Shown: piece by piece, positions 1-64,000 of the stretch | Layout: each line of letters opens with the position of its first letter | How positions within the stretch are numbered: the stretch's first letter is position 1 | Assembly: GCA_000310025.1 (NCBI GenBank) | Contig: FN649751.1 | Span: forward strand, 3,898,457-3,962,456 | Length of the DNA stretch: 64,000 nucleotides | Direction: 5' to 3' | Origin: Ectocarpus siliculosus | Taxonomy: Eukaryota; Sar; Phaeophyceae; Ectocarpales; Ectocarpaceae | The notes under the pieces: generated by a model | Database searches by the model: none | Told to the model about the DNA's origin: nothing | What the model saw: only the letters and a program-made list of their open reading frames with translations | Translations under genes and position numbers: made by a program

Positions 1-201
1 GTGGAGGCCCGGAAAAGACATTTTCCCCCCCCACCCCGCCTCCCCCCGGGGAGCACGTTTTTGGGGGGCCCCCCTTTTTTTCCCTGGGGGGCGTCCCTTG
101 GGCCCGGGGGATTCCAAAAGTTGGTCCCCAAAGCCACCCCGCCTTGATTTTGGGGGGACCCTTCAAGGGGTTGAAACCCCGGGGAATTTTCCCCCTTCCA
201 T

Positions 202-233
<32 letters not shown>

Positions 234-240
234 GTGCTTG
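1..240. other. Low-complexity G/C homopolymer stretch
   Basis: The first 240 bases are dominated by short runs of C and G, ending in a run of about 30 G at roughly 202-231. Composition is quite unlike the rest of the window. No open frame or gene can be read. This looks like a low-quality read or contig end rather than biology, and it lies where the 3' part of the FBPase gene should be. Confidence 0.6.
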
Positions 241-588
241 CGAACGGAAATGTTGATGACAGGTAGAAACTGCTGTACAGTCAGAGGAAGTATTGGCGTA
301 TTGGCTGGCAGATCGTCATCATTGGCGACAAGTATTTAAATGTGTGCCGTTGAAAAAAAAAACAAGTTTTTGTTTCCCGGGTGAGGTGTGTGTGTAATAC
401 GTGCAGGGCAGTGGTAGCCTCCTTTTCGACATTGACTTCGTCTGGGGCGCTAACCATCTCGACGTGCCCCGCCGCTAACGCGCTCCATGCTCACATTTCG
501 CACCTCCCGCTACGCACCCCTCGCAACCGGCCCAAACCGCACTCAACCCGTATCCCTTACTGTTGCGCCCCGAAACAATCTCGCTCAC

Positions 589-1944
589 CCGTGCTTCTCG
601 TCTCCCACCACCGCGGCGCACATCCGGGGGGTCTCCTCCTCCTCGCTGGCGACGCACGACATGCCGCCCGGCTGGCAGAAGCCCGTCAGGAAGATGCTGT
701 TGGACAGCACGTCCAGCTCTTTCTGGACCTCCCCCTGGACGTTCACCGACTCCGACTCCGAACCGGCACCGGCTGCGCCGCCGCCGCCGCCGTCTTGGTG
801 GAGGCCGGCCATGCCTTCGATCTGAGCGCGTCGAACGAGACGGGACACGGCGGTGCAAGTCTTTCCGACGGACTTCATTATGGGAACCATGGCCTCCATG
901 TCGGGGCTCCGGCTGCGAGTCTCCACCATGAACGTTCCGAGCGTCGTTCTAGGGACCGGTCTCTGCCGTCGCTGCTCCTCCTGCAGTCGCCGCCGCCGCC
1001 GCCGCAGTTCTTCTTCCATGGTTTCGTTCTCGACTCCACTGTCTTCGCCAGCTCCCTCTGGCGGTGGTGCTGCTGTGTCGTCAGCCTCCTTTCGGAAGGC
1101 GTTATCGTCGTCGAAGCCGAGGAGCGTGCGGGTAACACCCTGGCCATCCGGAGCAAGAGTGAAGAGAGACAAAAGAGAAGAGGAAATCAGAGAGAGACAG
1201 AGAGATAGAGAGAGAAGGGGATTAATACGCCGCACCTTTCTCCCCAATGTCCAGGACACACAAGACGGCGAAGCACCAACGCGTCTGGTTTGGGTGGTGT
1301 ACGTGGCGTGTGGTACGGCTCAACGGCATACCACGGGTGGATGTGGCGACGGCCTGACCGCAGTCATGGTGTCGACGGGGCCGGTCTCGCCCTGTGGCGT
1401 GCGTGTCTTGTTCTATTATACCATGTGGTGCGACTCACATCCCCGCTGAGGACAAAAGTGTGCTCTATATCCAACATTTTCTTGAATTCGTTCTCATTCA
1501 CTCTAACACCGGCATTCGGTGCCGTACAATTTGACGCATCAGCCGGTGTCACACAGGGAAGAACAACACAGGAACGTGTTTCTCTACGTCCCGCCTTCCC
1601 CCCGGCGGTGCTTGCCTTGCCTTCCGTTGTTACGCGAGAGTGCTAACTTAAACTACTGCTGTCGGGAAGCTTTACTAGACTAGACTGCTGTATTGAGAAG
1701 GGCGCAGACTAATTTGGTAAGCCACCTTCTGCTCCTCCTTGAAGGCCGCCCACACAGCCGGCCCAATCAACAGCCCACGACGTCGTCTTCGACGTTTTCG
1801 GTTGCTGCTGCTACCCTTGCCGTCGGTCGAGGAGGAGGTGGCCGGCGGAGATGTTGGCGCGGCCTTGCCGGTGGCCGAATTAATTGGAGAAGAGTTGCCG
1901 CCGGGCGTCTTGCCATGGTGGAGGTGGTGTCCGTGGGCTGTCAT
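589..1944 (-). CDS. Fructose-1,6-bisphosphatase, 5' part only
   Basis: This is a partial class I fructose-1,6-bisphosphatase, which hydrolyses fructose-1,6-bisphosphate to fructose-6-phosphate in gluconeogenesis or the Calvin cycle. The well-supported exon is 1139-589. It reads TLGTFMVE, then a helix region (KSVGKTCTAVSRLVRRAQI), then VQKELDVLSNSIFL and VASEEEE, which match the FBPase N-terminal core (the KKLDVLSN and SEE segments) in order. It ends at a good GTGAGC donor at 588. The exon carrying the DPLDGSS metal/substrate motif should lie below 588 but cannot be found. A first exon at 1944-1726 (ATG at 1944, AAG|GTGGCT donor) is in matching phase 0. It would add a Ser/Arg-rich leader, but it is a guess. 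The leucine/serine-rich stretch just upstream of 1139 is intron pyrimidine tract, not a signal peptide. The E/R-rich insert before TLGTF is unusual for the family. Confidence 0.72.
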
Positions 1945-3757
1945 GGTTGTGCTGCTGCTGCTGCTGCGGTACAAAGGAACAGAAGAGAGGACGGTGGAGG
2001 ATTTTTGTGTGCGCTATGCATACGTACATACCTGATGAAGGAGGAAAATCATAGCAGCAGCGTCAAAACAGCGAAGTGCATTCACATACACGATGCAGAA
2101 ATACGGCGGTTGTGCTGTAAAAGGAAAACCTGTTTGGCTGGGTGACACACCTGCTTCGGGTGTTGAAACACCTCACACCCCACAGATTTGAGGATAAACC
2201 GCGCAAACCGGTCGACCAATGAAAAGGAAGCGAATCCCGATTACTTCGCAAAGTGTAGGTTGATCTGCTTACAACAAGTCTCGGACTCGTTTGGTACAGT
2301 ATATATTCATCGCGCAATGTATTGTAACAACCCGGAGAGGGGACGTGGGCGGCCTTGCTGTTCTTACCCCACCACTAACGATGCATTTCGTCCTCCATCT
2401 TCCCTTCTCTATCTGGTCGCCAATAGGCATAGAGCCACACGGCGGTAGAGTGATTCAAGGACGACAGGGAGAAACGGAGGACGATCGTATGATTGTTTGC
2501 GTTTCTGCCGAATGTATCTTGTCTAAAGAATCACGTCACTGCAGCGAGCAGTCAGTCGGTTTGGCCACTGGGTCGCTTGCCATCAGTATGCAGGCGACCG
2601 CATCAGTGTGAATGTCTACCTGGTGACCACAGCAGGTGATGAGGCAGCTGGGCAAGGTTGTTACTGTTCAAACGAAACACTTGCGGGCAAAATCTTTTGC
2701 CATGTCAATGGCATAAAAGAAATGGCAACAGAGGCAGCGGCTCAAACTTTACGAGACAGCCGTCCTGTGGAGTCTCTTGGGTGCAAGGCATATCAAGACA
2801 CCTAGGCGCCGGGGAGATAGCCAAGTTGCTGAAGCATGCTGGACACAACGTACGTGCACAACGCACTCGTACGTTCGCTCAACAACAGCAAGGACTGTTT
2901 ACCGCGTACCCTGCACTGCAGTCCTGCAGTAGACCACAACCTCCACGCTCACTCATGCATCAACATCGTACCAGGTGCAGCAGCAATGCAGCAAGCTACA
3001 CCTTGTACAACCACGACAACAAGACAGCAGCGACAGTACATAACAGCATGTGCGGCCCTTACCGTTGACTGTTGAAGGGGCAACTGCTACTTGAAGGCGG
3101 TGAATGGACAACGAACGCCCGGGCGGTACTCAAGGCGGCCACCACCAACACCACGAAGAAGTTTGGTGCTGATTGAGCACGTGGCATCCTGGTCGATGAT
3201 GCTGTCTCTCTCGACGTCTCGAGGTTGTGCGAGGGCTCCAGAGGCCAGAGTCACGCAATAGCACCAGACATCCCGCACCAGCGCCAGAAACAGACAGAGC
3301 TGTGGGGGGCCGGCGACCAGCGGGATCCCATGGGGGGTGTATATATATATATATATATTTTTTTTTTCTTAATATGACACAACGAAACCATCTCTATCAT
3401 AGAAAAGAGTCTGAGACATATATTTCTGCCGCGGGGGTAATCATGTAGTATTAATTGATCGTGATCTTCTTGAGCCTGCTGTGAGATACTAAAGATCGTA
3501 TGTACCATCAATGGATCCTACAGAAGAATCCTGTACCTTAGATATTGTGTCGTGTGCCGAGCGGACGTCGGTGCGATACTTTGAAACCACACCAAACAAC
3601 AAACTGCTGCTTGTTGCAAGGAAGTCATGTCATTGTTATGTTCGATACCAAACAAAGCCGAGACTTGGGTTCTTCGCGACGTGCATTTTTCCATGTCGCA
3701 GAAACAAAGTCGGCGCCAACATTGGTCGATCCACGCCCCGCGGCCGTTTGTGCTCTC
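1945..3757. other. Intergenic region between FBPase and BBS9
   Basis: No convincing exon is seen on either strand. A short (AT)n tract followed by a T-run lies at about 3340-3367. The stretch just below 3758 must contain the BBS9 3' UTR. Several open frames of 60-130 codons occur, but none resembles a protein family or shows consistent splice sites. Confidence 0.5.
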
Positions 3758-6700
3758 CTATTTGTAGCCGCGCTCTGGTGCTCCTCGCGACGGCGGCGAA
3801 GCACCCCGCCGGGGTGACGACGCCAACAAAACAGGCGTCTGGCTATCAGGTGCCGACGACGATCTAGGGCTCGAAGGACGTGACGAGGAGGGTAGAACAA
3901 CGAGTCGGGCTCCCTTGTTCAATCGGTCGAACACGATCGATAGGTGCTTCTTGAGCTTCACCGTATCCGCTGGCATTGAGAGAGGCGGCGTCTGCCCTGC
4001 CGATGGCGGGGCAGCATCCTTCGCAACTTTGGCGAGGGAGGTTCGCAGGAGGTGCGTTACCGCTGCGTGGACGCTCTCTTCCCAGCCCTGCTGTCCAATG
4101 GATCCGAAAGACACATACACAGATTGATTACAGTGCGCGTGTTGTTATACTAAAGACACATGAAAGGAAGGGGTGAGGGCGTTTTGCAGAGATAGGTGAT
4201 GGCCATTATTACAATGGTACGCTACTTGCTGTTGTTAGTAGTGAAACAGGGCTGGTATCTACATCGTATGTGGTGACCGATTTTCTTGTCGATCGAGTCG
4301 GGAGAAAACTACTGTAATACGGTGGGGAGCAGAGCGGAGGTCGTAGGAAGCAATGGAAGCGTTCGGATCTTTACGAAATCGCCACGGTTATACCGACAAA
4401 CACAAGTAGAGCATCAACAGCGCCCACTCGAGGACGCCCTGCTGACGTGTACAATTGCACATGGATCTATGTATGTATGTAGACAAGCGCACCCTGGTCC
4501 ACATATACGTACCTGTTCTTCTGTGTTGGTCACGTCGGGGTAAAGGTGCGCCAGTAGGAGCGTATGGTCTTTGCACGGTAGTTGAAACCGGTGCTGTGCG
4601 AGGAGTGCCACCAGCCTCACCGCACACCCAAGTCTTGCGGCGCTGACCGCCAGTCGATCCTGCGCTCTCTCCACGCCATCGCAGAGCTCGACCAGACGCT
4701 GGTAGGTCTCCTCCGACACGACGTCCAGGCTGTCGAGCGGAGCGGGGTTCCGATCCTTGAATCGCGAAAGAAGGCGCTTTTCTACCACCCTGTACTGGTG
4801 GGCGGCGCAATTCAGGCTCTCCGAAGCGTCCTGGAGGTCTCTTCTACGATCGTAGTGCTCGTCGATTATGGCGTAGAACTCTTGCAGGGGAAGGGCATCC
4901 GAGTACTCGATTCGGAGACGGGACGGATCTGCTCCGGAATGAGCGCGGTGTACGTAGATGTGGGCATGGGGTGCCAGCTTAAGGCGGTTTGCTGCGATCA
5001 GTGTGAAATGACGGCAAGCATCCGACATCAAGTTTGATTATCCCTACATGTGGAAAGCAGGGTATATAGGTATCTTCCTACACAGTGGTAGGGAACGCAC
5101 ATACAACCGTAGATCCGAGACCCAACGAACTAGGTTCCTGGGGTCTGAAGATGTTTACAAAGAAAAGACCCTCCGTCTGCTGTGACCAGGCGGAGGGTGG
5201 AAGCTGGCGCTGAGGCTCACTCTCACCTTTCAACCTAGCAAGGCCGACTAACGTCAGCCACGCTTGGCAATTCCTCGCCACATTGCAACAAGAGCGAAAT
5301 TACCTCCGCTGGTGTACGGGTATTCACCACTTCAGGGACCTTTACGTAACAGAGTGAGGGTATTCTCATACAGGCGAGATGTGCGTTTTGCCCTACACTG
5401 TGTTCGTTGATAGAGAGAGAGGCTGGCTCTTAGCGAAGAAGCAGATAATCGAACGTTGTTTCTCGGTACGTTTGGGGGGGTGATATGGACCCCGAGAGCC
5501 CCTCCCACCACCACCACCTCGATCGCTATCGTACAAGACAGGGGGTGACCGACAACAAGAACCAGGAAGAGGATACGGCCGGCGCTTCTTGTTGAGCACG
5601 GACCAACACGCAAACGAGTCCCCAAATGCCGAAGGTGCCTGTCTCTAGTCGGAGTAGGAGCTGTAGAATGTTTCAAGAGCGACGATGCGCGGTCACCAGC
5701 AGATAGGAAAAACAGGCTGCCCCATATCATTTTCTCACCCGTATGCGGGCCTGTTTTGCCCTCGTCTGCCGCTGGGCGTTCTTCGCCGCCTCGATTTCGA
5801 CCCCCGGCAGGGTCGCCGAAGTACTCCCTGAGCCTCCTCACCACCTCTGTCGCCATCACGCAGACGGCTGGCAGGGACTCGCTCTGTACCCGATACCTTC
5901 CAGAGTTCTTCGAAACCGTCACGCTTACGTCCTGGCCTCCTCCCTCGGCGCCGGCGCCGACGGCCCAGTAGCGCAGAGAGAACGCCGTGCTCTCCTTGCC
6001 AATGCTACAGGGAACCAATGCCTCCCCGCCGCTGTCTCCGAAACTCGCCGCCGGAGTTCCCCCCCCAGCTCCATTCGATTTCGAGTCTTCCAGAGAATTC
6101 GCACCGCGATTGGTCGGAGGTGACGGTGAAGCACCATCGCCAACGTCGCCTCTTGGCGGCGACGAAGTTGCCATGTCCTCGAACAAAGTGCTAAGCGGCA
6201 CGGCTGGCCGAGTGGTGCTGAACGTGAACTTGTGTGCGTTGCCGTCGCCTTTCCTGGGGACCGGTTCCACCACCTCCCCGGCCAAGGCGAGCGGGAGCAG
6301 CAGAGCGCACCGCGCCGACATCGGTTCGCACCGCCCGTCCCCGCCCGTCCCCTGTCTGGTGTACACCACCGACGCCTCTCCGGCCAGAGTCGACGGTAAC
6401 CGCTGCGTCCCTCGCTCCGCGCTCAGAACTACTGCTACCACGATGGGCTCGTTCCCGCTACCTCCCCCCCCCCCTCCTCCTCCTCTTCCGGCATCTCTGC
6501 TTCCGCCCCCGTTGCTTCCCCAGACCGGAGGCAGCAGGACCGACGATGGTTCTGCAGAGAACCCCGGTGGTGGGACGATATTCAGCGTGGCATCTCGGAC
6601 CTCGCCGGGACCCGAATACGTTACCACGAAGTTCACAGTCACCGAGACGACGCCAGCCTGATGCCGCTTCTCCTGGCGCCCCTCCGCGGCGGCCACCGAC

Positions 6701-9700
6701 AAAGGCGGCAAGGACCGCAAAGATCCGTCGTAGGAGCCCCGTCGGGCGTCTTCGTCGTACAAGCCCCCCGCCGCCCTTCCATCACCGTCCCGCCGGCTCT
6801 GCTGCTGCTGCTGTCCTTGTCTTCTCGCGTCGTCTAGAAACCGCGGCACCTGCGCGTGGAGGGTTAGCTTGCCCGCTGGTGGCCGCGCCGAGTCGGTCTG
6901 ACTCCGCCTGATGATCTGCGGAGAACACGACACGCGGAATCGAATGGCGAAGCGGATGAAAGGGTGTCGCAGAACGAACTGGTGTGAAAGGTAGACGTTG
7001 CCTCACGGGCCTCGACACGGCGTGGTTGCCGAAAAATGACCCACCCAGCCCGCGGTCTGCGTCTGCGCCGAAGATCCCCCCCTCGTCAAGTTTAGCATGG
7101 CACCCACCTGCAGCAGCTTCCGGTGCTCCTGATTTATCTGGTCGTAGTCAATGTCCTTCCTCTCGGCAGCCACTACGGCCGACGTGGGAGGGTCAGTCCC
7201 CTGATAGCAAGCGCTCAGGACCCCGGTATCGTCTAGGCTGCACACGATGCCGGGCACGGCGCCAAACTTAGCCACGGTGAGCGCCACGGGGGCACGTCTC
7301 ACCGTCGCCTGCCACACTAGCTGCAGGTCCTACAAACGGCAAGCAAACCGCCGTGAAGAAGCGGAACAGAGGAAAGACAAGACGGCGCGTCACAATACGG
7401 CGGGCTTCTGCTTCGCTGGGTATAGACCGACGATGTGCCGCATGGGGGGATCAGCAAGGCGGTGTAGCTGTTGCACCGGTAGAGTACACAGGTGAACTCA
7501 GGGATATCGTTTCCTTGGAATCGACCTAGAATATATTGCAGAATTGTAACGTTGCAGTTGTTACGTTCGCCCCGCCGTTACATGACCCACCCTCTCTACG
7601 GCCCGTTCGAAGGCCGTAAACTGAGTGCTGCGCGGCATGAGTTCAGTGTTCTTGCACACGACGCCGCCGCTCTGTCGCTCAACTCACTTTGTACACCATC
7701 AGCTGGTCAGTATCTGCGGCGATGACGAGGTTCTCCTCTTCGACGACGGTGGCAAACCCCTCGTCGATCCCCCTCACCGTCGTGCCCGTCAGCCCCGCGC
7801 CCTCCTCTCCGGGGCCGGCAACGACCACGTACTTGCACGCGCACGCCGGCTGGTAACCGAGAACCTTCTGCAGCCGCACGGTTCCCTGCTCGCGCAGCGT
7901 GAAGAGGGTGCGTTCGCCCACGACGACGATATCGACGCACCCGGGTCCCAGCGAGCGGCTAAACTTGGCGACGAACACGTCCAGGACGGCTTCTCCCAGC
8001 TGGCAAGACCAGTACGCCTGCAGCCCGCGGGCAGCGGAGATGCCTTCACTTCTCCCTTTCTCTCGGTCCTCCTGGCTGGCGGCTAGCGCCTGCGTGTTCG
8101 CAAGTTCGATATTCAATTGTAGTAGGAAGTATGTGTGTGAGGATTGACAAGCGCAGCTCCTTTTTTCGATGATGGACTGGAAGGATATCAAGGATGCGTC
8201 AGAGAACACTGGAGAGCGAGAGAGATTCGATCGGCGGCAACGTACATGGCCGAACGCACGCGGCGCAAAAACGCCAGCTGCTGGGATGTCAACCAGAGCA
8301 AATAGACCAAATGACACCTGTTGCTCTGGATGAAGAGCAGCCGCCAACTGCTGGTGTCTCACAGCTGTTTTTGTTGGTTGGTTGACTTTCGTGTCCACTA
8401 CCAGTCAATGTCCACCCCATTACTTTCCACCATACCCCTAGCTCGCAAAACCTAGTCAAGGACCTGTACACGAAACCCGTGCATTTACCTGATACTTGTA
8501 GCAGTCAACACCCATCTCGCTGTTGCCGACCACAAACGCGTCGATTTTGGCCACGTAGCACAACGGTCCAGGGACCAATATGCCATTCAATCGCCGTGTG
8601 AAGGCGTGCGCGTCCTGTTCAAAGATCTTTACAGAACGCGAGAGGCGGATAGGATTCTATGAAGACGCGGCGCGGGTAGAGGTGGTCTACCCCAGAGGAA
8701 CACAGAGGCTACGGAACCGTGGAGCAGAGAAGATGAGACTATGGAAGAAAAAGTGTTGAGATATATGGTACACGCTTACGGTACTCGTGGGGTTATTTCT
8801 TCGCTACTGTGTTCATCCCGCGAGTCGTGCGCAACAGGTGCACATCAGCTATTAGAAGCGACATGTATCAACTGCGAAACATGCAAGGATATGCACATAG
8901 CTCGTGTTTTGGCCAGCAGCGTCATTTTTAGGGTTTCCACAACGGCAGGCTCAACTGACAAACCTTAGTATTAGCTTACGACACCAATATTGTGCCGGCA
9001 ACATCTGCAAAACTATTCGTCTCAACAGAACCAACAGTCACCATACCTGCAGGCGACCATCCATACTCTGCACACACAGCAGATCCCGTGACACGCCCCC
9101 AAATCCTCCGTGCGTCATATTGCAGGAGGTGAAGTGCCCCCCTCCCTCGATCCCGAGCACGTGCTCATACGCCTTGACCAGGTCAAAGTAGCTCGCCTTT
9201 GCTCCGGTCCCGCCCACGGCTTCCACGGAATAAACCCCGAGCTTTCGAGGGTGAAGCACCGCGATAGCGTTGATTTGCGGAGCAGAGCTGACACCCCCAG
9301 ATTCCGCATTGACAAGGCACCGTGTACATCCGCGTTAACGATTTTGTATGTGCACTTGCAGACACACTTGCATGCTATGCTGCTTGAGTGACGGAAGCAG
9401 AGCCCCGCGTAGTGTATGTGCACGTGTAGACACTTTTTTTGCATGCTACGCTACTTGAGTGGCGGAAGCAGAGGCGCAGTTTGTGATGCACACTACTCTC
9501 TAACCTCGCGTTTTCTGCCAATATGAACGCGAAGACCGATATGTACTTCCAGCAAAAGTCGAGTTTCGACGAGCGTAGTCGATAGACTACAATATTCGGG
9601 ACTTTGGTCCATTTACAGAAACATGGCGCGGACTGCTACAGCACACTCGCTGTGCGTAGAGTGCCTCCCACATAGTGTTAGCGAACCACACCTCCTCGCC

Positions 9701-9972
9701 GTCTGTCACTATGAAACTCACGGAATGAATCGCCCAACGGACACTTGGATTATCGGGGTGCCAAGATCTTGCTCCAACAGGAGGTCCTCGATGCGGAAGT
9801 CGGCCTGCACGGGGTGGTGCACCCTCAGCACTCCCTGAAAGCTTCCCGTCACAACCTTGACGCCGCCCATACTGTCGTTGTCAACATTACCCAGGGCCAT
9901 GGATCCTTTGTCGAACTCTTCTCCTTCCCCGAGCTTGGTTGACCACCATTCTCGGGCTCGAAACAGCGACAT
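3758..9972 (-). CDS. BBS9: BBSome subunit BBS9 (PTHB1)
   Basis: This is a BBSome subunit. The BBSome is the coat-like complex that moves membrane proteins in and out of cilia with intraflagellar transport. Exons on the minus strand are 9972-9722, 9287-9047, 8626-8489, 8089-7688, 7329-7108, 6915-5739, 4928-4513 and 4087-3758. All introns are GT-AG, phases close, and the total is 3177 nt (1058 residues; animal BBS9 is about 890). The start MSLFRAREWWSTKLG and following EEFDKG...NVDN are diagnostic of the BBS9 N terminus. The beta-propeller segments AVLHPRKLGVYSV, CNMTHGGFGG, IFEQDAHAF and VVGERTLFTL follow in order. Next come the ear-domain part (VTVNFVVTYSGPGEVRDA), SGRYRVQSE, PLQEFYAIIDEHYDRR, RLLSRFKDRNPAPLDSLD and a final GWEESVHAAVTHLLRTSLAK. 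Extra length comes mainly from Gly/Ser/Pro-rich inserts in the 1177-nt sixth exon. The start is fixed by family homology. The gene is divergent from RPS25. Confidence 0.96.
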
Positions 9973-10414
9973 CGCGCGCTATATGCGTGGGCTTTCGAAA
10001 CACGCCTTTCCTCTCTGACGGCGGGGTTGCCTCAACGGCGTCTCCGCAGGATACCACAAAAGTAGATCGCGGTTCGTCGCTGCTTCTTCGTTCCTCCACA
10101 CTACCTAAGCAGGGTGTGTGCCTTCGCCCAATCTTATGACATGATATGATGACGTGGGTGAAGCACAAGTGGGCTCGAAGAGAAGAGGTCTCCCTCGCGT
10201 CTACCTTGCAGCTTTGCAGCTCGTACGCTCGCACCCGCCGGAGGTCTTTCAAATCCTAAGAGATCTTCGGAGATCTGTTGGGGGCTCGATGGAGCGGATA
10301 TTGGGGGGGGGTCCCATTTCAGAGGGGTCATAGCCGCAGCGGTGCGGGTGGCTCCTGCGGCCTCGACGACGCACACCCCTTCCCCTTCGTCGGCAACGAC
10401 ACCACTCCGCAACC
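9973..10414. promoter_or_regulatory. Bidirectional promoter region BBS9 / RPS25
   Basis: 442 bases separate the start codons of BBS9 (minus) and RPS25 (plus), so both promoters and 5' UTRs must share this space. No TATA box at a convincing position is seen. A short palindrome-like AGATCTTCGGAGATCT occurs at about 10260-10276. The role is inferred from gene layout only. Confidence 0.5.
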
Positions 10415-13400
10415 ATGGTGAGTAGTGTAGACAGTGCTCGTGGAATGGCGTTTCAGCGCCTGTGTGCTCGCCGCATGGGCTGCTTGATTCGGATCATGAG
10501 CAGGAGAATGGGAGTGTGGCCCGAACCGGGTTGTTTGGTGTGCAACACACCCACGAGCAGCAGAGGGCACCGCAGCGAAGTCCAGTGTCAGCAAACCCAA
10601 AGCTAACCACGAGTTTTCACAGAGAGCTGCGGTCTGCTTTGTACTCTGTTATTCAGCTGTCGGGAGCTGGGATGCCGGGAAACTGCGAAGCGTGAGGACG
10701 GCGGTCGACTGATTTGCAAGGATGGCGCCGGTCTGAGCAGCGCCCTTTGCCCCACAAATATGTAACCCCACGGCCACTCACGCTCGAGCTTGTTGTCGCG
10801 TCCTGATGTCTACTTCAAAGACAAGAGAGTTGAAAGGCGTCGTTGATAACTCCGTTTGGTTGTCCGACCTGCAGAGTGTAATGGCACATGGCCGAGGTGA
10901 GGATTTGGTCTTTCTGCTGATGTTCCACACGTGAGGCATACTGCTGTACTCTCAGTCAAACATTGGGTTCAGCAATCTTAATCTTTCACCCACTTACAGG
11001 AGTCACCCAATGTACAGAGGAGGAGCGCGTCGACCGCGCCGGTGGTAGCGTGGGGCGTGTCGTGTGGGCTGCTGCCTGCTGCTGTATGAGCCTGTACACT
11101 CTCTTTACCGCGTTCTCACCCTCCACACGCCCCGCTACGCCCCCTGTCTCTCACTGTTGTTCACTGCTAATGTCTCACGAATCACCAGCCGCCGAAGACG
11201 CAGCAGAAGTCGAAGGAGCAGAAGATGGCGGCCGCCATGGCCGGCGGCAAGGGCCGCAAGAAGGTCAGTATGAAGCTGGACGGTTAACGTAGAAAGACAG
11301 AACAGATGCGGCGGCTTGGTTCCCACAATGCCCCTTTCTTACGATGCCTAGAAAATGTGGTGTTGGTGTGTAATTGGATAACGAGGATAGAGCTACGGTG
11401 CTTTTGTGTATATCCAGTGCTTCGGTTTTGTGTTCGCTGGCAGGGCTCTGGTATGGTTGAGGGCTGTATTGTAGCTTCAGTGATCCACAAAGTGTGGTAG
11501 TGTATGAGTGAGCCATGCGATACGCGGATGCTGGTATATCAGACATCTGCGTCGCGTGTCTACTGCAGCCAATGGCACCAGGCGTGCCACCGTGTCCAAA
11601 GCTCCAGCGAGCGGTGCACGTTGTACCGCAATGGTTTGCAGTGCTTGCAGTGTTCTTTCCCCTGGCGATAGCGCATCGGGGCATGTCATACAATCTCTCG
11701 GTGGAGTGCACGGCCATGCACGCCGTTTGCACGTACCCTTCTCTTGCTGTTACCAAGTCAAACTGTCGTATCGAAAGATAAATATTGTACTTGTACCATG
11801 TTGAGTGAGAGAGATCCGGGTTGGGCCAGTGTAACGGTGAGCGTGCCCTTCCTACACAGGTGGTTGGAAGAGCACATATAATTTTCAGGCACATCTGCAA
11901 GCCATAAAACACCAACGACACACCGGGTGTAGCATCCTCTGTTGCAGAAAGACAGCGGACACAAAATTCTCCACATTTCGCCAACATTTCGTAATTGGGC
12001 TTCCGTAGCAGCCATGGTCATGCCGCATAAAGACGACTCTAGTAGTGCTGCGCCTGTGCATATATACCCTTGAAGGTGAACTGCCTGGGGTACAAACCTG
12101 TCTGACTGGTGTTTACCCAATATTTTCTTCACACGGCCAGAACTTCGGTTACCCTCCCAAAGGTTTAACGGCGTGACGCTGAGGTTTAGTTTTTGAAACT
12201 GTGTTCTGGCTCGGCGCCCTCACCACTTGTTCCCCGTGAACTTCCCGCTACTGCTTTTTCATGTACCATTCGTTCGCGTCTCCCTTGCCAAGGCCCACGT
12301 GTTGCTGACATTAGCGTCTCTTTTTCCCTTTGGTGTGCTTGGATATCGTCGTGTTGCCGCTGTGTGTGTGTGTGTGTGTCCATGGGGTCGTTGTGACGAG
12401 AGCAGAAGTGGTCCAAGGGAAAGGTCAGGGAGAAGGTGGCCAACCAGGTCCTCTTCAACGAGGACACCTACACCCGTTGCCTGGCTGAGGTGCCCAAGGT
12501 GAGAGGGCTCCTCGTAAGGTCGTCTAGTTTCAGACAAAGTTGATACCGTATACATGCCCGCATTTGCGAGTCACGTTTCGGAGATCCGGACGCCGAGGGG
12601 AGAGCAACTCGTGCAAGAGGAGGGACGCGGTCGTGGAGACAACGCCACCGTTGACAACAGGCGAAAGAAGAAACTGGGCGCACCAAAAGGTCCATAGGGG
12701 AGACGCCCCGTATTCTACGTAGAACTAGAGACCATACCGACGCTCGGAGACCTCTGATGTCTCGGAGCAGGAGACAACGAGATACACACATGAAACAATA
12801 AAACGACTATTCCACCCTAGGGAACTCGGTTGCCCAACTGCATTGATGATACACCAAGGGCATCGACCGTTGGGTGGGGAATGCCATAAGGTGGGCAAGG
12901 CCCTTGGGTTGTCATCAATGCAGTTGGGCGGCCGAGTTTTCTCGCGTCGAAAAAGCCGTTTGTTTATTTTTTTGGTGTGTATCTCGTTGTCTCCTGCTCC
13001 GAGGCATCAGGTCCCGGAGGGTCGGTGTCGGTCTTGTTCTACATAGTGTACGGGGCCTCTCCCCTCTCGACCTCTCGGCGTGCCGAGCGTCCTCCTCTCC
13101 GCCTGAACCGCCTGTTTCCAGGGTTGGGATTGTGTCGTCTCTGGGACGACGTCCCTCCTCTGGGCGTCCGGATCTCCGAAACGTTGAGGGATTAGAAAAG
13201 CGGTCTACGAGTCGGGCTTTGGCCGTGGATGACCTGGCGTAGTTCGGCTCCCGGTGGCGGTCACATTTTTTTGTGTGGAGTCACGAAGCTTTGAAGGGTT
13301 GTCGGCACCCGGGGGTAGTTTTTGTTACGTGTGGGATGGTGTTGTCTTTTAAGAGTATGAGGAAACCGCTTTTGTCTAGGAAGGTCGACAGACCTGGGAG

Positions 13401-14135
13401 CGTTTTTTTCTTGCGCTGGCATGCACCGTATGCCCAACTTGCCAATATTGTCCACGTAGATGTCGTTGTTCGCTAAGCGTTTCCCGAAGAAGGAAACTAC
13501 ATGCTATGTAACCTGTCGGAAATGACGGGGTTCCGTACCGGGTGAAGTCTGGTATGTTACAAGCTCTCGTTCTTGATCGACTACTACTGCAGCGGGAGCT
13601 GTGTTGACCCTCTTCCTGCTGCTGGTGCTTGTGCTTGTTGTCTCTGGGAATGTGCGGTTCTTATTCCGTGTGTCAAGGTGTACATGCGGCGTGCGATTGA
13701 CGAATGCATTTCGGTCTGTTGACCTCCTCATGCGGCGTGCTGTCCCCTATCGTTGAGACCGTTTATTGTTCCGGGACAAATATTACAGTAGCAATTGAAG
13801 AATATATCGCACAGTGGACAACCCCACGGCCCATCCAAACGGTGACACACAACGCGCACCATCATGCATGCACCCACGTTGCTGTTTGTGACCCCCTCGT
13901 TCCGCCGACGCCGCTGTCGCTTGCGCTCTCGCTCTCGCTTTTTATTTGCGCCCGGAAACACGCCAACCAACAGATGAAGCTCATCACTGCGTCGGGGTTG
14001 GTGGAACGCCTGAAGGTTAACGGGTCGTTGGCACGGGCTGCCATCCGCGAGCTCGAGGAGAAGGGTCTCATCAGGAAGGTCGACGCGCACCACGCACAGG
14101 TCATCTACACGCGCGCCACTAACGTGGAGGAGTAG
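10415..14135 (+). CDS. RPS25: 40S ribosomal protein S25 (eS25)
   Basis: This is a component of the small cytosolic ribosomal subunit. Exons are 10415-10417 (the ATG alone), 11189-11263, 12406-12498 and 13974-14135. The total is 333 nt, giving 110 residues, the usual eS25 size. The protein begins [13 protein letters not shown] with a Lys-rich tail, then [17 protein letters not shown], the family signature. The winged-helix part [32 protein letters not shown] and HHAQVIYTR follows. The first intron (770 bases) falls directly after the start codon, an arrangement known in ribosomal protein genes of several eukaryotes. The third intron (1475 bases) contains a large fold-back repeat. All donors are GTRAGN or similar and all acceptors are AG. 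Confidence 0.96.
12574..13183. repeat. Large imperfect inverted repeat (fold-back) in RPS25 intron 3
   Basis: The left arm is about 12574-12860 and the right arm about 12900-13183, in reverse-complement relation, with a loop of about 40 bases. Inner ends: CCCAACTGCATTGATGA near 12833 pairs with the complement near 12913-12928. Outer ends: CGTTTCGGAGATCCGGACG near 12574 pairs with CGTCCGGATCTCCGAAACG at about 13165-13183. Central parts (TCTCGGAGCAGGAGACAACG) also pair. Many small mismatches suggest an old insertion or inverted duplication. No transposase is present. A fold-back transposon remnant or hairpin MITE is possible. Confidence 0.8.
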
Positions 14136-15725
14136 ATCATCTCGGTCTCCTTTCTTCTCTCCTTCTTGTCCCTTTCATCTCAGAAGGGGGCAAAAATGAG
14201 AGAGAAATTGAAACCTCTTGAAGAGGAGCAAGGAAGGACGTCAACACGTCGGTGTGCTTGATTAGTTTGACGCACGCATGTGTTTTCGTCTTCTTTGTTT
14301 TCGTTGGGGGTGTCTTGCTTGAGCTTTGCGGGCCTTGCCTTCCTTTTACTCCTACGATCCTCTTCGGAGGACGGAGCGTGCAAAGGGTGAAAAGACCGGC
14401 GGTTCATGTACAAGATGAAGCGGGTGGGGTGTGACACGGAGAGGGGAGAGGAGGGGGGGGGGCTGTTGCTTGGCGATGAACCTCTTTTTCTCTCTTTGCT
14501 CTCTGTGTTTTGCCCTTTTTGGCGCTGAGGGACGCAAGGGGTCGCATGCACGCGCGGGTTTTCGTAGTGTCTCTTTCTGCTCTGCGACCGAGCGTGTATC
14601 AATTCAACGTTTTTTAGCGTGCGTCGGAGTGTGCACATGTCGCCTGTTGGATGCGGCGTTGGTCTCGCAGCCTGTGAGACATGCGAGATCGGTTGTGCTA
14701 CCGATGGGCATGTTTCCCGATATTTCTGGTCACTGCCCCACTCGCGAGGATGTCCATGTCGTGCAACGCTGTGCTATCACGCATGCGCCCGGTGGCGGAC
14801 TCCACTGTGATTTGTGGGCGTCGTGTTTTTCCCGCAATGTGTTTGCGGTTTTACTGCGATACCCGTTTCCGCCAACATGGGTTGGAACGCCCATGTCCTC
14901 CCTGTGCCTTGGTGCGGTACAGGAGCGAAAGTGAGGCGCTCACTCCGTTTTTCACGTCATGTAGAGGCAGCAGACGTCAACAAATTGGCGGCAGCCGTTT
15001 CGATACCTGTTGCACGGGCGCTAATCAGCGGTAGAGAAGCGTCCTGCCTGCCCTTTTGCCCCAAGCAGACAAGGTTGGTCCACACTGGCGCTGTGCAGCG
15101 TACCATTTATGCGCAATCACGATAGTCACGAGCCTCTGCCATTTTTTTCGGCTCCATGTACCTCAAGATATCTGTTCGATTCTCTTCTGCCTCCCCTAAA
15201 AAAATGTACCTCGCTGACACAAGGGGACACACCGCATTACCAAAATCTATTCAGCGCGGCACATCACGCACGTTATATTAACTCGCTGGTCGTCACAGCA
15301 GAGGTGCTACGGCTATAGTCAAGGGTCGGTCATGTGCCGTCCACACACCCGTTTTGTTGGTCGTCGAACCATCCCCCCCTCGCCAGTGGGGATCGCCAGT
15401 GGGTCTGAAGCGCGGCAAATAGAGAACAAATATGCTGTCGTTAGAGTTTTTTCTCCGCATGTCCACCTTTCTCCCGCTCACTCCTGTCGCATAGGTGCCT
15501 TCTCGGTAGGGTCTGCTGCGAACAATTACGAGATGTGGTGGTTTGCCTCGAACGCCTCCTGAAATTATTCGGATTCTTCCAGCGGAATATTCGAGTAATA
15601 TCTTTAGCAAACCCACATTCAATCAGCGCCGCCCCCGAGCGACGAGACTGCCTCTACAACAACAATCCATCAAAGAGACATGCGCAGCGACAGCAGTAAG
15701 AGGACTGGTGCGATACGATAGGTCG
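14136..15725. other. Intergenic region, RPS25 to next gene
   Basis: This holds the RPS25 3' UTR and the upstream region of the next plus-strand gene. No supported exon, RNA gene or repeat element was found. Several 60-170 codon open frames on both strands look non-coding (no family match, no splice context). Confidence 0.5.
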
Positions 15726-18700
15726 ATGGCGTGCACGGCACTGGCACCACCTACGGCCGGCATTGTCAGCGCAAGCCGAGTGGTGCTGCCGGCATTCTGT
15801 CCTTCTTCAACGAGTGCCTTTGTTGCCCTCTCTCAGCAACAACAGCAGCAGCTACCTCGCAGCAGTCGAGCAGCAGCGCGCAAATCCGCGCTAGCTATTC
15901 CCAATGGTAGCATCGTTGGGACGACGAGGAAGAGAAGGTGGGTCCACGATACCCTCTGAGGTCTGAAGGGGATGCTGGTCGTCGGTGGCAGGTAGATATA
16001 TAATCATGAGTAGACAGCAGAGTAGTCTCGAATACAACAGAGCCAGCAGCGGTCATACTTCGCGTCTGGGACTTCATCACTGTTGTAGTAGACTTGCAGC
16101 CGCGTTTGCAAGTACTGCTGCACTCTGAGCCCGTCGTTTCTAGTCGCTTCCACGCCCCCCCTGCCGGACAAGCGTTATTGGGGCGTAGATATGGCATGAT
16201 TCACTGTAAGGCTGACGACGCCTCTTTTCCTTGGGCAACCGTTGAGCCCGTCGATAAAAAACCACACACATCGTCGGTACGGCGGTGTCAACCGCATTGT
16301 TGATTGGTGCTTACCGTTCTCCCCCACGGCTGCCGCGTAGCTTACCGCAGTACCCCCCCCCCCCCCCCCCCCGTCTCTCTGCCTGTTGGCAACGTGGTCA
16401 TGTTGGGCAGGGGTCGTCGATCGGAACTGCGGTGCGGCTTGACACGCCTCTCCGGGGATGCCGGACACATGGTCCTTCCTGTCCTGGCCACGCGTGACCA
16501 GTGGTCGCACTACTGGGGGGGTTCCGACGTCCCAGCGGGTGGGCAAGCTTTTCGAGGTGGCCGCGGTGGCCTTCCTAGGGCTGTGGGCGTGCTACTTCGC
16601 CAGCTTTTTCTTGGGAGTGGCGACGATGACCGTGATCGGAACGGTGAGACGTATGCATACCCACCGCCAAAGGTGACGATTTTTCTCCGCTATTTTTAGG
16701 CGGCGGGATTTCGTATCGGGGTACATGTAGCGTAGCGCCAGCAGCAAGCAGCAGCAGCAGCAGCGGCGGTAGGTGGCAGGGTAGGCAGTTGTTAACAAGC
16801 TTGCCTCGGCTTCCTTTTTAGAGCACCGCTATTCCGTGCGTGTCAAATGGGAACCGCGACCAACTTGGCACGGGCACTGCAGCCGCACCGACTCAACCCT
16901 CCTCTCCCGACCCTTTCTCGGCCGGCCGACGATCGATCGACCGATCGGTCTGCAATCAAAACAACCGAGCAGTCCTTCCTCTTCTACTGGCTGCTGGCGC
17001 CGAACGTGACCTCCTTCCGACGAAATCGGGCGCTTAAAGGGAGCATCGCTCCGTTTCCCGGGGCGAGGGGCAACTCCGTTGCCATCTTCAGTGCTCGTGT
17101 GGCTAGCGCGGTTGAAGAGGTGCGTGTTTGTGTGTGCGCGCGTGCTTGTTGTGCCGCGTCGGCTGCAAGTGGTACTGAGCAAGCGCGTAGAGGAACGAGC
17201 GTAGGGTTTTAGCGAAAGTTTAATAAACATTTTTTTTTCCCGTCTTCTTATCTGATTTATCCACTTCAAAGCTCGATACGTACGCCTCAAGCCCAGAGTG
17301 CGCAATAGCCCAAGGGTTACATGCCACCTGCTTTTGTGTGGTACAGCCGTGCATTCGCTTTGAGGCTACACGGGACGGTAGGGGGCGTGCACGTGGAGAT
17401 GCTAGAGCGTGTGAGGTGATGTTCCGGTTGGTTATCGTTTCGACACGACTGCCCGTGAGCCGCATGACCTTGGTTTCCTTCCCGCCGCGGTAATAATTCT
17501 CAATGCACACAACCCACCTTTGCTACTCGCGCTTGCGGGGGCGGGTTCTTCTTGCTTTTCGTGACAGTACCACCCGGTCACCGGGCAGCCCGTGTTCCTA
17601 CGCATGGTGATCGAAGACGAGGACGGCCGCGCGCTCAAGTTTCGGACGCGCACGAGGGCGGAGTACGCCCGCGTACGGCCGGGCATGGCAGCCGAGGCAA
17701 TCCTGGTGAGAGATACGGAGAGCCAGAATAAGCGGGCGAGGGGTGTACTCATGCTCGGGGGGAAGGGGGGGGGGGGGGGGGGCATGTGGACACCGGAGGC
17801 TATGGTTGTGCGGTTCGCTGAGAGGAGAATACGCATCGTTATATTGCTCGCACACGTCACGATTGGTGGGTGCGCCGCGCCATACATGCGTCCCCGTGTG
17901 GATTTGTGCATATGGAAGGCGAGCCTATACGGTCAACAGCAGTGGCACGAAGCCCGGCCATTATAGCACAATAGAAGAAGCCGCTAATGACCAGGAATGC
18001 CTGTGAAGCCCGGCCAGTCGTTTCGCAAAAGAAGACACGGTAGTCAGAACGTTGCCTGGCTCTCAAGCTTGGCGGAAACGTGTGCTCGTGCTTTTGTGTG
18101 TGTCGGTGCTCGGTCTGCGCTCTTGGGGTGTGTGCGCGTTTTTTTGTTTTCGTGACCAGGTGAGCCCGGACGAGCGTTTCGAGGAGATCCTGGGGGTGTC
18201 GGACACCTTCATCCCGGCCGCGAACGTGTGGGTGGGCGAGTACCCTTACCTTGACAAGGTGGGTCGGTCTAACTAACGCTCGGGTCGGTTGCCGGCGATC
18301 GGAAATACAAGGGGTGCTTTGTATGAAAGTATTCGGCGCATGTATTCTGTTGACAGCTATGCGAATTTCAAGCAGATTTCTAACAATTGTTGTTGTTGTT
18401 GTTGTTGTTGTTGTCTTCACATTTAAAACCGTTCCGTTATCTCTACCCAGTACCTTCTTCTGTCCGTACTAGCCTAACTAACACTTGACGCGGTCGATTC
18501 CCGTGGTCACAGGCTAACTTACCCCAAAAAGGTACACGAAAATAAATTTGACCCGAAGGGTCCGCAAATGTTCAGGTGTAAAGCCCTAAGAGTTGACCTA
18601 TGGTCTCATGGTGTTCGTGTTTTTGCCCTTGGTTTGACACCCCGTGAGATGCTCGGGTACGATTTGCCCCCGAAAACTGTTGTCGATTTCCGAGAATGTT

Positions 18701-19268
18701 TTCGAGTTGTGAACGAGTCTAGATGGCGGCTGCTGTTGGTAGTGGTCATTTTGTGGATCGGAGGACGAGCGGCCATGTACCTCACTCTCTCGTGTGCATG
18801 CTTATGCTCCGGCGACCGTCGTTGATTGCTTCCGCCCACCGGGGACGCACACACTCACGCATGCCAGGTTGTGATGCGGCGATTATTAGCGTCCCGCGAC
18901 CTGAAGAGGAGGAGGCAGCAGCAGCAGCGGAGGGACGCCGACGAAGACGAGGAGCTGGACCCGATAACCTACCGCGACTCGTGGACACAGACGCGGCCGC
19001 TGGAAGACGACCCCTCACGAGGAGGAGGAGGAGGAGGAGGAGAAACCGGCTTCTCGGCGCCGCCAGCACACGCGGGAGAAGGAGAAGCTGGCCTTCCGAA
19101 CGGCGGTGCTGGGACGGTGCTACCAGATTTCGGTGCCTACTTCGGAGAAAGCGAGGACGAGGAACCCTACTACGAGGGCGTGGGATCGTCGGGATTTTCG
19201 GGGGCCGAACGAAGAAGGGCGGTGGCCGCCGGAGAGAGGTCAGCGGCGGGGCGCGGTCGCAGCGACGG

Positions 19269-19300
<32 letters not shown>

Positions 19301-19542
19301 GGGAGCGGGTGTCAGGGAAACCCAGGCCGCGGCGGCGGCCGCCCGCTGCGGCAACATCGCCGTCGCGAAGGTTCGAAGGACAAGGGGGAGGAGGTGGTGG
19401 TTACAGCGAATCCGGCGGCCGTCGCGTGCGAGGAGGGGCGAAGGACGCCGGGAGGGGGGGGGCGGAAGGCGGCGCGACGACGCGGTACGGTGAAACGTCG
19501 GACGACTCCCGGATGGCGGCGGGTCGCAAAGAACAGCGGTAG
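15726..19542 (+). CDS. Unrecognised single-pass membrane protein, possibly plastidic
   Basis: Proposed exons are 15726-15937, 16100-16184, 16536-16643, 16973-17119, 17568-17705, 18160-18258 and 18868-19542. Phases close and the total is 1464 nt (487 residues). The last four exons are the firmest; exons 1, 2 and the start of exon 4 are less sure. The N terminus (MACTALAPPTAGIVSAS...) is rich in Ala/Ser/Thr with few acids, and so could be an organelle-targeting peptide. A hydrophobic segment (VAAVAFLGLWACYFASFFLG) is a probable membrane helix. The conserved-looking core reads FLFYWLLAPNVTSFRRNRAL, HPVTGQPVFLRMVIED and VWVGEYPYLDKVVMRRLL. The final exon encodes an Arg/Gly/Glu-rich disordered tail with a ten-residue poly-Gln run (19270-19299). 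The family was not identified. The core layout is reminiscent of plastid/cyanobacterial proteins of unknown function, but this is an impression only. Confidence 0.6.
18386..18568 (-). mobile_element. Short dispersed retroposon, copy 1, with (CAA)n tail
   Basis: In the last intron of the preceding gene, 18386-18568 is a close reverse-complement copy of 59546-59733. Shared blocks include TGTGACCACGGGAATCGACC, AAGGTACTGGGTAGAGA and ATGTGAAGAC followed by (CAA)n (seen here as (TTG)n at 18386-18414). Short length, no coding capacity and a simple-repeat tail are typical of a SINE-like element. It lies in antisense orientation within the intron. Confidence 0.75.
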
Positions 19543-20942
19543 TTGAAGGCGCGCTGGCGTCGAGCGCCAACAAGCGTGAAGTTTAAACGGTCGTGATGTA
19601 GAGGAGATGGAGCGAGCTTTTAACTCAAGCGTTGTACTTAAGCGAGGAGATGTTCGGGGTATCCTTGTTCGAAAAGTCTCAGAAATCAATCGTTTTGGCG
19701 GCTGACAGCTGGCGTACAGTTTTATCCCACACATGAAGGGGCAACGAATGCACCTAATCATGGCTTTTGTTGCAGGCTTGTTTGGTGGGCCTATTGTTTG
19801 TTCGACTTTCCGATGGAGCTAAGCTCCGATCGATTTTGTGGCCTGGATTTGCCGCCCTCTGATTGTCCCCTCTCCTTGTTCTGCGGGTTCCCAAAAATAA
19901 AAGAAAGCCTCTATCTTTGTGTGGAAATGCCCAGGGGTATGCATCCCCTCGGCCTCTTGTTAATATTATGCCGGTGGTGCAAGTTTGATAATCATGAAGT
20001 ACGTTTTAGGTGGTACCCTCGAAAACCCTCTGGTGTCATTGGTAGGAACGCGGATCTTCTATGTGTGTGTAAAGCCCGCGTTTCGTATCTATATTGCAGA
20101 CGTGCAGAGCGCGTGTTCATGAGTACATACTTGAGGGATTGGCGGAAGGCTGAAACCTTCTCGCGTTAACCGTAACCGCAGAAGATTGAGATTTGTTTGT
20201 GGACTACGATCGGAGTTGTTCACTTAGAGAGGCAAGGCGGCAGGTTAGGCTAGAAACTGCGAGGCACGGTTTTCGTATGGGATGTTGACGAAGTTATTAT
20301 ACTCGATCTTACAAAATTTGACGTATTTTGAGCCCGCAGCAGCTGAAATATCTGCCAGTCAGCCCTGCTGCTCCCCCTTTTCAACATGCTCCCAATCAGT
20401 TGCAAGGGAGTGATGGGTTGTTGGGTGTCCTCTGTTGAAGATCCCGCAATGCGAACATGTTGTTGGAATATCCAGTGCCAGCCGTACAAGACGCAGCCAT
20501 CCATTTTTTTTTTCACATACGGGTGTGTCGTGCCGGTGTATGTCGGTACGGTATGACGGCTCGTCCGTCGTTTGCGCGGTATGTCCGTACGTCGTCAGTC
20601 AGCTTGCGCTTTTTCCAGGGACACGGCATTGGTATTATTCCACTGGTGCTTCCTGTCGATATCTGGGGGGCGGCGGGGTGACTCGCCCCCGGGGCGACCC
20701 CCCCCCCCCTTCTCTCACCCCAGCACATCGCTACCAATCTTGAGACACACTCGCGTGCATGCCTTTGACCTAGGCCCTCTTGTACAGTCTGCGGACCACC
20801 TGGAGTATCCGGCCTCGCCCACGAAATCCCCTTTTTTGGCCACAGATCCCCCGATTTCGCACGGCCGACGGGTATTATTGTGATCCCCACTCTTTAGATG
20901 AGACCCCACCTTAGATGACACCAAAACACGCCTTTCGCCTCT
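19543..20942. other. Intergenic region between convergent genes
   Basis: This lies between the ends of two convergent genes, so it should contain both 3' UTRs. AATAAA-like AT-rich stretches occur (for example AAAATAAAAG at about 19893), but no signal can be assigned. No gene or repeat element was identified. Confidence 0.5.
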
Positions 20943-23686
20943 CTAGAGCACGGTAAAGTGATCGTGAAGAGTCTTGAGCAGTTGTTTTGAATCCCCGTGC
21001 TCTGGGTATACCTGCATGCAGTATCGAGGGGGAGGGTGTGTGATTGTCGAGCGGATTGAGCATGGTGACAACGTGAACCGTGGATATTTTGTGCGATGGT
21101 GACGTGCCCATCGTGCGCTCCAACCACTGGCGGTCCCAGCGTGACTCGCTTCCCCTTTCTCTCGCACAACCAACCAACAACCAACCAACAGAGAGCACGC
21201 TACGATCGCGAAACACTCGAACGATTGGAGCTTACCTCGAGAGCTTTCACGCACATCATGTGCGCCTCTTGTAGGTCACCGCTCCTATATGCCAAGAGTG
21301 CTGCCAAGCCAGAAGTCGGCGTGGAACGTGTAAGTGAGGGGGGCAAAAGATAGAGGATGTGAACCAGCTCAACGCGTAAACAAGCAATCTCGAGTATGCA
21401 GCGGTTTGACGACGGTCTCTTCGTCACAACGTCCAAACTACACAACCGCAGTTGGTAGGCTACCACTTTATATAACTGCCGATCCAAGCAATGGATGTAC
21501 CCAATCAGAATGTACACATGTGCCACCTTTGTCTATTTTCCACCCATCGTCTCAGTGACCGGAACATATTTCTCACCAGCATTGTAGAAGGGCTCGAACA
21601 AGTACGGCGCCAGTGTTTGCGCCATCTTTAAGTTTGACCTTGCGACTTCGGGGTTCTGAACACGCAAGCAATGTCCAGAAAGATTTATCAAGTTATTGGC
21701 GGCAAGTGAGTGCGCGCACAACAACAGCGGCGCAGACGCATTCCGGGAAACAGACGAGCGACGAGTCCATATAATGCATCACAAAACAACACACCCACGA
21801 CACACATCTCGGGTATAGACGAGTACGTCGAAGTGTTCGACGTATGCAGGCGCATAGCCGTGTGCAGCCGAGAGGGTCAACGAAGTGTCAGACGCCATCA
21901 CGTTGCACTAAGCATTCTCCGCTAAGGCCAGTGTCTGCCTCGTGTCTTTCTGCGTTTCGTGTCGTTTTCTGGGTTCAGACTCTCACGGTTTTTAGGAAGA
22001 TCATATATATCTGTTGTGTGAACCCCCCAACTGCGTAGAACTTTGTCTATCTTATCAAACGATAAGCAAGCACGGATTTTGGTGAAGGTCCTGCGCGAAG
22101 GGCAGAAATTTCGTATTTGCATAGATTACATGAAGTGCAAACAAGGTTGCGACGACAACAACAACCACCAACGACACTCGATCGACCAGGCGTTGGCGCC
22201 TCACCTGTTTTCGAACCTCGAGAGCGGCTAGATTACAGTACGACTCCGCGTGGTTGCTATCCACCGATATCGCGATCTTGAAGGCCTGGGAGTCATTAGA
22301 GGGCGAGACGGACGAGAGCCGGTGACAAGCGAAAATCGAACCATTAAGCGAAAGAGAAACGGTCAACAGTTACCAACAGTGGGAAACGTTTGATTTCGGT
22401 TTCGCGTGCGATATTGATCATAACAACACGAAAATTTTTCAATCGTAACGACTCCATCTGTGGGGCACGATTTCATCCTGATCCTCGGTCGTTGTTTCGA
22501 TTGGGCCTCTGCCAATTGAGCCAGACTGTACTCCTTTCTTGTCGGGGCCATTTATTCTTCACCTGGTACGCTAGCCCTAAGTCTCCGATGCCGATTGCCA
22601 CGTGACCAACATTGTACCTGCCGGGGGAAATGTCGGCGCAGAGAGATTTCAGCGTAGACCGCGATCAAAAGATTTTGTCAAGGCTCCTACTCCCCTTCAT
22701 CCCTCCTTCTCTTCTTCAATCTAGCACGTGGCAAACTACCATGTGAAAGCAGACCTACCTGCGACGTAATATTTTCTCATGTCACCGCAAACTTCGTTTA
22801 AAGCTGCGAGGACTTTACGTGCGCTTGCCCTTTCTACCCACCACACGTCCGCCGCGGTGTCGTCGGAGGCCGCTGCGAGCGCACTCTCGAAACACTTGAG
22901 GGCCATGTCGTACTGCGCGGCGTAGAAGAGGCAGAGACCCAAGTTCTGCCACACCTCTGGGCTGTTTGCCCCCATCTGGAGCAGTCTTCGGTAGTAGCGC
23001 AGGGCCACCTCCGGCTGGTCTGCTTCGGGTATTTGGTGTTTGGTATGAGAAATATGCAATACGTTCAAAGATAGGGGAGGGCTCCTTCGTGACGGAGCAC
23101 CGTCTACACCGTCTACCCGACGTACAAACTCGTTTTCGACCCTGGGAAGGGATCGAGCGTTCAAAGTTTGTGTGTCCAAGCCACTGAGACTTGGAATTGG
23201 GCAGGTCGATTCCGTCTTTGTGTAGCATGGTTGACCGGACGGCAGTCTTAGAAGAAGAAAGTTGCAGGCAGGTGCTACTTGAAGAACTTTTCCGAAGCCA
23301 TGGTTCTTGGAAACCTCCACAAAAAATGGTGTTGCATGAGCCTCTCTCCGCCATACTTAGTCCAAACGTCCTCTTGGTCACAGCACGCCCAATGTTGCTT
23401 ACTCCCCCCCGAACAACCACGCCTGTCCATGGTGCTTACCTCCGTAGAAATGATTGGCGGCCAGGCTTGCGATTGCCTCGACGTTGGAAGCGTCCAGGCG
23501 AAGCACCTGCTCAAGCAACCCCATGTTCCGAACAAAGAAGAGGCGGCCCGAGAGGACAACGGGCGCGGATGTTCTGGGAGGGTGGTGTAAAAGGGGCACA
23601 GTTCGTGCGAGGTGCGCAGGTGCTGTGAATGCTCACCCTCGCCGTCGAACACAGTCGTATTTTGTATTTTCGACAAAATTGTGTTC

Positions 23687-23764
<78 letters not shown>

Positions 23765-26700
23765 GGTCGGTCGGTCTGCCTGTCTGTCTGTCTCAACTCT
23801 CTCTCTCTCTCTCTCTCTTGCCCGCTCGCTGGCCCTCTCGCTCGCACTTACCTTTTTATAGAAGACAGAGGCGTTTTCTCCGTCGTTGAGCAAATCATGT
23901 ACCCTCGCGATGGCCAGCAGGATTCGGCACTCTCTCGGGTGCTGCTCGCTGCGCGTAGCGGACGGGGGAATGGAAATAGACATGCCCTGAAAGGGTTGTA
24001 CGGAGGGGGTAGCTGGAAAAGGAGCCTCTCCTAAATAGTATGTTTAGTGCATATAATCACATGTAGTGTTGGGGGGGACTTCGTTGCATCGTTCTTGTCT
24101 TTTCAAGATCATTGTTGCGTTCCTATTTGGGAATACCTGGAGCCATCACCCACTCCAAGGTTAACGTGAGCCAGAGTTGGCGAGATGCTTTCGGTGCGTT
24201 TTCCCGATGCACATCAGTTATACACAGCACGGCTGGGCTCGTCTGAAAGCCAGGCCAATCGACTGGCGGTTTGGAAGGTAGGTCTTTGTCGTGAGCCGTC
24301 GATGGATGTTAGTGACCAACCCTATGTAGCGTGGAGGCACGCGTTGGTTACCCGGTCCCCGCCAGCAACAGATGACCTCAAGAGCGATCACCTGGCCTTG
24401 AGGAGGAGGTCAAGTGCAGTGTTCGGTAGGTCAAGCCTGGTGTAGACCTGTCGTCGAGCGCATACGTCACCAACAGATGGGGGCACCAGAATGTTGAACG
24501 GATCTTGTTTTAGTTCGCAGCCGTAGTGAAGCGAGTTGCTTGGAGCACTCGGGGAGGGCACAGTTTGATGCCTAACGTCACGAGCGGGGGTATACATAAA
24601 GAAACAATCGATCGCTGGAAATGAGTGCGTCCTTGTGAAAACAGAGTGTAAACTAGGGTCGGGTCGAACTGGGGGGATTGGATTCTGCAAACCTGAGCAG
24701 GGAACGTCTCGTGTGAGGGGTGAGGGGTATAATGGGGACAAGTTGTGGTTCTTCGGCACGACCGCGTCCTTCGATGCACGTTTTCGAGGAAAGAGATATT
24801 TTCGTATGATGTACTACGGAGTATGGACTAATCTATGCCAGCACCGTTCTTCTTAAGCACAACGCCGAGGGCCGTGGACCCCCCCCACCCCGATCCGTAC
24901 CTTGACGAGGTCGAGATAGGTGACAACCATGTCCTGGTCCATGAGAGAAGATTTGAGCTGCCGCTCGGCCTCCCGAAGCATACCTGAATATAATTTCAGT
25001 GGGGGGCGGGGGGCGGTGAATGTCAAAAGTACTCGACAACAGTATGGAATGGACGCTGTACTACGGGCGACCCTTTTAAGAAATCGGGATAGGAGTGGAG
25101 GACCTCCATGGTGATTCTTCGAGCAAAACCCGCCAGTGTAGTGTCATACACTCCGCTCGATCTCGACATCGGGCGATCTGATGCGTCGTTTTCGCGCGTA
25201 CAAGAGGGCCTAAAACAAAAACGAAAACGGGGGCTCCCGACCGCCTGCGAAGATCATCCTCTCTCACCAAGCTTGTAGTAGCACTTTCCTAGCCTCGCCT
25301 TCCACCACCAGTCCTTGAACTCCTTCAAAGTCGTTGCCTCCGCCGCAAGGTCTAGCGCCTGGTGCAGAAGAAGGCGCAAAGAAAAACGTTCAGAACCTTT
25401 TGTACGGACACGCCGCACGCGCAGGATGTTAGACCAACCAAGCCAGAATGAACGGGAGGTTGACACCGAACCTGTGGTTTATCATATCAGAAGCGCGGGA
25501 CTGTGAGAGAATTTTCCACCGTAACATCCACGACATGGTACACCAGTTGCACAGAACGCCGCCTCCAGGTGTGTCTCCCGGCGCGCTTGTCAAATATTCA
25601 CTTATATCGCGGCAACCCTTGTAAATTTCTTCCACAACCCTCTCGCGAGAAGCCAAGCTTGCACGTGCTTCGGCGGTGCTACCATTTATGCTGTGACGAG
25701 GCTCTGCCGGGTCCAACTGATCCCTTCGAAATCTACCAGTTGAGGCATTCTACCGGGTAGAAGCGCATGTTTTTGAAGGCAGCAGCAGCAGCAGCAGCAG
25801 TAGCAGTAGCAGCAGCAGCAGTGTCGTTTTCTCTTGCCACTAGTAGGAGGCACCTTTCGCGGATTCCTCTCTACGAAGACGAGGTAGTCGGCGAGCGCCA
25901 TCGCCAGAGAGGGCCGGCGCGCGTAGCGTCGCAGGTCCAGCCGCGAACTGTCGATGAAGAGCCCGCCCGCCTCCCCGCTACCCGCAGAGAGGGCCATACT
26001 AGCGGTCCCCAGGCGAACCTCCCTGCGGTGGGAGAATTGGTAGGTCGCACAGGGCTTGGCACGAGACGCAAGTTCTGGTTTTGCACACACAGGATTGTTC
26101 TGTTCCTCGTCGAACCATTCAGCTAGCTGTTGTGTACCCCAGTCACGCGTCCTCATTGGACTACATCGCACGAAATTACCGTCGTACCCCCACTCGTAAT
26201 ATTTTCCAGATCCCACCTCCCGTTATACTTCGGCATGATATAACCAGTCTGCCAACTACTTGTAGTCAGGCAGCGGCAGATCTACCTTCCCACCCACGCT
26301 TGCTGCCGGTGTCGTCGCACTCGTAAACTCTGCAGCAGCGATTACAGCTCAAGCCAAGCAAGCATCCATCTCCTTGTCGAACATGTCCTCACCTCCCCAT
26401 GGAAGTCAGGGGCCGAGAGCTTGCCGGCCTAGAGCCGGTCATTGCGGTTGTCAGGTCCATCGCCTGGCCACTCACCGGCCGAACAGTGATGCCGGGCCTC
26501 TGAAACCCGGTCAACGGCCGGCCAGTGCTGGAAAAGGAAACGAAGAACGCATTGTGGCAAAAGAAAACAGAGCGCAGATCCAGAGAGGAACCACACGTTT
26601 AGATTATTAGTTGTGTTTCATATATGGTTCTTGGAAGATGGGTAGGTTCAAGAGAGGAGAAGAGGACAAGATAGGATGAAGTATTTTGAAATGGTTGCGT

Positions 26701-27970
26701 GTCGCCGACACCAAGTTAACCCTTCCACGTGCACCAACAGACTAAACCGTAGACACATCTCCAGCGTGCAACTGCAAGAGCAATCAACGTTCCACTAGGT
26801 CATGTCCAACGCGCCACATGGGGGCAATGATCACTCCCCGCAGAGTAGCAAGTCCGGTGGATTGTTTCGAAAAGGTCTATGCCTGCGCGAAGGCAGGCGC
26901 CACAGCAGCACAACACCCCAGGGCCGTAAACGACGCGGCGCCACGTCACCTAGTCATCGGCCGCATGCTCTGGTTGTGCCCCCCCTTTGTCATGGGACGG
27001 TTGAGGGACGTGCCGGGACGAGGAGCCTCCGCTGTAGCGTTGTCGTCCATGAGGAGCTCGGCCGCACCCTTGGAAACATGGCACGCAAACGTCGTATTCC
27101 GAGAACAGAGGAGGCGAATAACCATCGATGCCTTGGTGCCCACCAAAACGCATTCTTCTTCTGACGCAGCAATATCCTATAAGGATTCTAACAGTACACT
27201 GACAAAGCGGAACAGCGAGAAAGATGTAAGGACGCGATCAAGAACAAACAAACTTCCCGTAAGTACGGCTGCGGGGGTACTGCAAGGTGTTCCTTACGCG
27301 TTTTCCCGGATCACACTTCTTCTCGGCAGAGGAGAGAAGAGGTTGTGGGGCGGAGTCTTGCTATGGTGGGTGGACACAATTAGTTGGGGAGAAATCAATA
27401 AAAGTATCGAAATTTCTTCGCACCTGCTCTTCCATTTCGGTGTCGTCCAGGTACTGTTCCAGCGTCAGAGCACGGCACTTGAGGTACCAGATGGCCTGAG
27501 AGAGCAACCGCCCACGTCTTACATTAGACGAAGCTGCGCACGAGCCACTACGTATTGCATGTAAGCTTCGAGTGCTGGCTACTGCCCGCTGTTGAAGCCC
27601 TACAACAAGCTGCACGTGGATTCAGACCTTCGTTTATCCATAGAATACGTGTGGAAATTCATATTCTGTGTGGATAACTACCGCGACGTATTGAATACGA
27701 CAGAAGCCAATGGATGCGCTTCCTGATTACGTGGATATTTTACACCCTCTTGTTATGGTTGAGGGTAGTGCCTCAAAGTAGCACAAGCAATGTAAAACAC
27801 TTGGGGGTCCAGTACGGTCAATCCAGTGCTTCACACGGCCCGGGTACCTGATCTCGCGGAGTCTTGGACAAGAGGTCGGAGCAAATGTTGACGCAATCGC
27901 TATACTTGCGTCGACGCATCTTGCTCATAGCGTACCTGGCGGTCGTTGCAATAAGACGTGAAGATAGCAT
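20943..27970 (-). CDS. BBS8: BBSome subunit BBS8 (TTC8)
   Basis: This is a tetratricopeptide-repeat subunit of the BBSome. Sixteen exons: 27970-27848, 27495-27424, 27068-26950, 26527-26393, 26022-25854, 25358-25268, 24983-24901, 24447-24392, 23948-23852, 23506-23440, 23019-22842, 22617-22563, 22285-22205, 21655-21577, 21300-21236 and 21011-20943. The total is 1539 nt (512 residues; animal TTC8 about 515-540). Diagnostic segments in order: RRRKYSDCVNIC, AIWYLKCRALT, the repeated PRPGTS/GRPLTGFQRP linker, VRLGTASM, KDWWWKARLGKCYYKLG, EAERQLKSSL, NVEAIASLAANHFYGD, QPEVALRYYRRLLQMG, WQNLGLCLFYAAQYDMAL, ADVWYNVGHVAIGIGDL, NHAESYCNLAALEVRK, and C-terminal LLKTLHDHFTVL. The TPR helices are therefore complete. 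The start could also be the ATG at 27928, but 27970 gives the better alignment. It is divergent from the large helical-repeat gene. Confidence 0.96.
23686..23790. repeat. (CTGT)n / (GACA)n microsatellite in BBS8 intron
   Basis: There are about twenty-five near-perfect CTGT units on the plus strand, changing to CGGT units and then a (CT)n tract up to about 23819. They lie in the intron between the ninth and tenth BBS8 exons. The tract opens long frames on both strands (poly Cys-Leu-Ser-Val or Asp-Arg-Gln-Thr) that are not genes. Confidence 0.95.
25781..25821. repeat. (CAG)n microsatellite in BBS8 intron
   Basis: An imperfect run of CAG/TAG triplets lies in the intron after the fifth BBS8 exon. 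It is outside the coding frame, so no poly-Gln tract results. Confidence 0.85.
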
Positions 27971-28271
27971 CGGCCCGATGAAGATCGTGATCGTCTTTAT
28001 CTGTGAGTAGTTCACACATTGTATATAACGGTATGCGTGCCCCGTTTCTTTCGAGCCGCCCAGTTTGTGGTGCTCTGTTTTATCCCGGAACATTGCGATG
28101 CTTGATTTGGTTCTCGGCTGCACGCACATACTTATTAGGAGGACAAGACAGAGACCAAAGCAGCAGTCGAGGAGGGGATAATGGCGTGGAAGAGAGCACG
28201 AGCTTCGAGTCACATGACCTTCCCCACCACAATTGAAGCAGAGCTACAAGAGGAAATGTCGAGAAGTTGCT
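27971..28271. promoter_or_regulatory. Bidirectional promoter region BBS8 / helical-repeat gene
   Basis: About 300 bases separate the BBS8 start (minus) from the first likely ATG of the large plus-strand gene. Both promoters probably lie here. No specific transcription factor site (for example an X-box for RFX) could be recognised with confidence by eye. The second boundary depends on the tentative first exon. Confidence 0.4.
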
Positions 28272-31200
28272 ATGAAAATGACCATGAAAACGATGGAGTT
28301 GGACGCAAGGAGGATGGCGGTGAAAGCACTCCAAAACGAACTCGAGTGCAAGGTAGCAGCCTTCGTAGACGTGTGCAGTTTTCTTCTGTTGCTACCGTTT
28401 CTGCCTTTGATCCGGAGAATAGGTTAGTCTCCCCCATGCCGCCTCCTCACGGGGTCCCAGTTGATGGCATTTAGAAGTGTTGTTGGTTTTCGCCCGCACT
28501 GAGACTAACGTATTTTCATTGGTCAGCCGGCTAGCGCGGTCGATGCCATAAATAATAATATAAAATACATACATACCGGTATGTATGTAGTGCGCCCGGC
28601 AACCATGACAATATGGTAGTACAGCTTGGCATGAAAAGCATGGGGCAACTTGCGCTTTTGCTTGTATTTCTGTTGGCGAAGGTGTTCTTCAGAGGTTCAA
28701 AAAGTTAAAAAATATATCTATGAAATGAACCAACCGGTTGGATTCTACAACATATCTGTACCCAATCCCATGAGATTACAGGTGTATTGGCCGGCTTCAA
28801 GAAATTTGAATGTTTGAATATTTCGCTTTGACGACGGTAGACTGTAGACTATGCATGCTTTTAAAGCATTTGCAAGAGTTCGAATGTATGTGCACACTGT
28901 ATAGTGTGAGCTAGAGTGCTAAGAGAGTGGCGGGAAGAGGAGGCGTGTGAGGTAGTTACGACCGTGAGTCCTTGTACAACAGTAGGCTGCCGTACATTCT
29001 CTACAGGACTAGTCTATTGTACGTGAGGTGCTGGGTGTATTTGGCCCACGATTCGAGACTCCGACAGCTCTCTACACCGCAGCTCTAGACCGGCACAGTC
29101 TAGCTTATCGTTTAACCGCTACTGTGAATATATTTTGCTAGATGATTTTATAATCTTCGGTCCATTTTGGACAGCAGCAGTGTTGACAGTTGACAGCGAT
29201 CTTGTCCGTTCGGTGCGATCTTTCGCTGACAAGTCTCCTTCTCGCAGTACTCACCACATTGGGTCCAATCCATTGGGCACACCCACCGCGCCAAGACTCT
29301 GCTCGTGAGGGGCCATCGGCGGTTCCTTTTGTTCTATGCAGGTGACGTCAATGTTTCGAAGAGGAGAGATGCAGCGCAGTGTGAGCCGGCCGGGGACCAG
29401 CGGGACAGCTCGGTAATTGGGCCGCATAGTCTACACCGCAAAACTTCCGAATGGTAACATATCGAAACGTTGCCCCGCGTTTTTCCGCCGCGTCGTCGCA
29501 TCCCTGGAGTGCAACTCTCCTCCGCATGTGTCGTGCTGTACCCTGGTTCCAGTGGGTACGATGAGCCTAGCAACAACTACTGCAACTCCGCAAGGCCGAA
29601 AGCGAAGACGGCATCAACGTCGTAGACCGGCGGCCGATGACAACTCGTCGGACACGCCGGGCGCCATGCTCCCGCGGGTCGCAACCGCACCACCGGCGGA
29701 CCCCGCTCGGTCACCACGATGCGGTGCCGTTGCGACGGGGACACGAGCAAAAACAGCAGGAACAGAAAATCCACGCCCGTCGTCCCCAGAATTTGCTGAT
29801 ACCGCAGACCTGGATGCACAAATATCCACGCTGGCGTCGATCAGGGCCTACGGGTACGGGTCTGTGCCCGGAACCCCTTTACGGCGTGCGAGAGGTCGTC
29901 ACGCTGTACATGGGGCACGGGCGTTGGCGACAGCAAGCGGCACGGCGGTAGAGATCGATAAGACGATAGGTAGCGGTATCATTGGTTGCAGCACTCCAAC
30001 AGGGACTGCGAAGGTGGGCAGAGGAGAACATCAAACCAAGACAAGCGCCAGGGGTGATTCCGCAAGGACGAATCGAGAGCCATGGATGGGTCCGCTGGAT
30101 CGTGGGGTGAGTCCACAGACCTTGTGGGGGGTAGAGGGCCAAACGAAACCTCCATGACAATAAGCATTTCTCATGGACTAGGTTTAGTGAAGAGCACAGT
30201 ACAGCTCTGTCATGTTTTATTCGATCGTTCGGGTGACACTACAAGGTCGAAGTCGTGTACTGCAATATTTTTCCATGCCCCCCGCCGGTGGGACGGGTGT
30301 ATGATTGGGTGTTTTATTGCGTGTTTTCTTCGCGATTGTCGAGCCTTTTGTAACCTACATGTATGCAGATAGGTTACGTTTGCTTTTGTTCTTGTTCTTT
30401 AAGAGTAACAGGATTTCGTAAGCATAGCTTTTTATTTGTGTCCCATATGCATTAAACATATGGCAAACTGTAAGACCACGGAAAAGCCAACAGTAACCAA
30501 ATGCGCTGCCGTCTTAGCATACCGTCCAACATCTTCTCGTATACCATTGATCGGCTTGCCTGAACGAGGACCAACAGAACGGCGCCGGTACCAAAGAGGT
30601 GGACCCATCCACCATTGAGCGCCAGGAGTTAAGGAGAACAAAGGCTCGAAGACTAGCGTCCGTAAAAGGACGTTGCCTTCTTTCACAAGTGGTACGTGAA
30701 GTCCGTTCGGGTCGACAGTAACAACATCATATTGGCCGTTACTCCCTCCGTTCCTTTCGTACGCTCGGCTTTGCCTGGTGTCTGGTACCCACCAATACCT
30801 TCAACTGCAGCAGACGTCCTCTACAACCTTGAGCAGAGCGCATACCACACTCAGCACCTTGATTTCGGAAGCAGGTTGAACGCATTTCCTCTGGATGAGC
30901 TACACCCTTCGTAATCTAAAACAGTGCTCTCTCGCGATTCAGAGTCGCGTCCTGCATCGGCGGGACCTAAACACCACCTCACAGCTACTAGAGTCGGCGC
31001 GAGCTGAGTTTCGCGCCGCTGGTGACGCGAGCGGAGCATCCGAAGTGGACGAAACGCTCATCAAGATAAAAGCCGACTTTGTGATGGAGGCAATGGAGAT
31101 GGCACGCAAGGTTAGTGGAGGTGGCCGTGGGGGAGCTGCGTTGCGAAATGTGCCCTCAAAAGCAAACGGCTCAGCAGTGGGTGCTTCATGCAGCGTTCAG

Positions 31201-34200
31201 CAGAAGGCTGTGTGCAGTGCGTAGTCAACTATCGGCACTCCCCGCTGTCCTGCAAGGACTACCGAGGAATAAGGCCCTCTAGTCAGGGCAACCAAGAAAA
31301 ATGACTGGTGGCGAAGGCGTGATTAAGGGGGTGCAGAAACGGGGTTGTGACGCTGGCTCTTTTTTCCCATACTTCAATCCTATACAAGGAAAGAAAACAA
31401 CCTTCTCGCCATGGTTAGGTGGCGCATTCTATTGTCATCAGTAGAGGACACTATGAAGAGGCGTCGTGCGTGCTGGCACGTTCGGGTTTGCTGCTGGAGC
31501 TGAAATATCGAAGGCCGCAGCAGCCCCTAAAAACGGCCCGAAATCTGCGCCTGAACCAAGCGGCATCCAACATCTGTCACAGCCGTGCTCACCACCACGG
31601 ACCGTAAAACCCTGCGGGTTTACAGCATTAGCTGATGTGCCTCTTCATGATGTCCTCTACTGATGCCGATAGAATGCGCCACGTAACCCTCAATACTGAC
31701 CTTGTTTGAGCGCCTTCCGTTTTGACTATTGACTAGAATTTAGAATGGTGTGAAATTTTATCTTGACTTCAAAGGAGGCGCGTGGAGGTAGACGCGTGAA
31801 TTGTATGTCTTGTGAGCAGCCTCTGCTGCCGCCCTGAGCGAGAATCAACGATTTCTGTTTTTCGTGAGGCCTTCCGACTGGTCTGGTGTGTCTGTTATGC
31901 AATTTCTGGTGCTCTTGCGTTTGTTTTCAAAATTAGTCAACATCAAATTCTTCTTCTGCACCCGCTTAAGGCGTACAGTCCAAAAGAAGGGCGCGGTGAA
32001 AGCACAGGAAACGCATGCTTCCACAAGCCGGGCAATACTAATACTCGCCCCATACACGTTGTATCTGCTTATGATCGCCGTGCACCAGCGAACTACTTGA
32101 CCGAAAGGAATGTCAACCCTTTGTCGCTGAGCTTGCGCACCGTGTTGCTTTTCGCGGTTTGCAGTCCCGAGACTACGATCGCCTGCAAGAGCTGATGTTC
32201 GAGGCAGTTCACTACTTCGCTGTCCTGGCACGCCACGGAAAAATCAACCGACACGACTCTCTAGGCGCAAGGTGTGTACGCACGTCACCTGCGTATGAAT
32301 GTGTGATTTGGATTGGCACGGTTGACCTCCTCGATATTTATCTTTTACATGGGTATTGGGTTTGAATGTCCACACGAAGCATGCAACCGACTTGCAACAA
32401 GCGAAGCTACTTCACGGAGCTTTCAGCACAAGAGCGGACAGGTCGAGACACCCAATCTCCCCACCCTGCCCATTGTCACCCCTACCGAACATGCTGCCAC
32501 CCATCGAAGCGACCGCCGAGACGCAGGCAAGAGAACATACGAGCGCTTGCGACAACCCCGCCGTCTCTGCCGCGAGTATGCCCTGGAAGACGGTCGCAGT
32601 TCCCGGGAGGCGGCGGCGGCACTTGCGAAGAAGCGTAAGTACGCCCAGGCGCGATTGCGGCTGGACGATGCTCGTCGGTGCTTTGACTGGGCGGGAGATG
32701 CGCAGGAAGACCTGCGGAAGCTTACCAGCGTTGAGTCTGAAGTCGAGGTGATGATGACAGCAGTTTATAGCCATCCGATCGTTGTATTAGAGCGATTTTT
32801 CTTCATCGCAGATGTACTTGCTATTTGCCGTAGACATGGGACGGATGACGTTTCCTATGGACCTACAGGAGAGGGAGCATGGTTGTGGTCGTGCTTTGCA
32901 GGTTCTACCGAACCGTGAAACAATCTGACGTAAGTGAAGAGTGAATTTCCCGTAACTGCATTGGCTACGTTTACGCGCATGCACCAATGAGAACCCGTTA
33001 GTTTCTTCCGTAGCATCAAGGTGCAAAATGCCATCGTTATGGAAATGCGGTTGTCTCAGTCGTTAGGACTCCTGTCATACTCGCCGCCGTAGGATCTTGT
33101 GCGTATACGTGTGCCTTTTTTTCGGTACGTCTCTGATTCAAATGTTTTTCATTTCCTGCTTTTTCGTCGTTGGTTTTGCGTGCCCCCCGCCCACTGGAAG
33201 ATGCGGGAAAACGCCACCTGCGGGGATCGCCTGACGGAGAGTGTCGCGAGCAAGCTGCAGTTTCTAACGCCGAAGGACTACTCAGGACTGTTCTCGGAGC
33301 TGTCCCAGGCCGCGACGGCATACGAGGTCGCCAAGGATCAAGACGGGAAAAAGGTATGCGGCGGTTCGGAAGCATGCATTCATCGATGCAACCGTCATGT
33401 GTTCTGCCTTGCAGGTTTCGGCAAGTAACACACGGTGCCCACCGAGGCTCGAGCTAACGTGTATTGCGATGCCCCAGCCATTCCCATTTCCCCTCTTATC
33501 GTGCATCGTGTGTGTTTGCTTCTGTGCCTTCGCTTCCGCCCCTGCGGTTCATGCGAAAATAGGTGGTGTGCATAGTGAGGGCCGCGTTGGAGCTTGTGCT
33601 GTCGGCCGAGCAGCGGTGGATGCAAGCAACCGACGCGCTCAAGCAGCGGAACTACGCGTCCGCGTCGCAGCTCATGAAAGAAACCAAGCGCTTCATCTCC
33701 GACGCGACGAAAGGGTGTGTTTGGGTTCTACAGAGCAAACGAGTCATACGAGTTAAATGCCCAATTTCGATGAGATACGACACTTATTGACGGATTTTTT
33801 ATAGCTATTTTGTTCCCTTTTCCTCGGTGTTGGCTGTTTGTCCTTGAGAGATCGTCCATGACGTAAGTCCCTTTGCCCCATTCGCATGCTGTGGGGATGG
33901 TGTGCCTGCCTTTCTGCGTGGTTGTGTATGCTGCCGGAAAGCCTCCCCTTCGTGAGCCCGTCGCTGGCGCGCGCGGGAAAGGTCCTGTCGCCTCCCGGTG
34001 GTCTGGACCCAGTCGACATCGTGGCGGAGCTGGCGGCCCTAGACGGCCTGAAGGCCCACACCAAATCCATTCGGGCCCTTGAACAGGCGAGACCCATACA
34101 AGTGTGACCGAATGGGGTGTTTTCGAAATTTAGACTGGCTCGGTGTCGTCTCTCGTTCGGCTCAACGCGCTTCTGCGGACACATGAGAGAGGGTTCGCGG

Positions 34201-37200
34201 GATGCCGGTGGTGGCAAGAAAGGACACCGGGGAAGTGTTGTCAAGTGTGAAGCTTAAGCTTTCGTGCAAATAACTGTTGCTGTCTGTGTACACCAACCGT
34301 GTCGTTCTTTACCTACCAGAAATAACTCTTCAGATACACCTGCGATATCGGTAACGGCGAGCCTATCGCACATGAGCAACCATATTATTTGTTTTGGATA
34401 TGGGTGAAGTAGCGAGTATAGGTAACTTCAGCAGGGGAATGACAACACATACACACATACCCCCCCCGTTCCCCGTCCCCGACTCGAAAACCGAACCTGA
34501 CGCAGGGCATGCTAGACAAAGCGCAGCAGCTGAACGTGAGCGCCCGAGAGGTGTTTGAGTTTACCGCACGCTGCTGCAGTACAACCAGCAGGTGTCGGAG
34601 CGGCGATGGCGGCGGCGAGAGCAGTAGTAGCGTCCGTTGCTGCAGCAGCCCTTCCTCAGCGACCGGAGGAGGTACCACCGCTGGTGCTGGTGCTGCCGCT
34701 AGTATTGGCGATGACAAGAAAAATGACTATGACGTCACGGGGTTTTCTCTGTCCGTCGAAGAGCTGAACGAGGGCGAGGCGTTGCTCGTCAAGGTCCGTC
34801 GCTCCACTTCGGCCCCCGCCAGCCCGGATAATTGCAGCGCCAAGCCGAAGCCAAGGATGGCTGTTCACCTGGGCGTTCGCCATCGAGTTGAGGTAGGACG
34901 TCGTCGTACGTGGTTTTGTATGTTCTTGATGGGGGCTACGTGCCCCGGAGAGGTGCTGCTGTCGCTTGCTCAAGATCATCGAATTGCTCCTGTACGTTTA
35001 TGGTGGGAATTGTTTTGATGGGGATCGTCGCATATACTCACAAAATATGTAGCGATGTGTTTGTTCATACGCAGCAATTTATTTATTCATACCAACGGGA
35101 GCACAAAGGTTACCTCATTCAGCGCCTGTTGGTTGCACATCTCGCACCTTTCTTCATCAGTATGCCCCAAACATGCACGGCATACTACTCACATCGCTCC
35201 GCTTCAGCTCTCTCACCGTGATGCATATCCTAATGATTCGTTGAACGTCTCCTCTGCTAATGTTTCTCGACCTCCCGAAACCCAAAGGACCTCCTGGACG
35301 ACGTGTCCGAGACAGAAGACATCATCACCCGCAACAAGGCTCTCGAGCGCGGCGACAAGCTCATGGCCGCCTTTTGGGCCTCCTTCGGAGTAAGCTCGGC
35401 ACAATCCGCTACAGCCGCTGCAGCCGCAACGGCAATGGTGTCTCCGAGCACGGAGACAGGCCAGCGCGACGTTCGTTCTACCACCGTGGACACAAGAGGC
35501 GCCACCATGGCGGGCGTCGTCACCGTTCGCATGACTGCTACTACAGCAAGTCACGCCACAAGTGCCAACAAGAACACCACCGGTGTAGCTAGCAAAGGCG
35601 AAATGGGCAGAGGTGCAAAGGGGACGGAAGGGGGCGAACAACAGCTGCCGGGACCCGGCGGAGCGCTGAGCCCGGAGACTGCTTCGAGGTGCCTTGGGCT
35701 CCTAGCGGAGGCAAAAGAGGCGTACGACGGGCAAGGCTTCGCGCAGCAGGCGGACGGGGCGGCCAGGTAACAAGACGTTAACGAAGGTTTCATGCCATAC
35801 ATCGATGGACGGGCGGGCGGGAGGGCGGGCGGACCTACGGACGGGAGTGCTTACCCATGTGCCCCGCAGCCATACGTGACCATTTCTGTTGACAGCACAA
35901 GTTGTATGCATAGTTGATTTGTTTGTGATTGTGACGTTGGTTGGGAAAAGGTACCGGTCTGGCGAACCTATTGACTAATAAAAACATATCTACCGCGATC
36001 TCGACCCCTCCCCTCCCGGCAACAAGGTTGAGAGCAGGGCTAGTCGCCGATCGCTGTCTTGCCAAAGCTTCCAGCCTTGCTCCACCAGCGGCCGCCACCT
36101 CTACCGCTTTCGCCACCACCGCCATGGCCACAGCCGCAGCCACTGCACAACGCAGCGAAACAGGAACAAATCCTGCCATTGGGGTCGACGGCGAGCAAAG
36201 GCTGGCTCCGGTGATGGGGGATGGCGGCGTTGGGGTGGGTGGTGGCGGCGGTAGGGAGAGAGACTTTGAGGCAGCCAGAGCGGCGGTAAAGGAAGCCGAG
36301 GAAAACTACGAAACAGCTGGTAACGAGATGGGTGCACTGGTGGCGAGGAGGATGGAGATGTCGCTCAGGGGCGACGAGGCAATGGTTTCGATAGACACGC
36401 TTCTCGAGAAAAGGTGAAACTACTTTTGTTGGTAGATGGGTGCTATTGATCTGTTGATTTGCAGGTTTATAGTGGAGGAAATTTGCTGGTTCGCCTATAG
36501 CACAAGCAGCAACAGCAACAACCATAACAACAAGTACAGTTTCAGAGTGTCGTCTTACTAAAGGTGCTTCAGCGTAGAATTTAGGCTAAGTTTTTGGTAG
36601 CCCATGCATGATGCGACGTGTCCTGGCGAAACACCTGGTAGATTGAAAAAAGTAAGGGTACGCTGCCGAAACGGCATGAGCCGGAAAGGGGTACACGTTC
36701 ATGTGTGATGGATCGACCGTGGCCAGCAACTCTCGTACCTATGTTTCTTCGGAAATTGTCTTTTTTCACGCGGCACAAAAGACGTTTGTCATCTTTACTT
36801 GGTTTCTTTTCCGATGCCCCTTTCAAAACACAAACCGCACGTTTAGGGCTTTCGTTGCCGTTGTGGAATGCCTCGATCAAGCGAGGCGTCTCTACACGGC
36901 CGCAGGGCCGCAAGGGTTAGAGGGGCTGGCCCGCACCCGAGACCCCCTGGGCCTGGTGAAGCAGGTGGCCATGCGCGACGGACAACGACTTAAGCACGAA
37001 GCCATCAGAATGCTCAGGCAAGGGACACCGCGAATAAACGTGATTGCCAAGACCCTTTCTTAGTGTCACTAGGGACACGTTATCTTCTTGACATAGTCTG
37101 GTTGTAGTCGTGTACCACATGGTGTAGGGTCCACCCGCCAGCAAGCGGCAATTCAGGATTTCTAGAGGCTCGAGGGCCGAGGCTTACCACGCAAGCGTTC

Positions 37201-40200
37201 AGGGAGTTTCCGTACAATCCAACAGGTTCATCATATGCTTGTTCGATTCGAATGCCACAGGCCTAGGAAAGGCCACCGAAGGCCAACAAAGGAGGAGATC
37301 CTCAATCCATGCCCAAAGCAAACGGGCTGCTCGCCGTAGACACAGCGACGCCGCCGCAGGAATTTCTGCTTCCAGGAGGGCCGATACTAATATAGGCAAT
37401 TGTTGGGTTTGTCACCATCGCCTATGTAGCAACGACGCATGGATTAACGCCTTGGCACTTCAATTTTACTGTCGGACGCGAAGCAATGAGCGCTGTTCGT
37501 TTGCAGGCTCGTGCCGCACGTGTCTTCCCTCGATGCCCTTCCGGTCAAAGCAACGCATCGTTGCGTGGTATGGTACCTCGGTGTGTGGTGGATCATCATA
37601 TTCGGCGTACTATGCGTCCTACATGTCTGTTCTGTCAGAGGCGGAGACGTGGAGGCGTCGAGAACACTGTGCGAGCAAGCTCAAAGCTGTTTTTCCTTCG
37701 TCGACCGAGAGGCCTTGGCTGATGCAACCGCCGACGTCTACGCTGCGGTGCGGGTGGTGCTTGCTGTGTTGCGTGGATACCGTGTGTGAACATGATTGGA
37801 GGAGGAGTTTTTTTTTGCCGTCGCCGTCGTCGTCGTTGGCGTTGCTTTTCCTGATATTCTTGGCGATGCTCTACCTAGAAGAGACCAGATTGTGCACGCC
37901 GTGTCCGTGGGCATCAAGCTGTGAGGATGTCCTGCTATCCAGCGCAGCGATAGAAACACGTCGCCTACACTAGGTTGGGGAAAGAACAACGATGTTGGAG
38001 CCTGTGAGAAGCGCGGGTAAAACAATTCTAAAACCCAGACCCAAGCGATGTCGGAGCCTGTGAGAAGCGTGAGTAAGACAGTTTCTAAACCCCAGACCCA
38101 AAAGTGTGTCAACTACCAAACGTCTCTGGAGGACAGGGATCGGCAAGGTACGAAATAATCGTGTTCCGTTCATATCCTCTGGTATCGACAGGTGTCTATC
38201 AAGATTCGATTGTTGCGGCAATTCGAACTAAGGAAGATAAATTACTCTAAGAATCTAGGCTTGTTCAAAACCTGGCTCATGCAGATTCACATGGTGACAA
38301 GGCTCGCCTCCGGCGATGCCGCCGTGGCGGCGGCCGAAGCGGCCTTCGCGGAAGGGGCGAGCGACAACGCGGCGCAATTTCTGCGGGAAGCGAAATCCTT
38401 CTACCACCGTGCACAGGTTAGAACCAGGATGCCAAGGGAAGGAGCGAGGGAAGGCTTCGTGCTCCCTACATCCTGTAGGTAGTTGGTTGTTGGCGCTTGA
38501 ACACGGAGCGAGGAAAATTAGCCCATGTTTGTTGATGTTGTCGATTGTACATGTGTTGTCTGCATTAAGAGCAGGCGTGGAAGAGGAACCAAACGTGCCA
38601 CCTTTTCCCGAGGATGTGAAATCCCGTGCTTCTACCGTCATGGGCACGCATGAGATCGTCGAGGGGCACAGAAAAGCTGTAAGCTATGCTCGAACATGGG
38701 TAGGAGAACGAGGGCATCGGATAGGTGTGGAGGCAGAGGGGCGGTGGCGATACAAGAGGAAATTCGTTTCAGTTTCTCAACTTCTCATTTGACCTCTTGT
38801 CATTCAGTATTGGCAAACGCTACAACGAGAGCGATTGGGGCCCTCCAGCGGTGGACGACTCTTTGGATTGTTTTCGCCACCCGAGAGGGCACTTGGAAGG
38901 AGGTGGTTCTAGACTTGACGTGGGGGAACATTAATGCGGCTTGGAAGTAATCGGCGATTGGCTTTGCTCGGTGCCTTCATGATGGAGTGGGTGACTGACC
39001 GCCACAGTTCTATGCCCGGTCACACTCACCCTTGGTTTGGATCCTCTTCTTCTGCTGTGCCGCTCTTGCTATCTCTGCGCTTGGTGTGCTGCGACTTTCG
39101 GAAAAAACAACCAACAACGAAACAGTTGTCATATGAGGACTTGGTGGACCAGGTCACGACCCTCCTAGAAGAACGCCCTGGCGATCTCGAGGCGGCTCGG
39201 AACGCGATGGAGCTACAAGACAACATCAATGCGATCTATGACAGGTGATCAATAGGGGTGGCAAATTTACAGACCAAAAGGCACTAACATCAGGGGGGAA
39301 GGCAGAGGGTGGGCCAGAAGCAAAGAAAAGAAGGAGTACGTGCAGGCATGAACTCCGACCTTCCACGCATAATGCACCGCTCAATACATCGCCTGTGGCA
39401 TGTGCGTTGCTTCTACGCCGCTCGTTGTTCCTGCACCACCTCAGTTCAAATGCATACGCACTACTACTGTAGCCTGACCTCATCATACATACAATCTCTC
39501 GCCAAATCATCAACCGCTTCCGCTACTAAAATCTACCGGCACTTCCACCACTACCACCAGCCGACGGGATGGCCAGAGAGCTGTCTACGTGGAGTTGCGC
39601 CTGGATTGTCTTGCCGCAGATACCTCCCTGGAAAACCTTGCCCAGGTAAAAAGGCCTTGACACCCCCAATAAAGCCGTGGGCATTCTCCCAACTGTTGTT
39701 CTTCCTTTGCTGTGAACGAATACTGAATATTGCACTTATCATCTAACTGGCGGTATTTCAAGTGAACGTGAGGGATGTGGTATTTCGTCAGATGTCAGAT
39801 TTAGCCCGGCCGCATCTGTGGGGGAACCCGCCACACAAACGAATGAACTCACTCACCCTCGCCTAGGCAGCAACTCTAGCGCTTTGGAGTCCTCGCTGAT
39901 GACACCAGTTTATTCGCGCGTGGGTGACAGACAGCTGTCGGCTCTCACGACTGTAGTACAAGGGCGAACATTAGCATTCGTTGCGGTGAGCGTTGGCAGC
40001 TTGCATCTACAAAGGACTCAAACGAACACAACAGCACCCTACAAACATGAACACCTCTCCGCACTACGACCACCCATAACCGTCCGCCCGTCCGTCCGTC
40101 CGCTCCGCCCGCCCGACCGCTCACCCACACGCTCAAACGCACACACGCGAAGGTGGTGGACCACGAGCAGTTCGAAGACGCCCGCACGCTGCTCTCCGCC

Positions 40201-43200
40201 GCAGCGCAGGTCTACGAACGCTCCGCCGACAAGGCCCGACTGTCGAAGGTGGGCAATATATCGTCCCTCGTCAGCCTAATCGAGAGATCGTCGAGGGCTC
40301 TGGCTGAGGGCCGCTACGCCGACGCCGAAGGCCTAGTCGCGGAGAGCTTGGTCGTCCGCGCCGCTCTCGCCGTCGAGCGGCCGCTCTGCCTCCGCCCGCC
40401 GGACTGCGCGCTGTGCCAGGGCGGGGAGAACGGCGCCAAGACGGCCGTGCTCCTGCGGGTGCGATCCGCCGGCGAAGCCGACCGAGCTTCCGCTCTCGAC
40501 CTTCTCGAACGGAAACACTTCGAGGCCGCCGAGCGAGCGGCCTTCTCCGCCCGCGAGAGGTTGATGTGGTGGGCTGACAACCACGAAGACAGCGGTGACA
40601 GTGGCGGCGGCGACAGCGAAGCAGAAGGAGAGCGTCGCCTCGAGCGCGACCGGCGCCAAGCCGTCGTCCGGGCGGCGGAGGAGCTCACGACGAGCGTAGC
40701 TGCGGCCGTGGGGCAAGCAAGGGCCGAGGGGCTCATGGAAAAAGGGAGGGGGCTCAAGGCGATGGGGGACTACGTCGCGGCGGTGAAGACTCTACGGTCG
40801 GCGGCGGAGCTCTTCCACGACGCGGGACTCGCGCAAGAAGCGTTGGTGACGCGCACCGAGGCCGCCCGGACACAGGCGGAGGCGCTTCTGCTGACGTCTG
40901 TCGAGCTGCACGGCGAAGGCAACTTCGAGGCCATCGCGGAGCATCTTGATAGAGCAGAAGCTCTACTGCTCGACGCTCAGAAAGAGGTCGCCGGGAGCAC
41001 CTTGGTTGCGGCCGACGGTACGACGATCACCTCAACAGCAACAGCACAGCTGTCTTTGGTAGGACTTCCTAGCACTAGCGGCGACGTTGACATTGGTCGC
41101 GCTATTACTGTTGACAGCGGTAAAAAGTGCGGTGGGAGTGATGTTGGAAGTCATGTCCTGCCAGGGATAGAGGACGATCAGGATGGGGCGTGGGCACAAT
41201 GCCACATTCTCGATGACCTTGTCAACTTACGATCTCGCGTGGCCGGGGATATCGTCATGCGTGGCGTAGCACCCGCGCTCGACGCGCGAGAATACGACGA
41301 AGGGCTGCGGCTGTTGCAAGAGGCTGAAGCCCACTACACCACCATCAAGGCGGGAAGATGGATGACGTCGGTTGCCGCCGCCGTCGCTGTCGCTGCGGGC
41401 AAGGAGAATTCCTTGTCGTCACCATCGTCCACGCCCAAGGAGCTGGTGACGAAACGGGCGGCTCACGACGGCGATCAACTGCGCGCGAAGGCGGCCACGG
41501 CGATTCAAAAGGAGAAGAACCCCGTCAAGGCGCGGGAGTTGCTCTCGGGGGCGGAGGCATGCATGGCTTGGGCCGGCGTCGATCCGTTCGCTGCCGGAGC
41601 GGCGGCGGTTTCCAAGGACATCAACGTGTTCGAGAGCCGCGAGGCAGGGGATGAGATCTGCAAGGGGCTGATCGGCCTGCTGCGGGAGAGGGAGTTCGAA
41701 CGCGGGAAGGGCATCCTAGAAGAGGCCCTCAGCAAGTACCGCCAGGTGAAGGATAGGTTGCATGGGCCCAGGAGTCGTTCGAAAACGTGTAAATTGCAAC
41801 AACCACCAGAAATACCACAGAAAATGGATGCACGCTCCTCCAATCGTGATCACCGCTATATCTGCTAGTCATCTACTAGTCATCTACCATGCGACTGCTG
41901 TTGGTGGCCTCAAAATAGGTACGTCGTTTCGCCGCCGTGCCGCTGAAAACTGCCATCCGCATCCACACCCAAATTGCAAGCAGGGCGACGCCTTCAAACA
42001 GATAGCTGACACGCGGGCAATCATGTTCTGCGTCGAGCGGGAGTCCGAATTGTGTGCTGGCGTCATCTCTGCCATAAGCGCACGCGACCCGGTTGCGGTG
42101 AGTTTGGTCCGCCACCGTGCACGACCGCCGAAGAAGAATATATTGCACAGGGACTGGGAAACTCATGGCCTATTGTTAGTTGTTGCAATTCTCATCCGTG
42201 TTATTATTCCGGCAATTTTTGGTATCCGAATCCTGGACGCGACGTCGAGACCATGGTATCTCTGGGCTTGACAATCCGAAGTAAAATTATTGCAGGCGCT
42301 CAAGATGCTCGAAGAAGCTCGTCCGGTGTTCCAGATAGCTGCGGAACTGAGGTCGGCAGTGTTGCAGGAGGCCGCCGAGCTCATCGGGATGAAGCACCAG
42401 CACATTACAATATTAAGCACGCTCTGCCGAGCGTGGATGAACTGTGTGAACGGGTGAGCTGACGCGACAGACAGTCCCACGAAGTACTGCATGGAAACCT
42501 GGCGTCGACTGCCAAGTCGAGTAGTAGTGAGATCCAATGAACCCTCAACCACACCCACCCACCTACCCATTTCCTTCCCCGTTTCCCTACGAATCTCAAC
42601 CGTGCTTCGATTTATCAGTGTTTTTCCAGCTTCCAGCGATGAAGACGGCCCCCCTAACCCAGCAGGCGTCTTAGACAGGGCCATGTCTGACCTTCGCACG
42701 CTCGTGGCCTCTGGGGTGTCTGTGTTGGACGTTCCCCTCGACCTCTTCCGAGAGTCATGCGACAGCGTGTCCGCAGGCATTGTGAAAACACGGACAACCC
42801 CATCGCAGGAGGCATCGGTCGCGCAGGCGGCGGACGCAGAGTCGTCGACATCGGAGTCCGAGGCGGTAGCTGCAATGTCTACTGCTCTCGGTGATGCGAG
42901 AGTGGGTGGTGGTGGGGATGACGTATCGGACACTGTTGATGAGACCGGTACCGCACGGGACGGCAGTGTAAATAGCGCTCAATGCGTTTCACCAACAGAA
43001 GACGCAGCAGGCGGCACCACAGACGGTTCAATCAGTGGGAACACGGACAGGGCGCCATTGAATGGAGACGCCGCTGTTGTCATCGACGACGATACGATTG
43101 ATACGGTTCAGCAAGGGCAAGCTTCAGATTCTCAAGGAATAGAGAGCAGGGAGCCGAAAGAGGGAGCGGGGGGTGAGACGGACTGGTCATCGGGTGAGAC

Positions 43201-45334
43201 CGACGAAAACGGTGTTGATGTTCGTGTAGCGGACAATCACTCAGTGAAACCAACTCCGATCACCGAAGTTACTGGGCCTGATATCGCCGACAACGTCACA
43301 GTGGAGTCGGGCAGCGGCAGCGTTGCGAAATCTATGCCACCACCTCCTTCGCCTCCTTCTGCTGTCGACCGTGACCACCTTCCGTCTGATGGTGTGCCAG
43401 TTGACCCTGACAAGGACAGCTGTTCGTTGTCTACGCTCGGCAGTCTGGGGGATAACGATGCACTGTCACTCTCTTCGTCGACCACGGACAGAACTCTTCA
43501 ATCTGCCGACAACAACGAAGACACGTCGAGAGGGGGGGGGGAGGGGTCACAAGACGTCGTGGCGGGATTCGAGGCCAACGGTGGCGGCGGCGATGACGAC
43601 GACGACGGTGGCAGTGGAAGCTCCGAGGGCGTCACCGGGGAGCTACTCTCAAACAGTACTGGCACAGAGCAAGCAGACAGGCACTTGAAGGGGCGGGGCA
43701 ACAACGCGACAGACAGCAGGTCGCTGGCCAACAACCTAGCGGTTGCAGTCGAAGGTGATGCTGCAGACAGAAGAAACAGCTCCAAACCGATATCGACCAA
43801 GGCTCCGGAAGGACCCGCCTCGACCAACTCTGCAGACCCTGACGCTACAAGCGCCGACAGCCTGGGGGCTCAATTCCCTTCTCGCCAGTCGGCTCCTACT
43901 CCGGCAAGCGGCTTTGCAAACGGCGACCCGATTGGTGATAGACGTCCTTCAGGAAGCCTTCAAGAAGCTGCACAGGTGGAGGGGGCAAGCGCGGTTGATG
44001 ACGAGGGAGGCTTCGCGACGGTGGGGACTGCCAACCAAGGGGGAAGCTCCAGGGATCATCTCGAAAGTCATGCGGCTGCAGCGGCAGGAGTGGAGACACT
44101 ATCTGGCGGGGACGAAGACGACGTGAACTACGAACTTGACAGCGACTTCAGCGGCGATAGTGATTCGCCGGCGGTGGCCGGCTCAAGAAGTAGCGATCAA
44201 GTTTCACCGCCCCCGACAGATCATGTCGCGGAGGCGAACAACATGGACGAAGGCGGCAGCGATAGCCAGTGCATCAGCAGAGCGACAGATGACGGCATTG
44301 ACTCTCTTCCCCTTAGCCAAACCTCATCTGCGAAGGTCGTTGCTGTTGAGCCCGATGTTGTTCATCCTGCCGCAGACTACGAGTCGGATTACCCCGACGA
44401 CATCGACAAGGTCGACGAGAACGATGACGGCGTCCAAAGCGACAGCAGCGAAAGTAGCAGGCGTAGCTCCACCGAAGAAGAGGACCGCAGCCATAGCAGC
44501 GAAGGCAGCAGCGATAGATCCTCAAGCGACAGCAGCAGCAGAAGCAGCAGCAGCAGCCATCACTTGTCTGACTCCTACTCAGCAGAAGACGCAGACTCCG
44601 TCCACGACGGCTCTACCGCATCATCGCTGACTCAAACGGCGGTGAAAGCTACGCGCAGTTCACCACCACAAGGGGAAAAATCGACTAACGAAGACTTTGA
44701 TGGAGAAAACGGCGACGATGACTATAGTCTTGGCAATAGTTCCGGAGATTCGGCAAGCAGCTCAGAGTTGGAGAAACGTACAGACGCTGCAATTTCCAAG
44801 AGTGCAGACCGTGTTGAACAAGCCGAGCATTGTGCGTCCTCTCCAACGGACAACCCCCCTGGCACCATAAACAACGACGACAGCAGCTTGATCGAATCGA
44901 ATGTCATTGACTCGCCAGCCGACAATGGCACCGAGGGGGCTGAGAACGAGAATCGATGCGAATCTGTGCATGGTGCAATGTCGGAATATGCCACTCGTGA
45001 GGCCCTCACAAATGGGGGTGGCGATGGCTCCGTGGGGAAAGTTCCCACCGATTTATTCCATGATGAAAGTAGTGGCGGAGGTGGCGGAGGTGGCGGAGGT
45101 GGTGGCGGTGGCGGCGACGGGGAGCCCAAAGGCACGGCTACGGATGAACCCTCACCGGCAGCTTTGCCTTCGGCGACAGGGGCGGTTGCGGCCAACGAGA
45201 TGCAGTTTGATGATCATCACGTCAACGACGACAGTGTTGATCAAGGACAACAACATCAACAAGATAAAGGGGAGGAGCCGAGCGACCTCTACGACATTGA
45301 CGATCACGGACTTTCCTCCTCGGACGACGATTGA
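28272..45334 (+). CDS. Giant helical-repeat protein with acidic Ser/Asp tail, unknown
   Basis: This family was not recognised. Exons read with matching phases are 30925-31110, 32165-32271, 32600-32747, 33201-33353, 33563-33714, 33942-34101, 34506-34793, 35288-35766, 36027-36413, 36847-37017 (GC donor), 37639-37747, 38285-38416, 39126-39244, 39561-39645, 40153-41745, 41984-42097, 42296-42453 and 42637-45334. The 5' exons 28272-28352, 29342-29412 and about 29553-30106 are tentative, and the part at 38575-38680 does not close in phase. The protein is roughly 2,500 residues. Most exons encode one or more degenerate helix pairs ending in a pattern like LLxxAxxxYxxAGD: LLESARAEFRAAGD, RLDDARRCFDWAGD, LDQARRLYTAAG, FLREAKSFYHRA, TLRSAAELFHDAG, MLEEARPVFQIAA. 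This resembles TPR-like solenoids but is not canonical TPR. The last exon is a disordered acidic tail. It could be two genes, since continuity rests on phase and repeat similarity. Confidence 0.65.
31413..31688. mobile_element. MITE-like element with ~50-bp terminal inverted repeats
   Basis: The left end (31413-31462, containing GGTGGCGCATTCTATTG, CATCAGTAGAGGACA and ATGAAGAGGC) is matched in reverse complement by the right end (31639-31688). The element is about 276 bases with no coding capacity, which fits a non-autonomous DNA transposon. A target-site duplication could not be defined because the repeat extends to GGTTA/TAACC at the edges. It lies in an intron of the large helical-repeat gene. 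Confidence 0.8.
37988..38104. repeat. Two-copy ~57-bp tandem duplication
   Basis: Two diverged copies lie in direct order: GGAGCCTGTGAGAAGCG ... CCCAGACCCAA occurs at about 37996-38044 and again at about 38054-38101. The repeat is intronic (between the exons ending at 37747 and starting at 38285). Confidence 0.8.
40153..41745 (+). other. Long exon: densest helical-repeat block
   Basis: This is a single 1593-nt exon (531 residues) of the giant gene, from acceptor AAG|GTG to donor CAG|GTGAAG, both phase 0. It contains at least five successive repeat units (for example FEDARTLLSAAAQVYERSAD, AVKTLRSAAELFHDAG, IAEHLDRAEALLLDAQKE, GLRLLQEAEAHYTTIK, GKGILEEALSKYRQVK). A Ser/Gly/Glu-rich linker and a Thr/Ser/Gly-rich linker (around 41010-41160) separate some of them. 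The repeats alternate Leu/Ala-rich amphipathic helices, consistent with an alpha solenoid. Confidence 0.8.
42637..45334 (+). other. Terminal exon: Ser/Asp/Glu-rich acidic disordered tail
   Basis: This is one 2698-nt exon encoding about 899 residues to the stop at 45334. After a short helical start (GVLDRAMSDLRTLVASGVSV...LFRESCDSVSAG) the composition becomes Ser, Asp, Glu, Gly and Thr with almost no aromatic residues. It includes a Ser/Arg cluster at about 44440-44590 and a Gly run at about 45074-45115, and ends in DLYDIDDHGLSSSDDD. Many SD/SE sites fit casein-kinase-2-type phosphorylation (inference). The long open frame, with no stop over 2.7 kb and clear bias at the protein level, argues that it is really coding. 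Confidence 0.8.
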
Positions 45335-46949
45335 CCTGGCCTGGCGGCCTACCCGTTGGACGAAACACTAAGCATGATGATTTTGAGAACCCCCCAAATG
45401 AGTATCCACACCTTGAGTAAGCGCGTGTATTTCATGAGTTTCGGTGTTCGCTGAGCCTGTATGTATACAATCCCGTCACGTGCGGGTATTGTTGTACACA
45501 TGATTCCAACACCTGCCTGGTATGGAACCTATGGTGCGTTGTTTGTGTAGCAGGTTTCAACTTCCGATTCCATTCCGGTGCGGGTGTTCTTGTATTGAGA
45601 CCGAAAACTAAGCAGCATTTCTTATGGGTTAGAAGAGTAAACGATGAAAGTAAGTGCTCATCATCGGTGCAGACTACGGTAGCTTGTGCTGGATGGATGT
45701 TCAACATGTGGAGGGAGACGATGCCCACTCATTCCGTTTTTTTGTTGCTTCGTAAACTGCACGGCACCTTCGATCGTCTACCGAGGTGTTGAAAACTTCC
45801 CAGAAAGTCCTTTTCAAATGTTGGACCAAGTTGTAGCTGGCTGGCGTCGGGGAGGTACCACGGCCAATACCTGACCATTCATTGTGGCGGTGGAGCACAG
45901 ACGTGCATGGACAAGGTTGCACCAACGGACATGACATAGGAGGAAGCAAACCCCCCCAATGACCGTCCTTCAAGACGTGATGAAGAACGAGACGCTCGAG
46001 AAGGCGCTTTCCCGCTCCAAGCTGTCACCTTCAGATGTAGAGCAACGAGAATTTCAACACGAGTGTTTGTGACGATCCCTGACCTACTTGCAGCCACTCA
46101 TTTCCTTTCTACTTCCACGAAAGAGAGGCTGGCCGAGAGGACAGCAACTACTCGATGGATGTCGTCGGCATTGCGCCTGTCGGAAGCTTCGCAGTTTTCA
46201 GCGGGAAAAGTTGACAACTCGAAAGTAAAAATAACGACATTTTCAACCGACCAAGACCCACAGTAGGTTTCTGCAGGAGCACCGTTCCAGACTTGAAGTG
46301 GACGGAAAAAAGTACAAAATTTGAGATCAAAAATGGTACAGAGGGATTATCTAGGCAGCCCGTTCACTAACGCTACGCTCTCTTTCCATCTTGAGCCGAC
46401 AGCTTGAGGTGCGACGTGGCATGGTCATCCCGGCACCATCAACATCGGGTGAAATGTTAAAAGGTGCCGCCCGTGCGGCAAGCAATTGAAAAGTACCCAT
46501 GGAAGTGGGTTCGACTTACACAAATTGGGGAAAGCCGTGCACGGTAGCCGAAGCAAAAAATGTTCAAACACGCCCACGGAAGCGTCACACGGCAGTTTGA
46601 GGTCATGTCCAGTAAGTGGTGCTGGCCGCAAGAATTTTTTGAACTGATGACGCATCATTTAGCACAAAAATATGTGCAAGTTTTGAACCAGCAGGCGGAA
46701 GCCACTCAATCTTTGCGCGAGCCCTCCCGGCCACCTGTTCTTCTATGCAGCTATCGGTGACGAGGCTTGACGACGGCCGGCCGCTGCTGGTAGGCTACTT
46801 TTCCTTACTAAAGACAAGGAGCCCCGTGACAAATACTAACCCACCTGCACGACAACCTTGAAAAGGCAACCAACCGTTGGGTGCACGTTCTTCATCCTTC
46901 TCACCACAAACAAGCGAAATCAGTGCAATTCTACGCAATCCTCATGTTT
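45335..46949. other. Intergenic region after the helical-repeat gene
   Basis: Only short frames are seen. One 38-codon plus-strand frame at 45959-46072 (MTVLQDVMKNETLEKALS...) looks helical and could be a stray exon, but no splice partner was found. No repeat element was recognised. Confidence 0.4.
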
Positions 46950-48141
46950 CTATCTCCCGGCCGCTTTTCGTGCATCCAGCAGCAAGAGATGCTCGACGGC
47001 TTTTCGCGACTTGCTGGCGACGCCACCGCCAACCTTTGCCGCTCCGCTGTCTGCCCCCGCCCCCGCGGCCCGCCCCTCTCCTCGAGAGCTGTACGACAGC
47101 AGACTGACGTTTCGCGCCACCAGCGATTTGCCACGTAGCTCCCGCCGCGCTTTGTCGAGGAGGCCCATCGTCCGTCGTCCTGCTTTATTCCTTGCGCTCT
47201 TCTTCGTGACACTCCTTGGCACACGCCAGGCCAGGGAAACATAGACATGGCAGCAAGAGTGTGGGCATGGTTAGGAAGACCGCGTGTGGGTGAACAAAGC
47301 CACTCCGTCTGCTGTCCTCAAGAGGGCGGCAGGGTTTGTTGTGGTAAAGTTGAAGTTCAGCTCAATGGCAACGATGAGCGATGCCTGTATGTGCTGGTTC
47401 GAACATAACAGTAACTTCCGGGCGCACCTGCTAGACGAAGTTGCGACGCTGGTGCTTCCGCTGCCTTTTCGCTTTGACGGCGCCTGTAGTAGAGCCCGCT
47501 TCGCCGCCTTCTTCTTGCTGGTCGAGAGGTCCGTCTATTGTTTGCATCGTATGACGGGGCCAGGTACAAAGCAGTGTGGCAAAACACGGGACACACGCCA
47601 GTCAGGGGGAACGTTAGAGTAAACCGGTGTGGTGGACCATACGGCACTGCTTCGTGACTCCAGCTATCCTGCAAGGCACGCACCAGCTCAGATTTACCTT
47701 GTCAACACCACCCACCATCGCGGTTCGCATCTTCAGGTACGAAAGCGCTCTCTAAAAGTGTGCCGCCCCAGCTTTTGAGCCCACATTGCTGAACCAGGAC
47801 ATTTTGATGTTTCCGAGGATACAACTCAAAACCATGGCGGTTTTCTACCCACCAGCGGATATTTCTAGATTTCGCGGATACTGTACATGTCCACATCGAA
47901 GCGTAAGATGTATCATTCTTTAGACATGTCTTTAAGCAGTGGAGCCCGCGGACACCAGCCCACTGGCGTACTTGTAACTGTTTTGTAGTGCGCGAGTCAA
48001 GCCCGTGATACGAGACTCTGGTCGCCTCCTGTTGGCCAGCTAAATATTACAGTTTCCCTCACCCGCTTGGTGGCTGATGATGCCCTGGAAACCATCTCGT
48101 CCACCCTCGACATCATCCGCTTGGCTATCTTGGAAGACATG
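46950..48141 (-). CDS. Tentative small basic protein, unknown
   Basis: A three-exon minus-strand model closes in phase: 48141-48063 (ATG at 48140, MSSKIAKRMMSRVDEMVSRA...), 47513-47428 (Lys/Ala/Ser-rich) and 47214-46950 (MGLLDKARRELRGKSLVARN..., ending LLLLDARKAAGR). The product would be about 142 residues, strongly basic and rich in Lys, Arg, Ala and Ser. No family was recognised. The second exon uses an AAG acceptor and there could be further 5' exons. The model rests on splice consensus, phase and composition only and could be wrong. Confidence 0.35.
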
Positions 48142-50065
48142 CTGCAAAATTGGTGTGCAGCTGGCTGCTTATTTAGACTCCACACCCAGAAAGATGCGGC
48201 AAATTCACGCCACTCGTCAGTCCTGGAATCGCTTCCCCCTCACAAGAGTAGATGACACTTATGGGAATCTAGAGCCACAGGGAGACGTCCCAATCCCGCG
48301 TTTCTCTCTCTCACACAAGCGCCACGGACGCCAGTAGTTGCTGGTTGTGGAGTGCAGTTGTCAACTCCTTCCTCCCCATCTCCGAATATAGCGGAGATCT
48401 GGGTTTTCCCGACCAAGCGAGGCGTTTGGAGGCTCCGCGTGCAAGAGCCTTTTCAGGGAGGGGTGGGGGGGCACCGAAAAGTTGAGCGTGTCTTGCTGTT
48501 GCTTGGTCTCCTGCTCCTCGGTGTTCAGGAGCACACGCTTAGAGAGTAGCAACACGCTAGAAGCAGCCGGAGCCGGTGGGAGTCGTGTGTGCCGGGCTGG
48601 AGATAATTGTGCGTTCTCTTGTGGCGAGGCCAGGTGAGCCATTTTCAATGAAAATTGAAACCGGCTGGGAAGATTGCGTGGGGTGTGTGTGCGCGCCGCG
48701 CACACAGCTTGACCCAGCAGACAAGCAGATGAGCACCCCCATGGCTGGGCTCGACGGGGGCTCTATCCAGCGTGTCGAAGTGCCAACCAACTCTCTGTCT
48801 CGTGACATCCAGAAGGAGCCGCACTTTGCAGGTGTTGGGATGGTGCATCACATGCAGAAGTGCAACATGAGTGTCGTGCGGTTGCGAGTCCACCAAACCT
48901 TGCCCCTCCCAACGCCTGCATGTCAATAACCCCCCAGTGTCTCAATCAGTGTTCATGCCAACGTATAAGCCTGCTGCATGTTTCCGTGCGCGATAGCTTG
49001 CAATTGTACTTTTGACACAGCAAGGCAAGGGATTTGATGGCTTGCTTACAACAATAGCAGCAGCAGCAGCAAACACGAGCTCAATATCGCCACGTGCCCA
49101 TCAACGAGCGCTTCAACCGTGGGAGGCGGACTCCTGTACAGCAAGAGAGAGCTGGTACCATATGGTTTGATCTAGCGGCGGCTCTCCTCTCGCGGCACCC
49201 CACCATCTACTCGATGAGATTCCATCTGCTCAGCCTTGTCGACTAGTAGTACCCTTGTTGACCAGTCGTGCAACCCTCGACTTTCGGTACGAACACAGCA
49301 GTGCGGTAAACGCCCCAAGTAGCGGTTCATGCTGCTGTACACAGTACCGTTTGCTATTTTATTTTATTTATTTTCTCCCATCATTGGACTCTGTCGTCTC
49401 CCCCTCTGCCCCCCATCCTCCACTTCTACTAGCTAGACGACCCTGCCGGGGTCACATAGGAGGGGGGGGGTTGGACCCTCTCCTGCGGTTCCTGCCAGAG
49501 ATATGTATATCGCGAGAAGGGTGCAGCAGTCCCTTCCCTCGCGACTTACAAAGTCGATGTCGTTTACTAACAACAAGCTTTGCAGCGCGCCGCTTCCAAC
49601 CTTAGACCAGGATTGATTTAGTGAGAAATATAACTCATGCCGGCACCGAACCCATGACCTGGCCCTTAGTAGGCTGCGAGGGTACCCACTAGACCACCGG
49701 GGCGACCGGTGGTATATGTACGGCGGCGAATAATGCTTGACATGGTCGGAGCGACGGGCGTTGCGTAGAGCGTTTTTTACGGGGAGATCGAATTTGCATT
49801 TAGGCGCCCGTGTGTGTACCAAGCCAAGGTCTGAGTTGATTACTGCCCAAGCGTTTGCATAGCTGCCTGAACTGCTGCTGCATGCTGCAGGTACTCTGAA
49901 GGTCACACAAAGCCTTTACCCGGGATCGCTGTTCATGAATATCCAGCCTGCCCCCTTTTCTCATCATCGTTTTTGATCTCATGAACCGTGGTGGATCTCC
50001 CCATGCCCCCCTGTGATCATTTTCCGTCCTGTACATGGGCAGGAGCTCTTGTCTAGACCGTGGTT
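48142..50065. other. Intergenic region containing a SINE copy
   Basis: Apart from the SINE at about 49440-49706 and a short (CAG)n at about 49058-49070, no gene was identified. The last part must contain the promoter of the GTPase gene. Confidence 0.5.
49440..49706 (-). mobile_element. tRNA-derived SINE, copy 1
   Basis: Read on the minus strand, the element starts near 49706 with a tRNA-like head. The internal polymerase III A box TGGTCTAGTGGGT is at 49696-49684 and a degenerate B box GGGTTCGGTGC is at 49653-49643. The body shares CTTCTCGCG and CCGCAGGAG blocks with the copy at 54560-54871. No clear A-tail is seen; it is probably truncated or decayed at the 3' end. Confidence 0.75.
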
Positions 50066-53000
50066 ATGGCGATGATCTCCACCACGCGGCGAGAGCGCCG
50101 CCGAGCGCAGCCCACCGCCGCCGTTGCGCCCCCGCCTCGGCTGCTGGCTCTCGCGCTGCTGCTGGGAGCGGCTGGGCTTAGGGGTGTAAACGCGAGAGGC
50201 GCGGCTACGGCAGCACCGTTGGCGGGAGCGCCGACCATGGAGCTGGTGGACGCGAGTGGGAAGCTGGCGTCGGCTAGCGAGATCACGTCGCTGCTGAGGT
50301 AAGTTGGGGGTAGGGGTTGTCCGTGGTCCGGGGTACACACACATCAGGGTAAGCCGGTGGATCTTTGGCGTTGCTGTGGATGGCGTTCGAGTTGGGTCGA
50401 TCCTTGGCTGAAGTTGGACTAACTGGCATTCCTTGCTTGCTTCAAATCGGCTTGGACCTTTGTTTTTGCCTTGGTTGACGTCCTGTGAGAGTGCAAGCAG
50501 GATGTTTGCAATTGCACTATTTGTTTATTCCCGCAACGCTCATGTTTGTGTCTCATTCGATCAAGCTTTCCCCCTTTGACCATGCCATCGGCGAGAAATT
50601 ACTCAACTGCCTGGTACCAGCAGCGCCTGCAAAGCACTGCAAAGCAGTAAGTGCCCCACCAAGAGGTATCTAGCGGGCCTTTGCTCGCATGTGGTTTCCT
50701 ACCCCCCTCCATCCCTCCACCCTTTGACTCAACGCTACCCGTGAATTTCACGACACGCATGTCTCCTCCCTTTGCACCCCATTCGCACGGTCACTGCTTA
50801 TCCATGCACGTTCTGTCCGACTTCCCGTTTGTTTTCCGTCCTCAGCGGGTTCGGCGGCAAGGCAATGAACGTCGTGGGCGTCCTGGGGAGCAAAGGCAGC
50901 GGAAAGTGAGTGCTACAACAAGCGCGTACGTACAAATATTCCTCAGAATGTTCAGCGGGTAGCCCATTTGGTGACATCATGACGTCATGCCGTACTCACG
51001 TCGTGGGGTTCCGGGGAGCAGTACGTGAGTATGGCAGTAGCGCGTCGCCTCGCTTGGAGTAGAAACTCCTAAAGAGAAAAGAAACGCAACAGTGTTCTCG
51101 AGGGCAGCGCAAGGCTTTTCTCCCGCGCCATACACGTGAGGGCACTACTGTACATAAATATCTTAAGCAGCAGCAGCAGCAGCGGCGGCTTTACTGAACA
51201 GCGTTGGGCGGCTTCCGACCTTCCTCCGCCCGCCCGCCTCGCCCCTCCGACGACGTGGTTTTCGCTCTTTCGACCAGATCGACGTTGCTCAACCAGGCCT
51301 TCGGAACTTCTTTTTCGGTGGGAGGGCCCTTGAGCCAGGGAGCACCGACGGGTGAGTCAAAGGCGGAGGAAAAGGGGGGGTCTATTCATTTGGTGTTATC
51401 TTCTGCTGCATGCGACAAGGCGTTCGCGCGTGTGTACATACCCGTGTTGACATTCTGTGGAAGTGCGATGGATAAATATGCAAAGTAGTCAATCAAGTGT
51501 AGCGGGTGCTCTCGGTCGGAACTCCCTGAAAACATTCGGGCGAAGCTCGCGCTCATGTCTTGAATATTTACATCCAACAGCCATATCAATTTAACCCTAC
51601 TTCTTGTGCCACAACTGATGTATACCTCGGGGTGTTGTGTTGGGGATCACAACTGGCCGTTGTATTTCGCTGCAATTTTAGATGTGTGACACATTCGTTT
51701 GCTTGCCGTTTGTTTGTGTGTGTGTGTTTTGTGAGCAGGCGTGTCCGCGGCAAAATGCGACGGAGTGCTCTTGTTGGACTGCGACGGGTTGGAGGAAGGG
51801 GCCGATCCGACGGCCATATCAAAGGGGACGACGGCCGGACAGGCCACTGCATTTTCGGTACGGGGTCCCGGAACAGGAGGGGAGGGGGGGAGGGGGGGGG
51901 GGCGTACTCTTATGCTGTACATGCCTTAGAGGTTAGAGGTTAGACTATTGACCACACGTCCTCGAGAGGACGGAGTATTGTTCCCGCAGGACCGATCACC
52001 GATGGCCAACTTCGCGGAGGGGGTGTGGGGGTATCTCTGGAGGGGGCGCCGGATGCTGTGTCAATCGTCTTCTCTTGCCTGCTCACTCGGTGCTTTGCCG
52101 TCGGGAACGTATCGCCCTCCTGATGGGTCGTTTCGCCCCTTCGGCCTTGTGCACGAGATGTGGCTCTCGTGGAGTTGCAGGGGTTTGTGGGGGGACGAGG
52201 GAGAAGGCTCAGCCCCTGCGCCTGCCTTGTTTTGTTTTTCGTGGACAGGGTTTTTGACATGCTGGCGAGTTGCCAAACTTGAGGGCTTTTCAAGGAGATG
52301 TTGGTGTTTTTTGTAAGCATTTCTTTCCAGACGGTGGCGTGTCCGTCCTCCGCACGAACATCCACCCACATTCAGCCGAACCGGGGACTTGGCTCTCGCA
52401 TGAGTCCTCTCACATCTCTATTTTTATTTCTGAGAGTCCCGGGTTCCTGAAGCCTTGCGTTTTCTTTGACCCCCTCCGCCCCGCCTCCTCCCCCCTCCTC
52501 CTGATGCCGCCGTTGGTGCTGCTTCTTTCTGTTGGTGTCTAAATATTTGTTAGGCCGCCCTGAGCGACGTGGTGCTCATGAACTTGTGGCGGTCCGACCT
52601 CGGGAGGAGTGTGGCATCCAATGTCCGCACCATCAAGGTACATACACCCTGCCTTGTATCTGTTTAGACCGGTCACACATAGGCCACTCGGTAGCAATAA
52701 TCCGACTGCTTCATGGCGGAACCGGGTGGGTTCCTTCGGTTTGTGTTATTTTCAGCCCCCCGAACAAATGCTCCCAGAACAGGTTGTCTTAAACTCCCGG
52801 AACGAAGCAGAAACGTTGTGAATTATGCTAAACGAGGCCCCCTTGCTCCCCTCCGTGGCCAGCATGCCCGACGAACATGTTGGGAATGGCAAAGCTCTGC
52901 CGATCCATTGAACAATCGAGCCTGAACCATTTGCCTATTCGTTTGTTGTTGTTGTTGATGTTGTTTCATATGTCTTTGCAACGCTTGGCGATGCGCTATT

Positions 53001-55303
53001 TAGACTCTCTTCAGCGAGAAGCTACAGGAGATCGCTGCGGCCGGCTTGACGGGAGACTTGGAGGAGGTAGACTCGTCAGCTGCGGCGGCGTTCAGACCGA
53101 CCCCTGTGGTGGTGGCCGTGCACGACTGCGACCCCGGCGCGGACACGGATGCTCTCGAGGTACAGTTACACACCACTGCCTAGTCTAGACATCGAGTACA
53201 CACACAGACAGACGCCGTCTTGCCGCTTTTCTTCCTTCCCGTAGGCACTTTTTTTCTTTTTTCGCGTTGCCGCTTGTGTGTGTTTTAGGAGATCTACACA
53301 TCAATACCATCTGGTATACATCAAAGGAAGACGGTATTGGTGTCGTACACGGGCGTGTGTTGGTTGGTTGTTTGCTGGGCGAGCGCGCGGCCAGCCCGAC
53401 AGCGTGCAGTAGCGTTCCTTGTGGTTGGTCCTGGAGGCCGCTGGTAGGCAGGCACAACTCGAGAGGATGCAAGAAATTGTTCGTTTAGTGTGCATATCAT
53501 GACATCATGACATCATGACGTCATGACGCTCTGCCGTGTGTGTGACGGTGGCCGCTGGTGGTTTCCGTGCGAACGAGGTGAAGTGGGTTGGTGGTGACGT
53601 AAGGGGTTTTTCAGGAGCGGATCGCGCAAACCGTGAGACGGAACACAAAAAAGTCACAAAACGGCTTTTTGTTTCTGTCTTGTTCAATTTGTTGGGCATG
53701 AATCCTTTGAGGCATGGATCCTTGCTGACTTACGCGTCTTGCGCGCACCTACATCTATTCGAGGGTCCCGTGTAGCAGCTGCCGTCTAGCTCTCTCGCTG
53801 TGTTTAGATTTTTTCCGCCGTTATACTGGGGAACCCGCCCCCGTTGAGCCTTTTTTGTTTTGTGAAGAGCAAATGCGATACGCAAGTCGCATTCTTGAAA
53901 CTCTCCCTTCCGAAGGGCAGAGAGGGGGGCGGATTTATTTCTGGGAGGCGTGTTTTCCCCGTGACGCCTCTCCAGTTCTTGCCGCCCACATCAAACCAAA
54001 CCATCCACGAGAGTGGTTGTAGCGGCATTTATCATCCGCGTCTATGACCAATAGGAGGAGGGGAACGGGGGGGGGGGGGGGGGTTAGAAGGTTGTCATGA
54101 TGGTGACTCTTGGTGTCATCTCCTTCCTTGCGACATTGAGGGCCGAAAGGTCCTTTGAGCTGTATGGGTGGGCTTGATGCGTGATTGCGCCTCCATGACT
54201 GCCGCGGCTCGTGACCGTGGTGATGGCAACCACGGCGCCCCCAGCGACCTGAACAAGGAAGCGGGGGGGGGGCGTGGCTTTTTTCCCGTCTGGCCTGGTC
54301 CGTGTCCTGCTCGGTTTTTGCTCCCCCCTCCCCCCGCCGTTTGCTGTACATGAAGACATGAAGTGTGGTATAGGTGCATGTGTTGGGCAGGTGTCCCGCG
54401 TTGCTCGATGGTGATTATGACGATGAGCACGTGTGTGCCTGTGTGTTCGGTCTTTTTGTGGGCTGTTTGAAGTAGGTACGGTACAATGGAGTGCGCTGCT
54501 GGTAGAGTGCTGATTGCTTGGCGGTTACGTCATTGTGTTGCTTGCGTTGCACAGGATGATTTTTTTTTTTTTTTTGTCTTCACTTCAAATCAGCGCTCAC
54601 AGCACTAGTGCCGTTTACTCCAACCCGTGGTCACACAGAAGAGCCCCTCTCTACCCTCCCCTCCTGCGGTACTTTGCCTTCGATTTTTAATGCGAGAAGA
54701 GTTCAGCACTCTCTTCCCTCTGTGTACACACGAACTAGCGCTATCCACTAGGCCAGGAGCGGAAGCGAGAGAAAACTCACTTTGCAAGAAAAGCTCGCTT
54801 ACGCCGGGATTCGAACCCCTGACCTGACCTCTAGAAGGTTTCGAGGATACCAACTAGACCACCGGGGTGACATGGGATGGGATGAGACGTTTTTGGTTGC
54901 GCACGGCAGGCCGGGTGCTTTTTTTTGTCCCCGACATCAACCAGCTGACGGAAAATATCCCAAATGTTCCATACGTGTTCGAGACGGTCAACATTGGCGC
55001 GGGACGAAGTGATTTGCCGCCATGACGGTCTTGTTTTTTCTGCATTCGGTGGGAACACAACGTGGTACCGCTTCTCGCGGTGGCAAGCGAGAGTCTTCGT
55101 GCGGGCTGCCTGGTTAAAAAGTCGCCATCACCCTGCCTGCCTATTGGGGGCGCCCGTATCGTGGCCTCTTTCGTGATTGCCGTGGCCTGTTCCGGCTTTT
55201 CGGCTTTGTTTTTTCGTTTTTTCCACCGGTCCTTGTTTTTTCCACGGTCGCGCGCCTGGTGGTTGTCGTGCTCGTCCGTTAGGATCGAGATCTTCCCATG
55301 TTT

Positions 55304-55370
<67 letters not shown>

Positions 55371-58300
55371 CTTGTGTGTGTCGCTTCGTCTGTTCCGCCC
55401 CTTTTCCCGCTATCAGTGGGCGGTGATGGAGGAGATGTTGGCTGTATGGCGGGAGGTCGACCACCCTTCCGGGGCCACCTTGCAGGAGTGCTTCGACATT
55501 CAGGTCTGTCTTGCGCCTTCTCCTCTTGCTGCATCTTCGGTCCTGGTTGCACCGCCGGCTCGGATCCCCTCCGGGACTGAACCTTGTCGTCGTGTTGTTG
55601 TTGTTGTTGTTTTTGCTGCTGCTGCTGCTGCTGCTGCTGCTTCTCCTGCTGCTTTTTTTTTTTTCGCCAGGAGGAAAAAAAAAGGGCTTGACTTCGCACG
55701 TGGTGGTGGTGATGGTGGTCGTCGTCGTCGTCTCTTTGTTTGCTGTTATTGTTTTTGGTGTTGTTGTGTCTTTTAATCGTATTTAAGCAGTATGAAACGG
55801 CGGCATCAATGCGACCGGGACGAGGGCTAGATATTGTTTTGCTTGTCTTGTCCAATCACACCTTAACTGTTGTCTTGTGTTTGGTGTTATTTTCTTTCTG
55901 TCTTCTTGCGGCAGGTGCTGGCTATCCCCCACCCCCGGTATCACGCCGTCGCCTACGCCACCGCCATCGAGGCTCTGAAGCAGAAGCTGCAGACCATGGA
56001 GGCGTCGACGGCCACGGCCGGTTTCCGCGACAGGGTCACTAGGGCCTGGCAGGCGGTGCGCGATGCGGGAGCGACCATGATCCCAGCAAAGGTAAGTCAG
56101 AGCTGCGCACGTAAGAACAAGGGAGAGAGAAAGGGTGCGCAGAAGCCCGGTCGGTCCGGTGGGACTTGATTGCGATAGCGAGTTGGATCGGGAGAGGATG
56201 AGGCCATCTTCGCCAGTCTCGTTTTTTTTTTGCCCATGTGTTCTCTCGTGCGACTCCACCGCGGTCTTTGTCTTTTTTTTTCGCCCTCTGGCGAAAGCCA
56301 GCTGTCGCCGGTCTGAAGTAGTGGCGGTTGGTGATGTTTCAGCCTGTGGCACGGGCGGTCCACGTCAGGAAGCGCTATGTGCTCTATCATGTTTTTTAGG
56401 CTCAACTACATCCCTCGAAATATTTCCGCGCCGCGCGTTCCCGACGGCTATCTTGTTTCATCACGGCAGTCTGAGATGGTGGCCCTCTACAAGGTGGACT
56501 CGGCGTACGGAGAGGTGATGGGCAGTGCTGACATGCAGCTCAAGTCCTGGAGACAGACCGTCGGGGCGGGCAGGGTCGTTGGTGACTTCGGCGAGAGGGT
56601 GAGGACGGATAGGCACGGCTAACTGACTGCGGTGTTGGTCGTTCTTTTTACAGCAGTACACCTGTTTTTTTGTTCGTTTGGTTCGTTGTTCGGGGTGTTT
56701 TTTTCTGTTCAAGGTGTCTTGTATCGCGTTTGCCTGGCTGTAGCATACGCTTGGTAACTATTGCTGCTATGGAGTATTGCCGTGTAGGTAATTTTTTGTG
56801 TCTTGGCCAGTCCGTAACCCCAGCGTGAACTGACAGCTGTGCGCCACAGGAAGCACTTGGGTGTAGTCAGTATGCGTGCCACTGTTGCCCTGGTCCGTGA
56901 TGTCGGAGAGCTAGACTAAGCCGACTTTTTCGGGTACGAATGCCCCTGTGTTTGCGCTTGTGCCAGCATTGGTAATACTGCTCTGCTTTGCCGACGTTCG
57001 CGCCTATGTGTTTGTAGCTGTACACCTTACGCACCGAACACCCGGCAGCAAGGACAGCGTGCTTCTATTACACGGAGAGTGTGGCTATGCAAATCCCGTC
57101 ATGGTTTTCTAGTTTCTTATTCCTCTCCCTTCCCTCTACGACCTCTTACCAATCTGATGAGATGCTGCACCTTCTGTGTGTTGCCGTGCGTGTTTTGTGT
57201 TTCTTTCTTCTCTACCGGTGTCTGCAATTGTTGGCGTGGTCACCTCTAACCGGCGTCCAAAAACCACGTGTCGTGGACATCCTTCGTGGCTAACCACGAT
57301 CCTTCCTCGCCTTCACCGCAACTCGTATTCGACCGCTCGATCGCCTTCAGTCGACGAAGCTGTACCGGTCATCCGTCAAGGCTTTCGACACCAAGACGGT
57401 CAGGTGATCCACAAGGGGTTAGGCGAAGGGAGATGGGGAAGGCGGAGCGGGGGCGCTTGACCGCGTGTACCTGACCCCTCGTGGGCTAAGTTTCAAAACT
57501 CGATTTGCTCCACGGGAGGAAAGGTGCACGTGCCGAGGAGGGCGGCGTTGGGAATGTGTCACTAAAGAGTTTTACGAAGACTTCTCGTTCGGCATCTTGG
57601 CACCACCCTCTTGCTGTAGTAGTGGGGAGCGATCGAGCTTTGAAACTCTGCGCAAAGGGGGTCCGGGTTAAGTCCGGTTATCACCATCACACGAGGCAGT
57701 CCAGCATGCGCCTACCAGGAATTTTTGGGACTAGTAGGCAACAGGCCCAACTCGGTCCTGGTGTCACAAGCCGCTTGAGGTCTTGGCGGCGGACAATCAA
57801 TTTTGAGGCGGTCTTGTTTGGCTTCGTTGCCTCCCAAGTTTCGATTGGTTAGATGTGTTTCCGTTTCCTTTTTTTTCCGAGGGACACAGCTGCTTGAGAC
57901 GGCAGTTGCCTCGGGTGGGACGCTCGGTCCAACGGCGGTCAAGTCTCGAAGGCGGAGCATCGAACGAGTAGGGCCTCCGTTTGCCGGGTGTTGGGCGTTG
58001 TGCCGTTTGCACTACATACCCAAGCTATTGCTGGCGTAAGTGCATGTGCGACCATCTACGTGCAAGCGTGTTCTGAAAGGCAACGCTCCCGCTCTGTCTG
58101 GACCCCGCCCTTGCTATCCACTCACCCGCCTGCAACGTGCAGGTTTAGCACTAGCGCAACCAGGGCGACGAAGAGGGCGGCTCTGCTCTCCACCATGGAG
58201 ACGGGCATCAAGGAGCTGTACGCCCGGCAGCTGTCGATGCTGTGCGCGAGGGCCCTGAAGAGCTACAAGGCGGCTCTGGTGAAGCTCCTCGGGGATGATG

Positions 58301-59696
58301 TGCTCAACGAGGAGTCGGAGGCGAACGTGTTGCGTCAGGTTGGTGGTGTCGTAGTGTTTGTTGTTGGTAGAGGTGGTAAGGCTGTGGCCATTGCAGTAGT
58401 GGTGGTGGTCGTGGTCGTGGTCATTGTTGTTGTGGTGATTTTGTATGCCCCTATTACCTACCGTACTATATTTGGTGCTCGACGAGCTCGTTATTACCCC
58501 CCCGGTTCCCTTTCCCCCCCTTCTCCCTCGCCCCAGTTCGCTCACCCCCGCGTCCGCCTCTGCCCGTCTCTCATCCTCTCCCCTCGCACTCGTGTTTCCT
58601 TCATTTCTCCCCCCCCCCCCCCTCCTCTCTTTCTTGCAGACTCTCTTTTCTTTCGAGGCGGATGCCACCTCGCTTGTGCCGGACATGTTCTCCCTGGGCT
58701 TCGAGGACGAGTACGAGGAGCTCGAGGCAGACCTGCAGGAATTTTCGGAGAAGTTTGCCGACTCTCCCGCCGCCCAGGTCAGCTAGCTGACTGTAGCTGG
58801 TCCCCTCACTTCCCCCAAGTCTCTTGGAGTCTCGGCCGGAGCGTTGCGGCTAGCTGCATCGTTTTCTTCTGAAGACCGGAGGCAGACCAGATAGAAGCAT
58901 ATTTTTTGTAGTCGTTGCGCCGCAGTAGTCCTTGACGGACGATCGGTGGGCGCTTGGTTGCTGGAGGCGGACCTACCGGGAAGAATTTGGAGGCTGAATT
59001 CTATCGTGTCCGTCTTTCTGCCTGGCCCTTGCCTGGTTTGTCTGACGCTGCATCGGTTGCTTTATTCTCTCGTTCTCTCTCTGGGTGTGCCATGTTTATT
59101 GCCTCTCTGCCGTGCCAATACATCAAACGTGCGGGCGTGTGCTTCTTTTATACCACCAGCACCAGCCAGTTCCAATATCATCATCTCAGTCTGTCCCCGC
59201 CCTCCTTCCGCCGTACTAGCAGTCTTATCCGGTGGTTGGCACGTAGTATTTCCGCTCCCCGTCCCAAAGTCGTGTTTTGGTGGGATGATTGGTCGCTGTA
59301 GGAAGCATGGCCTGGCCGTAAAGTTTAAGGGGAGTGGCTGGCTAAGCTTATGGTCTCCCTTGTTTCGCCCGCCCTTCGCTGTCCGATATATGGCCTCTTG
59401 GCTCTCGACGGACGCACGTACCACCTCGATGCATCCTTTCTCTCCGGCCCATGATAGATAGTGACTGCTAATCTCAGTTGATACCCCGCATAGCGCGAAG
59501 AGGGAGCGGAGGATCCCAGAATATCTGTCGTTGATTTCTATTGACTTGCGGACCCCTCGGGGCCAGTTTATTTGAGTGTACCTTTTTAGGGTAAGTTAAC
59601 CTGTGACCACGGGAATCGACCGCGTCGAGTGGTGGATCAGTACGGACATACGAAGGTACTGGGTAGAGAGAGATCGGAACGGTTTTTAATGTGAAG

Positions 59697-59734
<38 letters not shown>

Positions 59735-61476
59735 CCTTACCGCCCCCCCCCTTGTCCTCACTCAAACAAAAAAAACAGGCGAAGGCGGTCCAGAAGGTAG
59801 ATACGAAGGTGCAGAAGCCGAAGGGGGAGCGCAGCGTGGGCTTCGGCTTGGGACTGGTGAGACTTTCTCTACCGTGGTATACAAGCCCTCCCTAGCCAAC
59901 CGCGAAGAACTGCGGTGCAGGAGTACAACAGTAGCCCAATATGCTTGTGTGGACACTTGGAGCTGAGTAGAGGCCATCGACCCTACTGTGTGGGTAGCGA
60001 CGCATGCCGTTTGGAATAGATAGACAGAGTGTGGTTGAAGGCCTCGCCACACTGGCACACGGGTCTTCTTGGCAACACCCAGCACAAGGGTCTTCTTGGC
60101 AACACCCAGCACAAGGGTCTTCTTGGCAACACCCAGCACAAGGGTCTTCTTGGCAACACCCAGCACAAGGGTCTTCTTGGCAACACCCAGCACAAGGGTC
60201 TTCTTGGCAACACCCAGCACAAGGGAAAAGATCGTTCATCACGGTTGACTTATTTCGTCTACGTGTGTCCGTGTGAGCTTGTGTGTGTGTGTGTGCTTTA
60301 GTTTGCGCCGACAGCGCTACCCGGCCGACCAATGAAGATACATCATTGTCAGCCGGTACAAGTTTTGTGCTAGTTGTTGTGCTCCTGGAAGAGTTGATAT
60401 AGGTGGGGGTAGGGAATCCCGACACGTAAGGCATATTTTTTTGCTTTCGTCCGTGGTTTCGAGTTTTTTTGTCATGTGTCCTTGTTCCGAGCCCCGATTT
60501 TTTTTTTTTTTTTCCGCTCCAGGTGGGGATGGTGCGACAAGAAGGCTACGGCAACCTGCAGGGATTCACCGGCTACAGAGCGGGCCCTCACACCATTACC
60601 ATGGGCTACGCCAACGACGCCTCCCTGCCGGACGCTAGCGGAGGGGTAAGTCAAAGACAAGAGAGGGTACACTTGCGGTCGTCTCTGCAATTTTTTCGTT
60701 GTTGTGTTTTTCGCATCGGTGTTTTGTGTTGGTGTCATGTGACGGTGACCTCGTCCCGATGAATGTCGCTGGGTGGGCGAGCGGTAACAAGCAAGCAGTG
60801 AGCCTGCCGTTGATGTCGTGGTGGTGGTGTTGGTGTCTGTGCTGGTGGCTGTAACGCTCGCGGTAGGTGGTTTTGGGTATCAGCCAACCGTCTTGCTGTC
60901 TTCGGTTGCGGAGGTTTCATTGGTGTCGTATCTGACATCGTTGCTACGAGCCGTTGATGTCGAGTCGCCCCGCATGTGTGGTACGCAAGGATTCGTTCTT
61001 CACACCCACTCCCCCATCACACTACTGTTTCAAGTTCCGCGCTATTTAGTGCCTCCTAATATCATATCGGCGGACATGTCTACATTTTTACCCCGCACGC
61101 TATTCGGCATCCAACATATGGCGTGGTGAAGGTGGCAGCGCAGACGCGTGCCTTGCATGCATGCCTACCACGACATGGCACGCCAAATGTTTTCGCACAA
61201 GGCGGATCTGTACCCTGGTGGCTCTGTGCTACGTGATTTCGTGCTTCGAACGCTTTTCTTTCGGGCGTGCTTCCGTATTTCGCTCCGCTCCCGCTTTGGC
61301 TAGTCGCTTTCGCATCTCTTCGCTTCGCTGGCCCTCCATCTTCTCTTACCTTCTCGTTCTGTCCGTGCATTCTCTGCTGCTCCTCCTCCCCCGAAAAAAA
61401 AAAAATGAAACAGGCCGCTGGGAAAGTTCCACTACTTCGCCTCCAACCGAAGCTGAACGTGGACATCGATCTCTGA
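50066..61476 (+). CDS. GB1/RHD3-type GTPase with signal peptide
   Basis: Fifteen exons: 50066-50298, 50846-50905, 51278-51351, 51739-51857, 52554-52637, 53004-53159, 55417-55503, 55915-56091, 56470-56598, 57351-57403, 58143-58338, 58640-58777, 59779-59856, 60523-60645 and 61414-61476. The total is 1770 nt (589 residues). Residues 26-43 form a hydrophobic core (LLALALLLGAAGLRGVNA) after an Arg-rich start, which reads as an ER signal peptide. The G domain shows a P-loop GSKGSGKST (about 92-100), NQAFGTSF as in atlastin/Sey1/RHD3, a DCDG switch-II motif (136-139) and VVLMNLW as in the RHD3 IIN(I/L)W segment. The usual RD G4 motif is replaced by HDCD (about 230-233). A long helical region follows (DSAYGEVMGS...VVGDFGER). 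Unlike RHD3/Sey1/atlastin there is no C-terminal membrane hairpin; the end is a Gly/aromatic-rich tail. It may act in the secretory lumen or a complex plastid compartment (inference). An alternative start is 50072. Confidence 0.85.
54560..54871 (-). mobile_element. tRNA-derived SINE, copy 2, with A-tail
   Basis: On the minus strand the element runs from a tRNA-like head at 54871 to an A-tail (T-run at 54560-54575 on the plus strand). The A box TGGTCTAGTTGGT is at 54861-54849 and a perfect B box GGGTTCGAATCCC at 54818-54806. The 3' end reads TGTGACCACGGG ... TTTGAAGTGAAGAC before the tail. It is not a functional tRNA because the body continues for about 200 bases with no acceptor-stem closure. 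It lies in intron 6 of the GTPase gene, antisense to it. Confidence 0.85.
55305..55366. repeat. (CT)n microsatellite in GTPase intron
   Basis: An almost perfect run of about thirty CT units lies just upstream of the acceptor of the seventh GTPase exon. It may serve as an extended polypyrimidine tract. Confidence 0.95.
55614..55648. repeat. (GCT)n microsatellite in GTPase intron
   Basis: A run of TGC/GCT triplets lies in the intron after the seventh GTPase exon, followed by a T-run and an A-run around 55650-55682. Non-coding. Confidence 0.85.
59546..59733 (+). mobile_element. Short dispersed retroposon, copy 2, with (CAA)n tail
   Basis: This is the sense-orientation partner of the copy at 18386-18568. 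It begins around TTGCGGACCC, contains TGTGACCACGGGAATCGACC, and ends TTTTTAATGTGAAGAC followed by about ten CAA units (to 59733). It lies in the intron before the thirteenth GTPase exon. No open frame. Confidence 0.75.
60061..60222. repeat. 27-bp minisatellite, six copies
   Basis: Six perfect head-to-tail copies of a 27-base unit begin GGGTCTTCTTGGCAACACCC (starts 60061, 60088, 60115, 60142, 60169, 60196). Because the unit is a multiple of three, several frames stay open on both strands. It lies in the intron between the thirteenth and fourteenth GTPase exons and is not coding. Confidence 0.97.
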
Positions 61477-64000
61477 GTTTTAGGCTCTGGTGCTGGCTCT
61501 GTTGTGCAAGGCTTGGTCGAAGATAGTCGGGGGTGAATGTAGAGGGCCCTGGCGGCCGGTCAACGTGTCCGCTGTGGTATGTGCCTTTGGCTCGATTTGG
61601 CTTGATTCGATCCGCACGAAAAATAGTGCCCCAAGGTGCAGTGTTTGTGTTGTGGCTGTTGATTAAGAATGCGAGGGGTGCCTAGCGCCTAGTGCCTCCC
61701 TTGTTGCTGCCCTTTATTCTATCCGTCCCAACTGCTGTACCTTTTTTTTGCCTGTACCAAAAGGCTGGCGTGTGCCATGCGTGGCAAGGTAGACTGACTC
61801 GCAAGTCCAAGTCTTCGCTCGGAGTACGAGCTGGAGTTTTTCCTTGTTTGCTTCATGCGCTGCGGACATTCGTCGTGTGCTAGATGCGACTTGTCCTTGA
61901 ATGTGGAACGATAAACAAACATCTATCAGACTCGGCCGACACACCGTATTAACGAAAGGTAGCAGGCACGCGGCTGGCTTTCAGCGGGGTCATGTGCTCT
62001 GGGGATGGGGCTGCCATGAAGAGAGTCGGGGAGGTGTGTGTGGGTGTTTGTGTTGGTTGCTTTGGGCTTGTCTTTTTCGTTGGCTTCTACTGGGCTTACT
62101 ATATTCTAGACCGTGTCGTTTCGTTTTTGTTGGCGTTTGGAGGACGGGCTCCGCAGCTTGGGGGTGATCCGACAACGCTTTAGCCGGGTTAGTCGCAGCC
62201 GCGCTCCAGTTGCAGGTTTCGACGGCACCTTTCCTGTGGCGGCCCCTTGTGCGTCCCCTGTTGCGTTGTCGTATCGCTCGTGCCTGTACATGCGCACGGG
62301 CGTATGGTGGTTTTGTCCGTGGAGGAGGCGGACCCGGGGATGCATTATTCACAGACAAAAAGACGTTCGTTTCTCTTGGAGCTTGGGTCATCACTTTCTT
62401 GGAGACGCCGCGTTAGATGAGCCTAGCACGATGTCAAAGAGAGGAGAGGGACACCAAAACGGGGACGAGGATGGCTCCTGGACGCCTCCTTTCATTCTTG
62501 TGCGACAGTCAATCGAGTGATGATCTCGTGGTGGCTAATCGTGGTGACTTCGTGTGTCCAAATTGAGGGAAAAAACGCTTCCTTTCGCGCTTCTTCTCTA
62601 CAATTCACTTGTTCTATCGAACCAAACCACTCCCCAGCTCATCGTTGTCGCTGTTGTTTCTCGACGCTCCCTGCCGGTGTTTGGGTACGCGTCTGCGGCC
62701 CCCCCGAGTCTAGAGTTATCGATGCCTATGCTCTTGGCCCCGCCTTCTTTTGTCCGGGGTTGGACGGGAGAACAAAACAAAAAACGTGTGTAGGCAGCAG
62801 TGGATACCTACACAAATCTTTTGTAAACAGCGCAAGACGTGTAAATTCATGGGATGGACGTACAGGTAATACAAAGGGTGTGCACAGGCTGAAAAACGTG
62901 TTGTTCGTGGAACCGCACACGGTAGTAGTACCCAATGCAACGCGATGAGCATGTGGGCATAAACGTATAAACTACTTCACCAAGTTCTGTTGTCATGACG
63001 GCTTCCTTCAGCCCCAGCAACCCACCCACATCCGATCCCCGTATGTATGCACATACATGTTGTCGCCTCTTCACAACAATCCGGCTTCAACAAATCTGTC
63101 CGTAGTTTTCCACCTAGAGGTAGGTGGAGCCTCCCGCTGCCAATTCAGTTCTCCATTCAGCAAAAACATACCCTCTAATCTCATTCCCGATCACAGATGA
63201 CAGCTCTTCGCTCCTTCCCCCCTCGAGAAAAAAAATCTTCATGTTCCCTCAAACATATAAACATCTCCATCGGAGGCTGAGCGCATGTCGTCGCCCAAAA
63301 CAATTGTAACTTGAGGACTCGTCCTGGGAGAGGGAGAGGGGGCAAAGTCGATCAATGCCACCAACGCCACCAACACTTTCACCTCGGCACTTTTTCACTT
63401 GCGGAGACGAAGGCAGGAAATCAACAAAGCAAATACCACCATCATCATCGTGAAACACCGCGTGGAGTGCACGGCGTACCTACAAATCAACACAAAGATT
63501 CTCCCGCAGCGATCAACCACGATCATCGGCGTTTGGCTTAATTTGCGCCAACGAGTCACAACAACAATGATGTAGTTTTTTTGCCCATCCATCCATAAAC
63601 TCCGCAAGGATTGTGACGCAACGATGAGCAGTTCTTGGTGGCGTCCTGCAGCTAGTAATTGCCAACGCCACCACGGCGTGCCGACACTTTCAGGGAGAAA
63701 TAGGTAAACACAGTCATCCACAACAACATGGACCGGGCAGCAATGTCATCGCCACAAAAACAACATCAGAGCGTGATGAGTGCGCAACAAAAAAGAACAT
63801 AAAAAAACAAGTCTACGTTACTCCACACATTCCGCACACACACACACACGCATGATGTTCACGATATTACTACCGACCGTGACTCGGCAACGTACGCCAC
63901 GCACAATTATTCTCTGCCGGGCAGCAGGAAACACACAATACCACCCTCCTCTGTACCCTAGGATCGCAAACAACCCACCGCGGACACCCAGAACCCCACA
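61477..64000. other. Region without recognised genes
   Basis: This holds the GTPase 3' UTR and about 2.5 kb of sequence in which no exon, RNA gene or mobile element could be supported. The last 400 bases are rich in CAA/CAC on the plus strand, with a (CA)n tract near 63836-63849. Open frames up to 143 codons show no family resemblance. Confidence 0.5.

Follow-up and report, generated by a model that had tools for sequence, protein, structure and literature searches.

Among the roles of large solenoid scaffolds is the organisation of membrane traffic, cilia and gene regulation. The closest described systems to the protein studied here are TPR solenoids (BBS8, STIP1, SNAP), built from antiparallel helix pairs with a period of 34 residues, and MIT domains (VPS4, Spartin, Calpain-7), with a local three-helix arrangement; a further recurrent resemblance is to the PTS lactose/cellobiose IIA helical fold, a bacterial sugar-transport domain. 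Repeat proteins spread across many exons are also found in brown algae, where the available part of one study describes shuffled repeat exons in ROCO-LRR genes (and NB-TPR genes), each LRR exon being 72 bp long and in phase 2 (PMC11378527). Here, we characterize a giant-protein gene on the + strand of a 64-kb stretch of Ectocarpus DNA (the window, the whole of what was analysed; source genome of 189 Mb in 492 contigs). We favor, with moderate confidence, a large scaffold consisting of a divergent TPR/MIT-like alpha-solenoid followed by a ~900-residue acidic, Ser-rich tail.

Gene model and start codon

The locus is a real multi-exon gene whose product has at least 2,400 residues. The core model, in which only exons with splice sites and phase checked by hand were retained, joins 18 exons in consistent phase from 30943-31110 to 42637-45334 (7,209 nt), giving an ORF of 2,402 residues whose sole stop lies at its very end (Table 1). 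When the 18-exon set was slid across the window, the frame was open at only 1 of 49,609 fitting offsets, the true one; in a random-draw variant, 2 of 20,000 draws were open, which is consistent with this one offset having been drawn twice. Codon scoring with each exon left out in turn (usage learned from the remaining exons) placed the modelled frame best of three in 17/18 exons, the exception being exon 42296-42453 (−0.023 for the modelled frame vs +0.037), and all 17 introns were negative in all three frames. The original prediction of more than twenty exons thus stands as regards a multi-exon gene on the + strand, and the count comes down to 18 core exons, with one or two more that are uncertain.

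One intron is of the GC-AG type, with a GC donor at 37018 (TCAG/gcaagg) after exon 36847-37017; keeping phase between this exon and 37639-37753 requires it, and the GT alternative at 37040 would break phase. Another intron contains, at 37990-38101 of the window, a ~56-base unit present twice in tandem. Automatic gene finding over-predicted tiny exons away from strong signals and was not used as the model, and an attempt to train on 20 neighbouring stretches was abandoned, as several of them were masked or repeat-looking.

Intron phases were mixed (10 in phase 0, 6 in phase 2, 1 in phase 1) and intron positions were scattered within the unit, so the earlier picture, with exons in matching phase that often carry a single unit, is only roughly right. 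Unlike the uniform LRR exons of the brown algal ROCO-LRR genes, exon lengths, phases and intron positions are variable here, and we rejected an origin by shuffled repeat exons of the sort seen in the brown algal immune-receptor candidates.

Upstream of the core, exon 29561-30106 likely belongs to the N-terminus of the gene: across 29553-30105, its frame was the best of three and weakly positive (+0.01), scoring above the introns and below the core exons. With this exon alone in front, the protein would reach 2,584 residues. Alternative starts are ATG 28181, ATG 28272 and ATG 29561. The stretch 28181-28422 gave ambiguous codon scores in both frame A (−0.05) and frame B (−0.10), and ATG 28272, the start proposed originally, sits in a different frame from ATG 28181 within the same stretch; we consider a start at 28272 doubtful.

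Table 1. Positions within the window of the exons of the giant-protein gene and of two BBSome genes.
Feature	Position	Strand	Evidence or remark
BBS9 (PTHB1)	about 4417-9978	-	Pfam PTHB1 hairpin and N-terminal matches (9.6e-13, 1.4e-8); E 3e-70 to solved PTHB1
BBS8 (TTC8), head-to-head neighbour	20946..27970, approximate	-	E 1.9e-119 to TTC8 in solved BBSome
Candidate first exon, frame A (MAWKRARASSH...AFDPEN, donor ATAG/gttagt)	28181..28422	+	Translation, donor; may be 5′ UTR
Likely N-terminal coding exon, basic, probably disordered; own ATG 29561, donor GGG/gtgagt, phase 0	29561..30106	+	
Exon, first helical unit	30943..31110	+	Splice/phase, codon score
Exon, helical unit	32165..32271	+	Splice/phase, codon score
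Exon, helical unit	32600..32747	+	Splice/phase, codon score
Exon, helical unit	33201..33353	+	Splice/phase, codon score
Exon, helical unit	33563..33716	+	Splice/phase, codon score
Exon, helical	34013..34101	+	Splice/phase, codon score
Exon, short helical pieces and low-complexity insert	34506..34892	+	Splice/phase, codon score
Exon, helical pieces flanking low-complexity insert	35288..35766	+	Splice/phase, codon score
Exon, Gly/Ala-rich insert then helical unit	36075..36413	+	Splice/phase, codon score
Exon, helical unit; GC donor	36847..37017	+	Splice/phase, codon score
Exon, helical unit	37639..37753	+	Splice/phase, codon score
Exon, helical unit	38285..38416	+	Splice/phase, codon score
Exon, helical	39126..39244	+	Splice/phase, codon score
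Exon, helical	39561..39645	+	Splice/phase, codon score
531-residue exon, 7/18 anchors	40153..41745	+	Splice/phase, codon score, structure predictions
Exon, helical	41984..42097	+	Splice/phase, codon score
Exon, last helical unit	42296..42453	+	Splice/phase; codon score inconclusive
Last exon, 899 residues, acidic tail, probably disordered; stop 45332-45334	42637..45334	+	Splice/phase, composition, codon score

Neighbouring genes and the flagellar question

The gene on the opposite strand, whose putative ATG is at 27970, was confirmed as BBS8 with a query assembled from open frames. Two BBSome subunits, BBS9 and BBS8, lie ~11 kb apart, which is curious, with further coding-looking stretches between them; one piece between the two, at 14052-14123 on the + strand, presumably resembles ribosomal protein S25. 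On the other side of the giant-protein gene, exon pieces of the automatic model at 50169-58777 (+ strand) weakly matched, in each case below cut-off, the Sey1 three-helix bundle (E 0.0064) and the RHD3 GTPase (E 0.047), and perhaps belong to a dynamin-like GTPase.

Our gene had been described as starting within about 300 bases of BBS8; the divergent arrangement holds, and the start codons are 211, 302 or 1,591 bases apart, 28272 being the doubtful start. This arrangement, along with the presence of BBS9 in the same window, could suggest a scaffold linked to the flagellum or the BBSome that shares a promoter with BBS8, is co-expressed with it and helps to sort cargo in swimming cells. The accessible portion of a survey in Ectocarpus reports that divergent pairs less than 600 bp apart have a chromatin domain and histone marks in common (PMC7784034), and a partial text on Ectocarpus sp. 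7 describes a flagellar ('turquoise') co-expression module with BBSome as an enriched term (PMC12629598). A flagellar proteome of a brown alga has also been published (Fu et al. 2014, cited in PMC5654045), and diatoms are among the lineages in which the BBSome is reported to be missing (PMC5654045). However, according to the same portion of the survey, divergent pairs account for 61.7% of the genes bordering the TSS-adjacent intergenic regions that were surveyed (median gap 409 bp), and pairs less than 600 bp apart show no correlation in transcript level (Pearson 0.054) (PMC7784034). Because close divergent pairs are, on this account, common and uncorrelated in Ectocarpus, the head-to-head arrangement with BBS8 carries little weight.

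Comparison with solved structures also speaks against this explanation. A phmmer search of PDB chains with an 867-residue query and the 531-residue exon (the tail and exons 41984-42453 lying outside these two queries) gave unrelated proteins as best matches (E 0.83 and 0.86), even though BBSome chains are present in the library, and neither query matched a BBSome, IFT or axonemal chain, although distant homologues could escape such a search. With divergent pairs being common and uncorrelated in the available part of the survey, and with no matching solved chain for these queries, the flagellar or trafficking role and the co-regulation with BBS8 suggested earlier are unsupported, and we regard such a scaffold as unlikely.

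Repeat units and their resemblances

Divergent helical units with low-complexity, disordered inserts make up the core as far as residue ~1,503, and the remaining 899 residues form a repeat-free acidic tail rich in Ser (16%), Asp (13%) and Gly (12%). Two-helix units, once thought to fill about 2,500 residues, occupy ~1,500, as ~900 of the 2,402 residues belong to this tail. We picked eighteen helix-B anchors by eye; 11/17 of the intervals between them measure 46-62 residues, and the remaining six (76, 92, 93, 123, 153 and 311 residues) cover inserts or units without assignment. The LLxxAxxxY-like pattern reported for the units is borne out by a loose motif (two hydrophobic residues, x2, A/S/T, x3, aromatic or hydrophobic). 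The first 1,503 residues contain this motif 19 times, whereas 500 shuffles averaged 6.3 and never exceeded 14; the enrichment is partly circular because the motif was chosen from the same sequence. Summed exon-to-exon self-similarity was also higher than in residue shuffles (z 8.0) and in shuffles keeping the residue-class pattern (z 4.4; 60 of each). The best single exon pair, at 70, does not stand clear of the shuffled sets, individual ones of which reached 76 and 69; the signal lies in the sum over pairs and in no individual pair.

By sequence, the protein matches no named family. No Pfam family scored above cut-off in the larger pieces (E <= 1 or E <= 10) or in 15 units (E <= 10), where TPR_2 (0.04) and TPR_14 (0.041) each appeared in 1/15 units below cut-off; the curated TPR models of Pfam did not match the longer pieces and, apart from these weak TPR matches, neither ankyrin nor any other Pfam repeat family was found in the larger pieces or the 15 units. 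All NCBIfam matches were far below cut-off (best SufU, 0.022). The viral contigs scanned gave no pattern match, none of the 22 pattern matches in the prokaryote genomes scanned was confirmed by tblastn, and none of the titles listed in literature searches concerned this protein.

With hhalign, a profile of the 15 units gave a weak alignment to TPR around the turn and in helix B (15.4% over 19 columns), and 30 shuffles of its columns scored lower; the TPR alignment used keeps 7/9 rows of a smaller, earlier one that contained misaligned rows. The last 110 residues of the 531-residue exon, folded as a two-unit piece with sister units as the alignment, were confidently predicted (pLDDT 92) to form long-short helical hairpins with a two-helix period of ~55 residues and a long helix A. 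Of the alpha-solenoid for which the original prediction proposed a structural check, hairpins are thus predicted in one two-unit piece, and a solenoid along the whole protein would be an extrapolation. The two-unit model has similarities to TPR, MIT and PTS-IIA helices, none of them decisive. The 531-residue exon was also folded alone; Foldseek and VIA on a poor single-sequence model returned transporters, vinculin-like and designed proteins, which we treated as uninformative. The absence of a named fold from such structural lists is no evidence of a new fold.

The units resemble TPR solenoids in their predicted antiparallel helix pairs and local fold, and perhaps in a GDY-like turn and small helix B residues in TPR register, but they differ in period (~55 in the model), in the long helix A, the inserts and the acidic tail, and in the scarcity of Pfam TPR matches. 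Could the repeats instead be a series of MIT-like three-helix modules of the membrane-trafficking, ESCRT type? The local three-helix arrangement may be alike, but the model repeats every two helices, one of them long, the fold comparison places TPR and MIT rows level, and no MIT model was among the Pfam matches of the larger pieces or the 15 units (E <= 1 / E <= 10, within the HMMER filters), making this rather improbable. The PTS-IIA resemblance, weak in sequence and fold and below cut-off, is probably one of similar helix packing only. A cytoskeleton-binding helical bundle protein of the vinculin/talin/catenin type is very doubtful. Since the units are TPR/MIT-like in profile and predicted fold, the repeats are probably not of a wholly undescribed kind; the view that they are neither canonical TPR nor a member of a recognised family persists, and the term "undescribed" is weakened.

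A proposed scaffold and its meaning

Returning to the TPR/MIT-like scaffold that we favor, the protein would begin with a basic, probably disordered segment, followed by ~18 recognisable long-short hairpins of ~55 residues with low-complexity loops between them. These hairpins may stack on one another throughout the protein and build a solenoid with a groove that, by analogy with TPR-type solenoids, could hold partner helices or peptides, and the acidic, possibly phosphorylated tail may serve as a flexible arm for basic partners. A bolder proposal, a lineage-restricted giant scaffold with its own class of long-short hairpin repeats of ~55 residues, acting in BBSome or flagellar trafficking and forming a functional gene cluster with BBS9 and BBS8, strikes us as a long shot.

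If the protein proved flagellar, it would be a new part of a trafficking system, which is at present speculation. Scaffolds with worn repeats are easily missed in profile searches, and the corrected gene model, along with the 15-unit profile, makes this one searchable in other proteomes.
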